Below are positions 1 through 64,000 of a DNA stretch of 64,000 bases, piece by piece (within the stretch, counting starts at the first letter, position 1; every line of letters begins with the position of its first letter). Origin of the DNA: Actinoplanes sandaracinus (GTDB lineage Bacteria > Actinomycetota > Actinomycetes > Mycobacteriales > Micromonosporaceae). Below the pieces are notes generated by a model. That model had not been told where the DNA came from. It saw only the letters and a program-made list of their open reading frames with translations, and made no database searches. The translations under genes and the position numbers were made by a program. The stretch covers positions 1-64,000 of the forward strand of contig NZ_JASCTH010000032.1 of the NCBI RefSeq assembly GCF_030009775.1, written 5' to 3'.

Positions 1-1038
1 CTAGGCCGTGTTTCGTAACGGCTGGCGTTGTGAGGTAGTGCGGCGTGGCGGTGATCGATAAAGGTTGAGGTCTCCGGTAGATCGGTTAGCGACCAAGCAA
101 ACCGAAGACCTTCCGGAGACCTCGTGCCGAGCGTAGCGGCAGCGAGGCGTCACGACTTGACCGACTCGCAGTGGGCGGCGTTGCAGCCGCTACTGCCTGC
201 GGAAACGAGTCGAGGACGGCCACGCAGATGGGCCAGCAGACATGTCATCGACGGGATCCGGTGGCGGATCCGGACCGGCACGCCGTGGCGGGACGTGCCC
301 GAGGCGTACGCGCCGTGGCAGACGTTGTATCGCTGGTTCCGGCGCTGGCAGCGTGACGGCACCTGGGCGAAGATTCTGGCCGGGTTGCAGGCCACAGCCG
401 ATGCGGCGGGAAACATCGATTGGCGGGTGAGTGTCGACTCGACCATCAGCCGGGCTCACCAGCATGCTGCGGGCGCTCGCCGTGATGGCCGGCTGCAGAA
501 GGAACCGCCGGGCGGCGTACAGACCGAACCCGACGATCATGCGCTGGGGCGGTCGCGAGGCGGGTTCACCACCAAGACGCACCTGTGTTGCGAGCAGGGT
601 CGTAAAACCCTCTCGTTCGTATTCACGGCAGGTCAGCGGGGCGACAGCCCGCAGCTGATCACCGTGATGGAGAAGATCAAGGTGTACCGGGTCGGCGGCG
701 GCCAGCCGCGGACCCGCCCCGACCTGCTTCTGGCGGACAAGGCGTACACCAGCCGGGGCAACCGCGGATACACCCGCCGCCGCAAGATCCGGGTGTGCAT
801 CCCCAGTAAGGCTGACCAGGATGCGCACCGCAAGGCCAAGGGGTCCAAAGGCGGGCGGCCACCCGCCTTCAATCCCCAGCAGTACCGGCTACGTCACGCC
901 GACGAGTGCGGCATCAACCAGCTCAAACAGCATCGGGCGATGGCTACCAGGTACGACAAGCTCGCCGTCCGCTACGAAGCCACCGTCACCATCGCCGTCA
1001 TCAACCAATGGCTACGCCCATTACGAAACACGGCCTAG
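1..1038 (+). mobile_element. Complete IS5-family insertion sequence
   Basis: The element is bounded by nearly perfect 20-bp terminal inverted repeats: 1-20 reads CTAGGCCGTGTTTCGTAACG and 1019-1038 is its reverse complement with one mismatch. One transposase gene fills the interior. Both ends show CTAG, which is either the outermost part of the repeats or a 4-bp target duplication. If it is a target duplication, the transposase stop codon TAG at 1036-1038 is completed by target DNA. The element is intact and potentially mobile. It ends 47 bp from the 3' end of the kinase gene and does not interrupt it. Confidence 0.88.
124..1038 (+). CDS. IS5-family transposase
   Basis: This 304-residue DDE transposase catalyses cut-and-paste movement of the surrounding element. 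The N-terminal part has the IS5-type DUF4096-like DNA-binding domain (LTDSQWAALQPLLP near residue 12, then GIRWRIRTGTPWRDVPE). The catalytic domain shows the first Asp in VSVDSTISRAHQHAAG, the second in LLADKAYTS, and a Glu in DECGINQLKQHR followed by the family signature ATRYDKLAVRYEATV. The start is a GTG at 124. The reading frame is single and uninterrupted, unlike IS5 members that need programmed frameshifting. The stop codon lies inside the right inverted repeat. Confidence 0.92.
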   Translation: MPSVAAARRHDLTDSQWAALQPLLPAETSRGRPRRWASRHVIDGIRWRIRTGTPWRDVPEAYAPWQTLYRWFRRWQRDGTWAKILAGLQATADAAGNIDWRVSVDSTISRAHQHAAGARRDGRLQKEPPGGVQTEPDDHALGRSRGGFTTKTHLCCEQGRKTLSFVFTAGQRGDSPQLITVMEKIKVYRVGGGQPRTRPDLLLADKAYTSRGNRGYTRRRKIRVCIPSKADQDAHRKAKGSKGGRPPAFNPQQYRLRHADECGINQLKQHRAMATRYDKLAVRYEATVTIAVINQWLRPLRNTA

Positions 1039-1085
1039 CCGGGTGGTCTTCGGCACGCGGCTAGCAGGTGGTCTTCTGCATACGG

Positions 1086-3083
1086 CTACCAGGTGAAGGG
1101 GCGGCTCCGGGTGGTGCTGTTCGTGGTGCGGCCGTCGCGGACGTAGCGGACGGACATCACCACGGTGTAGCTGCGGCCCCGGCGCGGACCGGCGTGGGCC
1201 GGGCCGCACTCGCGGGTGAACGACTGCCTGGTGAAGTTCACGCTCTCACAGGTGGTCGGTCCGGCGACGGTACGGCCGGTCGAGGAGTCCTGGAGGGTCA
1301 CCTCGATGCGGGCACGACCACCGGCGGGTGCGGTCAACGTCGCCTTGTAACGGACGTTCCGGCCCACCGAGTGGCACGGGCCCGGGCCCAGGGCGGTGCG
1401 GCTGGGCAGGTCGAAGACGAAGTTCCGGGAACACTGCCATGGACCGTGCGGCCTGGCCTCCGGCAGGGGCTGCCGGGTGGCAGTCCTGGCCGGGGCGGGG
1501 CGCGTGGCCCGTACCGCCGCGTTGTGGGTCTGTGAGTGGGGAAGCGCGACGTTGCGGGTGGCCTTGCGCTGCTTGCCGGGCTTGGTCGACGGCTGGCGCG
1601 AAGCGCCGCCGGGCCGGGGCGAGGTGACGGTGAGTTGCGGGGCGCTGGGGGCGACGATCACCGTGGGCGCCGTGTCGGGCGTGCCGCCGGAGCGACCCAA
1701 ATGCCAGGCGGTGGTGGCGATCGCGGAGGCGATCATGGCGCCGGCGGTCAGCGCGGCGATCGCGCCGGGCCGGGACCAGCGGTTGGCGGGTGCGTCGTTG
1801 CGAGGACGCCGGCGGCGCGGGGCGGGAACCCGGGAACCGCCACGGCTGGAGGATCGGTCCGGTAGATCATCGAAACCGGAAGCCCCTGCCCCGCCGCCGT
1901 CCCGACGGGAAGCCGCGTCACGGCTGGCAGCCCAATCACCGCCCGAAGTCCCATCACGACCTGAAGCCCCATCACGACCGGAGGCCCCGTCGCGGCTGGA
2001 AGCTCCATCACGACCCGAGGGTCTATCAGCGCCTGTGGCCGCATCGCGGCCTGCGGCTTCGTTGCGGCTGGGGGCCTCGGACGAGCCGGAAGTCCCTGCG
2101 GCGGGGGCGGCGGATCCGGGCGCGGGGGCGGAGGCGGCGCGGTCGTCGCGGCTGGGCGCCGCGTTCAGGAGGGCCGCGCGGGCCGGCGGGGCGTCCGGGG
2201 GAACGTCGCGGGCCGGGCGACGCGGATCGGGCACGGCTTTCGCGGCGCCCGGTGGCGGCAGGGCCGGCGCCGAGGCCAGGTTGGTGGCGATGGCGGTCAG
2301 GTCGTTGACGAGTTCGGGGGCGCTGGGCCGCAGACGCGGTTTAGTGGCCAGGCAGCGGGTGATGACCCGCCAGAGCGGGCTGGGCAGGCCGGTGCGGCGT
2401 TCCGGGTCGCCCTCCGAGTGCAGGCGCATGAGTTCCGGGATGGAGTCGGAGCGGTACGGCGGGTGCCCGCACACCAGCTCGTAGAGCAGCACCCCGAGCG
2501 CGTAGACGTCGGTGGCCGCGCTCGGCGTGGTGCCGTGGAAGGCCTCGGGCGCCATGTAGTGCGGAGTGCCGACGACCGCGTTCGGTGTGGTCATGCTCGG
2601 CAGCGTGAGGATCCGGGCGATGCCGAAGTCGGTGAGCCGGGTCTGCCCGCCCGCGTCCAGCAGGACGTTGTCGGGCTTCAGGTCACGATGGATGATGCCG
2701 AGTTCGTGCGCCTCGGCCAGGGCGGCCGCGATCTGGCCGGCGAGGCGGGCGGCCTCGCCGGGCGCGACCGTTTTGGTGCGGTGCAGGTGGTCACGCAGGT
2801 TGCCGCCGTCGACCAGGTCCATCACCAGGCCGAGGGTCTCCCCCACGCTGAACAGGTCGCGGACCCGGACCACGTTGGGGTGGCGCAGCATGAGCAGGAT
2901 GGTCCGCTCCTGCACGAACCGGGTGACCAGCCGCGGCTGCCGCAGCAGACTGTCGTGCAACAGTTTGACGGCCACCGGTTCGCCGGTGGAGTGGTCCTCT
3001 CCGCGCCAGACGGTGCCGGTCGCGCCCTGTCCGATAGGACGGATCAGGCGATACGAATTCCCGACGACTTGGTCCTGAGCCAC
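1086..3083 (-). CDS. Membrane-anchored PknB-type Ser/Thr protein kinase
   Basis: The 665-residue protein has an N-terminal Hanks-type kinase domain at about residues 11-265. It shows the Gly-rich loop GQGATGTV, the ATP-binding Lys40 (VAVK), the catalytic loop HRDLKPDN with Asp134, and DFG at 152-154, so it should be active. A long linker follows, rich in Ser, Arg, Asp and Gly, with near-repeats of SGRDGA. A single membrane helix lies at about 440-462. An extracellular C-terminal domain of roughly 120 residues contains several Cys and an Ig-like beta pattern; it is not a PASTA domain. The kinase probably senses an outside signal. The start is a GTG at 3083, and TATTAT on the minus strand at 3112-3107 could be its -10 element. 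Confidence 0.9.
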   Translation of the reverse strand: MAQDQVVGNSYRLIRPIGQGATGTVWRGEDHSTGEPVAVKLLHDSLLRQPRLVTRFVQERTILLMLRHPNVVRVRDLFSVGETLGLVMDLVDGGNLRDHLHRTKTVAPGEAARLAGQIAAALAEAHELGIIHRDLKPDNVLLDAGGQTRLTDFGIARILTLPSMTTPNAVVGTPHYMAPEAFHGTTPSAATDVYALGVLLYELVCGHPPYRSDSIPELMRLHSEGDPERRTGLPSPLWRVITRCLATKPRLRPSAPELVNDLTAIATNLASAPALPPPGAAKAVPDPRRPARDVPPDAPPARAALLNAAPSRDDRAASAPAPGSAAPAAGTSGSSEAPSRNEAAGRDAATGADRPSGRDGASSRDGASGRDGASGRDGTSGGDWAASRDAASRRDGGGAGASGFDDLPDRSSSRGGSRVPAPRRRRPRNDAPANRWSRPGAIAALTAGAMIASAIATTAWHLGRSGGTPDTAPTVIVAPSAPQLTVTSPRPGGASRQPSTKPGKQRKATRNVALPHSQTHNAAVRATRPAPARTATRQPLPEARPHGPWQCSRNFVFDLPSRTALGPGPCHSVGRNVRYKATLTAPAGGRARIEVTLQDSSTGRTVAGPTTCESVNFTRQSFTRECGPAHAGPRRGRSYTVVMSVRYVRDGRTTNSTTRSRPFTW

Positions 3084-3125
3084 CCGGGAATAGTGCTGTT
3101 TGCCCGATAATATCGCAACTAAGCG

Positions 3126-5165
3126 TCATTTTCCTGACACTGGTGGCTGAGGGCCGCAGAGTGAACGGATCGCCCCCAGCAGAGTCGACCGGGTGAACGG
3201 CTTCTCCAACAGCATGCTGTTGTCGTCGAGGTGCAACTGCGGGCCGAGCGACGCCGCCGTGTAGCCCGACATGTAGAGGACAGGCAGGTCCGGCTGGTGA
3301 GTGCGCAGTGCTCCGGCCAGTTCCGGGCCGGTCATCGTCGGCATCACCACGTCGGTGATCAGCAGGTCGGGCCGGGCTCCGGAGGCGACCTGGGTGACCG
3401 CCATCAGCGCGTCGGTGGCCACCGCGATCTCGTAGCCCGCCGGCTCGATCAGCCGCCGCACCAGCTGGGCCACGTCCGGCTGGTCCTCGACGATCAGCAC
3501 CCGGCCGATCACCGCGTTCTTCTGCTGCCGCTCGCCGGACGTGCCCGCCTTCTGCTCGGCCGCCGGCAGGTAGATGTGCACGGTCGTGCCGAGCCGGGGC
3601 TGCGACTCCAGCTCGATGTGGCCGCCCAGGTTGTGCACGATCCCGGCGGTCGTCGCCAGGCCCAGGCCGGCGGCGGTCGCGCGGGTGGTGAAGAACGGCT
3701 CCAGCGCCCGCTTACGGACCTCGTCGTCCATGCCGGAGCCGGTGTCGGTGACCACCAGGTGCACCAGTTTCCCGGTCGGCGCGCCCTCGGCCAGCTGGCC
3801 CGGCTCGACCACCTCGTTGGTGGCGGTCACCCGGACCATGCCGCCGTGCAGCATCGCGTCCCGGGCGTTCGCGGCCAGGTTGACCAGCGCCTGCTCCAGG
3901 GGGCCGCGCTCGGCTTTCACCGGCCACACGTCCGGGCCGAACGCCAGGTCCAGGCCGATGCGCTCGCCGAGCGTACGACTGAACAGCGCCTGCACGTCGG
4001 TGAGCAGGTCCGGGATCGGGATCACCTCGGGCCGGTTGCCCTCACTGCGACCGAACGCCAGCAGCTGATGGGTCAGCGTCCGCCCGGTGCCAACCGCGTC
4101 CATGATGTCCTTGGCCAGCTGGTACGACGGCGAGCCCTCCTCGGAATGGCCCAGGATCATGTCAGCCGAGCCGGCCACCACGGTCATCAGGTTGTTGAAG
4201 TCGTGCGAGAGGCCGCCGATCAGATGGCCGAGGCTGTCCAGCCGGCGCAGGTGGTCGAGCTGGCGCTTCAGGCCGCGCGCGTCGATGTGGTCGGTGGTGT
4301 CGGTGACCATGCAGAGCACGCCGCCGAACTCGTGGTGCTCGTTCTGGACCGGCATCATGCTGATCCGCACGCTGCGCCGCGACCCGTCCGCCCGCATGAG
4401 CCGCGTGGCGCCCACCGTGGACCGCCCGGTCTTGCACTCGTTGATCCGGCGGTCCAGCTCCTTCTGCCCGACGTTGTCGAGGAAGCCGCGCAGCGACACC
4501 CCCATCAGCTCGGCCCGGGGCATCCCGAGGACCACGCCGATCGCCTCGTTCGCGTAGTTGGCCACCCCGTTGGGGTCCAGCTGGAGCACGCCCTCGGGGA
4601 TGGTCTCCAGCACCCGGCGGTACCGCTCCTCGGAGGCCCGCAGCCGTTCCTGGGCGCGGGCTGACGACACCGCCAGGGAGAGCTCACCGGCGATGTCGCG
4701 GGCCAGTTCCACCTCGGGGGTGGAGTAGAAGGCGTCCGGGGCGTGCCGGGTCAGGATCAGATAGCCGGCGTACGTGTTGTCGACGATCACCGGGCAGAGC
4801 ACGGCCGCCGTGATCGACGATTCCGGGCCGCCGAGACCGGCCGCCGAGTCACCGGCCAGCACGATCGGGCGGCGACTGGCCGCGAGCGCCGTCGAGTACT
4901 CGTCTTCGGGGGCCTGGCCGGCCCGGTCCAGAGCCCGGGCCAGCGGTTCCGATTGTTCGTCGTCGAGATGGCGGTACGAGATCTCCTCGTACCGCCCGTC
5001 GTCGCGGAGCAGTTGCACACCGGCGCCGTCACCGATCATGTCGGCGGCGGCGCCGGCGGCCGTGGTGCGGACCTCGACCGGGTCCGACGCCGCTCGACTG
5101 AGCGCGAGGGCGAGATCGGCAAGCGCGTACCGGAGGGGGTAAGCCATGACACCCATGAGCATCAT
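3126..5165 (-). CDS. Hybrid sensor histidine kinase (GAF-PAS-HisKA-HATPase-REC)
   Basis: This is a 679-residue cytosolic hybrid kinase without membrane helices. A GAF-like domain spans about 20-165 and a PAS domain about 175-295. The dimerisation and phosphoacceptor region has His321 in LSHDFNNL. The ATPase domain shows the N box NLAANARDAM, G1 DTGSGM, F box EPFFTTR and G2 GLGL. A C-terminal receiver domain has phosphoacceptor Asp605 (LLITDVVMP) and Lys655 (LEKPF). No output domain or separate response regulator is adjacent, so phosphate presumably passes to a remote partner. The N-terminus is uncertain: Met1, Met2, Met4 and Met7 (5147) are all possible. Confidence 0.9.
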   Translation of the reverse strand: MMLMGVMAYPLRYALADLALALSRAASDPVEVRTTAAGAAADMIGDGAGVQLLRDDGRYEEISYRHLDDEQSEPLARALDRAGQAPEDEYSTALAASRRPIVLAGDSAAGLGGPESSITAAVLCPVIVDNTYAGYLILTRHAPDAFYSTPEVELARDIAGELSLAVSSARAQERLRASEERYRRVLETIPEGVLQLDPNGVANYANEAIGVVLGMPRAELMGVSLRGFLDNVGQKELDRRINECKTGRSTVGATRLMRADGSRRSVRISMMPVQNEHHEFGGVLCMVTDTTDHIDARGLKRQLDHLRRLDSLGHLIGGLSHDFNNLMTVVAGSADMILGHSEEGSPSYQLAKDIMDAVGTGRTLTHQLLAFGRSEGNRPEVIPIPDLLTDVQALFSRTLGERIGLDLAFGPDVWPVKAERGPLEQALVNLAANARDAMLHGGMVRVTATNEVVEPGQLAEGAPTGKLVHLVVTDTGSGMDDEVRKRALEPFFTTRATAAGLGLATTAGIVHNLGGHIELESQPRLGTTVHIYLPAAEQKAGTSGERQQKNAVIGRVLIVEDQPDVAQLVRRLIEPAGYEIAVATDALMAVTQVASGARPDLLITDVVMPTMTGPELAGALRTHQPDLPVLYMSGYTAASLGPQLHLDDNSMLLEKPFTRSTLLGAIRSLCGPQPPVSGK

Positions 5166-5207
5166 GATTCGCGTTTGCCACGCGGTGTGCGGCCGATTCG
5201 CCGGAAA

Positions 5208-6155
5208 TCAGGAAAAGAGGGCACTCACCGACTCGCCGTTGTGGATCCGCCGCATCGCTTCGGCCAGCGCCGGCGCCACCGAGATGACGGTCAGTTTGTC
5301 GGTGCTCTTGCTCGCCGGGATCGGCACCGTGTTCGTGCAGACGATCTCCTCGATCTCCTTCTCCGCCGACAGCCGCTGCACCGCGTCGTTGGTGAACAGA
5401 CCGTGCGTGCAGGCCACCCGGACGCTGCGCACGTTGCGTTCCCGCAGACGGGCCAGCAGTTCGAAGACGGTGCTGCCCTTGGCGATCTCGTCGTCCAGCA
5501 CGATCACGTCCCGGTCGGCGACCTCGCCGATCACCGAGCTGATCACCACCTTGTCGTCGGCGAACCGCTGCTTCGCCCCGGCCGCCACCTCGATGCCGAG
5601 CATTCGCGCGAAGGCCGCGGCCTCCTTGGCGTTGCCCAGGTCGGGGGAGACGACGACGCTGTTGCTCAGGTCGTACCCCCGGAAGTGGTTGGCCAGCTCG
5701 CGCAGCGCGTGCAGGTGGTCGACCGGAATGCTGAAGAAGCCGTGCACCTGCGGCGAGTGCAGCGTCATCGCCAGCACCCGGTCGGCGCCGGCGGTGGTCA
5801 GCAGATCGGCGACCAGACGGCCGCCTATCGAGATGCGGGGGGCGTCCTTCTTGTCGCTGCGCGCGTACGCGTAATGCGGCAGCACCACGGTGATCCGCGC
5901 GGCCGACGCGCCCCGGGCGGCGTCGAGCATGAACAGCAGTTCGGCGAGATGCTCCTGGGTCGGCGGGACCAGGGGCTGAATCAGGAAGACGTCACGTTCC
6001 CGGCAGTTCCCCTGCAGCTGCACTTCGATGCAGTCGTTGGCGAACCTATCGATCCGGGTCGGCATCAGCGGAACACCGAGGTGCTCGCAGATCTCCTTAG
6101 CAAGATCAGGATGGGCAGATCCGGTGAAAACGGCGATGTCACGCACGGCCCCCAC
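5208..6155 (-). CDS. prs: Ribose-phosphate pyrophosphokinase (PRPP synthetase)
   Basis: The 315-residue protein transfers pyrophosphate from ATP to ribose 5-phosphate to give PRPP for nucleotide, histidine and tryptophan synthesis. It shows the N-terminal FTGSAHPDLAKEI, the flexible-loop region YARSDKKDAPRISIGGRLVADLL, the metal site LHSPQVHGFF, VVVSPDLGNAKEA, and the PRPP-binding loop VIVLDDEIAKGST. The loop differs from the usual VDDMIDTGGT, and VVSPDVGG is changed to VVSPDLGN. It may therefore be a secondary paralogue beside the housekeeping enzyme. The start is GTG at 6155, or a GTG nine bases further in. Confidence 0.88.
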   Translation of the reverse strand: MGAVRDIAVFTGSAHPDLAKEICEHLGVPLMPTRIDRFANDCIEVQLQGNCRERDVFLIQPLVPPTQEHLAELLFMLDAARGASAARITVVLPHYAYARSDKKDAPRISIGGRLVADLLTTAGADRVLAMTLHSPQVHGFFSIPVDHLHALRELANHFRGYDLSNSVVVSPDLGNAKEAAAFARMLGIEVAAGAKQRFADDKVVISSVIGEVADRDVIVLDDEIAKGSTVFELLARLRERNVRSVRVACTHGLFTNDAVQRLSAEKEIEEIVCTNTVPIPASKSTDKLTVISVAPALAEAMRRIHNGESVSALFS

Positions 6156-6214
6156 CCTAGAAGGCCCTCGGACGGGGTCGTCAGGGCGGTCCGGGCTCAG
6201 TTAGCTTGGCAACC

Positions 6215-7057
6215 ATGAACGGACTTGCCGTCGCCTGCCGCCGAGTGGTGCACATCTATCGCGCGGAGGCCGGTGACGTGGTGGCGCTCGCCGGCGTCGA
6301 CCTGTCCATCGCCCCCGGAGAGACTCTCGCCCTGGTCGGGCCCTCCGGCTCCGGCAAATCGACGCTGATCGCCCTGCTGGCCGGGCTGATGCGCCCGTCC
6401 GCCGGCCGCATCAACATCGGCACCTACGACATGGGCAAACTCTCCGACGGCGAGATCTCCCGGCTGCGCGGCACCGAGATCGGCGTGGTCCTGCAGGGCG
6501 CCGCCCGCAACCTGCTCCCCTATGCCACCCTGCACCGCAACATCTGGCTCGCCCAGCGCCGCGCCGCGCACACCCGCGGCATCGAACTCGACGATCCGGA
6601 CCGCATCCTCGACCTGGTCGGTCTCCCCGGTCAGGGCCGCAACAAACTCGCCGACCTCACCCCGGGCGGCCGGCAGCGCGCCGCGCTCGCCGTCGGCATC
6701 GCCACCGGCCCCGGCCTGCTGCTCGTCGACGAACCGACCAGCCGCCTCGACACGGCCGGCCGCGACGAGGTCCTGGACGCTCTGGAGACGGTCAACACCG
6801 AGCGCCAGACCACCATCGTGGTGGTCACCCACGACAACGAGGTCGGCACCCGCCTCGGCCGCGCCGTCACCATCCGCGACGGCCGCGTCGGCGCCGAAGG
6901 ACGCGACGGGCAGGACTTCGCGGTGGTCGCCGGCGACGGGACGGTGCAGCTCCCGCCGGAGGTGCTGGGGTCCTATCCGCCGGGGACGCTGTTCACCGTG
7001 CAACAGGTGGAGGGCGAGGTCACCCTGGTGCCCTCCGGGCACGAGACGCAGGTCTAG
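6215..7057 (+). CDS. ABC transporter ATP-binding protein, LolD/MacB-like
   Basis: The roughly 280-residue ATPase has Walker A GPSGSGKST, Walker B LLLVDEPTSRLD and the H-loop TH. The signature is degenerate, TPGGRQR instead of LSGGQQQR. A C-terminal extension of about 60 residues follows the core and has no clear homology. Its Q-loop region reads LQGAARNLLPY. It has no adjacent permease of its own; the FtsX-type permeases lie beyond the next gene on the opposite strand, so it may serve them or distant ones. The ATG at 6215 is preferred to a TTG at 6206. A TTAGCT -10-like element lies only about 9 bases upstream, which suggests a leaderless transcript. Confidence 0.85.
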   Translation: MNGLAVACRRVVHIYRAEAGDVVALAGVDLSIAPGETLALVGPSGSGKSTLIALLAGLMRPSAGRINIGTYDMGKLSDGEISRLRGTEIGVVLQGAARNLLPYATLHRNIWLAQRRAAHTRGIELDDPDRILDLVGLPGQGRNKLADLTPGGRQRAALAVGIATGPGLLLVDEPTSRLDTAGRDEVLDALETVNTERQTTIVVVTHDNEVGTRLGRAVTIRDGRVGAEGRDGQDFAVVAGDGTVQLPPEVLGSYPPGTLFTVQQVEGEVTLVPSGHETQV

Positions 7058-7215
7058 GGGCGGTTCAACCTTTCGGGGTACGAGCCCTGAGCACCGCCCC
7101 ACCCCTCATCCGGATGCGGCGGTGCGGGTTCGTAGCCGAGTCCCCGCCGCCGGCCGCAGCGCGGGGATCCACCGTTCGCGGGCCCACCCCCACCCGGACG
7201 GATGCCCAAACCGGG

Positions 7216-7869
7216 TCAGGGGCGGGCCCAGGTGGCGACGCCGTCGGCGAGGTGCAGTTCGCGGTCGCACGCGGCGGCCGCCTCCGGGTCGTGGGTGGCG
7301 AAGACGACCGCCGCGCCCCGGCCCGCCTCGGCACGCAGCAGGTCCAGCACACGCTGACGGTTGGCCGCGTCGAGTTCGCTGGTCACCTCGTCGGCCAGCA
7401 CGACGTCACCCCGCAGCGCCAGCCCGCGGGCCAGGGCGGTGCGCTGCTGCTGACCGCCGGAGAGTTCGTCGATCAGCTGGTTGGCCTGGCCGGAGAGTCC
7501 GAGCGACTCCAGCGCACCGGCGGTCCGGCGGCGGGCGTCCGCGGGCGAGCCGCCGGTCGCGATCACCGCTACCGAGATGTTCTCGGCCGCGGTCAGGATC
7601 GCCGCCAGCCCGTTGTCCTGCGGGATCAGCACCACTGAGAGCGAGACGGCGTGATCGCGGGAGGTCAGCGGCGTCCCGTCCACGGCCACCGTCCCGGCGC
7701 GTGCCGGTAGAAGGCCGGCCATCGCGTTGAGCAGGGTGGTCTTGCCCGCGCCCGAGGTTCCGGTGACCGCCAGCACCTCCCCCGGGCGGGCCGTCACGGT
7801 GATCCCGCTCAGCACCGGGCCGGTGTCGCCGTACCCGAACTCGGCCGCGTCCACGGTCAACGTCGTCAT
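7216..7869 (-). CDS. ABC transporter ATP-binding protein partnering FtsX-type permeases
   Basis: The 217-residue ATPase has Walker A GTSGAGKTT, a Q-loop at LIPQDNG, a canonical signature LSGGQQQR, Walker B VVLADEVTSELD and H-loop ATHD. It is short and lacks extra domains, as usual for LolD/MacB-type ATPases. It lies about 170 bp downstream of two large FtsX-like permease genes on the same strand, with a short tandem repeat in the gap. It is the natural ATPase for that heterodimeric permease, in an exporter or extractor working on envelope substrates. The substrate cannot be read from sequence. Confidence 0.9.
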   Translation of the reverse strand: MTTLTVDAAEFGYGDTGPVLSGITVTARPGEVLAVTGTSGAGKTTLLNAMAGLLPARAGTVAVDGTPLTSRDHAVSLSVVLIPQDNGLAAILTAAENISVAVIATGGSPADARRRTAGALESLGLSGQANQLIDELSGGQQQRTALARGLALRGDVVLADEVTSELDAANRQRVLDLLRAEAGRGAAVVFATHDPEAAAACDRELHLADGVATWARP

Positions 7870-7936
7870 CTCCGCCTCCTCACCGGCAGCGCCTCGTCGC
7901 CGGCTTCGTCGTCAGAACACTCGTCCGGTCTCTGCT

Positions 7937-7984
7937 CACGCCGTGCCCCTGTTCGCGCGGCACGCCGTGCCCCTGTTCGCGCGG
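7937..7984. repeat. Tandem 24-bp repeat (two copies plus a partial third)
   Basis: Two perfect copies of a 24-bp unit starting CACGCCGTGCCCCTGTTCG lie at 7937-7960 and 7961-7984, followed by a partial third copy. They fall in the gap between the permease gene (8037) and its ATPase gene (7869). They may be a recent replication-slippage product. Confidence 0.9.
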
Positions 7985-8036
7985 CACGCCGGCGCGGACC
8001 GCGGGCGATCGCTGCCGCCCGCTCCGCCACGGGCGG

Positions 8037-11030
8037 TCATCGGGGCTCGATCCGGCGGCGGAGGTCGCGGCCACCGAGGACCGCGACCAGGAACTGGACG
8101 ACGAGAACCGCGGCGCCGGCGCCGAGCAGCACCTCCGGGCGTGGCCAGGCGGGCAGCGGCAGGTCGGGCGGGGTCAGCCCGGCCAACGGCAGCGCCCATC
8201 CGGTGAGCCGCCACGCCGCCGCCGCGACCAGCAACCCGAGCGCCGAGGCGATGAGGACCAGCACCGGGTACGTCCAGAGGGTCGCCTGCCCGGCCGGGCG
8301 GGGCCGGAGCCCCTGGGCGCGGAGCGCGGCGAGGTCCTCGGTGCGGCGGATCCGGTCGACGGCCACGGTGAGGGCGAGCGCCCCGGCGCCGAGGAGCCCG
8401 GCGAGGATCGCGGCGAGCGCGTGGAACCAGAGGGCGACGGCCGGGCCCTCGTCGTCGAGCGCGGCCCGGACCTGGCCGGCCGAGGTCTCGGACACGACGT
8501 GCAGGCCGTGGTCGGCGAGGCGGTCGACGATGTCGGCCGGTGCTGCCGCGTTGAGCCAGATCTGCGGTTCCGGCGCCCTCTTGGGTTCTCTGGACAGCAG
8601 GTCGGTGTATTCGAGATCGACGAGGATCGCCTGCCGCCCGACACCGGGAACGGCCGGCAGGGCGGCGACCGGCGCGACCGGGATGGTCGTGGCCCCCGCG
8701 TCGAGGATCGTCCCGTTGGCGGGAGCCGTCCCGGCGTACCCGATGGGCAGTGGAAAGGGGGTGGAGGCCGGCTGGATCCAGGCGGCCTGGGCGACGTTCG
8801 CGGAGACCTCGAACTCGGCTCGCAGACCGTCCGGTGACGCCGACAGGCGCGTCTCGCTGGTGGCTCGCCAGCGGGCCGCGTCGGTCAGCGGCGCCGGTGT
8901 GGTGGTGGCCAGCGACCGGATCACCACATCGCCCCTGACCCGGGTGACGGTGCCCGCCCCGGAGATCCGGATGGCGTTGATCTGGCATCCGCCGAGGCAG
9001 ATCGGCACTTCCTGGCGATAGGTGTGCGTTCCTGAGCGGAGGTCGCCGAGTTCCACGAGGCCTTCGCCCTGGCCGGTCAGCGACGACACCGAGACGGCGA
9101 GTTCGAGGGCATCGGTCGAGGTGGTGGTGGCCTCGACCGCGATGTCCTGGCTGCCGAAGGCGATCGGGGTGGGCGCCGTCGGGCGCAGGCGCTCCCGCAG
9201 GTCGTCGCGGTCGGGGGCGCCGCCCGGCCAGGCGGGGACGCCGGGCAGCGCCCGGGTGTCGACGGCGAGGCCCGGTGGTGCGCCGGCGCCGCCGGCGATG
9301 TGCACGGCGGCCATCGCGAACTTGCCGTCCGGGTCGATGGCACGGACTCCGTTGAGCAGCCGTTGCCGGGTGACGGACTGGACGGTGAGGACCCGGTCGG
9401 CGCCGGTGCCGAGCCGGGCCTCGGCGTCCCGGCCGCCGGCGGCGGTGTCGACCGTGCACGCCGCATAGCCGGCCACCGCGGCGGAGGCGACGAGCAGGGC
9501 GAACAGGCGGCCGGCGCCGGGACGGCGGGACAACTGGAGGCCGGCGAGCGCGACTCCGAGCCGTCCCCGGTTCAGGGCGCGTACGGCATACCGGTTGACC
9601 AGGGGAAGCAACAGCCGCGCCGCCACCAGCGCCAGGGCCAGCACGATCAGCGCCGGTGCGAAGAGCCCGACGCCGGTGAGTGGATCCTCGACGAGGGCGA
9701 ACTGGGCGCCGGTGACGGCCGCGAGCACCACCACCACCACCTCGGCCGCGGGCAGCCGGCGGCGGTCCACGACGGGCGCCCGCCGCAGCAGGCCGGTGAC
9801 CGGGCTGACCAGTTGCCGCCGCTGGGCCACCACCGCGGCGACGAGGGCGGCGACGGCGGCGAAGGGGGCGTAGCGCAGCGAGGTGAGGGCCGGATCCGCC
9901 CCGACACCGGGGAACAGGATCGCGGCGACCGTGTTGACGAGCAGTTGTCCGGCCAGGCAGCCGGCGACCGCCCCGGCCAGCACCGCCACGAGACTCTCGC
10001 CGGTCGCCAGCCACCACCGGGTCCACCAGCGCGAGCCGCGGAGCGCCACGACGGCGAGTTCGCTCTGCCGGCCCACGGCGCCGTAGCCGACGGTCAGGTA
10101 GATGGTGAAACAGGCGAGCAGCACCAGGGGGATCGACAGGACCGGCACCAGGAGGCGGGCCGCGGCCCGGTCCTCGTCGATCCGATCGAGCAGGCGGGGT
10201 ATCCCGCTCTCGAACCGCAGCGATCCCTCCAGCTCGTCGGCGGTCGCGGCGAGCCGGCCCATGTCGGCCCGGAGCTGGCCGAGGCGGTCGACGTCGATGG
10301 TCCCGGGCTGGGGGACGCCGTCGATCGCCATCGCGGTGGTGGTCCGCACCATCGTGTCGAGCGTGACGGCGTTGGTGAAGACCGGTTCGCCCGGCCCCAT
10401 GTCGTCACCGGAGACGAAATAGCCGTGCAGGCCCCAGTAGGCGTCGGTGGGATCGATGGGCCGATAGGTGCCGGCGACGGTCAGCGTCTTCGGCGAACCG
10501 TCGGGATCCCAGGTGGGTGGCCGGGCGAGGCCGTTCATCCGGGCCGCGGTCAGGGTGATCGTGTCGCCGGCGGCGATGCCGAGCCGCTCTGAGCTCGCCG
10601 CGCCGAGCAGCACATCGCCCTCGCCGACCAGGCAGCGACCGGCGACGATGCGCACGTGGGCGCACAGGTTCTGGCGGAAGACGAGCCGGGACGGCAGGGA
10701 GTTGTCCTTCTCCAGGCCGACCGTCGGCACCTCGGCGGAGTGGTGGAAGGTGAACCCGTTCAGGCCGAGGAACAGCACCCGGCCGACGTCGGGGAACCTG
10801 ATGTCGACGGTGCCGAGCGGGTCCTCCTGGTTGTCGATGGTGTGGCGGGTCACCAGGGTGAGGTCCCTGGCCGGCGCGCGAGCGATCTGGCGGTCGGCGA
10901 CCACCCGCTCGGCCGCGACCAGGTAGGCCGGCGCGGCGACGGCGGAGGCGACCGCGAGCATGGCCAGCAGGGCGAGGGTGACGGCCTGCCCGCGCCGGTT
11001 CCAGACCATCGCCAGGACCAGGGAGATCAT
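8037..11030 (-). CDS. FtsX-like ABC transporter permease (second of a pair)
   Basis: This 997-residue permease has an N-terminal membrane helix (about residues 11-36), a large extracytoplasmic domain, a cluster of hydrophobic helices in the middle, a second extracytoplasmic domain, and a last helix cluster near the C-terminus. This is the duplicated FtsX/MacB-like architecture of actinobacterial efflux systems. The ATG at 11030 overlaps the stop of the upstream permease in an ATGA junction, so translation is coupled. The frame stays open far upstream, but that part is an antisense-like Arg/Gly/Ala-rich artefact within the neighbouring gene. It is a distant paralogue of the upstream permease. 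Confidence 0.88.
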   Translation of the reverse strand: MISLVLAMVWNRRGQAVTLALLAMLAVASAVAAPAYLVAAERVVADRQIARAPARDLTLVTRHTIDNQEDPLGTVDIRFPDVGRVLFLGLNGFTFHHSAEVPTVGLEKDNSLPSRLVFRQNLCAHVRIVAGRCLVGEGDVLLGAASSERLGIAAGDTITLTAARMNGLARPPTWDPDGSPKTLTVAGTYRPIDPTDAYWGLHGYFVSGDDMGPGEPVFTNAVTLDTMVRTTTAMAIDGVPQPGTIDVDRLGQLRADMGRLAATADELEGSLRFESGIPRLLDRIDEDRAAARLLVPVLSIPLVLLACFTIYLTVGYGAVGRQSELAVVALRGSRWWTRWWLATGESLVAVLAGAVAGCLAGQLLVNTVAAILFPGVGADPALTSLRYAPFAAVAALVAAVVAQRRQLVSPVTGLLRRAPVVDRRRLPAAEVVVVVLAAVTGAQFALVEDPLTGVGLFAPALIVLALALVAARLLLPLVNRYAVRALNRGRLGVALAGLQLSRRPGAGRLFALLVASAAVAGYAACTVDTAAGGRDAEARLGTGADRVLTVQSVTRQRLLNGVRAIDPDGKFAMAAVHIAGGAGAPPGLAVDTRALPGVPAWPGGAPDRDDLRERLRPTAPTPIAFGSQDIAVEATTTSTDALELAVSVSSLTGQGEGLVELGDLRSGTHTYRQEVPICLGGCQINAIRISGAGTVTRVRGDVVIRSLATTTPAPLTDAARWRATSETRLSASPDGLRAEFEVSANVAQAAWIQPASTPFPLPIGYAGTAPANGTILDAGATTIPVAPVAALPAVPGVGRQAILVDLEYTDLLSREPKRAPEPQIWLNAAAPADIVDRLADHGLHVVSETSAGQVRAALDDEGPAVALWFHALAAILAGLLGAGALALTVAVDRIRRTEDLAALRAQGLRPRPAGQATLWTYPVLVLIASALGLLVAAAAWRLTGWALPLAGLTPPDLPLPAWPRPEVLLGAGAAVLVVQFLVAVLGGRDLRRRIEPR

Positions 11031-14000
11031 CGGCCGGCCTCCCCTTCCCGCAGGCTTCTCATCAGGGGTTGCAGGGCGATCAGGCCGGTCAGGCCGAGCA
11101 CGATGAGGGCCACCGCCACGGCAAGCGCGGCCACCAGCGGATCCAGCGGGCCCGGTGGCGCGAGCACCGCCCAGCCGTCGGTGAAGGGTGGAACCGCCCG
11201 GCGGGTCACAGCGATCGCCAGCAGCGCGGCCAGCACTCCGCCGAGGAGACCGGAAATGATCAGTGCGGCCGTGCCGGCCCAGCCGGTTCGCACCGCCACC
11301 CGGCGAGGCAGGCCCTGCACGCGCAGGGCCGCGAACTGCTCGGCGAGCGACCGGCGGTCCACTGTGGCGGCGACCGCGACGATGGCGGCCGCCAGCAGCA
11401 GCGCGGCGGCGCCGGCCAGCAACTCGAACCGGACCAGGATGGCCGGGCTCTGGACGCCCAGCCGGTCGGCGTAGGCGGTCACGTCGGTCTCGGCGGTCAC
11501 GGTCAAGCCGCCCGCGGTGAGCGCCTCGACGATGCCGGGCCGGGCGGAGGGCGCCAGCCACACCTGGAACTGCCCGCCGGGGTCGGCGTCGGCGGCCAGG
11601 CGACGGGTGGTGTCGAGGTCGACGAGCAGGCCGGCGCCGCCCACCGCGGGCAGCGCGGCCACGGACCCCGTCACCTGTACGGGCACCGGCTCCCCGTACG
11701 CCGGAAGCAACGCGTCGCCGCCCACCCACCGCTCGGGAACCGGCCCGGCCAGCAGCGCGGGCAGCGGCAGGAGGCTGTCGGACGCCCAGGCCTCGACACC
11801 GACCCGGTCCTCCTTGGTCACGTTGGGGTCGGTGGCCAGCCGCAGGGTGCCGTCCGCCGCGACCAGGTCCAGTGCCGCGCCGTTGGTGCCGACTCGCCAC
11901 CGGGCGATGTCACCGAGCGCGGTGGCGTCGAGGACCGGGGTCGCCGGGGCGCCCTGGCCGAGCCCACGCACGGTGACGGCGGTGCCGGCGGGCGGCGCCT
12001 CGGTTCGCCCGGTCCGGTTCGGCGGGGTGGTCAGGTCCCACCGGATGATCCGGCAGCCGGGCGCCGTGGCGCAGGCGGTCACCGGCACGGTCACCGTCTG
12101 GTCTCCGCCCCGCAGCGTCCCGAAGCCGACGGCCGCCGGCTGCCCGGTGCCCTCGTGCTGCAGGTGCAGCGTGAGCACCACGTCGGCGGGCCCGTCCCGG
12201 CGGGCGTTCAGGGTGAGCCGGTCGCCGGTGACGAGGGGCAGCGGTGTCAGTGCGGCGGCGGCCGCGGCGGCCGGCAGCGTGGCGGCCCGGCCGTACTCGG
12301 GCCGCCAGCCCGCGACCGCGCCGAGCCGGGCGGTGTCCACCTCGAGGACCTGGACGTTCTCGGTCCGGTTCCGCACGACGGCCATCGCCTCGCGGCCGCC
12401 CGGGTCGGCTCCGCGGACCGCGTTCAGCAGCACGGTCCGGTTGGCCGCCCCGACGTTCAGCACCCGGTGCGCGCCGAGTTCGGCGGCGCTGCGGGCGGCC
12501 CGGGCCTCGTTCTCGGCGGCCCAGCCGCCGGCCGCCGTGACGAACAGCGCGACCGAGACCACGACCAGCGCGAACAGCCGGTCGGTGCCGGGCGACCGGG
12601 AGATCCGCAGGGCGGTCAGCCCGGTCAGCAGCCGCCCGGATCGCAGCGCGGCGGCGCCGCCGCGGTCGGTCGCCAGGCTCAGCAGCCGCGCCGCGACCAG
12701 GCCCACCGCGAGCGTGGCCAGAGCGAGGGCGGCTCGGCCCAGGCCGTCCGCGGGCCCACCGGAGCGGGCCTGGTAGATCGCGACGGCGGCGACGGCCAGC
12801 AGCACCGTGTCGACGAGGGCGGGACGCCAGGTGCCGCGCCCGGACGCGGCTCGCTGCAGGAGCGCGGCGACCGGCCGGCCGAGCACCGTGGCCTCGACCG
12901 CGGCGAGCACGGCCAGGCCGCCGAACAGCACCGCGGCCACCGCCGCGGCGCTGTAGGTCAGGGCGGTCGCCCGGTCGGCCGCGGCCGGCACCGGGCCGGC
13001 CAGAGCCCACGCCAGAAGGTATCCGGCGGGGGCGCCGAACAGGACGCCGGCGACCAGCGGCACCAGATGTTGCCCCCAGGCCAGCCGCAGCCGCCCGGAC
13101 CGGCTCACCCCGCGCAGTTTCAGCAGGCCGGCATCGGCCCGCCGGTCGCGCAGGGTGTACCAGCCGGCCAGCCCGATCGCGAACCAGGTGAGGATCAGCA
13201 ACTGCGCGCCGGAGGCCGTCACGCCGTTCAGGATCAAGGCGCGGTCCCGGACGATCGCCTGGTGGAGCGGGCGGGCCAGACTGGTGAGCCGCAGTTGGGA
13301 CTGGCCGAGCCGGCGGTCGGCGGCGGTGAGTTCGGCATCGAGGTCGAAGCCGCCGGCGCCGCGCAGCAGCGCGTCCGGCAGCACCACGTCGTACGCCATC
13401 ATCGGGCTCAGCAGTTGCGGGTGCTCGAAGGTGGCGGCCGCGGTGAACAAGGGGTCCGGACCGGACGCGGCCCGGAACAGGCGGTTCGCCCAGTACGGCC
13501 CGGTCACGTCGGTCAGCGCGTAGAGCCCGACCACGCGAAGGCTGAGCGGAACGCCCGACGCGATGGTGAGCATCTCCAGGTTTCCGCCCAGTCCGGCGCC
13601 GAGCCGGCGGGCGGCCTCGTGGCTGATCGCGACTTCGCCGCGGGCCGCCGGGCAGGCCCCGTCCAGCCGGACGTGATCGCAGAACTCCTGGCGGTGGGCC
13701 AGGTCAACGCGGACGGAGCCCGGACCGGTCCGCACCTCGATGTGGTGGGTCATCCCGCCGGTTCCGGCGCCGGCGCCGGGTGGCAGCCCGGCTCGCGCCT
13801 GGTCGGTGAACCGGCCCAGCGCGGCGTCCGGCCGGCCCTCGGTGTCGAGGCGCTGGGTCACCGTGACTATCCGCTGGTCGGCGGGCGCGGCCCGGAGGTA
13901 GGCGTCGGCGGCCTTGCCGACGGCGGCGAACCCGTACCACGGGCCGGCCGCGGCGACGGCCGCCGCGATGGCGGTCAGCACCAGAATCGTCAGCGCCTGC

Positions 14001-14041
14001 GCGGCTCGGGTCCGCACCGCACCGAAGACGAGCGCGAACAT
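11027..14041 (-). CDS. FtsX-like ABC transporter permease (first of a pair)
   Basis: The 1004-residue protein has an N-terminal helix (ALTILVLTAIAAAVAAA), a large extracytoplasmic domain to about residue 260, a block of helices at roughly 270-470, a second extracytoplasmic domain with paired Cys (ACATAPGC), and a C-terminal helix block ending IVLGLTGLIALQPLM. The start is well supported: GGGGAGGGG lies about 4 bases before the ATG at 14041. With the next permease and the 7216-7869 ATPase it forms a likely three-gene operon. The transported substrate is unknown; such systems often move lipids, peptides or antibiotics. Confidence 0.88.
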   Translation of the reverse strand: MFALVFGAVRTRAAQALTILVLTAIAAAVAAAGPWYGFAAVGKAADAYLRAAPADQRIVTVTQRLDTEGRPDAALGRFTDQARAGLPPGAGAGTGGMTHHIEVRTGPGSVRVDLAHRQEFCDHVRLDGACPAARGEVAISHEAARRLGAGLGGNLEMLTIASGVPLSLRVVGLYALTDVTGPYWANRLFRAASGPDPLFTAAATFEHPQLLSPMMAYDVVLPDALLRGAGGFDLDAELTAADRRLGQSQLRLTSLARPLHQAIVRDRALILNGVTASGAQLLILTWFAIGLAGWYTLRDRRADAGLLKLRGVSRSGRLRLAWGQHLVPLVAGVLFGAPAGYLLAWALAGPVPAAADRATALTYSAAAVAAVLFGGLAVLAAVEATVLGRPVAALLQRAASGRGTWRPALVDTVLLAVAAVAIYQARSGGPADGLGRAALALATLAVGLVAARLLSLATDRGGAAALRSGRLLTGLTALRISRSPGTDRLFALVVVSVALFVTAAGGWAAENEARAARSAAELGAHRVLNVGAANRTVLLNAVRGADPGGREAMAVVRNRTENVQVLEVDTARLGAVAGWRPEYGRAATLPAAAAAAALTPLPLVTGDRLTLNARRDGPADVVLTLHLQHEGTGQPAAVGFGTLRGGDQTVTVPVTACATAPGCRIIRWDLTTPPNRTGRTEAPPAGTAVTVRGLGQGAPATPVLDATALGDIARWRVGTNGAALDLVAADGTLRLATDPNVTKEDRVGVEAWASDSLLPLPALLAGPVPERWVGGDALLPAYGEPVPVQVTGSVAALPAVGGAGLLVDLDTTRRLAADADPGGQFQVWLAPSARPGIVEALTAGGLTVTAETDVTAYADRLGVQSPAILVRFELLAGAAALLLAAAIVAVAATVDRRSLAEQFAALRVQGLPRRVAVRTGWAGTAALIISGLLGGVLAALLAIAVTRRAVPPFTDGWAVLAPPGPLDPLVAALAVAVALIVLGLTGLIALQPLMRSLREGEAGR

Positions 14042-14124
14042 TCACCCCTCCCCCGGTTGCGGGGGACGTTACGCGATGGAGCCGCCGCGCGGCGACCCTT
14101 GTGGACGGACGCTGCTTAACCGGT

Positions 14125-15081
14125 TCACAACCAACCGCGGCGCTTCAGGTAGAGATAGAGCGAGCCGCCGGCGACCACGATGAGGGCGCTGCTGAGCACG
14201 AAGCCCCACCACCGCTCATAACCGGGGTACGGCACGTTCTGTCCGAAGTAGCCGGTCAGCGCGGTCGGGATCGCGATGATCGCCGCCCAGGCCGCCAGTT
14301 TCCGGGTCACGTCGTTGAGTTCGTTGCTCTGTTCGGCCAGATCGTGGTCGAGCAGCTCGGTGATCCGGTCACGCGCATGCTCGATCAACTCCAGAGACCG
14401 GTGGGCGTGGTCCTCGACGTCCCGGTAGTACGGCCGCAGGTGCTCCTCGCCGGCCAGGTCCCGGGCGACGTCGGCGACCACCTCCGGCATCGGGGCCACC
14501 GCCCGGCGCAGCGCGGCCAGAGCCCGGCGCAGGGCGAAACCGTGCCTGCGCACGTCGCGGGGCGCCGCGCCCTCACCGAGCATCCGGTCCTCGACGCGGT
14601 CCATGGCCTCGTCGATCCGCACGGCGACCGCGTGCTGGCCGTCCACGACCAGATCGAGCAGCCCGTACACGAGGAAGTCGACGCCGCCGGCCGCGGCGAG
14701 CCGCTCGTCGGCGTCCCACCTGGCCAGCAGGGGTTCCAGGTCGAAGGGCGACTTGCGCACGGTGATCAGTGCCCGCGGGGTGACGAACGCGCTGATCTCG
14801 GTCTTGCGCACCTCGTCGCCCCACTCGACCGCGTAGACGTTGAGGAAGAGGTGGTGGCGGTAACGGTCCACCTTGGGCCGCTCGTGCCGCCCGGTGGCGT
14901 CCTCGACCGCGAGCGGGTGCAGATCGAACTCGCCCGCGACGGCCCGCAACTGTTCCGGACCGGGATCGTCCAGGTCGAGCCAGAGCACCGCGTCCGGGTC
15001 GGCGTCGAGCCGGCCGGCCGCCTCCCCCGCTCCGAAGCCCTCGGCGGTGAGCCGGCCTTTGACATAGAGACGGGAGGCCAC
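14125..15081 (-). CDS. CorA-family divalent cation channel with GQN motif
   Basis: The 318-residue protein has a long cytosolic alpha/beta N-terminal domain with an acidic coiled-coil region (VEDRMLGEGAAPRDV through LDHDLAEQSNELNDV). Two C-terminal membrane helices follow, AAWAAIIAIPTALTGYF and GFVLSSALIVVAGGSLYLYL, ending in a basic tail. In CorA the first helix is followed by the GMN selectivity signature; here it reads GQN (FGQNVPYPG). The protein clearly belongs to the CorA superfamily and probably conducts Mg2+ or another divalent metal, but the altered motif makes selectivity uncertain. It stands alone, divergent from pnuC. Confidence 0.88.
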   Translation of the reverse strand: MASRLYVKGRLTAEGFGAGEAAGRLDADPDAVLWLDLDDPGPEQLRAVAGEFDLHPLAVEDATGRHERPKVDRYRHHLFLNVYAVEWGDEVRKTEISAFVTPRALITVRKSPFDLEPLLARWDADERLAAAGGVDFLVYGLLDLVVDGQHAVAVRIDEAMDRVEDRMLGEGAAPRDVRRHGFALRRALAALRRAVAPMPEVVADVARDLAGEEHLRPYYRDVEDHAHRSLELIEHARDRITELLDHDLAEQSNELNDVTRKLAAWAAIIAIPTALTGYFGQNVPYPGYERWWGFVLSSALIVVAGGSLYLYLKRRGWL

Positions 15082-15141
15082 CGGCCCACTATGCCCGCCG
15101 GCGGAAACGGCACGGAAACCGGTACGTGCCTACGATGAGCC

Positions 15142-15843
15142 GTGACCTGGATCGATCAACTGCTGACCACGTTCTACACGGCCCAGTGGCAGGTGACCGA
15201 CGGCCAGGCGATCTACTGGCGGGAGATCGTCGGCAACGCGTTCGGGCTGGGGTCGGCGCTGTTCGGGCTGCGCCGCAACGCGTGGGCCTGGCCGGTCGGG
15301 ATCGTCGGCAACGTGCTGCTGTTCACCGTCTTCCTGGGGCAGGCCCTCGGCAACGAGTCCGGCACCCCGCTCTACGGCCAGGCCGCCCGGCAGGTCTTCT
15401 TCCTGATCACCAGCGTCTACGGCTGGTGGGCCTGGCGGCGCAACCGCCGCCGGGACCACGGCGCCGCCGTGGTCCCGCACTGGGCGAGCCCGCGGCAGCG
15501 CCTCACCGTCATCCCGCTGGCCCTGGCCGCCGTGGTCGGCTGCTTCTTCGTGTTCCGCGAGATCGGAGCCGGTTTCCCGGTGCCGTGGTGGTACTACCTG
15601 GCCGATTCGTGGATCTTCGTCGGCTCGATGCTGGCCACCTATGCGATGGCCCGCGGCTGGGTCGAGTTCTGGCTGTGCTGGATCGCCGTGGACCTGGTCG
15701 GTGTGCCCGAGTTGCTGCACTTCGGCTACTACCCGTCGGCGATCCTCTACGCCGTCTACGCGCTGTTCGTCATCTGGGGGTTCGTGGTCTGGCTGCGGAT
15801 CTCCAGGGCCTCCGTCGCGGTGCCGGAGCCGACGCCGGCCTGA
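15142..15843 (+). CDS. pnuC: PnuC-like nicotinamide riboside/mononucleotide transporter
   Basis: The 233-residue membrane protein has about seven hydrophobic segments and the PnuC pattern: WREIVGNAFGLGSALFGLRRN, WPVGIVGNVLLFTVF, LYGQAARQVFFLITSVYGWWAW, and later WIFVGSMLATYAMARGWVEFW. PnuC proteins facilitate diffusion of vitamin B3 ribosides, which are trapped by phosphorylation inside. It starts with GTG at 15142. TACGAT ends only 5 bases upstream, consistent with a leaderless transcript. Its last 88 bp overlap the 3' end of the opposing MFS gene. No NAD repressor or riboswitch is apparent. Confidence 0.92.
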   Translation: MTWIDQLLTTFYTAQWQVTDGQAIYWREIVGNAFGLGSALFGLRRNAWAWPVGIVGNVLLFTVFLGQALGNESGTPLYGQAARQVFFLITSVYGWWAWRRNRRRDHGAAVVPHWASPRQRLTVIPLALAAVVGCFFVFREIGAGFPVPWWYYLADSWIFVGSMLATYAMARGWVEFWLCWIAVDLVGVPELLHFGYYPSAILYAVYALFVIWGFVVWLRISRASVAVPEPTPA

Positions 15844-17213
15844 CGGCGCAGCATCCACAGGCTGACCGGCACCCCGGCGGCCACCAGGACGGCCGCCACC
15901 ACCAGCGAATACCGGTAACCCGCCAGGAAGTCCCCGCCGGCCGCCTCGGTCCGGGCGGTCAGGATCGCGCCGAGCACCGTGACGCCGAGCAGCCCGAACA
16001 CCTCCCGCGCGACGTTCAGCATCCCGGAGGCGATACCGGCCCGCCACGGCGGCAACGCGTCGACCACCACGGTGTTGAGCGGAATCAGCAGGCCGCCGCC
16101 GACGCCGTAGAGGGCGAACCAGGGCAGCAGGTCGGCATAGGTGGTGCCCTCGCCGTACTGTGCGATGCCCGCGATCGCCGCCGCCATCACCGCGAGACCG
16201 AAAGCGGTCACCCGGGCCACGCCGAATCGCAGCTCCAGCCGGGGCGCGAGCACCGCGCCGGCCGCCGTGATGATCGCCATCGGGATGAACGCCGCGCCCG
16301 CCCCGGTCGGTGAGAATCCGAGGACGTTCTGCAGGTAGATGGCCATGTAGAAGTAGATGCCGAAGACCCCGAACGCCCACAGGCCCATCGCCAGCAGGCC
16401 GCCGGTGAACATGCGGGACCGGAAGAACTCCAGGTCCACCATCGAGTCGGCGTTGCGGTTCTGCGAGATCACGAAGACCGCGGCCGCCACGGCCGCCACC
16501 CCGAAGGACCCCAGGATGAGCGGCGAGGTCCAGCCCTCCGCACCTCCTTCGATCAGGGCGTACGTCAGCGCGAACAGCGACAGCGAGGAGGAGGCCAGGC
16601 CGGCCGGGTCGAGGCGGCGCAGGACTGTGGTGAGCGCGGCCGTCCGCGTCGCGCGAGCCGGCACGCTGAAGAGCGTCAACGCCAGCGTGGCCACACCGAT
16701 CGGCAGGTTGATCAGGAAGATCCAGCCCCACGAGACGTGCTCACTGAGCACCCCGCCGGTGAACGGCCCGATGGCCAGAGCCAGCGCGCCCACCCCGCCC
16801 CAGACGCCGATGGCGGCGCCGCGCTCCTTCGGGTTCGGGAACAGCTCCTGCAACAGGGCGAGGGACGCCGGGGCGAGCAGCGCCGCGCCGATGCCCTGCA
16901 CCGCCCGTGCGCCGATCAGCAGGTTCTGGCTGTCGGCCAGCCCGGCGGCGACCGACGCCACCGTGAAGACCGCCAGCCCGGCCAGGAACGCGAGGCGCGT
17001 GCCGAGGACGTCGGCGATGCGGCCGCCGGCCAGCAGCAGACCGGCGAAGACCAGGATGTACGCGCTGGTGATCCATTCCAGCCCGGCGATGCTGAGCCCG
17101 AGGTCACGCTGGATCGATGGCAGCGCGACATTGACGACGTTGTTGTCGAGATAGGTCATGAAGGTGCCGAGCGCCACCGCGACCAGCGCCCACCACCGTC
17201 GGTTCTTCTCCAT
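15756..17213 (-). CDS. MFS exporter, DHA2 (EmrB/QacA) 14-helix family
   Basis: The 485-residue drug:proton antiporter has motif A-like GGRIADVLGTR after helix 2, and the DHA2 start LDNNVVNVALPSIQRDLG with the conserved Asp in helix 1. Fourteen hydrophobic segments can be counted, ending near residue 455 with a polar tail. GGGGGAGAG lies about 6 bases before the ATG at 17213. It is divergent from a TetR-family regulator across an 80-bp gap containing a palindromic operator, the usual arrangement for a self-regulated efflux pump. Its 3' end runs 88 bp into pnuC on the other strand. Confidence 0.93.
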   Translation of the reverse strand: MEKNRRWWALVAVALGTFMTYLDNNVVNVALPSIQRDLGLSIAGLEWITSAYILVFAGLLLAGGRIADVLGTRLAFLAGLAVFTVASVAAGLADSQNLLIGARAVQGIGAALLAPASLALLQELFPNPKERGAAIGVWGGVGALALAIGPFTGGVLSEHVSWGWIFLINLPIGVATLALTLFSVPARATRTAALTTVLRRLDPAGLASSSLSLFALTYALIEGGAEGWTSPLILGSFGVAAVAAAVFVISQNRNADSMVDLEFFRSRMFTGGLLAMGLWAFGVFGIYFYMAIYLQNVLGFSPTGAGAAFIPMAIITAAGAVLAPRLELRFGVARVTAFGLAVMAAAIAGIAQYGEGTTYADLLPWFALYGVGGGLLIPLNTVVVDALPPWRAGIASGMLNVAREVFGLLGVTVLGAILTARTEAAGGDFLAGYRYSLVVAAVLVAAGVPVSLWMLRRQAGVGSGTATEALEIRSQTTNPQMTNSA

Positions 17214-17241
17214 CAGGCTCTCCCCCTGTACGTCGTACTTG

Positions 17242-17263
17242 TACGTTGTACATGTACCTCGTA
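17242..17263. promoter_or_regulatory. Palindromic operator for the TetR/MFS pair
   Basis: A 22-bp interrupted palindrome has TACG and CGTA at its ends and a perfect GTACATGTAC core at 17248-17257. Further GTAC half-sites at 17228-17238 and 17261-17275 surround it. It lies between the divergent MFS and TetR genes, so binding would cover both promoters. Confidence 0.75.
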
Positions 17264-17293
17264 CATGAGACCTGTACCTTGTATGGTTGTCAA

Positions 17294-17953
17294 GTGACGG
17301 GTGATCGACTGACCAGAGCCTCGGTGGCCGACCGGGCGCTGCGCCTCGCCGACGAGGAGGGGCTGGACGCGGTCACCATCCGCCGCCTCGCCAAGGAGCT
17401 GGGGGTCACTCCGATGGCCCTCTACTGGCACTTCAAGAACAAGGACGAGCTGCTGCTCGGCGTGATCGATCACGTGCTCAGCCACGTCCGGGCCGACGCG
17501 TCCGCCGGCGACCCCTGGCAGAAACGGCTACGCACCGTCGTCGAGACCGTGGTGGGCGTGATGCGCGAGCACCCCTCGCTGCCGGGGCTGCTGCAGGTGG
17601 TCGACAAGACGCAGGCGGAGAGTTTCAGCAGAGCGACGAACGACACTCTCGCCCTGCTGTCCGATGCCGGCTTCACCGTCGAGGAGGGGTACTGGGTCGC
17701 CACGTACCTTCTGAACGGCGCCATCGGCCTGGTGTCCGGGCAGCCGGGATGCCCGCCCGGCACGCCGGCGGGAGAGGCCGGGGAGTGGCTTCGCCGCAAA
17801 CGCGTCCAGCTCGCGACCCTGCCCGCCGACCGGTTCCCCATGATGATCGAGTACGCGAGCTCGCTGCGCGACGAGCCGGACCTCGACCGCTACTACGCGT
17901 TCAGCGTGGACCTGCTGATCGCGGGCGTCGAGGCGATGGCCGCCTCCCGCTGA
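17294..17953 (+). CDS. TetR-family transcriptional repressor (TetR_C type)
   Basis: The 219-residue regulator begins with a TetR helix-turn-helix: RASVADRALRLADEEGLDAV, then TIRRLAKELGVTPMALYWHFKNKDELL. The ligand-binding domain resembles the classical TetR C-terminal domain. The GTG at 17294 is preferred to upstream in-frame ATGs because those lie inside the operator region. TATGGT at 17282-17287 then gives a leaderless start. It should repress the divergent exporter gene and itself until a drug or metabolite binds. Confidence 0.9.
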   Translation: MTGDRLTRASVADRALRLADEEGLDAVTIRRLAKELGVTPMALYWHFKNKDELLLGVIDHVLSHVRADASAGDPWQKRLRTVVETVVGVMREHPSLPGLLQVVDKTQAESFSRATNDTLALLSDAGFTVEEGYWVATYLLNGAIGLVSGQPGCPPGTPAGEAGEWLRRKRVQLATLPADRFPMMIEYASSLRDEPDLDRYYAFSVDLLIAGVEAMAASR

Positions 17954-18062
17954 CCCTCGCGTGAACGAAGCCCTGCCGGCGCCGGCGGGGCGTGCTCCCT
18001 TCTCGGACCGGCACCCGCATTGAGTGCACCTTTTTGCAGCAGGAACTCAAGGTCTTCCAGTT

Positions 18063-18088
18063 CGTGAAAGAAGTTGCTAGCTTTCGCG
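18063..18088. promoter_or_regulatory. Inverted repeat upstream of alpha-amylase
   Basis: CGTGAAAG at 18063-18070 pairs with CTTTCGCG at 18081-18088 (7 of 8 positions), separated by 10 bases. It lies about 80-105 bp before the amylase start, where a LacI/MalR-type sugar regulator would act. A specific regulator cannot be assigned. Confidence 0.4.
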
Positions 18089-18169
18089 ACATGTGAACGC
18101 GGGATTACCAACTCGCTAACCCCGCATCTGCTCCGCAACACCGCCGTCCCCGAGGTGGTTGGAGGCCCC

Positions 18170-20266
18170 GTGTCCCGGACACTCCGCCGAGCGCTGGCCG
18201 CGCTCTGCGCCGTACCCCTGCTCCTCACCGATCCGCCGGCCGCGCGCGCGGCTAGCACGGCGACCGTCCAGCACCCCGCACCAGCCGGCGGCGAGATGCT
18301 CGGCGGCGACCCGCGCAAGGACAGCATCTACTTCGTCCTCACCGCCCGATTCAACGACGGCGACGCCGGCAACAACCGTGGCGGCAGCCAGCACACCAGG
18401 TCCGGCAACGCCGCGGGCGACGACCCGATGTTCCGGGGCGACTTCAAGGGCCTGGTCGACAGACTCGACTACATCAAGGCGCTCGGCTTCTCCGCGGTCT
18501 GGATCACGCCGGTCGTGCTGAACCGGTCCGACTACGACTACCACGGCTACCACGGCTACGACTTCTACGAGGTCGACCCGCGACTGGAGTCGGACGGCGC
18601 GTCCTATCAGGACCTCATCGACGCCGCCCACGCCAAGGGCCTGAAGATCTATCAGGACGTGGTCCTCAACCACACCTCACGCTGGGGGGCCGACGGGCTG
18701 TTCACGCCGACCGTCTACGGCACGCGGGACGACGAGTGGAAGTGGCTCTACAGCGAGAAGACGGCCGGGAAGACCTACGACCCGCTGGACGAGCACGCCG
18801 GTGACGACCCCACCATGACCGCGGCGCAGAACGCGCTCGCCAAGGGCCGTCCCTACAACGGCGACCTGTGGAGCGGCACCGCACCGGCGGGGAACACCTG
18901 CCCGAACTACGGCGCCGCGACCGGGGCCAGGAGCCCCGAGGGATACACGCTCTACCACTGCCAGTGGCCGTCGCCGACTACCAGGATGTTCCCGTCGACG
19001 CTGTTCCACCAGTGCTGGATCGGCAACTGGGAGGGCGAGGACGCACGCTCCTGCTGGCTGCACGAGGATCTGGCCGACCTGAACACCGAGAACGCCGCCG
19101 TGCAGGAGTACCTGATCGGGGCGTACAAGAAGTACATCGACATGGGCGTGGACGGCTTCCGCGTCGACACCGCCGTGCACATCCCGCGGGTCACCTGGAA
19201 CCGGCGGTTCCTCCCGGCCTTCCAGCAACACCTCACCGCGAAGTACGGCGCCGGCAAGGCCGGCGACTTCTACATCTTCGGCGAGGTCGCCGCGTTCGTG
19301 CACGACAAGTGGAACCGTGGCTCGGTCAACCACTCCGCGCAGTTCTTCACCTGGAAAGAGCGGGCGACCTACGCGGCCGATGACGTGACGGCGGCTCGGG
19401 AGCAGTTCGACCACGAGAACAATCTGGGTACGGGGAACCAGCCCACCAGCACCAACGCGTTCCTGTCGGGCAACAGTCACCACGCGCCCGATCACAGCAG
19501 GTTCTCCGGCATGAACATCATCGACATGCGGATGCACATGAACTTCGGTGACGCGTCCAACGCCTTCCGCAACGGCAAGGACTCCGACGACTCGGTGAAC
19601 GACGCCACGTACAACGTCGTCTACGTCGACTCGCACGATTACGGCCCCAACAAGTCGTCGGTCCGTTACGCCGAAGGCACCGACGCCTGGGCCGAGAACA
19701 TGACCCTGATGTGGACGTTCCGCGGCATCCCGGCGCTGTACTACGGCTCGGAGATCGAGTTCAAGGCAGGCCAGCGGATCGACTGTGGTCCGTCGTGCCC
19801 GCTCGAGACCACCGGCCGCGCTTATTACGGCAGCCACCTCGCCGGCAGTGTCACCGCCAGTGACTTCGGTGTCGTCGGCTCGGCCAGCGGAACCGTCGCC
19901 ACCACGCTGTCCCGGCCGCTGGTCAAGCATCTGCAGAGGCTCAACCTGATCCGCCGGGCGGTGCCGGCCCTGCAGATGGGCCAGTACTCGACCGAGGGCG
20001 TCAGCGGCGGCATGGCCTACAAGCGCCGCTACACCTCGGGCGACGTCGACAGCTTCGCCCTGATCACCGTCTCGGGCGGCGCCACCTTCAGCGGCATCCC
20101 GAACGGTGCCTATGTCGACGCCGTCACCGGCGACACCAGGACCGTCACGGGGGGCTCCCTGACCGTGGACCTCAACGCGAAGGGCAACCTCCGCGTGTAC
20201 GTCCTCTCCACCAGCGCCGATCCGGCGCCGGGCAAGGTCGGCGCCGACACCGCCTACCTGAGGTGA
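18170..20266 (+). CDS. Secreted GH13 alpha-amylase family glycosidase
   Basis: The 698-residue precursor has a signal peptide (RRALAALCAVPLLLTDPPAARA). It shows the four GH13 regions: I DVVLNHTSR, II GVDGFRVDTAVHI with the nucleophile Asp, III IFGEV with the acid/base Glu, and IV YVDSHDYG with the transition-state Asp. A region between I and II carries several Cys (NTCPNYG, CQWP, CWIGNWEGEDARSCW) likely forming disulfides. It ends in a C-terminal beta domain. It hydrolyses alpha-1,4-glucans outside the cell; exact specificity is not clear. The GTG at 18170 follows GGAGG at 18161-18165, preferred to upstream in-frame starts. Confidence 0.92.
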   Translation: MSRTLRRALAALCAVPLLLTDPPAARAASTATVQHPAPAGGEMLGGDPRKDSIYFVLTARFNDGDAGNNRGGSQHTRSGNAAGDDPMFRGDFKGLVDRLDYIKALGFSAVWITPVVLNRSDYDYHGYHGYDFYEVDPRLESDGASYQDLIDAAHAKGLKIYQDVVLNHTSRWGADGLFTPTVYGTRDDEWKWLYSEKTAGKTYDPLDEHAGDDPTMTAAQNALAKGRPYNGDLWSGTAPAGNTCPNYGAATGARSPEGYTLYHCQWPSPTTRMFPSTLFHQCWIGNWEGEDARSCWLHEDLADLNTENAAVQEYLIGAYKKYIDMGVDGFRVDTAVHIPRVTWNRRFLPAFQQHLTAKYGAGKAGDFYIFGEVAAFVHDKWNRGSVNHSAQFFTWKERATYAADDVTAAREQFDHENNLGTGNQPTSTNAFLSGNSHHAPDHSRFSGMNIIDMRMHMNFGDASNAFRNGKDSDDSVNDATYNVVYVDSHDYGPNKSSVRYAEGTDAWAENMTLMWTFRGIPALYYGSEIEFKAGQRIDCGPSCPLETTGRAYYGSHLAGSVTASDFGVVGSASGTVATTLSRPLVKHLQRLNLIRRAVPALQMGQYSTEGVSGGMAYKRRYTSGDVDSFALITVSGGATFSGIPNGAYVDAVTGDTRTVTGGSLTVDLNAKGNLRVYVLSTSADPAPGKVGADTAYLR

Positions 20267-20295
20267 TCTCTCCTCCGGCATGACCGATCCCCCGA

Positions 20296-20359
20296 GCGCC
20301 GACCGGGCCCCCACCCGGTCGGCGCGCCCCGTCCCCGGCCCGGCGCCACTCGCCGGGCC
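20296..20359. terminator. Two stem-loops between convergent genes
   Basis: A perfect 12-bp stem, GCGCCGACCGGG (20296-20307) with CCCGGTCGGCGC (20314-20325), is followed by a 9-bp stem at 20337-20345 / 20351-20359. They sit between the converging amylase and DUF5682-like genes and probably end transcription from both sides. There is no T-run. Confidence 0.65.
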
Positions 20360-20466
20360 GCATCCGTCCCGCGCGTCTCACCGCACGCTTCCCCGGCCCG
20401 GACCGGCGCTCCTCGCCGCCGGTCCGTGACCGTCCCGCGGGGTTCTGCCGGGCCGGGCCCTTCTGA

Positions 20467-23418
20467 TCAGGCGCCGACCAGGTGGGCCACCGCCTGTGCC
20501 GCATCGGGATAGGTGGTGAGCAGGCCCGCCGCGGCCACGTCCGCGGCGGGCGCCGCCCCGGCCGGGACGGGCGACCAGCCGCCCGCACAGCCGAGCATCG
20601 ACGCGACCGCATCGGCCGCCGCCCGGTTCCCCACCAGCAGGGCGGCGGCCGCACCCGCCGGGCCGGAGAGGCCGGTCGCGCCGGACAGGCCGGCGACGGT
20701 GGGACGGCTCACCGCAGCGCCGCTCCACGGTGGGGTCCACGAGTCCAGGGCGGCGAGCGTGGCCGGGAAGGTGCGGCCCGCCTCCCTGGTCAGGACCGGA
20801 ACCAGCTCGGCGGCCTGCTCCTTCAAAGTGACGAGCAGGGTCGGCAGCCACGGCAGCAGGATCCGGTCGGGAAGGCGGCCGAACGCCTTCGACAGGATCT
20901 CGACGACGAACGGCGCCAGTCGCGGAACCGGCTCGCACGCCTGCACGAAGCCCGCGACGTACTGCGGGAACGCCGGCACCACGAGCGGGTTGCCGAGCAA
21001 CTCGTCGGCCCGCTCGCGGAGCTCGGCCATCGGCAGCTCGCCGAGCTGGTACCGGGCCGCCCAGAGCAGGGCGACCTTCGCCGGGGACTCCGGATGTGAC
21101 TGCCGGACCGCCAGTTCCAACTGGGTCCGGTCGCAGCCGAGCGACAGGGCCAGGCTCTCCATGCTGAACAGGAAGCCCAGCATCGCCCCGACCTGGCGCA
21201 CCCCGGTCTCCTCCGCCACGAACGAGGTCGGCAGGAGTGTGCAGTAGTGGGCGTATCCCCCGGTGACGAATCGCTCGCACCAGGCGGGCAGCGCCGGCAG
21301 GGTGACCCGGTAGTAGCCGAGCAACCGCCGGATCCGCCGCAGGACCGCGGGCGCCTCGTCCACCGTCCGCTCGGCCGCCAGCAGCTCGACCGCCCGGTTG
21401 CCGAGTTCGTCGGTGAGCCGCGGGCTGCGCAGGAAGAGCAGCGAGTTCTCGACCGCCTTGAGGGCGGACGCCGCGGTCGCGTCCGCGCTCCACGCGTCCC
21501 GTCGCAGCCGCTGTTCGAGCACCTGCTCGACGGTGACGCCCTCATAGCCCAGCTCGATGATCGACCGCTGGTGGCGGCCGAGATCAAGGTCCCAGCTCTC
21601 CTGAATGTGCTTCTCGCCGAGCCGGCGGGAGCCCATGATCGGGCGGACCGCCGGGCCGGGCAGCAGGTAACGCAGCATCCAGAGCAACTGGGAGCAGGCG
21701 GCCAGCTCGGGCTGGGCGGCCAGGTCGAGCAGCGCCCGCTGGACGGCCCGCTGCTCCAGGTTGAGGCCGAGCGGGGCGAGCCGGTCGAGCACGTCACGGG
21801 CCAGCGGGGGCAGAGACTCGTAACCGACCTGGCCGATCCGGTCGCCGCCGAGCAGGATCTCGCAGAGCCGGCCCACGTCGCGCCGGCCGGGCACGGTGTC
21901 CTTCTCGATACAGGTGACCGCGGCGTCCTGGAAGTCGTACGGCGTCGGCCGTGCCCGCCCTCGCATGCCCGCCAGCAGCACCGACGTCTCGAACACCGCG
22001 ATCGCGTCGGCGGTGCTGGCCAGGTAGCCGTTGCGCCGGGCGAGCCGGACGATGTCGACGCACCAGCCGCGCAGCTCCTCCTCGTCCAGGCCGTTCAGGG
22101 CGACCGCGCCGGACAGGTAGCCGGTGAGGTGGTCGGTGACCGGCACGGCCCCGATCGCCGGCGGCGGGGGCGGCGTTTTCGCCTTCTTCTTGCCGGAGCT
22201 CTTCTGCCCTTGCAGCCGGAACGGCGTGAGCCAGTTGCGGCTCAGGTTCTTCTGCCAGGTCGCGGCCGCGATCGAGACCGAGCCGGGAGCCAGCCCGAAC
22301 TGCGCCTCGATCGCCGAGTGGCTGGACGGGATCAGACCGTAGAGCCAGTTCGTCGCGGTCCGTGGACTGATCGCGAAGTCCGGCGCCGACGGGTCGGAGC
22401 CGGCTTCCGGCACCCGGCTGGCGGCGTGGAAGGCGCCGCAGATGTAGATGCAGTCCGCCCGGTCCGCTCCGGACGCGGCGAGGTGCTCGCGGATGCGCGT
22501 CCACATGTAGCGCTCGCGGTCCTCGTCGCCGGCGAACCGCCGGGTGTCGTGCGGGGCCAGCCGCCGGAACAGGCTGCCGATCAACACCATGACCTGCCGG
22601 TACGTGTCGTGGTCGGCCCCGGCGAGGGGCTGTTCGACATATTGGTCCCACCACTCGGACCAGTGCCGGACCCGGCCGTGGTGCAGCAGGTGCTCCTCCA
22701 GCTCGGCGAACCGGGGCCGTAGATCACCGATCTCCACGCCGACCGCGTCGCCGTGCAGGTCCCGCTCGTGCTCGGTGTCCTCGGGCTCGTCGGTCTCGTG
22801 CCGGTGGCCCGGCTCCGGCTGCCATTGGAAGACGTGGTCGGTGGACCGGTCCACCAGGACCAGCTCGACGCCCGGCGTCTCCAGCGCGTAGGCGATCGCC
22901 TGGTACTCCGCGGACGCCTCGGTGATCGGCGCGATCACGCTGAGCGGCGCGGACTCCTGCGGGAAGCCGTCCAGCTCGGCGGCGAACGCCTGCAGCGCCA
23001 CCGGCAGCCGGCAGTTGCGCAGCTCGGTGAGGAGCGGGCCGAGATCCTCACAGAGTTCCAGATAGATGACCTTCGGCTGTTTGAGGCGCAGCCGCCGGAC
23101 CATGGCGAGTGCCGAGGCCGGCGAGTGGTGGCAGACCGGGAAGATCTCCAGCGGCTCCCGGAGCGCGTGATCGACGTCGTCGACCATGCCGGCGAGGATG
23201 CCCGGCAGAGCGGCCGGGCCGCCCGCGAGCGCCTCGGCCGCGCCCAGGAGCTGCGCCCGCAGCGCGCTGAACGGGCCGCCTCCCACAGCGCTTTCCCCGG
23301 CGGGGCCGCTCACCGCAGCGCCGCTCACGACAGAGCCGCTCACCGCAGCGCCGCTCACGACAGAGCCGCTCACCGCAGCGCCGCTCACCGCAGCCCCGCT
23401 CGCCGCAGCGCCACTCAA
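20467..23418 (-). CDS. DUF5682-like protein of a MoxR/VWA cassette
   Basis: This is a protein of about 983 residues. After repetitive Ser-Gly-Ala-Val units, the segment from about residue 75 to 370 carries CHHSP (near 97), YLELCEDL (near 121), and ERYMWTRIREHL followed by YICGAFHAA (near 330). The order of H, E, R and GxxH motifs resembles the TraB/EreA/ChaN hydrolase-like superfamily (inference). A Lys/Pro linker (KKKAKTPPPPP) leads to a long, mainly helical C-terminal half without recognised motifs. It is the last gene of the cassette and follows the MoxR gene. The start is uncertain: a TTG at 23418 overlaps the MoxR stop (TTGA), the frame is open to a GTG at 23466, and each repeat unit offers another GTG. 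Confidence 0.75.
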   Translation of the reverse strand: MSGAAASGAAVSGAAVSGSVVSGAAVSGSVVSGAAVSGPAGESAVGGGPFSALRAQLLGAAEALAGGPAALPGILAGMVDDVDHALREPLEIFPVCHHSPASALAMVRRLRLKQPKVIYLELCEDLGPLLTELRNCRLPVALQAFAAELDGFPQESAPLSVIAPITEASAEYQAIAYALETPGVELVLVDRSTDHVFQWQPEPGHRHETDEPEDTEHERDLHGDAVGVEIGDLRPRFAELEEHLLHHGRVRHWSEWWDQYVEQPLAGADHDTYRQVMVLIGSLFRRLAPHDTRRFAGDEDRERYMWTRIREHLAASGADRADCIYICGAFHAASRVPEAGSDPSAPDFAISPRTATNWLYGLIPSSHSAIEAQFGLAPGSVSIAAATWQKNLSRNWLTPFRLQGQKSSGKKKAKTPPPPPAIGAVPVTDHLTGYLSGAVALNGLDEEELRGWCVDIVRLARRNGYLASTADAIAVFETSVLLAGMRGRARPTPYDFQDAAVTCIEKDTVPGRRDVGRLCEILLGGDRIGQVGYESLPPLARDVLDRLAPLGLNLEQRAVQRALLDLAAQPELAACSQLLWMLRYLLPGPAVRPIMGSRRLGEKHIQESWDLDLGRHQRSIIELGYEGVTVEQVLEQRLRRDAWSADATAASALKAVENSLLFLRSPRLTDELGNRAVELLAAERTVDEAPAVLRRIRRLLGYYRVTLPALPAWCERFVTGGYAHYCTLLPTSFVAEETGVRQVGAMLGFLFSMESLALSLGCDRTQLELAVRQSHPESPAKVALLWAARYQLGELPMAELRERADELLGNPLVVPAFPQYVAGFVQACEPVPRLAPFVVEILSKAFGRLPDRILLPWLPTLLVTLKEQAAELVPVLTREAGRTFPATLAALDSWTPPWSGAAVSRPTVAGLSGATGLSGPAGAAAALLVGNRAAADAVASMLGCAGGWSPVPAGAAPAADVAAAGLLTTYPDAAQAVAHLVGA

Positions 23419-23425
23419 GACAGGG
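23306..23425. repeat. Eight tandem 15-bp units at the start of the DUF5682-like gene
   Basis: Units of CCGCTCACCGCAGCG and CCGCTCACGACAGAG alternate in phase from 23306 to 23410, with a degenerate eighth copy to 23425. Read on the minus strand they encode SGAAV or SGSVV pentapeptides. Because the unit length is a multiple of three, copy-number change would alter only the N-terminal length and the number of GTG codons available as starts. Confidence 0.93.
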
Positions 23426-24527
23426 TGGCGATCGCCTGGCGACCGCCCTCCAGGAAGCCGTTCCACTCGCCGCCGTGGTCCTTGCTGCGCGGCTCGACCA
23501 CGCCGTGCCAGTACTTGTTGAGGATGGCGAGGTCTTCCGGGCTGCGCCGGGCCAGCGACCCGACCAGGGACCCGGCGAGCGTCTCGGCGGTCAGCTCACG
23601 GGCTCCGAAGAAGTTGCTGTGCAGGATCGCGTCTTCCAGGACACCGATCTGCTCGGCGGTGGAGAGCGCCGACTCCAGTTTCTCGTCGTCACTGGTGGCC
23701 GAGGCGGCGGCGGCCCGCAGGTCGGCGAAGCTCTGCAGCAGAACGTCGAGCAGGGTGGGCGGCACCTCCAGCTCGATGTTGTGCCGGCGCAGCAGTTCCT
23801 CGGTGCGGAACCGGACGATCTCGGCCTCGCTCTTCTTGTTGGTCACCACCGGGATGCGGACGAAGTTGAAGCGCCGCTTGAGCGCGGAGGAGAGGTCGTT
23901 GACGCCGCGGTCACGGCTGTTGGCGGTCGCGATGATCGAGAAGCCGGGCTTGGCGAAGACGATGTTGTCGTCGTCCAGCTCGGGGATCGAGACGTACTTC
24001 TCGGAGAGGATCGAGATCAGCGCGTCCTGCACGTCGCTGGTGGACCGGGTCAGCTCCTCGAAACGGCCGATCACGCCGCCCTCCATCGCCGTCATGATCG
24101 GCGACGGGATCATCGAGGACCGGGACTGACCCTTGGCGATGACCATCGAGACGTTCCACGAGTATTTGATGTGGTCCTCGGTGGTGCCGGCGGTGCCCTG
24201 CACGACCAGGGTGGAGTTGCGGCTGATCGCGGCGGCGAGCAGCTCGGCCAGCCAGCTCTTGCCGGTGCCGGGGTCACCGATCAGGAGCAGGCCGCGGTCG
24301 GAGGCCAGGGTGACGATGGACCGCTCGACGAGGCTGCGGTCACCGAACCACTTCTGGCTGATCTCGCGGTCCAGGCCGTCGGCGCGCTCGGAGCCGAGGA
24401 TGAACAGGCGCACCATCTTGGGGCTGAGCCGCCAGGAGAACGGCTTGGGGCCGTCGTCGACCGACTCGAGCCAGTCCAGTTCCTCGGCGAACTTGACCTC
24501 GGCGGGGGCGCGCAGCATCTCAGTCAT
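23415..24527 (-). CDS. MoxR-type AAA+ ATPase
   Basis: The 370-residue AAA+ ATPase has Walker A GDPGTGKS, a Walker B region with GRFEELTR, sensor 1 ATANSRDRG, and arginine-finger-like ALKRRFNF. MoxR ATPases pair with VWA proteins as chaperones that remodel or activate a client. Here the VWA gene lies 36 bp upstream and the DUF5682-like gene directly downstream, so the three products probably act together. AGGAG lies about 10 bases before the ATG at 24527. The acidic residues at Walker B (EE) are suited to ATP hydrolysis. Confidence 0.88.
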   Translation of the reverse strand: MTEMLRAPAEVKFAEELDWLESVDDGPKPFSWRLSPKMVRLFILGSERADGLDREISQKWFGDRSLVERSIVTLASDRGLLLIGDPGTGKSWLAELLAAAISRNSTLVVQGTAGTTEDHIKYSWNVSMVIAKGQSRSSMIPSPIMTAMEGGVIGRFEELTRSTSDVQDALISILSEKYVSIPELDDDNIVFAKPGFSIIATANSRDRGVNDLSSALKRRFNFVRIPVVTNKKSEAEIVRFRTEELLRRHNIELEVPPTLLDVLLQSFADLRAAAASATSDDEKLESALSTAEQIGVLEDAILHSNFFGARELTAETLAGSLVGSLARRSPEDLAILNKYWHGVVEPRSKDHGGEWNGFLEGGRQAIATLS

Positions 24528-24563
24528 TGCGGGAGATCTCCTCAGTCGCGAACAAGTCGTGGA

Positions 24564-25925
24564 TCATGCGATGAAGTTCTTGAGCTCGACGACGAGCTTC
24601 TGGATGCGGCCGGAGACGACCGGGGTGCCCAGGTCCTTGAAGCGCTGACGGAACCACGGGTTCACGTTCTGCGTGCCGGAGCTGTTCACCGAGCCGACCG
24701 GGATGAAGCGGACCCCGGAGCGGTGCACCGCCTCGATGCCCTCGAACAGCGGCTGGGACCGGTCGAACTCGTAGAAGTCGGAGATCCACACCATCACCGT
24801 GTTGCGGGGATCGGTGATCTTCGGGCGGGCCATCGCCATCGCGACCGGCCCGTCGTTCCCACCGCCGAGGTCGGTGCGGAGCAAGACCTCGAACGGGTCG
24901 TGCACCCAGGGGGTGAGGTCCAGGGCCCGGGTGTCGTAGGCGATCAGGTGCACGTCCACCTTGGGCAGTCCCGCGAAGATCGAGGCGAGGATCGTGCAGT
25001 TGACCATCGAGTCGACCATCGACCCGGACTGGTCGACCACCACGATCAGCCGGGCCGGTGTGACCCGCTTGGCGGTCTGCCGGTAGAACAGCCGGTCGAC
25101 GTAGAGGCGCTCGTCCTCCGGGTTCCAGTTCGGCAGGTTCTTCCAGATGGTGCGGTCGAGATCGAGGTTGCGGAACACCCGTTTCGGCGGGATCGACCGG
25201 TCCACCGTGCCGGCGCTGGCCTGGGCCACCTGGGTGCGCAGCACCTCGGCCACCTCGTCGACGAAGCGCTTGATCAGAGCCTTGGCGTTGGCCAGGGCGA
25301 CCCCGTCGAGGTTGCGTTTGTCCCGCAGGAGCTGCTCGATCAGCGACATGCTCGGGGTGAGCTGCTTGGCGAGCCGGGGGTCGGCCAGCACCTCGCGCAG
25401 CTCCATCCGCTTGACCAGGTCGCCCTCGATGCCGGCGAGCACCGGGCCGAGGCCGGCGTGTTCCCCGGCGTCGGCGGCACGGCCGCGCAGCCGCCCGGGC
25501 TCACAGCCGAGCGCCCGCTCGAACCAGGCCGCGTCGGCCTGCCAGCCGGCGAGCTGACCGGCGGTCACGTTGCCGGAGCCGGTGCCGAAGACGTTGAGCA
25601 GCACCTTGGAGACCAGCGCGGCCCGGCGCACCTCACCGTCACGGTCGTCACCGGTGGGCGCCATCAGGCCGTCGAACTCGGCTTCCAGATGCGGGAACCG
25701 CTGCACCACGTTGTCGACCGAGACCGACGGGTCGAGCAGAGCCGCGGGCAGGCCCAGGTCGTCGACGACGGCGACGCTCGCGGACTCCAGCGCCGCCTGC
25801 TCCTCGGGATCGAAGAGCCGGGCCAGAAGACGCCAGTAGAGCGCCTGCCGCCGGTGCTCCGCGGTGGCGGTGGCGGTGGCGGTGGAATCCGCCGCTTCCG
25901 CCGGGCTGATCGGGTCAGTGGTCAT
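24564..25925 (-). CDS. VWA-domain protein (MIDAS intact)
   Basis: The 453-residue protein has a helical N-terminal half and a C-terminal von Willebrand A domain from about residue 270. The metal-binding MIDAS motif DQSGS is complete (VVVDQSGSMVDSM), and SDFYEF carries a further Asp. Such proteins grip a partner through a bound metal while the MoxR ATPase drives remodelling. The ATG at 25925 overlaps the stop of the upstream gene in an ATGA junction. The long frame upstream of this ATG is a shadow of the neighbouring gene, as shown by its Arg/Gly/Pro-only composition. Confidence 0.88.
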   Translation of the reverse strand: MTTDPISPAEAADSTATATATAEHRRQALYWRLLARLFDPEEQAALESASVAVVDDLGLPAALLDPSVSVDNVVQRFPHLEAEFDGLMAPTGDDRDGEVRRAALVSKVLLNVFGTGSGNVTAGQLAGWQADAAWFERALGCEPGRLRGRAADAGEHAGLGPVLAGIEGDLVKRMELREVLADPRLAKQLTPSMSLIEQLLRDKRNLDGVALANAKALIKRFVDEVAEVLRTQVAQASAGTVDRSIPPKRVFRNLDLDRTIWKNLPNWNPEDERLYVDRLFYRQTAKRVTPARLIVVVDQSGSMVDSMVNCTILASIFAGLPKVDVHLIAYDTRALDLTPWVHDPFEVLLRTDLGGGNDGPVAMAMARPKITDPRNTVMVWISDFYEFDRSQPLFEGIEAVHRSGVRFIPVGSVNSSGTQNVNPWFRQRFKDLGTPVVSGRIQKLVVELKNFIA

Positions 25926-27289
25926 CGCCGCAGCAGCCTTCCCGCGCGTTCCCGCAGCACCTCGACGGCGGTGCCGGCGGTGGCCTCGGCCTTGGCCGCC
26001 TTGGCCTCGGTGGGGCCGAGAGCCCAGTCGGCCGTGTGCACGGTGACCGGCTTCTTCCGGACCGTGGCCTGCACGGCGAGCGGCTGCACCGCCCAGCGGC
26101 CGCCGTCCCAGCGGAGCAGCCCCAGGCAGGCGGTGGACGCGGCGACCAGGGCCGGGGTCAGCGGCCCGGCCTCGGGGAGCCGATCGGAGTCGACGGCGAG
26201 GGTCACGCCGCCCAGGTCGAACGAGCCTTCCCCGGCCGTGTAGCCCTCCAGCAGGACCGGCTCGGCGATCGCGGCCGGATGGCGGTCGAGCGGGGCCACC
26301 GCCGGAGCGGACACTCCACCGAGCCGGACCCGGGCCGCCGCGAACGGGTCGGCCGGCTCGCCGACCGCCGCCCGCGACTCGTCCCAGAGCAGGTCGCCGC
26401 CCGGGGTGAGCGGCATGCCGGACAGCTCCACCACCCGCTGCCCGGCCAGCGCGGCCCGGAACACCGGGAACGCGGACAGCATCCGCCAGGCGGACGGGCC
26501 GCTGATCGTGTCGACCTTGGCCGCGGCCACGCTCGTGCGAACCAGGCGCACTCCCCCACCGGGCGACTCCAGGAGCCCGTGCGCCTGGGCCCGGAAGACC
26601 GTGGGGTGCTCGTGCAGGTCGACGCCGAGCAGCAGGAACCGGCCGTCGGCCGGGGCGGCCTCGTGAGCGGGAAAGGTCTCCTGGGAGAGCAGCACCGCCC
26701 GCGACCAGAGGTCGGCCCAGCGGCGCACCGGGACCCGGTCGAGCGTCGCGACCGGGGCGGCGCAGCGCAGCTCGGCGGAGAACCCGTCGAGCAGCACGGC
26801 GAGGCGGCGGCCGGCCGGATCGGCGAGCAACGCGCTCACGACCTGGGCGCCGCCGTTCGCCAACTCGTGATCGACCCCGCGCCACCCGGCGATGGCCAGC
26901 TCACGCAGCCAGGACCGGCCGCCGGCCAGCACCTGCCCGGAGTGGGCCGGGCCGGCCGGTGCGGCCCACGGCTCACGGACCCGGCCGAGCGCCTCGTCGA
27001 GGCCGGCGAGCAGGGCGTCGTGCACGGCCCCGGTGAGCGCGGACCGGGCGCCGGCCAGCACCGCCACATGATCGTCGGTGACCGTGCCCGCGACGACCTT
27101 TCCGATCGAGTCGCTGACCCGGCCGGCCAGTGGTGAGCCGGTGAAGGCGGCGGCGAACGACTCCAGGGCGGCGGCACGGTCCTCGTCGATCCGGGCGAGG
27201 CCGTGCACCAGGGCGTCGTCGAGGCCGTCGATCAGGGCGAGGGCCTCGTCGAGGCCGGCGGGACGGGACCGCAGGGCGTCGGCCAGCAT
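25922..27289 (-). CDS. Unrecognised protein of the MoxR/VWA cassette
   Basis: This is a 455-residue cytosolic protein with no membrane helix or motif that I can name. The N-terminal third is helical and acidic (LDEALALIDGLDDALVHGLARIDEDR). The middle has RWADLWSRAVLLSQETF and a beta-rich stretch with LLLGVDLHEHPTVFRAQAHGLLE. The C-terminal tail is Ala/Lys-rich, ending in LRERAGRLLRR. Its ATG at 27289 overlaps the stop of the SWIM-like gene by one base (TGATG), and its stop overlaps the VWA start. Strict coupling to both neighbours implies a dedicated role, perhaps as substrate adaptor. Confidence 0.8.
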   Translation of the reverse strand: MLADALRSRPAGLDEALALIDGLDDALVHGLARIDEDRAAALESFAAAFTGSPLAGRVSDSIGKVVAGTVTDDHVAVLAGARSALTGAVHDALLAGLDEALGRVREPWAAPAGPAHSGQVLAGGRSWLRELAIAGWRGVDHELANGGAQVVSALLADPAGRRLAVLLDGFSAELRCAAPVATLDRVPVRRWADLWSRAVLLSQETFPAHEAAPADGRFLLLGVDLHEHPTVFRAQAHGLLESPGGGVRLVRTSVAAAKVDTISGPSAWRMLSAFPVFRAALAGQRVVELSGMPLTPGGDLLWDESRAAVGEPADPFAAARVRLGGVSAPAVAPLDRHPAAIAEPVLLEGYTAGEGSFDLGGVTLAVDSDRLPEAGPLTPALVAASTACLGLLRWDGGRWAVQPLAVQATVRKKPVTVHTADWALGPTEAKAAKAEATAGTAVEVLRERAGRLLRR

Positions 27290-27789
27290 CAGCGCACCGC
27301 CCCGGCGGCCGGGAACCACTGCAGCTCGGGCAGCGGATCGGCGGTGGGCGGCACCTCGAGGTAGGCGAGGTGGCGCAGGAACCCGCTGAACACCTCGGCG
27401 GCCCGGTTGGGGGCGGTCGTGGTGTGCAGGCCGGACCACAGGTCGCCGGCTCCGTCGGGCAGTGTCACCCGCAGGTATCGGGCGACGCGGTCCAGGCCGT
27501 ACTGCGCGACGGCGGCCTCGGCCAGGGCGCGCAGGTGGTTGCAGGCCCGGGTGCCGCCGGAGAGGCCACCACACGGCCGGTTGTTGTTGGTGTTGCAGCT
27601 CAGGCCGTGGTCACCCGCGGTGATGGACGAGACGTAGACGCGCTCGACGTCGGACCCGCTGGAGACCACGCCTTGCAGACGGCCCTCGGACAGCTCCACG
27701 AACGGCACCTTGGCCAGCTTGCGGGGCCGCACGGGCGCTATGACGGGCGCTGCGCTGCGCCGCTCATAGGCGTCGCTCTCACTGGTCAC
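27289..27789 (-). CDS. SWIM-like zinc-binding protein, first gene of the cassette
   Basis: The 166-residue protein contains SCNTNNNRPCGG followed by TRACNHL, a spacing that resembles a SWIM zinc finger (C..C..CxH). SWIM domains bind zinc and often contact nucleic acid or proteins. The rest shows FVELSEGRLQGVVSSGSDVERVYVSSI at the N-terminal side and an AEVFSGFLRHLAYLEVPP segment near the end. A GTG start at 27789 is chosen because GGAGG precedes it by 6 bases; longer upstream frames lack a ribosome-binding site. It likely leads the transcript. Confidence 0.78.
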   Translation of the reverse strand: MTSESDAYERRSAAPVIAPVRPRKLAKVPFVELSEGRLQGVVSSGSDVERVYVSSITAGDHGLSCNTNNNRPCGGLSGGTRACNHLRALAEAAVAQYGLDRVARYLRVTLPDGAGDLWSGLHTTTAPNRAAEVFSGFLRHLAYLEVPPTADPLPELQWFPAAGAVR

Positions 27790-27946
27790 AACAGACCTCC
27801 TCAGAACCAGGTGCGGAAGTTCTATCCCACGGGTACGACAAAACCGCGCCGGTCCAGGTGGTGGCACGGGGCCGGGCTTTTCGCGTACACCCGCGCATGA
27901 TCCTCAGGACGGTCGGCGGCGAGCCGGCCGGGGAGGGGAACGCCCG

Positions 27947-29932
27947 TCAGCCGGGCGAGCCGGCCAGGCGCTCACGCACCCCGGCCGCGTCGGGGTGGTC
28001 CAGTGAATCCAGGATCCGGAGCGCCCGCTGCCAGCTCTCGCGGGCCGCGGCGACCTCACCCTGGGCCAGGTACGTGGCGCCGAGCCGTACCGCCATGTCG
28101 GCTTCGTGATAGTGGTCGCCCAGTTCGGCGTGCAGTTCGATGCCTTCCCGGTAGTGCTCGGCGGCCAGGTCGTACCGGCCGAGGCCGTGGAACGCGACGC
28201 CCAGGGTGTCCAGGGTGGCGGAGAGCCCCACCCTGTCCTCGGCCTTGCGTTGCAGTTCCAGGGCCTCCGCGCATTTCTCCAGCGCCTGCCGGTGTTCGCC
28301 GAGCCCGGCGAGCAGGTGGCCCGCCATGTTCAGCGCGAAGCCGAGCACGACCGGATGGTCGGCTCGGCGGGCCAGGGCGATCGCCCGCTCGGTGTATTCC
28401 AGTCCCTGCGAGCCGCGGCCCTGGAGGTCGCGGGCCCAGGCCGTCAGATAGAGACAGTGCGCCGCCCGGGCGGTGTCGCCGAGCCCGAGGTACAGGTCGT
28501 TGGCCTGCTCCAGATGGGCGAACGCGTCATCGGGACGGCCGAGTTGGAGATAGCCGTTGGCGGCGACCCGATGGGAGAACGCCTGAGCGCCGCGGTCCCC
28601 GATCCGGCGCGCGGCTTCGAGCGCGGTGGTCTGCACGGTCACCCACTCCCGCCAGTCACCGTTGCGATCGAGGAACTCCCCCATGCCCCAGGCGAGCTGC
28701 CAGGCTTCCCGATCCCTTCCGGTACGCACGGCGAGCTCGAAGACGGCGAGCAGTACCCGGATCTCGGCGGCGAACCAGGCCAGTCCCGTCGTCTCGTCGT
28801 CGCACGGGGCCACGGTGGCGGGGCGGTCGCCGGCCGGCAGTTCCATCGCCGCCCGGAACGGGTTGATCGCGGTGCCGGCGGCGTGCGCGCCGTGGACGAA
28901 GTGGACGATGAGCCGGTCCTGCGCCGCCTGCCGGTCCTGCGGGGTGTCGAGCTCCTCCCCCAGCTCGGTGGCGTAGGCCCGCAGCAGGTCGTGCAACGCG
29001 TACCGGCCCGGCCGGTGCTCGATCAGCAGTTGGGCCCGGGTGAGCCGGGCGAGCTCGCGCTGTGCCGTGGCCGGTGTCGTCCCGGCCAGGGCCGCCGCGG
29101 CGGGTTCGGTGATCTCCGGACCCGGGTGCGGACCGAGCGCCCGGAACATCCGCCGGGCCGCCACCGGCAGGGAGTCGTACGAGTAGGAGAACGCGGCCCG
29201 AACGTCGGTGCTCACGTCGTCGCTGTGCATCGCGTCCAGCCCACCGGCGGTCCGGGCGAGCTGGGCCGCGATGTCGGCCAGTGAGAACGACGGGTTGACG
29301 GCGCTGCGGGCGGCGACCACGGCCAGGGCGAGCGGCAGCCCGCCGCAGGCGGTGATGATGCGCCCCGCCGCGGCGCTCTCCCCGGCGATCCGGCCCGCCC
29401 CGAGACGCTGGGCCAGCAGGGCGCGAGCCCCCTCGTCGTCGAGGGGGCGCAGCGGCAGCGGGTGCGCGGCCTCCGCGACGACCAGGCCGGTCAGCTCCCG
29501 TCTGCTGGTGAGCACGGCCAGGCAGCCGCCGGGCGGCAGCAGCGGCCGGACCTGCTCGGCGTCGGCGACGTTGTCCAGCACGACCAGCACCCGCCGGCCG
29601 GTCAGGGTCGTCCGGTACAGCCGTTCCGCGGCGTCCGTCTCCGCCGGGACGCGGTCACCCAGCACGCCCAGCGATCCGAGCAGCTGACGCAGCGCCTCGC
29701 CGGTGGTCATGACGCGCCCGGGATGGAAGCCGCGCAGATTGAGGTAGAGCTGACCGTCGGGGAACCGGTCGGCGACGCGATGGGCCCAGTGCAGGGCCAG
29801 GCTGGTCTTGCCGACCCCGGCCATGCCGCTGATCACGATCGGACGGCCGGGGGCCAGGTGTTCGTCCATCCGCGACAGCTCCGCCGCGCGGGCGACGAAC
29901 ATCGGCTGCGGTGACGGCAGGTCGTGGGGCAC
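27947..29932 (-). CDS. NB-ARC/TPR regulator (SARP-related, AfsR-like core)
   Basis: The 661-residue protein has an NB-ARC ATPase module: P-loop GMAGVGKTSLA near residue 35, Walker B RVLVVLDNVADAEQ, LAVLTSRR, and GLPLAL. It is followed by a winged-helix-like segment and at least five tetratricopeptide repeats up to the C-terminus. Such STAND ATPases act as signal-gated switches in actinomycete development and secondary metabolism. The annotated start is a GTG at 29932, but an in-frame HTH-coding stretch continues upstream (29933-30148), so the gene probably lost or changed its original start. Confidence 0.85.
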   Translation of the reverse strand: MPHDLPSPQPMFVARAAELSRMDEHLAPGRPIVISGMAGVGKTSLALHWAHRVADRFPDGQLYLNLRGFHPGRVMTTGEALRQLLGSLGVLGDRVPAETDAAERLYRTTLTGRRVLVVLDNVADAEQVRPLLPPGGCLAVLTSRRELTGLVVAEAAHPLPLRPLDDEGARALLAQRLGAGRIAGESAAAGRIITACGGLPLALAVVAARSAVNPSFSLADIAAQLARTAGGLDAMHSDDVSTDVRAAFSYSYDSLPVAARRMFRALGPHPGPEITEPAAAALAGTTPATAQRELARLTRAQLLIEHRPGRYALHDLLRAYATELGEELDTPQDRQAAQDRLIVHFVHGAHAAGTAINPFRAAMELPAGDRPATVAPCDDETTGLAWFAAEIRVLLAVFELAVRTGRDREAWQLAWGMGEFLDRNGDWREWVTVQTTALEAARRIGDRGAQAFSHRVAANGYLQLGRPDDAFAHLEQANDLYLGLGDTARAAHCLYLTAWARDLQGRGSQGLEYTERAIALARRADHPVVLGFALNMAGHLLAGLGEHRQALEKCAEALELQRKAEDRVGLSATLDTLGVAFHGLGRYDLAAEHYREGIELHAELGDHYHEADMAVRLGATYLAQGEVAAARESWQRALRILDSLDHPDAAGVRERLAGSPG

Positions 29933-30148
29933 CGGCTCGGCCCGCCGCGCCGGGACGGTGGCGCGTCGGCGGTGGTCCTCGAGCCGGTCCCGGGCCGTGG
30001 CCAGCGCGCCCTGCTCGGCCGACGTGGCGCCGAGAATCCTGATCAGGCTGTCGAACCGATCGGTCGGCGGCAGGACCCGGCCGGCGAAATATTCTCCGAC
30101 GACGCCGTGCGACCAGCCGGCACGCTCGGCGATCTCGCGATAGGTCAG
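29933..30148 (-). pseudogene. HTH-coding stretch upstream of the NB-ARC gene, lacking a normal start
   Basis: The minus-strand frame leading into the NB-ARC gene translates as LTYREIAERAGWSHGVVGEY followed by FAGRVLPPTDRF. This is the XRE-type helix-turn-helix normally found at the N-terminus of these regulators. A TGA at 30157-30155 cuts the frame, and between it and the GTG at 29932 there is no ATG, GTG or TTG codon; only CTG at 30148 is available. Either a CTG start is used, or a mutation removed the first 20 or so residues of the domain. Confidence 0.65.
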
Positions 30149-30228
30149 CTGTCTTCACGGCCCGTGGTTTAGCGCTCCTCGCCGTGGGGGTACAGCGTCG
30201 CCGCTCTCCCCCACATCAAGGAGTGAAC

Positions 30229-30375
30229 ATGTCCATCCAGGGACTTTTCTATATCATCGCCGTCATTCTGCTGGTCGTGGCGGCGCTGCCGATCACCACC
30301 CGCGGGATCAACCTGGCGCTGCTCGGAGCGGCCTTCGCGCTGCTCGGCTACTCGTGGGACACGATCACCGCCTGA
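30229..30375 (+). CDS. Small single-helix membrane protein
   Basis: The 48-residue protein consists almost entirely of two hydrophobic stretches, LFYIIAVILLVVAALPI and NLALLGAAFALLGYSW. AAGGAG at 30218-30223 lies 5 bases before the ATG at 30229, which strongly supports translation. A strong stem-loop follows the stop. The family is not recognised; small proteins of this type occur widely in actinomycetes with unknown roles. Confidence 0.7.
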   Translation: MSIQGLFYIIAVILLVVAALPITTRGINLALLGAAFALLGYSWDTITA

Positions 30376-30390
30376 GCGTCCTGATGCCCA

Positions 30391-30441
30391 CGCCGCCGCG
30401 TGGTGGTCGATACCTCCCCTGTGGACGACCACGCGGCGGCG
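30391..30441 (+). terminator. Stem-loop after the small membrane protein
   Basis: An 18-bp stem with one mismatch pairs 30391-30408 with 30424-30441 around a 15-base loop, 15 bases after the stop. It is GC-rich and lacks a long T-run. Confidence 0.65.
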
Positions 30442-30670
30442 TTCCGATCTCGCCCCGGCCCGCGTCGCACGAGACGCCGATGACGGCGAAGGCCCCTGCG
30501 AGGGCGAAAGGCCTTGCGGGACTGACCCCGTCCTTGACCGCGCGTTCCGAGCCGAGTTGAGCTGGGTGACAGCGGCCACATCAAGAGTTTCGCAGCGCCG
30601 CGGTCAGGGACTACGCCTAGCACAACATTGCTTGAAGAGATCGATTGATGGCGCTCCGTGACGGTTCGGC

Positions 30671-30699
30671 TTGACGACTCCTGTAAGCAGTTGCAGGAT
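30671..30699 (+). promoter_or_regulatory. Sigma70-like promoter of the FN3 gene
   Basis: TTGACG at 30671-30676 and CAGGAT at 30694-30699 are 17 bases apart. These match the actinomycete housekeeping consensus (TTGACR, TAGRRT) closely. Transcription would begin near 30706, about 55 bases before the start codon. Confidence 0.65.
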
Positions 30700-30709
30700 T
30701 CGATGGCTA

Positions 30710-30726
30710 CTTGCAATCGCCGCAAG
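30710..30726. promoter_or_regulatory. Possible operator just downstream of the FN3 promoter
   Basis: CTTGC at 30710-30714 and GCAAG at 30722-30726 form an inverted repeat at the predicted transcription start. CTTGCAA-type repeats are bound by MalR/Reg1-like LacI regulators in streptomycetes, so sugar control is possible. Confidence 0.4.
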
Positions 30727-30760
30727 CGATCCCGTGCTCCATCGTCCGCCGGGAAGGGAA

Positions 30761-31841
30761 ATGATGCAGCCCGCCACCCCGCTCATCACACCCCCCGTGG
30801 CCCGGCGAGCGAGTGTGCTTCTGCTCGCCGCCACGGCCGTCCTGCTCGCCGCCGCGACGCCGGCCGCCGCGGCCGGCACCACGGCGCCCGGCGCCCCGGA
30901 CGGCGTCTCCGCGGAGGGGAACGGCCCCCTGAGCGTCTACTGGGCCACCGCTCCGAACGACGACGATGTCACCGCCTACCGGGTGTACCGCAACGGCCAA
31001 CAGTTGGCCACGGTGCCCGGTGACGCCACCAGCTATCACGACCACGCGCTGACCGGCAGCACCTGGTACACCTACGGCGTGCAAGCGGTGGACGCCGCGG
31101 GCAACGCATCCCCGGTCGTCTCCGCCCCGCCGGTCACCTCCGCTCCCCTGCCTGCGCTTCCCCACCGACCGCAACGACACGGTCGAAGGCGTGCTGGAGG
31201 CGAACAAGCCGGTGCTGGTCGACTTCGCCGCCGACCGGCTGCCGCGATGCCGTAGCCAGTACGCCGGTGGCGACGCCTGGAGTATCGGTGTCGAATACCG
31301 CGTCGACGGCGGCCCGGTCCAGCGGCAGCCGGTCACGCGGCTGGACGAGAACCGCCGGCAGGCCAAGGCCCTGGCGGCGCTGAACCTGCCGCTCGGCGCC
31401 CGCGACCTGGAGCTGTGGTTCGTCGCCGGCGACCGCACCGGCTGCGTCGAATACGACTCCCGCTTCGGCGCGAACTACCGCTACACCATCGAGCAGCCCG
31501 CGCTCGTCTCGTTCCGCGCCGACTGGTCCGAGGAGTTGACCGGGCAGGTCCGCAAGAACCGGGCCCTCACGGTGCGATACGACATCGCACGCCTGCCGCA
31601 GTGCCGGGAGACCTACAACGGCATGCCGGCGTGGAGCATCGACGTCTTCTACCGCCTCGACGGCGGTCCCGTGCGGTCCGAGCCGCTGACCGACCCGAGC
31701 GGCCGAGCCACGCCGACGAACATCGACCTGTCGCCCACCACGGGCCGGGTGGAGATCTGGTTCCGCGTTCACGGCCAGCGCAGCGGCTGCACCGCGTACG
31801 ACTCCGACAACGGCCGGAACTACGTCTTTCTGACGGCGTGA
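30761..31841 (+). pseudogene. Secreted FN3-domain protein broken by a 4-bp duplication
   Basis: The first frame starts at ATG 30761 after GGGAAGGGA. It encodes a signal peptide (SVLLLAATAVLLAAATPAAAA) and a fibronectin type III domain (GNGPLSVYWATAPNDDDVTAYRVYRNG). The frame then changes at a tandem CCTG-CCTG (31147-31154). Removing one copy joins SAPL directly to RFPTDRNDTVEG and restores a single protein of about 359 residues. The C-terminal 220 residues contain two similar halves, each with a DRLPRCRSQY / ARLPQCRETY motif and a GCVEYDSRFGANY / GCTAYDSDNGRNY motif, a duplicated Cys-containing beta module. As written, the gene is disrupted. Confidence 0.75.
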
Positions 31842-31936
31842 CCGGCGGCGTCGACCTCGGCGGTTACAGCCGCCCCAGGGGGTATGCCGACGCCACCCTG
31901 ACCGGCCCCACGGCGGCACGCCAGAGGAAGCCATTT

Positions 31937-31950
31937 TATTAGCGTTAACA
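31937..31950. promoter_or_regulatory. LacI-type operator-like site A
   Basis: TATTAGCGTTAACA differs at two positions from the palindrome TGTTAGCGCTAACA, which is found upstream of polysaccharide-degradation genes in actinomycetes. It lies in an AT-rich stretch about 210 bp before the lectin gene. Confidence 0.45.
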
Positions 31951-32038
31951 TTACTCATTACTGCCGACTAATATGAACTTTTAGCAGCGATGACCATGCG
32001 TCGTACGGATCAATATGGCCTCCTTCCCAAAAGCGGAT

Positions 32039-32052
32039 AGTTATCGCTAACA
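32039..32052. promoter_or_regulatory. LacI-type operator-like site B
   Basis: AGTTATCGCTAACA differs at two positions from TGTTAGCGCTAACA. It lies 102 bp from site A and about 105 bp before the lectin start, so a looped repressor could bind both. Confidence 0.45.
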
Positions 32053-32156
32053 TCGGTGGCCGTGATGCACGGCGGGTTCTGGCCGGAGCATTTCCCCGTC
32101 GGCCCGCCGTCGCCGGCGCCATCCGCAGCAGCCACTTCCGCCATAGGAGGCAGTTC

Positions 32157-32738
32157 ATGTATCCGTCCAGCGCCCGCCGCCGCCTGCCGCGCCGCGTCCT
32201 GACCGCGTTGCTGGCCCTCACCGCAAGCCTCGCCGCCGTGCCGCTCGCGTCGCCCGCGCACGCCGTCGCGGACGATCCCGTCTGTTACCGGGGACCCAGC
32301 CCGGCGGCCTACTACAAGATCACTAACGTGAAGACCGGCAAGTCACTGAACGTCGCCCGCAAGTCGAAGGCGGCCGGCGCGCCCGTCATCCAGTGGACGT
32401 ACGCCGGTGGGACGAACGAGCAGTGGCGCGCCCTCTGCGTCGCCCCGTTCCAGTACAAGCTCGTGGCCCGGCACAGCGGGCTGGCCCTCGACCTGGCCGG
32501 GGGCGGAGCCGCCGCCGATGCCGCGGTGATCCAGAACCCCTACACCGAGGCCCCGAGCCAGAAGTGGGGCATCTGGCGTGCCGGCCAGTCCGGCGCCCTC
32601 GCCACGTTCCAGCTGTACAACCAGGGCACCGGCAAGGTCATCGACGCCGGCTCCGACGGCACCGCCCTGCGGCAGGCCGCCATCCAGGACGGCAACGAGA
32701 GCCAGGTGTGGACCTTCGAGGAGGTCGGTCCGGCCTGA
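32157..32738 (+). CDS. Secreted ricin-type (beta-trefoil) lectin
   Basis: The 193-residue precursor has a signal peptide (LTALLALTASLAAVPLASPAHA) and one RICIN/CBM13-like beta-trefoil. Three sub-repeats can be seen: YYKITNVKTGKSLNV with EQWRAL, YKLVARHSGLALDLAGG with QKWGIW, and FQLYNQGTGKVIDAGSD with QVWTF. These QxW motifs are diagnostic. There is no catalytic domain, so it is a free carbohydrate-binding protein. ATAGGAGG precedes the ATG at 32157 by 7 bases. Two LacI-type operator-like sites upstream suggest induction by polysaccharides. Confidence 0.9.
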   Translation: MYPSSARRRLPRRVLTALLALTASLAAVPLASPAHAVADDPVCYRGPSPAAYYKITNVKTGKSLNVARKSKAAGAPVIQWTYAGGTNEQWRALCVAPFQYKLVARHSGLALDLAGGGAAADAAVIQNPYTEAPSQKWGIWRAGQSGALATFQLYNQGTGKVIDAGSDGTALRQAAIQDGNESQVWTFEEVGPA

Positions 32739-32759
32739 GCCAGTGCCCGCCCCAGCACG

Positions 32760-32797
32760 ACGCGCCGCCTGCCGTGAATCCATGGCAGGCGGCGCGT
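32760..32797. terminator. Bidirectional terminator between lectin and SpoIID-like genes
   Basis: A perfect 14-bp stem pairs ACGCGCCGCCTGCC (32760-32773) with 32784-32797 around a 10-base loop, between converging genes. Confidence 0.75.
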
Positions 32798-32810
32798 TCG
32801 GCGCGTGACG

Positions 32811-33743
32811 TCAGGAGAGAGCCACGCCGCTGTAGTAGTGACGCAGGATCGCCTGGTAGTTCTTGCCCGCGTTCGCGAGATCACGCGAGCCGTACTGCGA
32901 CAGCCAGTTCCCGTTCTCCCAGGCACCGCACGCGGTCGTGGTCGCGCAGTAGTGCGCCCGCAGGATGTTGCCGTTGCGGGTCATCCGGGTCGACCAGGTG
33001 CTGTCCACCGCGGCGGACGTCGCCGCCACCGCCGACGACGGCCGGTAGACCTGGTCGTCGGTGTTGTCCTTGACGTCGTAGCACTGTCCGGCGGGGGTCT
33101 TCCGGGTCGAGTGCAGCGCCCAGTACCAGGCGTAGCTCTTGACCGCTACGGCGCCGGCCTCCAGCGAGGCGTCCGGCCAGCTCGTCACCCATTCGTTCGG
33201 GAGGACGTTCTTGACGTACGTCTTGAAGTCGACTCGGTCGACCCGTCCGAGACCGGCCCGGTAGACCAGGATGGTGCTCGGCGGCTTGCTGTGGGTGCCG
33301 TCGGTGCTGCAGCCCGTCTGCCCGCCCGAGCTCACCAGCTCGTGCGAGGCGTTGTTGTTCTTCAGCGTGGCGTTGAGGTTGCCCTTCGCCCCCGCCGCGA
33401 ACGACTGGCTCGTACCGGCGAAGTTGCTGTTGAAGTAGACCTTCACGGTCTTGCCGGTGCGGTTCCAGACCGACGCGGCGTTGTTCTTCACGCACACGCC
33501 CTTGCCGTTGCCCTCGCCCTTGAAGTCGTAGCAGGACGGCTGGGTGGTGCCGTAGTCGTCCATCGACTCGGTGAAGTCCGAGATGGAGCCGGCCTGGCCA
33601 CTGTTGTAGTAGTAGCAGAACTCGCCACTGTCGCAGTCCCCGTCGCGGTCCGCGGCGTAGGCCGCGCCCGGCGCCACCGCGACGCCGACGAACGCCGCCA
33701 CCAGCACGGCCAGCATGGCCGGAACCCTTTTCAGCATGGTCAT
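32811..33743 (-). CDS. Secreted I36-like module fused to a SpoIID/LytB domain
   Basis: The 310-residue precursor has a signal peptide (LAVLVAAFVGVAVAPGAAYA). Next comes a peptidase-inhibitor I36-like, Cys-containing module (CDSGEFCYYYNSGQAG through KNNNASH, about 115 residues). The C-terminal SpoIID/LytB-like domain shows VDRVDFKTYVKNVLPNEWV, LEAGAVAVKSYAWYWAL and NILRAHYCATT. SpoIID-like proteins are lytic transglycosylases or amidase enhancers acting on peptidoglycan. The start at ATG 33743 puts the signal peptide at the N-terminus; the frame is open further upstream. The I36 module is nearly identical to that of the next gene upstream. Confidence 0.85.
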   Translation of the reverse strand: MTMLKRVPAMLAVLVAAFVGVAVAPGAAYAADRDGDCDSGEFCYYYNSGQAGSISDFTESMDDYGTTQPSCYDFKGEGNGKGVCVKNNAASVWNRTGKTVKVYFNSNFAGTSQSFAAGAKGNLNATLKNNNASHELVSSGGQTGCSTDGTHSKPPSTILVYRAGLGRVDRVDFKTYVKNVLPNEWVTSWPDASLEAGAVAVKSYAWYWALHSTRKTPAGQCYDVKDNTDDQVYRPSSAVAATSAAVDSTWSTRMTRNGNILRAHYCATTTACGAWENGNWLSQYGSRDLANAGKNYQAILRHYYSGVALS

Positions 33744-33784
33744 CCGTGGCCGCCGATCGGAAGAAGGTGCGAGCGCATGCCGGG

Positions 33785-34561
33785 TCACCAGCTGCTCGGG
33801 ACGTAGGCCCAGCCCAGGTAGTCGGCGCGGTCCCGGAAGGTGTTGGTCTGGTAGACCGTCGGGCCGGTGCTGATGGCGCTGTTACCGCCGATGGAGAGCA
33901 TGACGTGCCCCGCCGAGTCGGTGGACGTGAAGAACACGGCCGTTCCGGCGGGCGGCACCGAGCCGGTGTGGATGCGCCCGTTGTTCTTCTGCCACTGGTA
34001 GTGCGTCCGCGCCGTGGCGAACCGGCCGCTGGTGCCGAACGCCCGCTCCACGAACAGCTCGCACTCGCGGTTCCAGTCGGTGGCCCCGAGCCGTGCCCGC
34101 GCGAACGCGACGGCCTCGGACGCGCGCGGGTCGGCCGGGAAGCTGGTGCTGCCGCCGATGTCGTGCGAAGCGTTGTTGTTCTTCAGCGTGGCGTTGAGGT
34201 TGGCCTTCGCACCGTTCGCGAACGACTGGCTCGCTCCGCCGAAGTTGCTGTTGAAGTAGACCTTCACGGTCTTGCCGGTGCGGTTCCACACCGACGCGGC
34301 GTTGTTCTTCACGCACACGCCCTTGCCGTTGCCCTCGCCCTTGAACTCGTAGCAGGACGGCTGGGTCGCGCCGTAGTCGTCGATCGAGTCGTCGAAGTCC
34401 GAGATGGAGCCGGCCTGGCCGCTGTTGTAGTAGAAGCAGAACTCGCCACTGTCGCAGTCGCCGTCCCGGACCGCCGCCGACGCCGGGGAGCCGACGCTCA
34501 GGAGTGAAGTGGTCATGGCGAGCGCTGCGCCGACGACGGCAAGGCTCTTGCGGATGTTCAT
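33785..34561 (-). CDS. Secreted I36-like module fused to a NlpC/P60- or CHAP-like domain
   Basis: The 258-residue precursor has a signal peptide (SLAVVGAALAMTTSLLSVGSPASA) and the same I36-like module as its neighbour. The C-terminal domain of about 115 residues contains ECELFVERAFG and SAGHVMLSIGG. The Cys and His arrangement fits a papain-like NlpC/P60 or CHAP peptidoglycan hydrolase (inference). AGAGGA precedes the ATG at 34561. The domain is linked to the inhibitor-like module by only a short spacer. Confidence 0.8.
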   Translation of the reverse strand: MNIRKSLAVVGAALAMTTSLLSVGSPASAAVRDGDCDSGEFCFYYNSGQAGSISDFDDSIDDYGATQPSCYEFKGEGNGKGVCVKNNAASVWNRTGKTVKVYFNSNFGGASQSFANGAKANLNATLKNNNASHDIGGSTSFPADPRASEAVAFARARLGATDWNRECELFVERAFGTSGRFATARTHYQWQKNNGRIHTGSVPPAGTAVFFTSTDSAGHVMLSIGGNSAISTGPTVYQTNTFRDRADYLGWAYVPSSW

Positions 34562-34620
34562 GGTGTCCTCTCGTGGACAGGGAGCGATGAAAGGGGGTTC
34601 GGTACGGTTTCGGGTGCGGG

Positions 34621-35481
34621 TCACTGCGCGCGCTGGTACTGCTCCCAGGTCTTGATCGGGATCCGGGGACCGTCGTCCGGGCCGCGGTTGGCCAGGCCGT
34701 TCAAGCCGAGGTAGTAGTCGCCGGACTGGTGCTGCGCCTGGACGGAGAGGTCCGTGTCGTTGATCGCCACGGCGTGGATGTGCCACGGCCAGTCACCCTG
34801 GCTCGGGCTCCGGAGCCAGGCGGCGAAGCCGACCTGCCGCAGAGCCCGGACGGCGGCGGTGCGCTTGGCCGCGGTCAGGCCGGCGACCGCGATGTCCACC
34901 ACGCCGCCGCCGTCGTGCGTACCAGCCGAGGTCGGGTCGCCCCCGGGGTTGTACGAGCCCTGCTCGACCACCAGGGCGGAACCGAGCAGACGCTGGGCCT
35001 CGGCAAGCATCGCCTGGGTACGGGCGTTGACGACGAATCCGTCACGCTGGACCTTCGCGCCCGGGCTGATCGTCTTGCTGACGGTGTACCGGTTGAGTCC
35101 GAGCTTCGTCAGCGACGTGGTGCCGGGGAGCCCGTTCGCGGCCAGGCCGGTGTATCCGAGCGAGCGCTGGTAGGCCGCGTACGCCGTGACGGTGGTGGTG
35201 CCGAAGTAGCCGTCGACCCACTGCGCGTCCAGCAGGTTCTTGGCCTGGAGCGCCTGCTCGACGGCGAGCACCGAGCTCTTCGCGCCCGGAGTCAGGGTGT
35301 CGTCGGCACGGCGGGGGTCGATCTGGGCGGCCAGGACGGTGGCCTCCATGTCCACGACAGGCCGCGCGGCCGTGGTGACGCTCTGCGTCGTGGTGTCGGA
35401 TGTCGCGGCCCCCGCTGGGGCCGGGACGCCGACGGCCATGCAGAGCGCGGCGAGCCCGACGGCTAACCGTGGACGGCGCAT
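34621..35481 (-). CDS. Secreted peptidoglycan-binding, M15/VanY-like peptidase
   Basis: The 286-residue precursor has a signal peptide ending at PAPAGAAT. A PG_binding_1-like domain follows (SVLAVEQALQAKNLLDAQWVDGYFGTTTVTAYAAYQRSLG). The C-terminal domain carries THDGGGVVDIAV and WPWHIHAVA, the HxxxxxxD...HxH pattern of zinc D-Ala-D-Ala peptidases. GGAGG precedes the ATG at 35481, better supported than the upstream ATGs. It lies upstream of the two I36-containing genes on the same strand, so the three may be co-expressed for wall remodelling. Confidence 0.82.
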   Translation of the reverse strand: MRRPRLAVGLAALCMAVGVPAPAGAATSDTTTQSVTTAARPVVDMEATVLAAQIDPRRADDTLTPGAKSSVLAVEQALQAKNLLDAQWVDGYFGTTTVTAYAAYQRSLGYTGLAANGLPGTTSLTKLGLNRYTVSKTISPGAKVQRDGFVVNARTQAMLAEAQRLLGSALVVEQGSYNPGGDPTSAGTHDGGGVVDIAVAGLTAAKRTAAVRALRQVGFAAWLRSPSQGDWPWHIHAVAINDTDLSVQAQHQSGDYYLGLNGLANRGPDDGPRIPIKTWEQYQRAQ

Positions 35482-35650
35482 GGTCGATCCTCCTCGTAGG
35501 TGGTGAGTCACGTTGGGAACGGACATCACCCTGCGAGAAAGGACCTGCTGTTCGGTACCCCCGTTGTCCTGTCAGATCCGTAAGACCGTCACGGACCTCG
35601 ATGGATGTGGTGTTGTCAGCTTGGACGGCGCCGGGGAATGACATCGAGCG

Positions 35651-35689
35651 TCCCCGCCCTGACATCGGCCGAGACGATCAGGGCGGGGA
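35651..35689 (-). terminator. Stem-loop after the XRE/NBR1-Ig gene
   Basis: A perfect 12-bp stem pairs TCCCCGCCCTGA (35651-35662) with 35678-35689, 55-93 bases after the stop of the minus-strand gene. No T-run follows. Confidence 0.55.
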
Positions 35690-35743
35690 AATCGTTCGCC
35701 GGCGGCGGTCCGGCGGGCCGGCCGTGGCTACCGCCGGGCGTGC

Positions 35744-36745
35744 TCAGGGGGTGACGTTGACCAAGAAGTACACCGGCCGGCGGCTGGGGAAGTAGGGCTG
35801 TCCATGCTCGTCGACCATCTTCCAGCTGACCCAGCACTTCCCGGGACGGCTCGGCGCGGTGACCCGGACACGGATCATCACCTGCTCGCCGGGCGGCGTG
35901 TCGCCGATCTCCACCCGGTCCGGCACCTTGCAATCGTCTTCGTCACCGGCGTGGTTCATCGGCGCCAGATAGCGTTTGTGCCAGGCGACGGTTCCCACGT
36001 TCGCGATCGCCCACACCTTGTCGAACTCGGAGTTCACCCGAACCGGCGAACCGTCGGGGTAGGTGATGTCGGAGACGAACTTGCTCGCGTCCCCGGGAAT
36101 CAGCGCGTCCGAGAACGCCGCCGATGACGGCGCCGCCACAGGGCCGGCGCTTTCCGAAGCCCACCGGTTGCGGACCGTGACGCCCACGACGGCGACCATC
36201 ATCATTACCGCGGCCGCGGCGATGAACCACGGCAACCGCTGACGTCGCACACTCGTGACGTCGCCCACCGCCGGCGCCTTCGGATCCACTTCGGCGCGCA
36301 GCGCGTCCGGACCCGCCGGCACGAGTTCCGAAGACGAGTCACTGCTCGACGCGGCAGACTCACCGGCCGCCGGAGCGTCCACGGGCGTGTCCACAGTGTT
36401 CGCCGTGTGGGCCGCGGCCGGGAAATCGATGATGCCCGGCGTCAACTCGCTCTGCGGGACGGCGCTGACCGTCACCGGGCGCTGCGCGTCCTCCCATCGG
36501 CGCCGCCACTGGGCCTCGTCCGCGTCGCAGGCCCGGACGAACTCACGGGTGGTCTCCCAGGAGGGGAATCTGGTCCCGGCCGCGGCCTCGTGCAACGTCG
36601 TATGTGAGATCCGGCCCGATCGCCCCGCCAGCTTCCGGAACGACGGGTTGCCTACCGCCGCCCGCAGCGTCCGCAACTGTTCGGCGAATCTTTCGGCGGC
36701 CGTACCGTCCTGAATCGACTCACTGCCAGCACGCTGGTCTTCCAT
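35744..36745 (-). CDS. XRE-HTH membrane protein with extracellular NBR1-Ig-like domain
   Basis: The 333-residue protein has an N-terminal XRE-like region (FAEQLRTLRAAVGNPSFRKLAGRS, then ISHTTLHEAAAGTRFPSWETTREFVRACDAD). An acidic Ser-rich linker leads to a single membrane helix (LPWFIAAAAVMMMVAVVGVTV). Outside the membrane lies an NBR1-type Ig-like domain (FDKVWAIANVGTVAW, VRVTAPSRPGKCWVSWKMVDEHGQPYFP). The inside HTH and outside Ig domain suggest a one-piece membrane sensor. The DNA target is not visible. A small ORF ends 12 bp before its ATG and may be co-transcribed. Confidence 0.85.
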   Translation of the reverse strand: MEDQRAGSESIQDGTAAERFAEQLRTLRAAVGNPSFRKLAGRSGRISHTTLHEAAAGTRFPSWETTREFVRACDADEAQWRRRWEDAQRPVTVSAVPQSELTPGIIDFPAAAHTANTVDTPVDAPAAGESAASSSDSSSELVPAGPDALRAEVDPKAPAVGDVTSVRRQRLPWFIAAAAVMMMVAVVGVTVRNRWASESAGPVAAPSSAAFSDALIPGDASKFVSDITYPDGSPVRVNSEFDKVWAIANVGTVAWHKRYLAPMNHAGDEDDCKVPDRVEIGDTPPGEQVMIRVRVTAPSRPGKCWVSWKMVDEHGQPYFPSRRPVYFLVNVTP

Positions 36746-36757
36746 CCATCCCCCACC

Positions 36758-36988
36758 TCAGACGCCGTCGTCAGGCGTTGTCAGAGCGTGTAAGAGGGTA
36801 TCGAACAGCACTCGGAGGCCATCAATGTGTGCAGCGCCGTACGTGTGGGACCAGTTCCGGGCCAGCCACGGCTCGTACCCGGTCTGCACCGCGGTCGTGA
36901 CCACGGGCACGATGCACGACCCGCAGTGCACGAGCGGCACGGAGATCTGGCCCTTGGGCGCCAACACGCTGTCACAGTGCACCCGGGC
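36758..36988 (-). CDS. Hypothetical 76-residue protein
   Basis: The ATG at 36988 follows GGAG at a usable distance, and the stop lies 12 bp before the XRE/NBR1-Ig gene. The sequence contains SVPLVHCGSCIVPVV and a WLARNWSHTYGAAHIDGLR segment with no known motif. The rest of the open frame (to 37198) is Arg-rich and probably not coding. Support is limited to position and start signal. Confidence 0.4.
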   Translation of the reverse strand, partial: ARVHCDSVLAPKGQISVPLVHCGSCIVPVVTTAVQTGYEPWLARNWSHTYGAAHIDGLRVLFDTLLHALTTPDDGV

Positions 36989-37376
36989 CATCGGCACGAT
37001 CTCCGGCGTGGGACAGGCGAAGACCGAAGAGCGCTGCCGACCGCCGCTCTCGACGGTCCGGGCACGGCGGTTCAGCTGATCGCCGTACCGCCGATGATGC
37101 CGTGCGACCAGCCGCACGAGGCGCGGGAACCGCGCCGGAGACGACGATGGCCGCCACGGGTTGTGGCGGCCATCGCCGCGATCCGCGTGATCGACCACGC
37201 CGCGGATCCCTCACACCATGGCGATGGCGGGCCCGGAGGAGAGTCTGATCCCGACGGACACCACCGAGAGCATTGTCAACGATCTCCACACTTCCCCGTA
37301 CCAGTGCGTGAATCGGTCGGCGCGACGGACGGCCGGCACCGCTACCAGCGGGATTCGGCCCACCCGGGGAAGCCCG
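36989..37376. other. Intergenic region with no convincing gene
   Basis: Several short frames occur on both strands, but none has a credible start signal or plausible composition. I see no clear repeats or hairpins of note. Confidence 0.5.
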
Positions 37377-37826
37377 TTACGACACCTGAGCTTGCGCCGC
37401 GTCCGGCCGTGAAAGGCGCGCCGTCTCGGCGAGCCGGGCGGCGAGAAACTTCGGGGCCATTTCGCCATAGCTGTCGGTGAGGAGCTCGGCGATCTCGGTC
37501 CAGTCGGTGTGGTCGCCGAGGACGACGCCGGCGACGTTGCCGCCCCAGCCCGCGCGGAAGAACGGAAAGCCGTTACCGGTCAGGCCGAGCAGGTCCTCGG
37601 CGGGGACCCGAAATGTCATCACGGTCGGCGGCTCACCGGCGCTCGGATGCCGAGGGTAGTACAGACTCCGCGTGGGGTCCGCCGTGTAGACATGGGCGAT
37701 CGTCCGCTTACGGATCCGCCAGCGGACGCCGATCCAGGCCGGCTCCTCATATGCCTCCGGCAGCCCTCGGCAGATGGGCCGCAGCCGGTCCAGGATCTCC
37801 GGCCGCACGTCTCCAGGGGCGGACAT
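37377..37826 (-). CDS. MmcQ/YjbR-like protein
   Basis: The 149-residue protein has the YjbR/MmcQ pattern: LPEAYEEPAWIGVRWRIRKRTIAHVY, VMTFRVPAEDLLGLTGNGFPFFRAGWGG and a C-terminal WTEIAELLTDSYGEMAPK. The fold is CyaY-like, and the family has no proven enzymatic role. It is divergent from the methyltransferase gene at 37925. Nothing nearby suggests a partner. Confidence 0.8.
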   Translation of the reverse strand: MSAPGDVRPEILDRLRPICRGLPEAYEEPAWIGVRWRIRKRTIAHVYTADPTRSLYYPRHPSAGEPPTVMTFRVPAEDLLGLTGNGFPFFRAGWGGNVAGVVLGDHTDWTEIAELLTDSYGEMAPKFLAARLAETARLSRPDAAQAQVS

Positions 37827-37924
37827 GGGCCGACAGTACCGGATGGTCCCTCACGTGTTCTCCCTCGGACGGCCGGCGGTAGGTTCGCCGCCACAACGGT
37901 TTCGACGGCGAAGGGTGGCGGGAT

Positions 37925-38587
37925 ATGGACGCCAGGACCGAGGAACTGCGGGACGCGCACGACGTGCTCTCGCAGTGGTACGCGAAGAACCTGGTCGGGG
38001 TGCTCGACAGCATGCCGGTCGAGCGGGCGATGCTCGACCTGTTCGCCGAGATGACCCTGGCCGTCGGGACGGAGGTCGCGGACGTGGGCTGCGGCACGGG
38101 ACGACTTCTCCCGTACCTCGCGGGCCGGGGTCTGTCGCCGCGCGGGGTGGATCTCTCCCCCAAGATGATCGAGGTGGCGCGGCGGGACCACCCGGGCTTC
38201 GCGTACGAGGTCGCCGACCTCCGCGAGTTGCCGTTGGAGGACGTCTCGCTGGCCGGGGTGGTGTGCTGGTTCTCGTTGATCTACCTGGCGCCGGACGCCC
38301 GGGCACGCGCGTTCACCGAACTCGCCCGGGTCGTGAGGCCGGGCGGATACCTGGTGACGGCCTTCAAACACGGCGACGGCACCCTGCGGCGCAACGGGCT
38401 CAGCACCGATCTCGGGGTCGACTTCGATCGGTACTGGCTCTCGGCCGCGGAGATGGAGGAACGCTTCGCCGCCGCCGGGTTCGCCCTGGTGTTCCAGGGC
38501 AGCGTCCCACCCGAGGAAGGCAGTCCTCCCTACGGCTACATGCTGGTCCGCAAGACCGGGCTTCGCTCGGACGACCCGCGCGCGTGA
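37925..38587 (+). CDS. Class I SAM-dependent methyltransferase
   Basis: The 220-residue protein shows motif I VADVGCGTGRLLPYL, motif II region GVDLSPKMIEVAR, motif post-I EVADLRELPLED, and a late VVRPGGYLVTAFK. This is the methyltransferase type 11 pattern, typically methylating small molecules. The substrate is unknown. The ATG at 37925 follows GGCGGGAT. It is a single gene, not clearly part of an operon. Confidence 0.88.
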   Translation: MDARTEELRDAHDVLSQWYAKNLVGVLDSMPVERAMLDLFAEMTLAVGTEVADVGCGTGRLLPYLAGRGLSPRGVDLSPKMIEVARRDHPGFAYEVADLRELPLEDVSLAGVVCWFSLIYLAPDARARAFTELARVVRPGGYLVTAFKHGDGTLRRNGLSTDLGVDFDRYWLSAAEMEERFAAAGFALVFQGSVPPEEGSPPYGYMLVRKTGLRSDDPRA

Positions 38588-38699
38588 CGGTCACGGGCGC
38601 ACCTGGAGATCAAGAAAGCGCTCGGCTTCCGCACGTGCCTCATCCAGGGTCACCATCGCTCACCTGCCTTCCTTGTTGGTGCAGCCGTTCGCGGTCGGC

Positions 38700-39725
38700 T
38701 CAGCATCCGCCGTAGCCGCCGCTGTACCCGCTGTAACCGCTGTAACCGCTGCTTCCGAGGTCTGCGGTGGTCGATCCGGCGCCCGGCCAAGCGACCCTCT
38801 GCCCACCGCTTCGAGACGCTGGAGGCCTCGGTTCGGGCAGCTGAGCGAGCTCGTCGAGCCTGCCCTGCTCGGTGAGCAGTTCTCGGAGCGCCCGCAACGC
38901 CCCCTGGTCGCCGTACCGGCTCCACGCCGTCCTGGCCTGCTCCTCCAGTTGCTGTGCCAGCCCGTGCTCCCGCAGGAACTCGGCTGCCTCCTCGAAGCGT
39001 GGAAGCTTGCCGTTCGGACCGACCCGCATCACTTCGGCGGCCTCGTCGATCCGGCCGCTCGCCGCCAGGTGCCGTGCCAGGGGCAGGTGGAATCCGCCTA
39101 TGCCGGCGTCGATCAGCTGCCGCCACACCGCCGGGTCCGGCGCTCCCATCGCGTCGAGCAGCACGGCGACATCACGCAGGGCGGAGATGTCCCCTGGGTC
39201 GAGGTGCCGCCGCTGCTGGGCCGCGCCCAGCAGTCCCGGGCCGTCGATGCCCGGCCATGGTGTGAACAGCGGATGATCCTTGCTCAACCCTTCGACGCAG
39301 GATCTCCGCAGGGCCGCCACGTCGCCCGGCTTCCCGTGCTCGGCCAGCACCTCCAGCAGCAGCCGATAGGCCTCCGGGTCACGACGCTCGGCGAGCGACC
39401 ACAGAATCGAGATCTGTTCGGCGTGATCGCCGGCGGCCCCACACGCGGCGGCCAATTTCAACGACATCTCCCCGTCGACGGCGCCATCGGCGGCGCCATC
39501 GGCGGCGATCCAGTAGCGCATGCCCATCCGGGTGCCCGGCGGCGGCACGAGCATCAGTGGGAACAGGCTGACGACCGTGATCAGCAGGGCGATACCGGCA
39601 GGCCACGGCGCCCGGCCGTGCAGCGTCGTCCAGGCAGCTATGAAGATCAGGGCGAGAAGGGTCAGCCGGATCGTCCACGCGTGCCGTACCGCGTCCTTCA
39701 TCCGCTGCTCGTGCAACCGCGACAC
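38700..39725 (-). CDS. Two-helix membrane protein with helical-repeat region and GYSGYSG tail
   Basis: The 341-residue protein begins with two membrane helices (LTLLALIFIAAWTTLHG and PAGIALLITVVSLFPLMLV). A long cytosolic region of helical pairs follows, resembling TPR or Sel1-like repeats (LKLAAACGAAGDHAEQISILWSLAERRDPEAYRLLLEVL). The last 15 residues consist of Gly, Tyr and Ser repeats ending in Cys. No catalytic motif is visible. The start is a GTG at 39725. I do not recognise a family. Confidence 0.65.
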   Translation of the reverse strand: MSRLHEQRMKDAVRHAWTIRLTLLALIFIAAWTTLHGRAPWPAGIALLITVVSLFPLMLVPPPGTRMGMRYWIAADGAADGAVDGEMSLKLAAACGAAGDHAEQISILWSLAERRDPEAYRLLLEVLAEHGKPGDVAALRRSCVEGLSKDHPLFTPWPGIDGPGLLGAAQQRRHLDPGDISALRDVAVLLDAMGAPDPAVWRQLIDAGIGGFHLPLARHLAASGRIDEAAEVMRVGPNGKLPRFEEAAEFLREHGLAQQLEEQARTAWSRYGDQGALRALRELLTEQGRLDELAQLPEPRPPASRSGGQRVAWPGAGSTTADLGSSGYSGYSGYSGGYGGC

Positions 39726-40127
39726 CTGCGCATCACCTCGTCATCCAAGGTCCGTGCGGCCGTGGGCGCCACCTGACCGGTCTCACCACCAGCGAATCCG
39801 CCTCGGCAGCCATCAGGCGGCGCGGTCTCATCAGTCGGAGTCCATCGGGCGTGTTCGCCGGTACGTCCCCAACGTATCGAGAGTTCCGGATTCCCGCGTC
39901 CACCCGCGGTTGGACGCGGAGGTAAACCGTCGGCCTACCTCCGCGCCGTGAAGCGATCGGTCCGCGGGACGGATCCGAGGGCGGTAACAGAGGTTGAGTC
40001 CGTTGTCGTCGATCACGACGTAGCGGCCAGCCCGGATGGACCGTCGCGTGTCGCGTCCATTGAGGTGGTGCACGACTCGCCCACGTTGGGCGTGCTGAGC
40101 GGTGCGGGCGCGGCCGGACCGTCAGCG
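39726..40127. other. Intergenic region with no convincing gene
   Basis: Short frames on both strands are Arg/Pro-rich or lack starts. Just downstream lies a remnant of an exporter gene, so this stretch may include further decayed coding DNA. Confidence 0.5.
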
Positions 40128-40346
40128 TCAAGCGCGCGTCGGGGTGCTGGTGTTCCTGGCGGCTTCTGCCGGACCGTTCTGTGGATGGCTGGCAGGACCC
40201 GTCGTGCGTAGCGAGGTTGCGGCGAGGACGGCCGTGCCAGCGATGAGTGCCGCGCAGACGACGCCGATGGTGTTGAGTCCGCCGGTGTAGGCGTCGTGTG
40301 CCGCCGAGAGCAACTGTTCTGCGAGGTCGGCGAGCAGGTGCGGCAC
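40128..40346 (-). pseudogene. C-terminal remnant of a DHA2-type MFS transporter
   Basis: The 72-codon frame reads AAHDAYTGGLNTIGVVCAAL, then IAGTAVLAATSLR and a polar tail. This matches the last helix and tail of EmrB/QacA-type exporters (A-x-D-A-(F/Y)-x-x-G-x-(N/H)). No upstream coding for the rest of a transporter is present, so this is a fragment. Confidence 0.55.
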
Positions 40347-40394
40347 GGTTGCCGCTCGATCACCACCGGCAGGATCGCCTACTGCTGAGGATCA

Positions 40395-40881
40395 CTACGT
40401 GAGCCCGGCTGCGATGACTTCCATCGAAGCTTTAAACGCCTCAATCGCCTGCGCTCGGTACTGCGGCTTCTTGTCGCCGCTCACGTCCGTAGTCATGTAG
40501 TCGAACCGGGCGTTCACCGAGATGTTGTCGCCCATGACGGCCTCGAAACGGAAGTCGTAGGCCGAAGACCGGCGCCTTGGTGGCCACCTCGTAGTACTCG
40601 CCTTTCGGCTCGACGGCGCACATCGGTGTATTGGTTCCGAATTCCACATATTTGAACGTCGCAGCATATGGGACGGCCCCGTCGCCCGGAAACGTCAGCG
40701 TCTTGTCCAGCGCGTCGCAGACCGCACCAAGTTCGACCTCCGTGGCCCGCTGGACAGGGGACGCTGCCGGGAGTGGCGACTGAGCCGGCGGCATCGACTC
40801 GCCGGGGCCGGGTTCGGCTGAAGATTCGCAGCCCGCCGGCAGAAGCGCGACAGCGACGCCGGCCACTACTCGTCTCATCAT
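40395..40881 (-). pseudogene. Lipoprotein gene with a 1-bp frameshift
   Basis: Starting at ATG 40881, the frame encodes a lipoprotein signal (VAGVAVALLPAGC) and the beginning of a secreted domain (AVCDALDKTLTFPGDGAVPY). At 40560-40561 a GG doublet on the plus strand shifts the frame. Removing one G continues the protein as APVFGYDFRFEAVMGDNISV and further, to a stop at 40395. The repaired product is about 161 residues and is not recognised. The start overlaps the upstream gene's stop (ATGA), so both were translated together. Confidence 0.7.
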
Positions 40882-42267
40882 CGGGTCGCCTCCGTTGTGT
40901 AGTCCGGACCGTTCGTGTCGTTGTCGCCCGGGGTCGTGTCGTTGACATATGAGGGCGCACCCGGAGTGTGCACCTGCCAGCCGCTGCGGTCGGTGTCCCC
41001 GGCCCAGTCACGGGCCTGGCTCGGAGCGGGGGGCTCGTCCCAGTCTTCCATGACGGCGTGGAAAGCCGCCCCGGCCTGCGCGTCGGTCGCCGCGTAGGCC
41101 TGCGCCGCCGCCTTGATCTGCTCGCCCGCGAGATAGAGGCGTCCGCATGCGGTCCTCAGATACTCGCCGTACTCCACGACCATGGCCTTCACCTTCGGGT
41201 CGGCCATGCCAACGGAACCGTCCGCCGTGGCCAGCGAGGCGTCGGCCGCCTGGACGGCGGCAATCTTCGGGATGAGCTGAACCTCGTAGATCTCCGCGCA
41301 TTCGTAGCAGGTGTCGGCGAGCTCGAGGACGGCGTCGACGGCGATGTGGAACTGTTTGCTGCTGCCGGGATCGCCGGTGGCGCTGTTCTCGGCCAGGTCG
41401 TACAACTCCAGGTTGAAGCTGTGCAGCCCGAAGACGGCGTCGCGGAGGCTGTGCATGCCGTTGTTGTAGTCCTTCTCCCGAGAGAACAGGTCATCGGCCT
41501 GCTCGTCGAGATGGCCCCAGAGAGCGGTCATCACCGCCTCGACGTCGTGGGCGTACGCGGTGCTCTTCATCTTCGGTGCGAAGTTCTGCCCGAGGATGCC
41601 GATGAGCTGGACACTCGGCACCAACAGCCCCCACGACCGGGTTCCAGCCGCCGGCGATGCTGAGCGCCGTGCCCATCCCCTGGCAGGTCTGCCATACCGG
41701 GTTGAGGTCGGTGGTGACCTTCTTGGTCGCATCGAGCGCCTTACCGGCGTCGCTGAGGATCTTCAGCGAGCCGGCACGCATCTCCTGGATGACGCTGCCT
41801 CTGGCGCTGTAGAGGTTGTGGATCCACGCGACGATCCCGGCCTGGTGGAGAAAGGTCGGAGCGATCGAGGCGAAGAAGCCGCCTTTGAGGTAGTCGGCGG
41901 CCCATCCGGTCCAGTCCTGATACCAGCCCGCATTCTGGCCGTCCTCGCCGACGAGCTTGGCAACCTTCTGGATCAGGTCGGTGTTGCTCGCGAGTGTGAA
42001 GCCTCCGTCAGAGTTGGCGGCGGACTTCAGGCCCAGGGTGCTGCCGATCGCGAGAAGCGCCTGCTGCGCGCCCTCGATCGCGTGCTGATCATGCCGGTCG
42101 AACTGCGGCAGTTTGCCGAGAACCGCACTGCCTTCAGCGTGCGCCCAGTCTTCGACGTGCTGCATGATCGAATTCATGCCGCACGTGACCTCGCTCGGCG
42201 CGACCACCTCATTGCCGTAGCGATCGGTCGTGAACAACAACCCGGAGTCCGCGGGATCTACAGCCAC
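40878..42267 (-). pseudogene. Large unrecognised gene with a homopolymer frameshift
   Basis: The N-terminal part (from a likely GTG at 42267: VAVDPADSGLLFTTDRYGNE) and the C-terminal part are in different frames. A run of five C at 41628-41632 marks the break. With one base removed, GGWNPVVG continues as LLVPSVQLIGILGQNFAPK and a single protein of about 462 residues results. It has helical segments, a central hydrophobic stretch and an acidic Asp/Asn/Thr-rich tail. The helical, Trp-containing start and hydrophobic middle recall secreted WXG-type or toxin-delivery proteins, but this is weak. Its stop overlaps the lipoprotein start. Confidence 0.65.
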
Positions 42268-42460
42268 GTCAGCCCATCGTCGAACAGCGACTCGTCGACG
42301 GCCTGCAGAAACGCTGGGAGGACACCGCCGCCCCCGAATCTGAACGATGACCACGTTCGCGACATAGTGGTGTTCACGTTGGGAGCAGCACAAATCAATC
42401 TCAGGAGAGGTCAGCCCCAGCCAACCCCGCCTGCTCCACTACTACTCCCAAAACCATGAC

Positions 42461-42500
42461 AAAACACCCGCTGTCATGGATCATGACAGCGGGTGTTTTT
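42461..42500. terminator. Strong, bidirectional rho-independent terminator
   Basis: An 18-bp perfect stem pairs 42461-42478 with 42482-42499 around a 3-base loop. It has an A-run at one end and a T-run at the other, giving a functional terminator in both orientations. Confidence 0.92.
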
Positions 42501-42517
42501 GCAGGTAAAAGGCTATG

Positions 42518-42553
42518 TGGGCGATACTGGGATCGAACCAGTGACCTCTCCGG
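42518..42553 (-). other. tRNA 3' fragment, likely attachment-site remnant
   Basis: On the minus strand this reads as the 3' third of a tRNA: GAGGTCACTGGTTCGATCCC, then AGTATCGCCCA. The T-arm (GGTTCGATCCC) and the 3' acceptor strand are intact. The match is closest to tRNA-Val(GAC) as I remember it. The 5' two thirds are absent, and CATAG replaces CCA. Such fragments are left where integrases use tRNA genes as attachment sites. Confidence 0.7.
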
Positions 42554-42577
42554 TGTGAACGTAGTCCGAATAAGCGA

Positions 42578-42830
42578 CTGACCAGCAAAAACACAGAGCC
42601 GACCTGCTCAGCCGCCGTTCCCCGACATCGCTGAACGCCGTTCGGCGCTGTCTGAAGCTGCCGATTTCAACCCCGCCTGCTCCCTGCCCGTTCGCCAGTT
42701 TTGGGAGCAGCGCCGCATCACCTACACCGAACAACCCGATTTCATCGTGGCGGTGCTCCCCACCATCGCTGAATACCGCCTCTGAACAGTGCGAACACCA
42801 TGGCCGGCGAGGAGCAAGCTGCTCCCCCCG
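42578..42830. repeat. Left copy of a diverged direct repeat flanking the cluster
   Basis: This segment starts CTGACCAGCAAAAACA and contains TTTGGGAGCAGCGCCGCA and GCGGTGCTCCCCACC. It has a same-orientation relative at 61489-61745 (CTGACCAGCCAAAATA, TTTGGGGAGCAGCGCCGCA, CATGGTGCTCCCCAC). GGGAGCA/TGCTCCC motifs recur within both copies and nearby. Confidence 0.6.
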
Positions 42831-42963
42831 GCCGCCATCACCTCAGCCAAGCCCAACGACCTTGTCGAGCCAGCACCCATGCTCCCAACGCGCTCCCCGC
42901 GGACCGGGAAGCCAAGATCACACAAACGGAGTTCCGACTACCCCCGGAGCGCCACTCTTACAA

Positions 42964-43005
42964 ACCCGGGTGAGGCCGACCGGAAGGATCCGGCCTCACC
43001 CGGGG
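42964..43005. terminator. Long stem-loop downstream of the small secreted protein gene
   Basis: A perfect 14-bp stem pairs CCCGGGTGAGGCCG (42965-42978) with 42991-43004 around a 12-base loop. It could terminate minus-strand transcription from the 43059-43325 gene. No T-run follows. Confidence 0.55.
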
Positions 43006-43058
43006 TTCAGGGGCTTAACACAGCCGGACGTCTCCTTAACGTCGCAGGACGCACGCCG

Positions 43059-43325
43059 TCATCGAGGCCAAGGGTGGAGGAGCAGAGTCCAGGTAGTAGG
43101 ACCGTCCTGTCGGCAGTCGAATGCTCCGTAAAGATGCTGACCATAGGTACGGTCAGCACCTCGGTCATCACATTCCTGTAGCGTGGAGAAAGTGCCGCCA
43201 TAGACAACCCCTGCCGCGTTGGCAGGGGTCGCCGCCGTGAGTGAGAACACAGAAACGGCAAGGCCCAGTGACGCAATTTGGAGAGCTCGAACAGCAAACG
43301 AACGCAAGGTTAACAATCCTCTCAT
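43059..43325 (-). CDS. Small secreted protein, unrecognised
   Basis: The 88-residue product has a signal peptide (LQIASLGLAVSVFSLTAATPANA) and a mature part of about 50 residues with two Cys (LQECDDRG and GAFDCRQ) that could form a disulfide. The ATG at 43325 has no clear ribosome-binding site; TAAGCT shortly upstream could give a leaderless message. A stem-loop follows the stop. The GC content is lower than in neighbouring genes. It resembles short actinomycete secreted proteins of unknown role. Confidence 0.5.
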   Translation of the reverse strand: MRGLLTLRSFAVRALQIASLGLAVSVFSLTAATPANAAGVVYGGTFSTLQECDDRGADRTYGQHLYGAFDCRQDGPTTWTLLLHPWPR

Positions 43326-43425
43326 ACGAGCTTACTGTCATGCTGATACTGGAATTTGGCCACATCACATTCTCTTCAGGGGAATTCGTGATACCCGTAA
43401 TAAATATTCCGCTGAGAGGATGCGG

Positions 43426-44052
43426 CTAGCCGATTCGGCTGTTCCCGGCCAATGGTGGACAATGCAGGATCTCGGCGGCCGCTGACTGGAATGTCTGCAT
43501 CGCGCGAGCGCTGTCAATCATCTCGTTACGGCTTGTCAGGTGCAGGACCAACCCGTCTTCGAGAGCCATCAGGGCCTGAGCGGCCGATTCGACCGATGTC
43601 GTGCGGAACACCCCGGCGGCGATGCCGTCGCGAACAATCTCAACATAGAGACCCACCTCGGTTCGCCAGAGTTCACTCAGGAGCTCGGCGTGGCGATGGC
43701 TACGCCGCGCAAGCCCATGCACCTCGTAGAGAAGCTCGATGGTGGTCGCGTCCGCGAAGATCGGTACGCCAGCTTTGAAGCACTGTATGAGGCGGCTGCG
43801 GGGATCGGGCGAGCCATGAGCCGCGGCGGTCCGCGAGGCCAGGTAGTTGGCGACTGCGTCCTGGTGCACCGCGAACAGAAGGTCATCGGTATTCGCGAAG
43901 TGATACAGAACCGAGCCGGCCGACATGCCAGCGTACGATGCCACGTCACGGATCCGAACACCCTGCAGCCCACGTTCCCGGAGGAGCCTGGCGGTGGCTT
44001 CGACGAGGCGGCGGCGACTTGAGTTCGACCTGCCTTGACCGTTCATCGGCAC
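43426..44052 (-). CDS. TetR-family regulator of the HisD/ATP-grasp cluster
   Basis: The 208-residue protein has the TetR HTH (RRRLVEATARLLRERGLQGV, RIRDVASYAGMSAGSVLYHFANTDDLL) and a C-terminal domain of the TetR_C_6-like type. It is the only regulator in the cluster. It lies beyond the nucleotidyltransferase and methyltransferase genes on the same strand. It probably binds the paired 17-bp motifs at 45868-45884 and 45981-45997 (inference). The start is GTG 44052 or ATG 44046. Confidence 0.88.
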   Translation of the reverse strand: MPMNGQGRSNSSRRRLVEATARLLRERGLQGVRIRDVASYAGMSAGSVLYHFANTDDLLFAVHQDAVANYLASRTAAAHGSPDPRSRLIQCFKAGVPIFADATTIELLYEVHGLARRSHRHAELLSELWRTEVGLYVEIVRDGIAAGVFRTTSVESAAQALMALEDGLVLHLTSRNEMIDSARAMQTFQSAAAEILHCPPLAGNSRIG

Positions 44053-44136
44053 ATCGTCCCAGATGGCCCTTCAAGCGTGAGAAAGACGTTACGAATTCGT
44101 GTCGAGGGTCCTCCCGCTGGAGACCAGTGACCCCAT

Positions 44137-44910
44137 TCATCGGCGTTTCCAAATTACTTCGGGCGCGGGGACAGATTGGCTCCGTGGCGTCCGTGCCACG
44201 ATCTCGTAGTCCCACTGGGCGAGGATGGCGCTGGCCTCGGCGAGCCCGCGTCCCTTGTGGAAGTTGGCGGCGATACGACCGCCGCGCCGTACCGCGCGGG
44301 CGACATGCGGCAGGTGCTCATGAGAGCTGGTCAGATGGAGGACATAGCATGCGAAGGCCCCATCGAAGCAGCCCTCCGGCGCGGACGCCAGGTCCTCGAC
44401 GGTCGTAGTACGGAGCCCTCGCCGCTCAGCAATGGCGCGCATCGTCGGACTGATGTCCACGCCTACCGAAAGGAACCTGTCTTCTCCAAGAACATCGGCG
44501 GAAATTCCGGTTCCGCAACCATAGTCAATCAGCCGCCCCGGCCCTAAACGCGCAACCATGCGGCTTATCGCGGCCCGATTCTGCGCCGTGTCGATCTGGT
44601 GGTCGTAGGCATCGCCGACCGCTTCATAGAGGTACCGCTCGGCAAGTAAACGGCTGCCGGGATTACGCTGGTCGTAGATGACGCGATGGCGATCCAGATA
44701 GCGTTCCCAGGTAAGGCCCGCGTCCAGCAGTGCTGCGTCATCGATCGCACCGGTGAGGCGCACAACGGACGGAACCGGTCCCGGTAATGCGACTACATGG
44801 GCCGGCAGCCTGGGGATGAGTTGCCGAGCGATGAGATAGACCGACAGCTCCGGCGCGCCGACGGCACGTACGGCAGTGCCGGTCCGCCCGGCGGGATTCT
44901 CGTCCGTCAT
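44137..44910 (-). CDS. SAM-dependent methyltransferase of the cluster
   Basis: The 257-residue protein has motif I RLIDYGCGTGISADVL, GVDISPTMRAIAERRG, a post-I acidic region VEDLASAPEGCFDGAF and RRGGRIAANFHKG. These are class I methyltransferase features. The N-terminal 90 residues are unusual and include a WERYLDRHRVIYDQRNPGS segment that may form a substrate lid. The ATG at 44910 overlaps the upstream gene's stop by 4 bases, so the two are coupled. The substrate is likely the product of the divergent operon or the nucleotidyltransferase. Confidence 0.87.
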   Translation of the reverse strand: MTDENPAGRTGTAVRAVGAPELSVYLIARQLIPRLPAHVVALPGPVPSVVRLTGAIDDAALLDAGLTWERYLDRHRVIYDQRNPGSRLLAERYLYEAVGDAYDHQIDTAQNRAAISRMVARLGPGRLIDYGCGTGISADVLGEDRFLSVGVDISPTMRAIAERRGLRTTTVEDLASAPEGCFDGAFACYVLHLTSSHEHLPHVARAVRRGGRIAANFHKGRGLAEASAILAQWDYEIVARTPRSQSVPAPEVIWKRR

Positions 44911-45860
44911 GCGTGCGTTCCCACCGCGTCGAATTCCAGTGGCCGAACCTCATGGGCAGATATCAATGACCCGCGGATCCGCTGGCCTGAGGCGACGGTC
45001 ACGCCGGGTAGTACGACCGAGTCCTCCACCGCCGCGCCTGCCTCGACCGAGGCTCCGGCCATCACCAGGGAATTGCGAACCGTTGCACGGTGGTCGACCG
45101 AGCCAGCCAGACACGAACCGGTCGAGGTCCCCACGTGAAGTTCCTGCTCCATGCTCAGCAGGCCGCGCCACGAGCCGACGTCGGACCAAGGCGCGGTCGA
45201 GGTCTCCAAACGTACCGGGACATGTCGTGAAAGCTCGGGAAGAATCCGGTTGAACCACGGATCCGCGCCTAAGGCCATGCAGGGATCCAAGCTGTCGAGT
45301 GACCCGGGCGCCAAGACGGAGACCCCGATGGCGCGCTGCGTCAGAGCGGTCGGCGAAGGCGAGTAGCGACCGTCCAGGTCAGGCTGGGCCCACACCTCCC
45401 GGCCTGCGGAACCAGCGCCATCGGCGCACAGCGTGATTCCGGTGCGCCGATCGATCGCTCGCGCTATGAGCGAATGCCACTCCCGGTCAAGCACCAGGTC
45501 GCCGTTCAGGATCACCAGCACGTCGTGTGCGTTGAGTCGGCGAGCACGCGCATAGATCGGAACCCACGGATCGCCGTCAACGAAGAACACGTCCGCTTGC
45601 GGCGTCACCGCGTGGACCTCGGCGATGACGTCGTCCGCTGTCGACCGGGCGGGCACCCGGCAGGCGAGATGCACTGACGGACGCCGCCGAGCCATCGGGC
45701 CGAGCAGCCGCTCCAGCAACGTGCCCTCGCAGGTCGGCAGCAGCGTCTTCGGATGTTCGCCGGACCACGGTGCGAGCCGGCTGGCGTGGCCGGCGCTCAG
45801 AACGAGTACGGCGAGACCCGTGCGGCTCCCCGTCCACGACACGGAATCATCGGACAACAC
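44907..45860 (-). CDS. Sugar-phosphate-type nucleotidyltransferase
   Basis: The 317-residue protein has a nucleotidyltransferase fold: LVLSAGHASRLAPWSGEHPK followed by TLLP, and VLVILNGDLVLD with the metal-binding Asp. The C-terminal 70 residues (VDHRATVRNSLVMAGASVEA and further) form left-handed beta-helix hexapeptide repeats as in GlmU/RmlA-like enzymes. It would activate a sugar- or alcohol-phosphate as an NDP derivative. The GTG at 45860 follows GGGAG. The first gene of the minus-strand arm, it is divergent from the HisD/ATP-grasp operon. Confidence 0.85.
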   Translation of the reverse strand: MLSDDSVSWTGSRTGLAVLVLSAGHASRLAPWSGEHPKTLLPTCEGTLLERLLGPMARRRPSVHLACRVPARSTADDVIAEVHAVTPQADVFFVDGDPWVPIYARARRLNAHDVLVILNGDLVLDREWHSLIARAIDRRTGITLCADGAGSAGREVWAQPDLDGRYSPSPTALTQRAIGVSVLAPGSLDSLDPCMALGADPWFNRILPELSRHVPVRLETSTAPWSDVGSWRGLLSMEQELHVGTSTGSCLAGSVDHRATVRNSLVMAGASVEAGAAVEDSVVLPGVTVASGQRIRGSLISAHEVRPLEFDAVGTHA

Positions 45861-45867
45861 TGGCTCC

Positions 45868-45884
45868 CTTGTACGTCTGTTCAG
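45868..45884 (-). promoter_or_regulatory. Operator-like motif at the nucleotidyltransferase promoter
   Basis: On the minus strand this reads CTGAACAGACGTACAAG. It matches 15 of 17 positions of the motif at 45981-45997 on the plus strand. It lies 8-24 bases before the GTG start of the nucleotidyltransferase gene. Confidence 0.65.
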
Positions 45885-45959
45885 AACGTTGCGAAATTCC
45901 GAAGCGCCTCACCTGACCCAGCATGCTGACGACCAGGACATCTGGCTCGCCTCGGCGGC

Positions 45960-45988
45960 TTGACAAACAGTAGGCTGATCCTGAACAT
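45960..45988 (+). promoter_or_regulatory. Promoter of the HisD/ATP-grasp operon
   Basis: A perfect -35 hexamer TTGACA at 45960-45965 is followed after 17 bases by GAACAT at 45983-45988. The weak -10 overlaps the operator motif, which suggests repression or activation at this point. Transcription would start near 45995, so the frame's upstream ATG at 45989 is excluded. Confidence 0.6.
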
Positions 45989-45997
45989 ATGTACAAG
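45981..45997 (+). promoter_or_regulatory. Operator-like motif at the operon promoter
   Basis: CTGAACATATGTACAAG contains an imperfect palindrome (TGNACATATGTNCA) and overlaps the -10 region of the operon promoter. With its inverted partner at 45868-45884, spaced about 96 bp apart, it offers two sites for the cluster's TetR protein. Confidence 0.65.
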
Positions 45998-46051
45998 ATC
46001 GGTTTCGATCTTTATTTGTCGACGTCATGTCGACGGCAGGAGGGCGGTCCG

Positions 46052-48652
46052 GTGGCTGATCCGAGGATCATCAGCTGGCACGAGGCAGGCGTTGAGCGGC
46101 GGAAGGCGCTCCTGGGACGCGGCGGCACCCAGGAACGACTGCAAGGCAGCCCTAGCCTTGCAGCGGAGATTCGTGATCTCCTCGAGGATGTCCGGTCGCG
46201 CGGTGACGCGGCGCTACACGAGGCTCTCGCCCGGTTCGACAAGGTGGAAACCGATACCCTCCGGGTTACCGAGGCCGACATGCTCCAGGCCGAGAAGCAC
46301 ATCAACCCGGAGCTGTCTGAAGCCATCGATCTGGCCATCAAACGGTCGATGAGATTCAACAAGCAGATCGTCCGGCGCGCGACATGGACAGCGCGGACAG
46401 CCGGCGGCGGGACCATCGGTGAGATCGCCCGGCCGCTGGAGTCGGTCGGCCTCTTCGTTCCCTCGGGGAAGGGCTCGTTCCCGAGCGTCATGGTTCAGAT
46501 CGGTGCCCCCGCGGTGGCGGCGGGAATGTCCGAACTGCGCCTCGTCGTCCCGCCGATGCCGGGGAGCGGCGGGCAGGTCGATCCGGCGACGCTGGTGGTG
46601 GCGCGGCGCCTAGGCATCACCGAGGTGTACCGACTCAACGGGCCGAGTGGCGTCGGCGCACTCGCCTACGGCACGGAGACGGTGCCGAAGGTACGCAAGA
46701 TCGTCGGCCCGGGCAGCGTCCCGGTAGCAATGGCCCAGCAATTGGTGCAGGCGGAAGGAGTTGTGGTCTCGGGAGGTCTCGGGCCATCGGACTCACTCAT
46801 CGTGGCGGATTCCAGCGCCGACGTTCCCATGCTCGCCGCCGACGTGATCAATGAGGCCGAGCACGGTCCGGACAGTTCGGCGGTGCTCATCTCGACCGAC
46901 CGAAACCTACTCGAGCGGGTCGCTGTCGAGATCGAGGCACAGCTTGCGGATCTGCCCGAACCGCGGCGCGCATACGCTACAGCCTCGATCTGGCAGAACG
47001 GCGGCCTCGTGCACGCCCTGGACTTGGCCGAGGCGTGGCAGCTCGCCAACGACTACGCCCCCGAGCACATCCAGATCGCCATGGCCTCCCCGGAGCGATT
47101 CCTCGAAGAGGTCCGCTATGCCGGTACCGCGCTGCTCGGCCAGTGGACCACCTTCTCCTGCTCAAACTTCGTCATCGGCACGCCGGCCACCCTCCCAACC
47201 ACGGGATACGCGAAGCAGATCAGCGGCGTAACGGCACACACCTACCTCAACACGATCTCGATGGCGCAGATCGGTCAGCAGGAGTTCTCAGAGCTTGCGA
47301 AGGGCGTCACCGCTTTCGCTGAGCACGAGGGCTTCCCCGCGCACGCGGCTTCGGTGGCCGTCCGGACCGCAGCGAACCGACACGACGCCGACGGTGGTGG
47401 TACTGCTGCTCGTCGTCGCGGCACCGTTCTACTGGTTCGCTGGCGTACCGATGTGGTGGAGCGGCTTCGCCGGATGGGTTTCGCCGTCGCCGTCCTCTAC
47501 CTGCCGTCCGAGGCCGCGCAGGTGAATCGCGACCTCGTGGACTATGCCGAGATGGTCGACGACGTGGTGAACATCGAGCGTATCCACGGCGCCCTGGCGC
47601 GAATGGCGATTCCCGACCTTGTCGGTCTGCTCAACATCGACGAGTGGTCCCTGGTCGCCAGCTCCTACGTCGCCCAGCAGTTCGGCTTGCCGGCAATGGA
47701 TCCCGACGTGGCGATGAGATTCCGCGACAAGTATCTACAAAAACGCCGGCTGCATGAAGCAGGCGTGCCAACCTCGCGGGTCGAGTTGATACCCGACATC
47801 TGCGGACCCGATGTGCCCGCCGCTGTCGAACGGTTCGGCTACCCGGCCGTGCTGAAGCCGCTCGCCGGCGCCGGCGCCGCACTGACGTACCGCGTCGACT
47901 CGGAGTCGGACCTGAGCGAACTCATCGAGCGCGCTGCCAGCGACTCGTACGGCAGGCGAACCTATTTGATCGAGGAGTTCCAGGCCGGCGACGAGTGGCA
48001 CATCGACGGCTATGTGCGTGACGGCGAGCTGGCCTTCTTCTCGGTCGCCCGCTTCGACGAGCCGATCATCCAGGTCCACCACGGCTCCGCCATGGCGTCG
48101 CGAAGCTTCGATCCCGACACCGACAAGTGGGCTTACGAACTGGTCGGCAAGCTCGCCTCCGATGCGCTGAAAGCTCTCGGGCTCCGTGACTCGGTCTTCC
48201 ACCTGGAGGCGTTCCATCGACCGGACGGGCAGCTGATCTTCGGTGAATGCGCGGCAAGGCCGGGCGGCGCCATGATCGATGAGTCGGTACACGTGAAGTT
48301 CGGCGTGGACCTGATCGAGGCCGCCATCGCGTTCGCGACGGGCGACCACGACGCTCTGCCGAAGCCAACGGTGCGGCCCGGGGTGGTCGGGTTCACCTAC
48401 CTTCCGTCGAAGCCGGGCCTGATCGCGTCGATGCCCAGCGAGAAGGAACTGCTCGAACGCCCCGGCGTGGCCAGAGCCAGGTACTGGGTGAAAGCCGGCG
48501 GGCGGGCACCCGACATGACGGTGTGGAGTGCCGCGCGTGTCGGCGAAGTGGTCCTCTGCGCGCCTGACGCGGAAACGTACGACTCGTACTTCGCCGGGAT
48601 CCTCGGCTGGTTCGAACAGCATCTTCACCTGGCTGAGGGTGAAGCCATCTGA
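46052..48652 (+). CDS. HisD-like dehydrogenase fused to an ATP-grasp ligase
   Basis: The 866-residue fusion has a histidinol-dehydrogenase-like half (about 1-440) and an ATP-grasp half (about 457-866). In the first, YGTETVPKVRKIVGPG and the catalytic pair APEH (Glu338, His339) are kept, as are zinc-ligand equivalents His271 and His431. However, the usual Gln ligand is Glu268 and the Asp ligand is Asn372. In the second, DKYLQKRRLHEAGVPTS, YPAVLKPLAGAGA, YLIEEFQAGDEWHIDGY and LIFGECAARPGG are the ATP-grasp core. HisD enzymes oxidise an alcohol to a carboxylate, and ATP-grasp ligases join a carboxylate to an amine. GTG 46052 is chosen for its AGGAGG (46038-46043), 8 bases upstream. Confidence 0.87.
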   Translation: MADPRIISWHEAGVERRKALLGRGGTQERLQGSPSLAAEIRDLLEDVRSRGDAALHEALARFDKVETDTLRVTEADMLQAEKHINPELSEAIDLAIKRSMRFNKQIVRRATWTARTAGGGTIGEIARPLESVGLFVPSGKGSFPSVMVQIGAPAVAAGMSELRLVVPPMPGSGGQVDPATLVVARRLGITEVYRLNGPSGVGALAYGTETVPKVRKIVGPGSVPVAMAQQLVQAEGVVVSGGLGPSDSLIVADSSADVPMLAADVINEAEHGPDSSAVLISTDRNLLERVAVEIEAQLADLPEPRRAYATASIWQNGGLVHALDLAEAWQLANDYAPEHIQIAMASPERFLEEVRYAGTALLGQWTTFSCSNFVIGTPATLPTTGYAKQISGVTAHTYLNTISMAQIGQQEFSELAKGVTAFAEHEGFPAHAASVAVRTAANRHDADGGGTAARRRGTVLLVRWRTDVVERLRRMGFAVAVLYLPSEAAQVNRDLVDYAEMVDDVVNIERIHGALARMAIPDLVGLLNIDEWSLVASSYVAQQFGLPAMDPDVAMRFRDKYLQKRRLHEAGVPTSRVELIPDICGPDVPAAVERFGYPAVLKPLAGAGAALTYRVDSESDLSELIERAASDSYGRRTYLIEEFQAGDEWHIDGYVRDGELAFFSVARFDEPIIQVHHGSAMASRSFDPDTDKWAYELVGKLASDALKALGLRDSVFHLEAFHRPDGQLIFGECAARPGGAMIDESVHVKFGVDLIEAAIAFATGDHDALPKPTVRPGVVGFTYLPSKPGLIASMPSEKELLERPGVARARYWVKAGGRAPDMTVWSAARVGEVVLCAPDAETYDSYFAGILGWFEQHLHLAEGEAI

Positions 48653-49755
48653 TGGACGAGAGCCTTCTTCTGCCGGCCACCGCGGCGCCTTTCCAGCTGG
48701 ATCCCCAGGGAGTGGAGCGACTCGCCCTCAGCGAATCGGCCTTCGGGCCCTCACCGAGGGCCATCAGTGCGGCAATGGCGGAGGTCCGCAATGCGCACCT
48801 CTATCCCAACGCCGACTCCGAGCCGGTACGCCTTGCCGTCGCGTCACTTTACGGCCTTGATCCCGGGCAGGTGGTGGTGGGCAACGGGGCCGACGAACTA
48901 CTGTTGCTGATCGCACTCGCCTGTGGCGGCCATCGCGTACGTGCCACGGTCTGTGCCAGCACGTTCGCCGGACACGCCGCGAGTCTCGCGGTCGCGGGTT
49001 GCGAGGTGACCCAGCTCCCGATTGATGACACTGGCCTCGCCCTGACCGATCTGCTGACCGCCGCGGAGACGGCCGACGTTCTCTATGTCTGCAATCCCCA
49101 CAACCCCACCGGCACGGTGCTCGGGGCCGACCAGATAGCGACGCTGGCCGCGCACAGCCGCCGGTATGGCTGTGCTCTGGTCCTCGACGAGGCATACGCC
49201 GAGTTCGCCGATGCCCGTGTCTTCGGCTCAGGTACGGGCATGGTCGCAGACGACAACACGGCCCCCGTGGTCGTCATCCGCAGCCTTTCCAAGGCGTACG
49301 GCCTGGCCGGCCTGCGCTGCGGTTTCGCACTTGGGCCGCCCGCGCTGATGAACCGGGTCGCCCGTATCGCGGCGACGCTGCCCTATCGGGTCAACCGCGT
49401 TTCCCTCGCCGCGGCCGGCGCCGCGCTGGCCGACCGCGACCACCTCGAGTGGGCGCTGGAACAGACCACGCACAGCCGTGAATGGCTGCGCCGGGAACTG
49501 TCCGACCAGGGGTTCCGGGTGCCACCCACTCAAACCAACTTCCTGTTCGCTCATCTCGGGGACGACGGACCGCAGATCGTCGAGCGTCTGCTGACGGAGC
49601 ACTCGATTCTGGTCCGTGATCTCACCGGAATGGGCTTCCCCGGATGGGCACGGATTGGTGTGTGCCGCCCGGAATTCGTACCGAGACTCGCCGGGGCGCT
49701 GACCGCCGTCCGCGATGACGCGAGCGCTGACACGAAGAGGAGCACAACATGTTGA
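48652..49755 (+). CDS. HisC-like class I/II aminotransferase
   Basis: The 367-residue PLP enzyme resembles histidinol-phosphate aminotransferase: VVVGNGADELLLLIALA, YVCNPHNPTGTVL, LVLDEAYAEFAD, and IRSLSKAYGLAGLRCGF with the PLP Lys. It ends with a TNFLFAHL region typical of HisC. As it sits beside HisD-like genes but in no histidine operon, it more likely acts on a related amino-alcohol phosphate or keto acid. Its ATG overlaps the previous stop by one base (TGATG). Confidence 0.9.
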   Translation: MDESLLLPATAAPFQLDPQGVERLALSESAFGPSPRAISAAMAEVRNAHLYPNADSEPVRLAVASLYGLDPGQVVVGNGADELLLLIALACGGHRVRATVCASTFAGHAASLAVAGCEVTQLPIDDTGLALTDLLTAAETADVLYVCNPHNPTGTVLGADQIATLAAHSRRYGCALVLDEAYAEFADARVFGSGTGMVADDNTAPVVVIRSLSKAYGLAGLRCGFALGPPALMNRVARIAATLPYRVNRVSLAAAGAALADRDHLEWALEQTTHSREWLRRELSDQGFRVPPTQTNFLFAHLGDDGPQIVERLLTEHSILVRDLTGMGFPGWARIGVCRPEFVPRLAGALTAVRDDASADTKRSTTC

Positions 49756-51413
49756 CCGGCGCAGAAGCGGTCGCACGCTTGTTACGCAAGGCCGGTGTCC
49801 GCAGGGCCTACGGTGTTCCGGGGCAAAGGGTTCTACCGCTTTTCGCGGCTCTCGCCGAGGAGAACGTGCCGGTCGTGGTCACCCGCCACGAGCAGGGCGC
49901 CTCCTTCATGGCGGACGTGTACGCGCGACTCGGTGGCATGGGGTGCATCGTCACGACGTCGGGGCCAGGAGGCATCAACGCCTTGGCCGGTGTCGCGTCG
50001 GCCTTCATGGACAGCGTGCCGCTCATCGTGCTGACCGCGCAGGCGGAGGTGGCGGAGTTCGGTCGTTACGGGATCCAGGAAGGCAGCGGTCTGGGGCGCA
50101 CCCCGGACGTGCGGCAGATCTTCGCGGCCACCACCAAGGCCAGCTTTCAACCGCGTACTGTCGACAAGCTCGTCGATGCGGTGGCCGAGGCGCTGGCGCT
50201 CGCGGTCCGTGGGCGGCCTGGACCTGTACACATCGATGTTCCCTCTGACCTCCTCACCGACAAGGTGGCCGCGGGGCTGGTCGAGGAGCTTGCCGCCGGA
50301 GCACCGGCTCCGGCAGCCGTGCCCGAGCCGGCTGCGGAACTGATCCGTGAAGTCGCTGGGCGCATTCGCTCGGCGAAGTCCCCGCTGCTGCTCATCGGCA
50401 ACGGCGTGGTTCGTGGCGGCGCCGTCACGGCTGCGCAGCAGGTCGCTCGGCACGGCAGCATGTGGATCGCGCACTCATTTCTCGCGAAGGGTGCGTTCGA
50501 CGAGACCAACGCGGCCGTCCTCGGCCCGGTCGGCGTTTTCGGTACGGAGGCCGCGAATCGGGCCTTGCATGATGAGGCCGACCTCGTGGTCGCTGTGGGC
50601 GTCGCGTTCTCCTACCTGACCACAAGCGGCTGGCCCGCGCGGTTGGGCGGTGGCCGTCTGATCCGTTGTGATCTGGATCAGCGTGAACTCGGCACAAATT
50701 ACACCGACGGGGTCAACATCCATGCGGATGCCCGCGTCTTCCTAGAATCGCTGGCAACCGAACTCGCCACGTCGGACGAGGGCAATGCCCCACTTGGGCC
50801 GGATCTGAAGGCACGATACCCCGACCTCCGTGCACCGGAGGAGTCAGCGGCACTGCACCCCATCCGGGTGTGCGACGTCGTCGGAGAGTGGATCGCCGAG
50901 AACACGACCGTGGTCGCGGATGTCGGCCAGAACGCCTATTGGGTCGAGCGACATCTGAAGACTCGCGGCGGCGGCCGCTTCATCATCAACGGAGGACTGG
51001 GCGCGATGGGACACGGTGTCGCGGGTTGCCTGGGAGCATGGCACGCAGGTCAGGATGCGGGGCGGCCGGGTCCGGTCCTGTGCACTACCGGTGACGGCGG
51101 GTTCATGATGGGTGCTCTGGAGGTGTCGACGGCGGTTTCGGAGGGCGCCGACGTCACCTGGATCATCTTCAACAACGGGACGCTCGGCACTCAGAAGGAA
51201 TGGTACGTCCGCCAGGGTGCGAGCGGTTCCGAGATGGATCTGCCCGACACCGACTACGTGGCGCTCGCATCGGCGATGGGCGCGCGTGCATTCCGGGCCA
51301 CCACCGAGGAGGAGCTTCGCGAGGCCCTGGGCTCGGCCGGCGCCCATTCCGGTCCGACCGTCATCGATGTCGTCATCGACCCGGTCCCCGCACCGACGGT
51401 GTTCGGATCATGA
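49749..51413 (+). CDS. Thiamine-diphosphate-dependent enzyme (acetolactate-synthase-like)
   Basis: The 554-residue protein has the three ThDP-enzyme domains. The activating Glu lies in TRHEQGASFMADVYAR. TTSGPGGINALAGVASAF and GPVHIDVPSDLL are in the first domain, and the ThDP motif GDGGFMMGALEVS ... IIFNNGTLG in the last. The family includes acetolactate synthase, benzaldehyde lyase, sulfoacetaldehyde acetyltransferase and sulfopyruvate or phosphonopyruvate decarboxylases; the sequence alone does not decide. No small regulatory subunit is present, so true branched-chain ALS function is less likely. GAGGAG precedes the ATG at 49749, which overlaps the upstream gene by 7 bases. Confidence 0.9.
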   Translation: MLTGAEAVARLLRKAGVRRAYGVPGQRVLPLFAALAEENVPVVVTRHEQGASFMADVYARLGGMGCIVTTSGPGGINALAGVASAFMDSVPLIVLTAQAEVAEFGRYGIQEGSGLGRTPDVRQIFAATTKASFQPRTVDKLVDAVAEALALAVRGRPGPVHIDVPSDLLTDKVAAGLVEELAAGAPAPAAVPEPAAELIREVAGRIRSAKSPLLLIGNGVVRGGAVTAAQQVARHGSMWIAHSFLAKGAFDETNAAVLGPVGVFGTEAANRALHDEADLVVAVGVAFSYLTTSGWPARLGGGRLIRCDLDQRELGTNYTDGVNIHADARVFLESLATELATSDEGNAPLGPDLKARYPDLRAPEESAALHPIRVCDVVGEWIAENTTVVADVGQNAYWVERHLKTRGGGRFIINGGLGAMGHGVAGCLGAWHAGQDAGRPGPVLCTTGDGGFMMGALEVSTAVSEGADVTWIIFNNGTLGTQKEWYVRQGASGSEMDLPDTDYVALASAMGARAFRATTEEELREALGSAGAHSGPTVIDVVIDPVPAPTVFGS

Positions 51414-52693
51414 CGCCATCCCGCAACGGCGTGATCGCCTATCCTTCACCGCAGTTCGACAGTTATGCGCGTACGTCAGGATCGGCGGGCCCTCTCGTCG
51501 ACCCCGGCACCATCGCGGAGGTCCGGGCGGTCTTCCGGAGAGTGGCCGAAACGGGCCTCGAAGCGGTCGCGGACATCTCACGGCAACGTGACGGGCTGGC
51601 TCCCGGTACACCGATCGTCGTCGACCCGTCGGTGCTGAAGGCACAGGCCGCGCTCGTCGACGATCATCTGGCGGACAGCCTCCGCGAGGCTTACCGGGCT
51701 CAGCTGGCGGTCGCCGAGGCCGCACTCGCTCAGGACGTCACGGTGGACGTTCGTGACGGTGTCGTCACGAGACTCGTCCACCGGCCCGTGACCAGCGTCG
51801 CCCTCTACATTCCCGGCGGTCGTGAGCGATATCCGTCCACCCTGGTAGGGCTGCTCGCCGCCGCCCGTGCGGCCGGCGTTCCCGAAGTCACCGTGCTGCT
51901 GCCGCCGGATGCCGCCGGACTCCCAGACCCGGCGTGCGCCTGGATCTCCGCACTGGCCGGTGGCGTGACCACGCTCTGCGGAAACGGCCCGGCGCTGATC
52001 GCGGCTCTGGCGCTCGGCGTCGACGGCGTGCCCCCGATTCGCATGGTGGTCGGCCCCGGCGGTCCGGCAGTGGTGGCGGCTCAGCTCATCGCGGCTGAGC
52101 ACGGCCTGGCCACCGGCCCCGCCTTCGGTCCGACCGACTGCGCCGTGCTCGCCGGTCCCGACGCCGACCCGCGGCTGCTCGTCGCCGATCTGCTCACCGA
52201 GTCCGAGCATGGGCACGACCCGCGTCTGGTCCTGATCGGCTGGGGCGGCGTCGAGCACGCCTTCCAGGAGGCACTGACCAAGGACCCCGAGGGCGAACAG
52301 ATCTGGGCGCGTACCGGGACGATCGTCGTCTGCACCGATGAGAGCGACGCCGTCGAGGCCGCGAACAGGCTCGGCGGTGAGCAGATCCAGTTGGCGACCG
52401 GCCTCGACGACGCCAGAAGGCTACTGGACCGGGTCGAGGGATACGCCAGCGTACTACTCGGACAGGACACCTCGATCTCAGCCGCCTATCTCACGGGTGC
52501 TCCAGGTTGCCTGCCCACGGGCCCCGCCGCCAGGAGCGTCTCGGTGGTCACCTCCCAGACCTTCCGTCGCACGATGGTCGTCGGCCAGGTCGGTCCGTCC
52601 GCACAGTCCCCGCTTGCCGAGCTGGTGACACCCCTGGCCGCATACGAGGGGTTCCCCAGGCATGGAGCAAGCCAACAGATCCGATCGAAATGA
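51410..52693 (+). CDS. Second, divergent HisD homologue with altered active site
   Basis: The 427-residue protein keeps the HisD layout (PVTSVALYIPGGRERYPST, MVVGPGGPAVVAAQLIA, LLTESEHGHDPRLVLIG and a terminal EGFPRHGAS). The catalytic Glu-His pair reads GGEQ: Glu324 is kept but His is replaced by Gln325. The zinc-ligand equivalents are Glu264 and His267, Ala359 for Asp, and His418. It is therefore a diverged or inactive dehydrogenase, perhaps a partner of the HisD half of the first operon gene. Its ATG overlaps the ThDP gene's stop in an ATGA junction. Confidence 0.85.
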   Translation: MTPSRNGVIAYPSPQFDSYARTSGSAGPLVDPGTIAEVRAVFRRVAETGLEAVADISRQRDGLAPGTPIVVDPSVLKAQAALVDDHLADSLREAYRAQLAVAEAALAQDVTVDVRDGVVTRLVHRPVTSVALYIPGGRERYPSTLVGLLAAARAAGVPEVTVLLPPDAAGLPDPACAWISALAGGVTTLCGNGPALIAALALGVDGVPPIRMVVGPGGPAVVAAQLIAAEHGLATGPAFGPTDCAVLAGPDADPRLLVADLLTESEHGHDPRLVLIGWGGVEHAFQEALTKDPEGEQIWARTGTIVVCTDESDAVEAANRLGGEQIQLATGLDDARRLLDRVEGYASVLLGQDTSISAAYLTGAPGCLPTGPAARSVSVVTSQTFRRTMVVGQVGPSAQSPLAELVTPLAAYEGFPRHGASQQIRSK

Positions 52694-52707
52694 GGAACGA
52701 CCGACCC

Positions 52708-53952
52708 ATGGACGAGCTTTCCGGCCGATTCGCCGAGTCCGAGATCTTCGTTGAGCGTGCACATGGGCCCTGGCTCATCAGCGAGAACCAGCGCTGGGTC
52801 GACCATGTCCTGGGCAACTGCTCGCAGCTACTAGGTCACAGCCACCCGGTCGTTGTCGACCGGGTCCAGGAGCAAGTCGCTCGGATGACGAACGTGGGCG
52901 ACCACAAGACGAACGAGGCGTACCGTCTCGCACGACGAATCCTGGAGATCTCGGGCATGGATTCGCTGCGATTCGTCAGCAGCGGGAGCGAGGCCGTGCA
53001 CGTGGCGCTCCGCACCGCACGGGCGGCGACCGGTCGCCGAAAGGTGCTGAAATTCGCGGGCCACTATCACGGATGGTTTGCCGAGGAGATCTCGCGATTC
53101 GTACCTCAGCTCGACTACGCCGGTGGCATCTCACCGGCCGCGCCGGGTGATCTGCTCATCGCGGACTGGAACGACGCTGATGCCGTCCGTGCGCTGGTGG
53201 CGGAACACGGCAATGAACTCGCCGCGATCATCTGCGAGCCCATCCTGTGCCACGCGGGTCCCGTACCTCCGGTCGATGGGTTCCTAGAATTGCTGCGCTC
53301 CCAGACAACCGCATCGGGCGCCCTATTGATCTTCGACGAGTGCATCACGGGATTCCGCCTAGGCATCGGCGGCGCTCAGGAATGGTCCGGGGTCAAGGCC
53401 GACCTGGTGACCTACAGCAAGGCGCTGAGTGCGGGCTTTCCGCTCGGCGTGTGCGCGGGCACCGCAGCCGCGATGGCGCCGCTGGCAGAAGGACGCGCAT
53501 ACCAAGCGGCGACCTACGACGCCAACTCGGTCTCTGTCGCCGCGGCGCACGCCGTGCTCGACGTCCTCGGCACGGAGCCGGTCTACGAGCGGATCACCTC
53601 CTACGGCGAGCGGCTCCGCGGCTTCATCGGTGAGACGCTCACCGCCCACGACGTCAAAGCCGTCTGTCAGGGCGTGCCAGCCGTATTCCAGCACTTCTTC
53701 ACCGAAGCGCCGGTCCGCAACCATCGCGACGCCCTGGCCTCCGACACCGTCCTCTACGGTTTCCTCGTCGAGGAGCTCCTGAAGCGGGGCGTCAACATCT
53801 ACAAGGGCGATCTGCGGCCCGATCCGGATGCGAGCTGGCTGTCTCAGTGGTTCGTCAGCTCGGCGCACGACGACGAATCCTTCGAGACGACGACGGCGGC
53901 CTACCCGGCGGCACTCCAGGCGGCGCTCCGCCGGCGTCGGGAGGCGAAATGA
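52708..53952 (+). CDS. Class III aminotransferase, glutamate-1-semialdehyde-aminomutase-like
   Basis: The PLP enzyme of about 414 residues matches HemL-type aminomutases and omega-aminotransferases: GHSHPVVVDRVQEQ, RFVSSGSEAVHVALRTARAA, GHYHGWF, LIFDECITGFRLGIGGAQ, and YSKALSAGFPLGVCAG with the PLP Lys. The start at ATG 52708 is preferred as GAGGA precedes it; an ATG at 52690 would overlap the upstream stop (ATGA). No tetrapyrrole genes are near, so it probably aminates or rearranges a pathway-specific aldehyde or keto compound. Confidence 0.9.
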   Translation: MDELSGRFAESEIFVERAHGPWLISENQRWVDHVLGNCSQLLGHSHPVVVDRVQEQVARMTNVGDHKTNEAYRLARRILEISGMDSLRFVSSGSEAVHVALRTARAATGRRKVLKFAGHYHGWFAEEISRFVPQLDYAGGISPAAPGDLLIADWNDADAVRALVAEHGNELAAIICEPILCHAGPVPPVDGFLELLRSQTTASGALLIFDECITGFRLGIGGAQEWSGVKADLVTYSKALSAGFPLGVCAGTAAAMAPLAEGRAYQAATYDANSVSVAAAHAVLDVLGTEPVYERITSYGERLRGFIGETLTAHDVKAVCQGVPAVFQHFFTEAPVRNHRDALASDTVLYGFLVEELLKRGVNIYKGDLRPDPDASWLSQWFVSSAHDDESFETTTAAYPAALQAALRRRREAK

Positions 53953-54296
53953 CGGCCGGTGAACCGATTCAGCTGTCCACCCACATGTGGATGCGTACCC
54001 TGGTCGACCTCGGCACATTGTCCCTGGACTACCTCGAGATCCAGCCCGGCTCGATCCGGACGCCGGTCGTGCACGACAACTGCGACGAGTTGTCATACAT
54101 CCTGTCCGGAGAACTCGAGTTCCACCTGGGTGATCAGAAACGGGTGATGCGGGCGGGCGAGGCCATCGGTGTTCCGCGCGGCGTCCCGCACGGCAGCGTC
54201 AATCACGGGCCGGAGGTCGTTCGCATGCTGGCCGCCAACTCGCCGGCGTTTCGTCTCGAGGACGAGGTCGAGCTTCAGCCGGAGGAAGAGGCATGA
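53949..54296 (+). CDS. Single-domain cupin
   Basis: The 115-residue protein has cupin motif 1 around VVHDNCDELSYILSGELEFHLGD and motif 2 in GVPRGVPHGSVNHG. The usual G(X)5HXH(X)3,4E(X)6G has only one His in the first motif (VHDNCDE), so the metal site is uncertain. Cupins serve as isomerases, dioxygenases, epimerases or binding proteins. It overlaps both neighbours in ATGA junctions, tying it to the pathway. Confidence 0.85.
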   Translation: MTAGEPIQLSTHMWMRTLVDLGTLSLDYLEIQPGSIRTPVVHDNCDELSYILSGELEFHLGDQKRVMRAGEAIGVPRGVPHGSVNHGPEVVRMLAANSPAFRLEDEVELQPEEEA

Positions 54297-55135
54297 GCCC
54301 GGCGGCGAACCCTGTGGTGCAATCCGTGTACCTGCTCGACGACCTGAGCGACCGGATACGCGAACGAGCCCACTCGGCGGGCCTCGGCCCTTCGGAGACC
54401 TCGACGCTACTCGCAGCCGCCAGGCGGACGACGCTGGAAGCGGCGGCAGCATTCCCGCTCGGTGAGGTGAGCGTGGACCTGATCACCTGGGAGCACGTCA
54501 CAGAATCGCTACGGGTACGGCTGGGCAGCCTGCCCGCCCCGTCAGTGACTGCCGAGACACTTGTCCTGGGTGACGGTGGCGCGCGGCTCGCGTCGATCAT
54601 CGAGGCGTGGGGGATCCGGCTGCCGGGCCGGGTGGAGATTCCCGTGGCCAAGGTGCTCGAAGACCCCGCCAACGCGTTTTACTCACCGCACCACATCAGG
54701 CAGCGTGACAGGAAACCTCTGGCGGTCGGCACGGTGAGCAATGCCGGCGAGCTCATCGTGGTGGACGACTGTGTGCAGACCGGCATGACCTTCGACGCCG
54801 TCGCCGCGGCGACGGGCGCGCGGAGCGGGTCCATCATCACCGGCATCTGCAACGAGGCGACGCTTGGTCGTCTTCGCGCCGACGGGTGGACCGTCCACTA
54901 CGGTGTCCTCCTGCCCGGACCCACGTACCCGGATTCTTACTCGACCGACCTCTTCTGCGTACGCGACTTCGTCGTCACCGACGCTGTCCGCTTCGCCGAC
55001 GGCAGCTCGACCTCGTACAGTTCAGGCGGCGACTGGCTGGAGCTCCTTTACGGTGACCCACAGGCAGCGGAGACCGTCCGCGCGGCTTGGATGGAGCTTG
55101 CCGAACTGCTGGCCGGGGCGGGCGTGGAAGTATGA
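54293..55135 (+). CDS. Phosphoribosyltransferase-like protein
   Basis: The 280-residue protein contains the PRPP-binding signature ELIVVDDCVQTGMTFDAVAA and a preceding beta-alpha-beta segment with EIPVAKVLED. The N-terminal 80 residues are helical, and the C-terminal 70 (FVVTDAVRFADGSSTSYSSG) are distinctive. It may add or remove a ribose-5-phosphate on a pathway intermediate, or sense PRPP. A PRTase beside HisD/HisC-like genes is notable as histidine synthesis also begins with PRPP. Both ends overlap neighbours in ATGA junctions. Confidence 0.78.
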   Translation: MSPAANPVVQSVYLLDDLSDRIRERAHSAGLGPSETSTLLAAARRTTLEAAAAFPLGEVSVDLITWEHVTESLRVRLGSLPAPSVTAETLVLGDGGARLASIIEAWGIRLPGRVEIPVAKVLEDPANAFYSPHHIRQRDRKPLAVGTVSNAGELIVVDDCVQTGMTFDAVAAATGARSGSIITGICNEATLGRLRADGWTVHYGVLLPGPTYPDSYSTDLFCVRDFVVTDAVRFADGSSTSYSSGGDWLELLYGDPQAAETVRAAWMELAELLAGAGVEV

Positions 55136-56421
55136 CACCACGGTGGGCCCGAGCACGTGGGCTGTGGCCCCGCGATCCACACGAGCGTCGCCTCGCATCG
55201 ATGTCGCTGGTGGACTCGGTCGGTACGGGAGTCTTCGTTGCCACGGTCCCGCTGTTCCTCATCAGGCACCAGCACCTCAGCGCCTACCAAGTGGGATGGA
55301 TGCTGTCGGCGGCGGGCCTGGCCCTGCTCCTGACAACGGTGCCCGCCGGGCATCTGGCTGATCTGCTTCCGCTGCGGGCGCTGTACGTGGCGGGGTCGCT
55401 GGTGCAAGCTGTCGCCAGCGTGATGCTGGCAGTGGCACCGTCGACGGCTGCGGTCTGGGTGGCCCTCATCGCAGCGAGCTTCGGGGCGGGGATCGTAGCC
55501 CCGCCCCGGTCGGTCATCGTCGCCCGGGTCGCGGCACCTGACAACCTGGTGCGGGTACGGGCGTACAACCGATCCGTATTCAGCGTCGGCATGTCGGTCG
55601 GCGCCGGAATCGCCTCCCTCGTGGTACTAGCGGATCGTCCCGGGTGGTACGGCGCCGGTTTCGCGCTCAACGCCATCACCTTCGTGGTCAACAGTGTCCT
55701 TGTCCGTCTTCTTCGCATCCGGGTTCCGGAACCTCAGCAAGCCGCTACCAGCAACAGCGGGCCGGCCCGTCATACCGGGGACCGCTGGGCGGTCTACCGC
55801 GATGTCCGGTTCCTTCTCGCCGCCGCCGTCAACGCGCTCCTTTTCATGACCGCGGTACTCGTCGATCCGCTACTGGCGGTCTACGTCGCTACCGGCGCGA
55901 ACACCCTCACGGTGCTCATACCGGCGCTGATCGCTCTCAACACCGTGCTCACGGTCGTACTCCAGGTTCCACTCAGCCGCCGGTGCGTCGGGGCGGAGGG
56001 CGTCCGTGCCACCCTGCGCCGGGCGGGTGTCGCCGTCCTGGTGGGCTGCGTGTTCGTGGCGCTGAGCGCCGCCAGCGATTCGAACGCCGGCGTGATCGGT
56101 GCACTGATCCTGGGCATGACCGCTCTGACCTGTGCCGAGATCTTCATGTCGGCGGCGTCCTGGGAAACCTCGTTCCTGTTGGCGCCACCTCACCTGCAAG
56201 GTCAGTACTTCTCGACGTTCAACCTCGGCCCCGGCCTTGCCATGGCATTCGGGCCCGGGCTGCTCGCTCCCTTGGTGCTTCTGGACCACGGGGTCGGGTG
56301 GCTCCTCGCCGGGTCGGTGCTGTGCGCGGTGGGAATCTTCGGTGCCTCGGTCACCGGCAACACGATCGCACAGCGAGTTGTGCTCGCGGCGCCGGCGCCC
56401 ACCCCCTCAACGACCAATTAA
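55132..56421 (+). CDS. MFS transporter, 12-helix
   Basis: The 429-residue membrane protein has about 12 hydrophobic segments with a central loop near residues 195-220, and a motif A-like AGHLADLLPLRALYV between helices 2 and 3. It probably exports the pathway product or an antibiotic-like compound. The ATG at 55132 overlaps the PRTase stop (ATGA). Substrate class cannot be predicted. It is followed after 9 bases by the ABC importer genes. Confidence 0.88.
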   Translation: MTPRWARARGLWPRDPHERRLASMSLVDSVGTGVFVATVPLFLIRHQHLSAYQVGWMLSAAGLALLLTTVPAGHLADLLPLRALYVAGSLVQAVASVMLAVAPSTAAVWVALIAASFGAGIVAPPRSVIVARVAAPDNLVRVRAYNRSVFSVGMSVGAGIASLVVLADRPGWYGAGFALNAITFVVNSVLVRLLRIRVPEPQQAATSNSGPARHTGDRWAVYRDVRFLLAAAVNALLFMTAVLVDPLLAVYVATGANTLTVLIPALIALNTVLTVVLQVPLSRRCVGAEGVRATLRRAGVAVLVGCVFVALSAASDSNAGVIGALILGMTALTCAEIFMSAASWETSFLLAPPHLQGQYFSTFNLGPGLAMAFGPGLLAPLVLLDHGVGWLLAGSVLCAVGIFGASVTGNTIAQRVVLAAPAPTPSTTN

Positions 56422-56430
56422 GGACAGTCT

Positions 56431-57450
56431 ATGAACTCGCGTTCCCTGGTGCCGCGCCGACTTCTGGCGGTACTCGGCTCGGTCCTTGTCGGTTTCGGAC
56501 TCGCGGCCTGCAATTCCGACGTCCCCAGCTCGTCCGGCGATGCCAACCCGGCTCGCGTGAGCATGGGCACCCAAGCCTGGATCGGTTACGGACCCTGGCA
56601 CATCGTGAAGGAGAAAGGATTCGACAAGAATCACGGAATCGACCTCGACCTCGTCAACTTCAACACTGACGCGGACCTGTCGTCGGCATTCGCGGCAGGC
56701 CGCCTACAGGCCGGGAACGCCGCGACCAACACGGTCGCGCAGTTCCTGAAGGCGGGCCAGCCACGCACCATCGTCCTGTTCGAAGACACCTCCCGCACCG
56801 CAGACGCCATCCTGGCCCGCCCGGACATCCGTTCAGTCGCGGATCTCCGCGGCAAGAAGGTCGCCTTCGAGGAGGGCACCACGAGCGACATCCTGCTGCG
56901 CCACGCGCTGTCCACCGCCGGTCTCGGAATGGATGACATCAAGGTGGTGCCGACTCCCGCCTCGGATGCCGGATCGGCACTGATCTCCGGCGGTGTGGAT
57001 GCAGCGGTGACCTATGAGCCGTACATCTCGGCCCTCCGGCGGCAGGATTCTGAAGTCGCGCCGATCTTCACCGCGGGAGACAAGCCCGGTCTCATCTCGG
57101 ACACCCTCACGGTCAACACCGAATGGGCTAAGAAGAACCCGGCGGTGGTATCAGATCTCCTTCTCGCCTGGAACGACGCCGTCATGTACTACCGCGAGCA
57201 CAAGCAGGAGGCTCAGGCCATCATCGCGAAGGGGGTCGGCGTCGATGTCGCCGATCTGACGACAAGCTTCGACGGTGTCGACTTCTATGACCTTCAGCAA
57301 TCGAACACATACCTGACGAAGGAGTTCCCGGAGACGGCTTCCGTCATCGAGAAGGTTCTTTCCTCCACGGCGGACGAGTCGGCATCGGGCGTCAGTATCG
57401 CCGGAGCGGTCGACACCTCGTACGGCGCGAAGGCCGGAGGCGCGAATTGA
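56431..57450 (+). CDS. ABC importer substrate-binding lipoprotein (SsuA/NMT1-like)
   Basis: The 339-residue precursor has a lipoprotein signal (LGSVLVGFGLAACNSD) with Cys27 as the lipid anchor. It has NMT1/SsuA-like features: GTQAWIGYGPWHIVKEKGF, FNTDADLSSAFAAGRLQAG, LRGKKVAFEEGTTSDILLRHAL and GGVDAAVTYEPY. This family binds sulfonates, nitrate, taurine, riboflavin precursors or amidines. Its sequence does not decide which. Permease and ATPase follow immediately, making a complete importer. Confidence 0.9.
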   Translation: MNSRSLVPRRLLAVLGSVLVGFGLAACNSDVPSSSGDANPARVSMGTQAWIGYGPWHIVKEKGFDKNHGIDLDLVNFNTDADLSSAFAAGRLQAGNAATNTVAQFLKAGQPRTIVLFEDTSRTADAILARPDIRSVADLRGKKVAFEEGTTSDILLRHALSTAGLGMDDIKVVPTPASDAGSALISGGVDAAVTYEPYISALRRQDSEVAPIFTAGDKPGLISDTLTVNTEWAKKNPAVVSDLLLAWNDAVMYYREHKQEAQAIIAKGVGVDVADLTTSFDGVDFYDLQQSNTYLTKEFPETASVIEKVLSSTADESASGVSIAGAVDTSYGAKAGGAN

Positions 57451-58304
57451 GCCTCGGCCACGCAACCCCGGCGACCGGCGAGTTGAGCACGGCTCGCCGG
57501 GCCGTGCAACCGGTGCGGCGCCATCAACTGTTTCACCAGCCCTCCCGTACCGCGTTCTGGATCTGGGGATCGGCCGTCATGGCCGCCCTCGGCATCGTGT
57601 GGTTCGGGGTGACGGCGCTCGAATTTGCCAATCCGTACTTTCTGCCCTCGCCCGGAGCCGTTTGGACGGCCGGCTACGAGATGGCGTCAACGGGCCAACT
57701 CTGGGCGGACACCTCCGAAAGCATGCGGCGTATCGTCATCGGGTTTCTCATATCCACGGCACTGGCCCTGCCGATAGGGCTGCTGATGGGGTCGGTGGGC
57801 CGTTTCGAGGCAGCCCTGGAACCCTTCATCGACTTCGTCCGGTACATGCCGGCGGTGGCGTTCGTCCCGCTCACCATCGTGTGGTTCGGCGTCGATGAGG
57901 GTCAGAAGTACTCGATCATCTTCATCGGCACCTTCTTTCAGCAGGCGCTCATGATCATGGACAATGTCAAACGTACGCCACTCGACTATGTCCGGGTCGG
58001 CGAGACCCTCGGCCTCGGTACCACGAAGCTGCTGCGAAGAATCGTGCTGCCAAGCTCAGGACCCGCGATCTGGGACACACTCCGAATCTCATTCGGGTGG
58101 GCCTGGACGTGGCTGGTGGTCGCCGAGCTCGTAGCCGCCCGGGACGGCCTGGGCCAGCGAATCGTCGTTTCCCAGCGGTATTTCGACACCGACCGCATCT
58201 TCTTCCTCATCGGACTCATCGGAGTAATCGGCCTGGTCCTCGACCAGTTGTTCAAGATTGCCGGGCGGGCACTGTTCCGGTGGTCCAGCACGGAGAGAGG
58301 TTGA
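57447..58304 (+). CDS. ABC importer permease (SsuC/TauC-like)
   Basis: The 285-residue protein has about six membrane helices and the permease EAA-like motif DYVRVGETLGLGTTKLLRRIVLP. RYMPAVAFVPLTIVWFGVDEG is typical of the NitT/TauT type. The first 45 residues are a polar extension. The start is TTG at 57447 overlapping the upstream stop (TTGA), an unusual start codon. It pairs with the following ATPase. Confidence 0.9.
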   Translation: MSLGHATPATGELSTARRAVQPVRRHQLFHQPSRTAFWIWGSAVMAALGIVWFGVTALEFANPYFLPSPGAVWTAGYEMASTGQLWADTSESMRRIVIGFLISTALALPIGLLMGSVGRFEAALEPFIDFVRYMPAVAFVPLTIVWFGVDEGQKYSIIFIGTFFQQALMIMDNVKRTPLDYVRVGETLGLGTTKLLRRIVLPSSGPAIWDTLRISFGWAWTWLVVAELVAARDGLGQRIVVSQRYFDTDRIFFLIGLIGVIGLVLDQLFKIAGRALFRWSSTERG

Positions 58305-58305
58305 G

Positions 58306-59103
58306 ATGTCGGCAGTTCGGATCGTGAATGTGACGAAGACATACACCACTCGCAGCGGGCGGACCCAGGCGCTCAGCCCGATCAACGTCTCGTTCCGGCC
58401 GGACGAGTTCACCGCCATCCTCGGAACATCGGGATGCGGGAAGAGCACACTGCTGCACATCGTCGCCGGGCTCGAGCAGCCCAGCACCGGCCACATCGAG
58501 GTCAACGGAACAGCAGTGAGCGGGCCGGGCCGTGACCGCGGCATGGTCTTCCAGAACTACACCCTTTTCCCATGGCTCACAGTTCAGCAGAACGTTGAGT
58601 TCGCCCTTCGCGACCTTCCGATGAGCCGCAGAAAACGCCATGATCAAGCACGGGAGTATCTGGGGCTGGTAGGCATGGAAGCCTTCGCGGCGGCCCACCC
58701 GAGTGAGCTCTCCGGCGGCATGAGGCAACGTGTCGCCATCGCACGGGCGCTGAGCTATCAGCCACGGGTGCTCCTGATGGATGAGCCGTTCGGTGCGCTC
58801 GATGCCCAAACCCGGCAAGGCATGCAGATGCTGCTCACCAGGGTCTGGGAGGAGCACCGAATGAGCGTGCTGTTCGTGACCCACGACATCGAGGAGGCCG
58901 TCTGCCTGTCCGACCGGGTCATCGTGATGAGCCGCCGACCCGGAGCGATCAAGGCGGACCTAGCCATCGACATTCCTCGTCCGCGTGGCATCGACACGCT
59001 GACCAGTGCCGAACTGAACGGCTATAAGGCCGAGCTCCTACAGCTCATCCGCGAGGAGGCGGATGACGCCCAGACGGCGGCATCCGCCAAGCGAGCCGGA
59101 TGA
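58306..59103 (+). CDS. ABC importer ATPase (SsuB/TauB-like)
   Basis: The 265-residue ATPase has Walker A GTSGCGKST, Q-loop VFQNYTLFPW, signature LSGGMRQR, Walker B VLLMDEPFGALD and H-loop VTHD. ATG 58306 follows GAGAGAGG by 5 bases. It powers the importer formed with the two previous gene products. The family transports small, charged organic molecules. Confidence 0.92.
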   Translation: MSAVRIVNVTKTYTTRSGRTQALSPINVSFRPDEFTAILGTSGCGKSTLLHIVAGLEQPSTGHIEVNGTAVSGPGRDRGMVFQNYTLFPWLTVQQNVEFALRDLPMSRRKRHDQAREYLGLVGMEAFAAAHPSELSGGMRQRVAIARALSYQPRVLLMDEPFGALDAQTRQGMQMLLTRVWEEHRMSVLFVTHDIEEAVCLSDRVIVMSRRPGAIKADLAIDIPRPRGIDTLTSAELNGYKAELLQLIREEADDAQTAASAKRAG

Positions 59104-59106
59104 TTC

Positions 59107-61167
59107 ATGAACTCGCATTCACGCGTCATCGGCTATGTACCACGATTTCAGTACACGCCAGGCTCGGGGATAGCCGTCCATGTGCACGGCGACGGAGCAC
59201 CGGTGCGAGCGGACCTAGTCCATCTGAGCGGACCCGAGGCTCCGACACCGATCCCGGGAACCGCCCGCACACTCGGATCGCCGCCTCCGCAGCGCATTGA
59301 CATCGGCTCATGGGCGAGTGCGCCAGGCAGGTGCCATTCAGTCGCCGTCACGGTCAGTATCGCGACATACCTGACGGCATGGCCGGTCGAATGCGCTGGC
59401 CTGATAGGCGTCGATAGTCCCGACTGGGGTTGGACACTGGAGGTCACCGGCCGCCGTGAGATGCGCCTACGCATCCGCGATGGCGCCGCCGTCGCCGACG
59501 CGGCGATGCCCGCCGCCCTCCTTCTCGGCGCCTGGAACAACATATGCATAGAGCTGTCACCAGACGGTGCTGATGTCACGGTCGGCCACCATCGTCTACG
59601 CCTCGAAACGTCGGTGACCATGCGGCCAGGCGACCCGCTCCACTGGACTCTCGCGCGGGTGCCGTGGCGTTCTGAGGACAGTGCTGGACACGCCTCCTTG
59701 GACGGAAAGATCGCCAACGTCGAGGTGTCGTGGCGCGACCAGGGTCAAGCTGTGGCCCGCCACCGATGGGACTTCGCGCCGGCCGCGAATCGCGCGGTCG
59801 TCCCGCCGCTGACCCCGCAGACCGAGCCGCTCGTGTTGCATCAGGCACCGACCCGCGCGGTCACCGGGCCTCACTGGACCGGCGAGACGCACCATTGGCC
59901 GGACGCTCCCGGGCAGTGGGATGCCATTCATTTCCATCGCGACGATCTCGAAGACGCCGGCTGGCCGGTCGCCACCACTTTCGCGCTGGGTGCGGATCTG
60001 CCCACCGGCGTGTACGGCATCCGTCTGAAGGGCGAGCGCAATGATGATGTGGTGCCCTTCGTAGTGGGCTCTGCACACGGCGCCCGGAAGCCCGAAGTCC
60101 GGGTCCTCCTGCCCACAATGACCTACCTGGCCTATGCCAACGAGCCCATCTTCGAACCGCACGTACCACTGCATCGCGGCTGGTGGGATGACTGGGCGGA
60201 GCGGCTCGGACTGCTGAGCCTCTACAACTGGCACGCCGACGGGAGCGGCGTGAGCCTGGCAAGTACCCGCCGGCCGCTGCTCAACATGCGACCGGACCAT
60301 CGTTACTGGCTGACCGGTGCTCCTCACGGTCTCTCGCTGGATCTGCAGCTGCTCAAGTGGCTCCAGACGATCGGCTTCGATGCCGGCCTGCTGACAGACC
60401 ACGAGCTGGACGCTGATCCGGATGCCGCGCTCGACGGCACCCGGGTCCTCGTCACCGGCTCGCACCCCGAATACTGGACCCGTCGCATGATGACGGCGAT
60501 GGAGAGGTTCCTCGGGAAGGGTGGGCGCCTGGCCTATCTCGGCGGAAACGGGTTCGCCGCGATGGTCGGAGTCGACCGGGAGAGACCGCATCTGCTCGAG
60601 CTGCGACGCCGTGCGAGTCTGCCCGGGCTCTGGGACGCGTCACCCGGTGAACTGGGGCTAGCCACGACCGGTGAAGTGGGTGGTTACTGGCGCCACCACT
60701 CGCCTAGCCCCAGATCGATGACCGGCCTCGACTCAGCGGGGATGGGGTTCACCACCGCGCGTCCGTATCGGCGCACTACGGAGTCCGACGATCCCGCATG
60801 CGCATTCGTCTTCGACGGCGTCACAGCTCGCGTCTTCGGCGAACGCTCGGCCGTGCTCGGCGCCGCCGGCGGCTATGAGGTCGACAGCGTCGACTTCAAG
60901 CGAGGTACACCGTCGGACACGCGCGTACTGGCAACTGCCGCCGGTTTCGACTCTGCATACGTCGGCCTTGATCAAAGTGGCATAGTTCGTTCTGATGTTG
61001 TTCTTCGAATGTTGAGGACTGGCGGCGCGGTCTTCGGCGTGGGGTCGATCGCCTGGTGCGGATCTCTCGGAGGCAGCCACTGTGATGTGAACATCGAACG
61101 AGTCACCGAGAATGTGCTTCGTCGCTTTGCAGATCCGACGCCATTCCTTGGAAGCGAAGGACTGTGA
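59107..61167 (+). CDS. N,N-dimethylformamidase large-subunit-like protein
   Basis: The 686-residue protein has an N-terminal LamG-like beta-sandwich (about 60-230) and a large C-terminal domain with a glutamine-amidotransferase-like fold. It shows HFHRDDLEDAGWPV, GVYGIRLKGE, VRVLLPTMTYLAYAN, and HPEYWTRRMMTAMERFLGKG with GRLAYLGGNGFAAMV. This layout matches the beta subunit of N,N-dimethylformamidase, which hydrolyses amides. No small alpha subunit gene is seen. The start lies 3 bases after the ATPase stop. Placed last in an operon that also encodes an amide-forming ATP-grasp enzyme, it may open an amide in the imported or produced compound. Confidence 0.82.
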   Translation: MNSHSRVIGYVPRFQYTPGSGIAVHVHGDGAPVRADLVHLSGPEAPTPIPGTARTLGSPPPQRIDIGSWASAPGRCHSVAVTVSIATYLTAWPVECAGLIGVDSPDWGWTLEVTGRREMRLRIRDGAAVADAAMPAALLLGAWNNICIELSPDGADVTVGHHRLRLETSVTMRPGDPLHWTLARVPWRSEDSAGHASLDGKIANVEVSWRDQGQAVARHRWDFAPAANRAVVPPLTPQTEPLVLHQAPTRAVTGPHWTGETHHWPDAPGQWDAIHFHRDDLEDAGWPVATTFALGADLPTGVYGIRLKGERNDDVVPFVVGSAHGARKPEVRVLLPTMTYLAYANEPIFEPHVPLHRGWWDDWAERLGLLSLYNWHADGSGVSLASTRRPLLNMRPDHRYWLTGAPHGLSLDLQLLKWLQTIGFDAGLLTDHELDADPDAALDGTRVLVTGSHPEYWTRRMMTAMERFLGKGGRLAYLGGNGFAAMVGVDRERPHLLELRRRASLPGLWDASPGELGLATTGEVGGYWRHHSPSPRSMTGLDSAGMGFTTARPYRRTTESDDPACAFVFDGVTARVFGERSAVLGAAGGYEVDSVDFKRGTPSDTRVLATAAGFDSAYVGLDQSGIVRSDVVLRMLRTGGAVFGVGSIAWCGSLGGSHCDVNIERVTENVLRRFADPTPFLGSEGL

Positions 61168-62177
61168 GGGTGTTCTTCGGAGGCGGCGGCCAAGGACTCT
61201 GCCGGGACCAGCAGCAGAACCGCATTGACGAGCACAACCAGCCAGCGTCGCATCCGCATCGGCTCCTCCACCGTGCGACCACGTGGCGAACACTCCCACG
61301 GTCGAGTGGAGCTCAGTCGACGCCCGCACCCTCGACAGAGCACTTCGGGAACGAGGGAGAGGTCATGGGAGCGGGCGTAGTAAAGAGGTCACGCTGTTCA
61401 GCGCTGTTGAACTGCACAGACACGCTCTTCGACGCTGTTGAGCGCTGTTCGGTGGAGCCCTCCTGTGTGAAAGTGGTTGGCCCACCCCGCTGACCAGCCA
61501 AAATAGGAATCGGTCCTGGTGAGACGCCACTACCCGGCACCGCTGGACGCTGTTCAGCGCGGTTTGGCGCAGCCGGTGACCACCCCACCCGCTCCCCCCG
61601 ATCATCGAATTTGGGGAGCAGCGCCGCACGACCCCCGCCAGGAACACCGAATTTACCGCCATGGTGCTCCCCACGGCTGACACGAACGGCCACATGAGCA
61701 GCTCAAACATCCTCGCCGACAGAAGCCACGCTGCTCCCCGGCGCAGCGAACCTCGGCCTGCCTCCGCGAGACCGGTCAGATCGGAGGGCCGGCTTCCCCC
61801 AGGACACCGGTAAGAGGCCCAGCGGCAGCGCCTTTGGGAGCACATGCCCGCCAGATAACAAGTCCAATGGCCGTCTAACTATCTCGCTGCTCCCTCATCA
61901 GCACAGCAACCACCCGCAAGCGACAAGCCCGACCTCGGCGCAGACGTGCTGCTGACCGAGATGCGGCCGGCGGTCGAGACGTTTGCGGCGAATGAGCCCA
62001 CCTGGTCGGGCATTCGCCCTGATACGCGGCCTCCATTCACGGAATTGGACCGATAATCAATCAGAGGCGAGCCGGGCGGTAAGTCGCCCGGGAGCATTTC
62101 TCGCAAATAATGATGATGCCCGCATACCGTGCGGCGCCCGACCGTAGTGCGGCTTTGGACGGAACGCCGATTTCAGC
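61168..62177. other. About 1-kb intergenic region with repeats at the cluster's right edge
   Basis: No convincing complete gene is seen. Part is the right copy of the flanking repeat (61489-61745), and GGGAGCA/TGCTCCC motifs continue to about 61890. A minus-strand frame at 61259-60972 has a good ribosome-binding site and a signal-peptide-like start but runs antisense into the amidase gene; it may be a truncated remnant. Confidence 0.6.
61489..61745. repeat. Right copy of the diverged direct repeat flanking the cluster
   Basis: The segment is related, in the same orientation, to 42578-42830: both start with CTGACCAGC and A-rich sequence, and share GGGAGCAGCGCCGCA and GGTGCTCCCCAC in the same order and at similar spacing. 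Identity is patchy, which indicates age. Confidence 0.6.
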
Positions 62178-62528
62178 CTAGTCGTCGCCTTGAAGAATAT
62201 TTCCGTTGACGGCGCTCACGTCGACCTCACGCTTTTTACCGTTGAGGGAGAATTCCATTTCCCAGATCGGACTGCCGCCGCGCTCGTCCAGTTCTGCCTC
62301 CAGAACGCGCGCACCAGGAAAGCTTTGCGTGATGATCGCTGCGGCCCGTACAGCGTTGACCGGCCGTGGCCCGAACTTGGCATCCAGGTCGGGGTCAATC
62401 TCCAACTCGAAGCCGGCCGAGGAGCGAGCGTCATCGCGGGAGTCCTTGGCGCTGGCCAGCGCGGTGCCCGCGGCCAGGAAGAGGCCTACGCCGCCGATCG
62501 CGACCGCGGCGAGCAAGACTTTGCGCAT
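62178..62528 (-). CDS. Secreted PepSY-domain protein
   Basis: The 116-residue precursor has a signal peptide or anchor (LLAAVAIGGVGLFLAAGTALA) and one PepSY domain (AVRAAAIITQSFPGARVLEAELDERGGSPIWEMEFSLNGKKREVDVSAVNGNIL). PepSY domains often inhibit proteases or act next to two-component systems. The nearby sensor kinase gene on the same strand (62962-64000) supports such a pairing; the response regulator is not in view. Confidence 0.9.
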   Translation of the reverse strand: MRKVLLAAVAIGGVGLFLAAGTALASAKDSRDDARSSAGFELEIDPDLDAKFGPRPVNAVRAAAIITQSFPGARVLEAELDERGGSPIWEMEFSLNGKKREVDVSAVNGNILQGDD

Positions 62529-62961
62529 GTCAACCTCCGAGGGGTGTGGTGGCCGCTGCAGGCGGCTGGTGACATGTCGTAGTACGGCCGGTGACGTGGC
62601 AACGCTCAGCGGAGGGGCGAAGCCTGTACGGGATCTATCTGTTTCCTGGCATTCCTGAAGGGTCGTGCACGGCCCCAGTCGACGCCCTCCTGAGGCTTCT
62701 GTTGATGGCTGTATCCGGGTACTCGATCATGGCCGCGTTGCCAGCGTCTTTCTGTTGGGTACACCCGATCGGTCCGGGGCCAGATACGCCTATAGGTCAC
62801 CGACGGCGACAAAATCGATCCCGCAGAAGTCGCGGAAGCCGTCGGTCGTCGAGCCGTCCGGCTGTTTGCCACGTCAACCCGTCGAGAGGATCAGCCGTCA
62901 CTGTCGAGCGCTTCCGTGATCCTGTCCATCCGGGCGCTGCCTCCGCCGGAGATGCTTCTTC
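62529..62961. other. Intergenic region with no convincing gene
   Basis: Short frames on both strands lack starts and family features. I see no strong hairpin. It may hold the promoter of the PepSY gene. Confidence 0.5.
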
Positions 62962-64000
62962 TCAGGTAGGTAGCGCCACGACGGCGTCAAGGCCGGTAGG
63001 CTGCGCCGCCTCCAGCCACGTGCGGCCGCCACTGGCCTGGGCGAGTTTGTGGACCAGGGCCAGCCCGAGACCGGTACCGCCCTTGGCAGCGCCCGGGGCC
63101 CGCCAGAACGGCTGTAGGGCCTGGACGCGATGGTCGTCGGTGAGCCCCGGCCCCTCGTCGACGACGTGCAGTTCGACCGTGTCGTTGCGCACGTGCCAGG
63201 TGACGGAGACGGTGGTTCCGGGCGGAGCGATCTGCAGCGCGTTCGCGATGAGGTTGTCGAGGATCTGATCGAGAGCACCCGGGACGGCCTGGGCCGTCGC
63301 CTGCTCGGGTCCGCCGGTCGTCAGGGTGACGTTGCGCTCGCGGGCGACCGGATGCCAGACGGCGGCTCGCGCCGCGACCACGGATGCGATGGCGACCGGT
63401 TCCGGCTGCAGTGTGCCGCTGTCGCCGCGGGCCATGGTCAGCAGTGTGTCGACCAGGGTGGCGAGCCGGTCGGCTTCGAGTAGTGCCGCTCGCAGGTTCA
63501 GCTCGCCACCGGTGGTGACATCCGGTTCGAGGTTTTCCAGCCGCAGCCGTAACGCGGTGAGCGGTGTCTTGAGCTGGTGCGAGGCATGCCCGGTGAAGGA
63601 GCGCTGCGCGGTGATGAGTTCCTGCAGGCGGGCGGCGGCGGTGTTGAAGGTCGCGGCCAGGCTGCGTAACTCCGGCGGTCCGGTGGTGGCGGACGCGGGC
63701 GCGGCGGATCCTTCGGCGAGCCGACGGGTGGCTCGTTCTAGTTCCCGGACCGGGCGGCCGATCCAGCGGGCCAGCCCAAGCGCGATGAACGTTCCGCAGA
63801 CGAGCACCGCCACGCCGACCGCAACCAGAATGATGTGGAACTGGCGGATTCGATCGGTCAGTGGCGCGCTCGAGACGCTCACTCCTAGCGCGCCTTCGGC
63901 AGGTTCGCCTGGACGGACGGGCACGACCACGGCCATCCTGCCGCTGCTGATCTTGGTGGCCACCGCCGTGTGACCGGACAGCAGCGCCCCCAAAGCAGGC
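62962..64000 (-). CDS. Sensor histidine kinase, 5' part beyond the window
   Basis: The visible 346 residues include the end of an extracytoplasmic region, a membrane helix (IILVAVGVAVLVCGTFIALGLA), a HAMP domain (ARWIGRPVRELERATRRLAEG), a HisKA domain with phosphoacceptor His in GHASHQLKTPLTALRLRLE, and a HATPase domain with LDNLIANALQIAPPG, VDEGPGL and GGTGLGLALV. The N box keeps Asn. The frame is open to the window edge, so the N-terminal helix and true start lie outside. The PepSY gene downstream is typical for this family of kinases. Confidence 0.9.
   Translation of the reverse strand, partial: PALGALLSGHTAVATKISSGRMAVVVPVRPGEPAEGALGVSVSSAPLTDRIRQFHIILVAVGVAVLVCGTFIALGLARWIGRPVRELERATRRLAEGSAAPASATTGPPELRSLAATFNTAAARLQELITAQRSFTGHASHQLKTPLTALRLRLENLEPDVTTGGELNLRAALLEADRLATLVDTLLTMARGDSGTLQPEPVAIASVVAARAAVWHPVARERNVTLTTGGPEQATAQAVPGALDQILDNLIANALQIAPPGTTVSVTWHVRNDTVELHVVDEGPGLTDDHRVQALQPFWRAPGAAKGGTGLGLALVHKLAQASGGRTWLEAAQPTGLDAVVALPT

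Follow-up and report, generated by a model that had tools for sequence, protein, structure and literature searches.

Bacilysin-type clusters combine a BacD ATP-grasp ligase with a cupin, an aminotransferase, a dehydrogenase and an MFS exporter, and are marked by a BacA-type prephenate decarboxylase. In the window analysed here, a stretch of 64,000 nucleotides from Actinoplanes sandaracinus, an ATP-grasp ligase, cupin, aminotransferase, dehydrogenase and MFS transporter likewise occur in one operon. This operon differs, however, in that its ligase is fused to a HisD homologue and shows similarity to BacD at only 4e-4, and in that it adds a ThDP enzyme, a second HisD homologue, an importer and a dimethylformamidase (DMFase)-like hydrolase, while Pfam recognised no BacA-type domain among the twelve operon proteins. 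A second point of comparison is a Streptomyces locus (genome G1373; L066/L067) with an NRPS/PKS core, which shares a TetR regulator (43 %), an EN-type HisD (55 %), a binding protein (44 %), a permease (51 %) and an ATPase (56 %), EN-type here denoting a HisD with the altered zinc ligands Gln259 to Glu and Asp360 to Asn. On sequence reading it also carries an MFS-like gene, as well as a hydrolase-like gene after the importer, but it has no match to genes C, E, F, G and L (Table 1) and lacks the ATP-grasp fusion. The third comparison is with a module of an EN-type HisD and an importer found in other bacteria, which shares with the operon this HisD and the orthologous binding protein, permease and ATPase and, in Planctomonas and Shinella, a DMFase-like gene. 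In contrast to the module, the operon carries a HisD joined to a ligase and lacks hut genes as well as genes for an FMN hydroxy-acid dehydrogenase, a Zn-ADH, an SDR and a kinase-like protein, while C, E and G are missing from the module loci. Literature searches with narrow terms found neither a published cluster matching the operon nor a description of an EN-type HisD/importer operon. With moderate confidence, we read the operon as an accessory biosynthetic cluster, probably gained by horizontal transfer and built round the EN-type HisD/importer module, whose product would be a small metabolite with an amide link, of dipeptide-like kind.

Inspection of open reading frames places the twelve genes of the operon (A to L) on the plus strand at 46052-61167 (Table 1), with an alternative ATG start for gene A at 45989. 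The tight packing described in the first-pass annotation is borne out, with genes overlapping at eight of the eleven junctions and a widest gap of nine bases. The A/B junction is TGATG (-1) and that of B/C is -7, the C/D, D/E, E/F, F/G and G/H junctions are each ATGA (-4), and these are followed by H/I (+9), I/J (TTGA, -4), J/K (+1) and K/L (+3). Predicted promoters (0 against 1.5 in shuffled sequences) and terminators (6 against 6.4) showed no excess. Divergent from the operon, at 43426-45860, lie genes for a TetR regulator, a methyltransferase and a nucleotidyltransferase-like protein. The TetR gene probably belongs to the cluster, since its homologue accompanies the shared HisD and importer in the NRPS/PKS locus of Streptomyces. 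Downstream, from 61167 to contig position 79900, a histidine kinase (Pfam) and, by ORF reading alone, sensor-like and transposase-like genes are found, and no further cluster genes are apparent by these means.

Table 1. Genes of the operon and its divergent flank, with supporting matches
Gene	Product	Position	Strand	Evidence
	TetR regulator	43426..44052	-	PF00440; 43 % homologue in Streptomyces NRPS/PKS locus
	SAM methyltransferase, cluster membership uncertain	44137..44910	-	PF08241 7e-11
	Nucleotidyltransferase/hexapeptide protein, cluster membership uncertain	44907..45860	-	PF24894, PF00483 weak
A	EN-type HisD-like domain fused to ATP-grasp L-amino-acid-ligase-like domain, 866 aa	46052..48652	+	PF00815 E 2.3e-112; ATP-grasp_4 3.6e-08; PDB 4wd3 1.3e-26
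B	HisC-like PLP aminotransferase (class I/II)	48652..49755	+	NCBIfam hisC 228.3 bits, below 276.55 cut-off; Pfam Aminotran_1_2
C	ThDP enzyme, acetolactate-synthase-like	49749..51413	+	Pfam TPP_enzyme N/M/C; PDB 8xod 7.8e-74, 8x3x 2.4e-73
D	Second, very divergent HisD homologue	51410..52693	+	PF00815 3.9e-63; His327 to Gln, gap at Asp360 position; long tree branch
E	HemL-like class III aminotransferase/aminomutase	52690..53952	+	PF00202 1.4e-51; PDB GSA aminomutase 1.5e-55
F	Small single-domain cupin	53949..54296	+	PF07883 7.4e-17
G	Protein without family match	54293..55135	+	No significant match in Pfam, NCBIfam or PDB; poor model
H	MFS transporter, probable exporter	55132..56421	+	PF07690 1.3e-29
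I	NMT1/SsuA-type substrate-binding protein	56431..57450	+	PF09084; SsuA_fam 142.8 bits, below 163.5 cut-off; 37-47 % to binding proteins beside EN-type HisD
J	ABC permease	57447..58304	+	PF00528 4.1e-22; 41-58 % to permeases of EN-type HisD loci
K	ABC ATPase	58306..59103	+	PF00005 2.4e-34; 51-56 % to ATPases of EN-type HisD loci; scanned from longer ORF start 58258
L	DMFase-like amide hydrolase with DMFase iron ligands	59107..61167	+	PF20254 (DMFA2_C) 3.5e-70; PDB 6lvb, 8huy; six residues kept

The HisD-like domain of A scores 372.2 bits against TIGR00069 (HisD), above the cut-off of 243.8. We take the zinc ligands of HisD to be Gln259, His262, Asp360 and His419. Active-site alignment columns show that A retains His262 and His419 together with Glu326 and His327, with Gln259 replaced by Glu and Asp360 by Asn, as is common to other EN-type sequences. 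On account of these two altered ligands, A is termed a HisD homologue and is not filed as HisD. In the available text of PMC11382572, Glu326 and His327 (E. coli numbering) are the catalytic residues. The comparison covered 114 sequences, which include repeats of one genome (L058/L064/L068) but exclude weak or short entries and duplicates of the loci in the window, with 42 of the 114 used for a tree; the division into EN-type and canonical forms has exceptions, with Ser at 360 in L097 and Asp at 259 in L109. A canonical HisD is encoded elsewhere in the same genome, on a different contig, and both HisD homologues of the operon are thus extra copies. In four other genomes (G868, G908, G995 and G1050) the EN-type protein is the sole PF00815 member and IGPD is also present, so that EN-type HisD has plausibly kept the ability to oxidise an amino alcohol resembling histidinol. 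The EN-type protein is likewise the sole HisD of genome G512, yet that genome has no IGPD match, which argues against a plain histidine-pathway role there.

The first-pass annotation had also pointed to sulfopropanediol dehydrogenase, a comparison that finds no support, A carrying GKGSF and D GRERY where HpsN enzymes have the motif GRY(A/S)H in the available text of PMC11382572. A role in sulfonate metabolism, pairing an SsuABC importer with a HisD of the DHPS-dehydrogenase type, would accord with the homology of HpsN to HisD and with SsuA_fam being the best NCBIfam match of I. However, that match falls under its cut-off, and the PDB matches of A are closer to HisD (3.6e-72) than to DHPS dehydrogenase structures (3.5e-45). 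On the motif mismatch and these weaker scores this reading was rejected as very improbable.

Biosynthesis of an amide-linked metabolite is favoured by the fusion itself. The nearest match of the ATP-grasp half of A is the L-amino-acid ligase of PDB 4wd3 (1.3e-26 over residues 45-362 of 413), by which it can be described as L-amino-acid-ligase-like. In searches that scored few candidates per genome (two in the displayed rows) after a loose first pass, the HisD-ATP-grasp fusion occurred solely in its own genome among the matches listed for 354 genomes of the family, and among 392 genomes of the class, seven others of which had the HisD half alone; it was found in none of 392 Streptomyces genomes, two of which had the HisD half alone. 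No relatives of the cluster were found in a single-protein scan of genome contigs, while on plasmids A, C, D, E and L had only distant matches, all below 60 % identity. The first-pass statement that no described system has such content thus stands for the rarity of the fusion, but not for the content as a whole, because an EN-type HisD with the importer recurs, often beside hut genes. The lower GC content of the operon (66.4 % against 71.3 % in the left part of the window) and the absence of the fusion from the remaining 353 genomes of the family, among the matches listed, fit acquisition, and the cluster is probably an accessory one gained by horizontal transfer. The tight operon, the HisD-ligase fusion, the retained HisD residues and the recurrence of the importer are all counted in favour of biosynthesis, together with the residues kept in L and the two loci that unite DMFase, importer and EN-type HisD. 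Between the two proposals of the first-pass annotation, that of amino-alcohol oxidation, ligation and export fared better than catabolism, given the proximity of the ATP-grasp half to L-amino-acid ligases and the same TetR/HisD/importer set in the Streptomyces NRPS/PKS locus.

The family labels given earlier to the operon genes were all confirmed by Pfam and NCBIfam, with the exception of the PRTase label of G. The sole support for this name is a degenerate PRPP-like stretch (IVVDDCVQTGMT); up to E 10 the sole Pfam match is AAA_lid_3 at 0.21, neither NCBIfam nor, up to E 1, the PDB gives a match, and the AlphaFold model, with a pLDDT of 39.8, cannot be used. The name was accordingly dropped. 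Homologues of G were found solely in its own genome among 394 genomes of the class, with no plasmid match. B is only 28-33 % identical to the HisCs of the compared HisD loci, and the solved structure nearest to C is BbmA, for which a literature search found no paper. D fails the TIGR00069 model (209.9 against 243.8 bits) and has the catalytic His327 replaced by Gln; at E <= 1e-40 it is matched in its own genome and seven of 386 genomes of the phylum, the matches in the seven being distant HisDs of 33-36 % identity. A guanitoxin-like reading was considered and rejected, as GntC and GntE appear in the NCBIfam match lists far below cut-off.

In the pathway that we infer, with its substrates, order of steps and product, ThDP enzyme C would build the carbon skeleton and the PLP enzymes B and/or E would add nitrogen, so yielding a vicinal amino alcohol for the HisD-like domain of A to oxidise to an amino acid in a four-electron NAD+ reaction. 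The ATP-grasp domain of A would activate a carboxylate and couple it to another amine, with H exporting the product. I/J/K and L may either import and free a histidinol-like precursor or recapture and cleave the product. A more specific route to non-proteinogenic, perhaps beta-hydroxy-alpha-, amino acids is a speculative and doubtful proposal: ThDP carboligation onto an aldehyde would yield a hydroxyketone, HisC/HemL-type amination a 2-amino-1-alcohol, and four-electron oxidation by the EN-type HisD, perhaps as a heterodimer with D, an amino acid that the fused ATP-grasp domain would couple directly into a peptide. If correct, the biosynthetic reading would add a new amide to the natural products made independently of NRPS, and also a rare case in which an amino-acid-making enzyme is fused to the ligase that uses that amino acid.

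Gene L shares the C-terminal domain, iron ligands and catalytic residues of the N,N-dimethylformamidase large subunit and of N-acetyl-(R)-beta-phenylalanine acylase. According to the available text of PMC7686228, the iron ligands of DMFase are Tyr399, Tyr440 and Glu521, while His519, Asn547 and Glu657 are important, and the large subunit is inactive without the small subunit. L aligns with the enzyme and retains all six residues. Its match is, however, limited to residues 247-679, so that the N-terminal part differs, and Pfam recognised no DMFase small subunit among the twelve operon proteins. A DMFase gene, the importer and an EN-type HisD occur together in Planctomonas and on a Shinella plasmid, and the link of DMFase to the module rests on these two loci. 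DMFase matches were found in 78 plasmid records, with the importer and HisD present in one of four neighbourhoods inspected (L063/L154) and absent from the other three (L060, L061 and L062). Neither the importer orthologue nor HisD was found in five genome neighbourhoods (L148-L152), drawn from the 14 other genomes with a DMFase match among 60.

The locus survey counted 79 of the best 80 of at least 461 HisD relatives, L096 being lost at a length/score filter; one of the two patterns used (AAD[LV]INEA) favours the EN-type, some contigs were shorter than the flank, and thresholds were chosen after the first matches were known. Among these 79, the orthologous importer adjoins the EN-type HisD in seven of 34 loci but canonical HisD in none of 45, and HutH and HutU are also present in four of the seven (L074, L076, L095 and L099). 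The importer is absent from the available DNA at 27 of the 34 EN-type loci, several on short contigs, and a DMFase gene occurs at one of the 34. A HisC gene lies nearby in 8/34 EN-type against 19/45 canonical loci of the same set and so does not characterise the module. Around the HisDs found to be closest (those of Streptomyces bluensis, Actinopolymorpha and Nonomuraea), the flanking 10 kb contain no importer and no hut genes, and no counterparts of C, E and G were found in the importer-linked loci. The EN-type HisD with the SsuABC-like importer is a recurrent module, co-occurring in Actinobacteria, Rhizobium plasmids and Terrilactibacillus beside either HutH/HutU or an FMN hydroxy-acid dehydrogenase, a Zn-ADH and a kinase-like gene.

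These neighbours, and the DMFase genes of two module loci, would suit a catabolic operon, in which a histidinol-like amino alcohol enters as its amide through I/J/K, is released by L and is then oxidised by HisD, while the remaining enzymes channel the carbon and H serves as an efflux safety valve. We consider this somewhat unlikely, as none of those neighbouring genes, nor an SDR, is present in the operon, which instead joins HisD to a ligase that consumes ATP and adds an MFS transporter and a ThDP enzyme of the carboligase type, and the closest TetR/HisD/importer set overall sits in an NRPS/PKS locus. The presence of exporter, importer and hydrolase in one operon could also reflect product recapture, as in siderophore recycling, with the MFS transporter exporting a ligand such as a metal binder, the importer retrieving it and L hydrolysing its amide bond, and the importer of the Streptomyces locus is likewise followed by a hydrolase-like gene. 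This appears improbable, however, since SsuA/NMT1-type binding proteins usually bind small organic anions and hut genes adjoin four of the seven importer loci in the survey. The Streptomyces hydrolase-like gene belongs to a family other than that of L and appears PTE-like on sequence reading alone.

Beyond the biosynthesis of an amide-linked metabolite proposed here, an EN-type HisD that travels with a specific importer across Actinobacteria, Rhizobium plasmids and one Bacillota genome may have wider relevance, and the pair is a testable candidate for the uptake and use of histidinol-like compounds. The importer is present in two (L184 and L187) of seven loci from the class, of which L186 and L187 appear to repeat L081 and L082. 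The binding protein of Planctomonas has matches in 787 plasmid records; three of these, near-alike ones from Rhizobium, were inspected, and an EN-type HisD lies nearby in all three.

The twelve tightly packed plus-strand genes (A to L) predicted in the first-pass annotation were borne out as a single operon, and Pfam and NCBIfam comparisons upheld all but one of its family labels, that of phosphoribosyltransferase for gene G. Gene A encodes a fusion of a HisD and an ATP-grasp domain. The closest solved structure to its ATP-grasp half is an L-amino-acid ligase (4wd3; 1.3e-26), followed by a second L-amino-acid ligase and, weakly, BacD (4e-4), while the ThDP enzyme encoded by gene C is closest to BbmA (about 1e-73), with the acetolactate synthases behind (2e-61). 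The individual parts of the operon belong to known families, and their logic resembles that of bacilysin-type clusters, which combine an ATP-grasp ligase, cupin, aminotransferase and exporter. Gene L is closest to N,N-dimethylformamidase (DMFase) and N-acetyl-(R)-beta-phenylalanine acylase, and residue mapping shows that it retains all six DMFase residues to which PMC7686228 assigns iron binding or importance for activity. The HisD-ATP-grasp fusion was detected only in the window's own genome among 354 genomes of the family and 392 of the class, and in none of 392 Streptomyces genomes. Relatives of gene G are absent from the other 393 class genomes searched, a draw overlapping that used for the fusion. 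Stand-alone ATP-grasp relatives are commoner than the fusion, with sixteen ligase-half relatives (33-40 % identity) among the family matches listed and one relative on a Streptomyces plasmid in secondary-metabolism surroundings. The window (C27:1-64000) derives from a 10.19 Mb genome split over 99 contigs, and the GC content of the cluster is 66.4 %, compared with 71.3 % for window positions 1-40000. The lowered GC content extends beyond the cluster, to approximately 78 kb on the contig, and the ORFs in this downstream stretch include sensor-like and transposase-like ones (read by eye). Thus the cluster is a piece of a longer accessory stretch.

Comparison of 114 HisD sequences distinguished two kinds, with single-site exceptions in loci L097 and L109. 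Canonical HisDs, one of which is encoded elsewhere in the window's genome, carry Gln259, Asp360 and His367, while those with altered zinc ligands, termed EN-type and including gene A, carry Glu259, Asn360 and mostly Ala367 (E. coli numbering). Glu326, His262 and His419 are common to both kinds (one sequence row ends before 419), as is His327, except in gene D. A tree built from 42 of the 114 sequences resolves the canonical HisDs as a supported group (100/99), which nine EN-type sequences from other bacteria adjoin, apart from the actinobacterial EN-type sequences; a single EN-type clade is thus not supported. The branch of gene D, the second HisD homologue of the operon, is too long for placement. 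Since Gln replaces the general base His327 in this protein and a gap occurs at Asp360, it may serve as a partner protein and not as an additional catalyst. One zinc-binding His of HisD enzymes is contributed by the second chain of the dimer, according to an excerpt of PMC11382572, and D may thus form a heterodimer with A. The HpsN motif, as described in the same excerpt, is absent, and the sulfopropanediol dehydrogenase comparison previously drawn was not sustained.

In four near-complete genomes of one other family of the phylum (G868, G908, G995 and G1050), an enzyme with the Gln to Glu and Asp to Asn zinc ligand changes is the sole PF00815 protein, and imidazoleglycerol-phosphate dehydratase (IGPD) is found in each; a fifth genome (G848) has one strong and one very weak PF00815 match. 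The simplest reading is that EN-type enzymes can yield histidine from histidinol despite the changed zinc ligands. However, G512 (94 % complete) encodes an EN-type enzyme as its only HisD yet has no IGPD match, which counts against this reading. Taken with the hut neighbours of other EN-type loci, the sole-HisD genomes favour a substrate that is an imidazole amino alcohol or resembles one.

A species-genome collection was scanned with an alignment of A-like HisDs, and the best 80 of 461 relatives were kept. Among these, orthologues of the importer (genes I, J and K) adjoin EN-type HisD in 7/34 loci and canonical HisD in 0/45 (Fisher p 0.002; thresholds chosen after first inspection). FMN hydroxy-acid dehydrogenases (14/34 versus 0/45), a kinase-like protein (13/34 versus 0/45) and Zn-alcohol dehydrogenases (10/34 versus 0/45) are likewise markers of EN-type loci. 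HisC is no such marker (8/34 versus 19/45), and DMFase occurs in 1/34 versus 0/45. HutH and/or HutU occur in L074, L076, L084, L095, L099 and L132 of this set, with NCBIfam scores above cut-off for HutH of L095 and HutU of L076. The Terrilactibacillus locus (L099) encodes, in order, HisD, binding protein, permease, ATPase, SDR, HutH and HutU. Rhizobium leguminosarum plasmids encode an SDR, HisD, Zn-ADH, hutC-like regulator, kinase-like protein, hydroxy-acid oxidase, importer and aminotransferase, some of these genes being annotated in one of two records only or spread over two frames. Operons joining EN-type HisD to an SsuABC-like importer occur in L155 (CP053209.2), L156, L157, L184, L095 and L099. 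Most of them additionally encode an SDR, a Zn-ADH, an FMN hydroxy-acid dehydrogenase and an APH-like kinase-like protein, while a hutC-like regulator or HutH/HutU is present in some; these operons represent a candidate route for the use of histidinol or an imidazole diol. Planctomonas, whose DMFase-like protein shares 39 % identity with that of gene L over residues 7-676, and a Shinella plasmid each combine a DMFase-like gene with the importer and an EN-type HisD; both importer and HisD are absent from the other DMFase neighbourhoods examined (five genomes, three plasmids).

Coordinates of the operon and of related loci
Feature	Location	Strand
Twelve-gene operon	window 46052-61167	plus
Divergent TetR gene	window 43426-44052	minus
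Methyltransferase and nucleotidyltransferase/hexapeptide gene pair	window 44137-45860	minus
Streptomyces (G1373) NRPS/PKS locus	L066:3635-19901 and L067:1-11568	
EN-type HisD and importer operon	L155:5085-15784	
EN-type HisD and importer operon	L099:10025-19366	
EN-type HisD locus, G512 (window's family), beside HAD-like, HisC-like, HisRS-like and HisG-like genes (last two read from sequences)	L047:5909-11820	
EN-type HisD locus, G466 (window's family), with HAD-like, HisC-like and kinase-like genes	L046:7160-11650	

Biosynthesis of a putative secreted product is the favoured role of the operon, which may instead be catabolic. Against a biosynthetic, module-based reading, the importer is missing from 27/34 EN-type loci in the sequence covered, and the closest HisDs among the relatives compared (S. 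bluensis, Actinopolymorpha and Nonomuraea) have no importer or hut genes within 10 kb. Furthermore, gene B resembles the HisCs of module loci no more closely than it does other HisCs, and genes C, E and G lack counterparts in the importer-linked loci compared; gene F has a weak cupin match, in L069 only. The HisD half of gene A has 55-57 % relatives in two of the 392 Streptomyces genomes. In S. bluensis HisD stands alone, while in G1373 it lies inside an NRPS/PKS locus (condensation, adenylation, carrier, thioesterase, ketosynthase and acyltransferase Pfam domains). Its neighbours there include orthologues of I, J and K (44 %, 51 % and 56 %, respectively) and of the window's divergent TetR (43 %). 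This co-occurrence ties the TetR to the window's cluster and places the common set in biosynthetic surroundings. Under biosynthesis, the HisD domain of A would convert an amino alcohol to an amino acid, which the ligase domain of the same protein would receive. The amino alcohol or the coupling partner would come from B, C and E, and H (MFS) would export the putative product. The recurrent importer, with L, could serve precursor uptake and amide cleavage, or product recapture. No description of the operon's gene combination, the fusion or the EN-type HisD/importer module was found in the open-licence PMC literature using narrow terms. The G1373 locus also contains MFS-like and PTE-like genes, as read from sequence, and the methyltransferase and nucleotidyltransferase/hexapeptide gene pair in the window is divergent from the operon.
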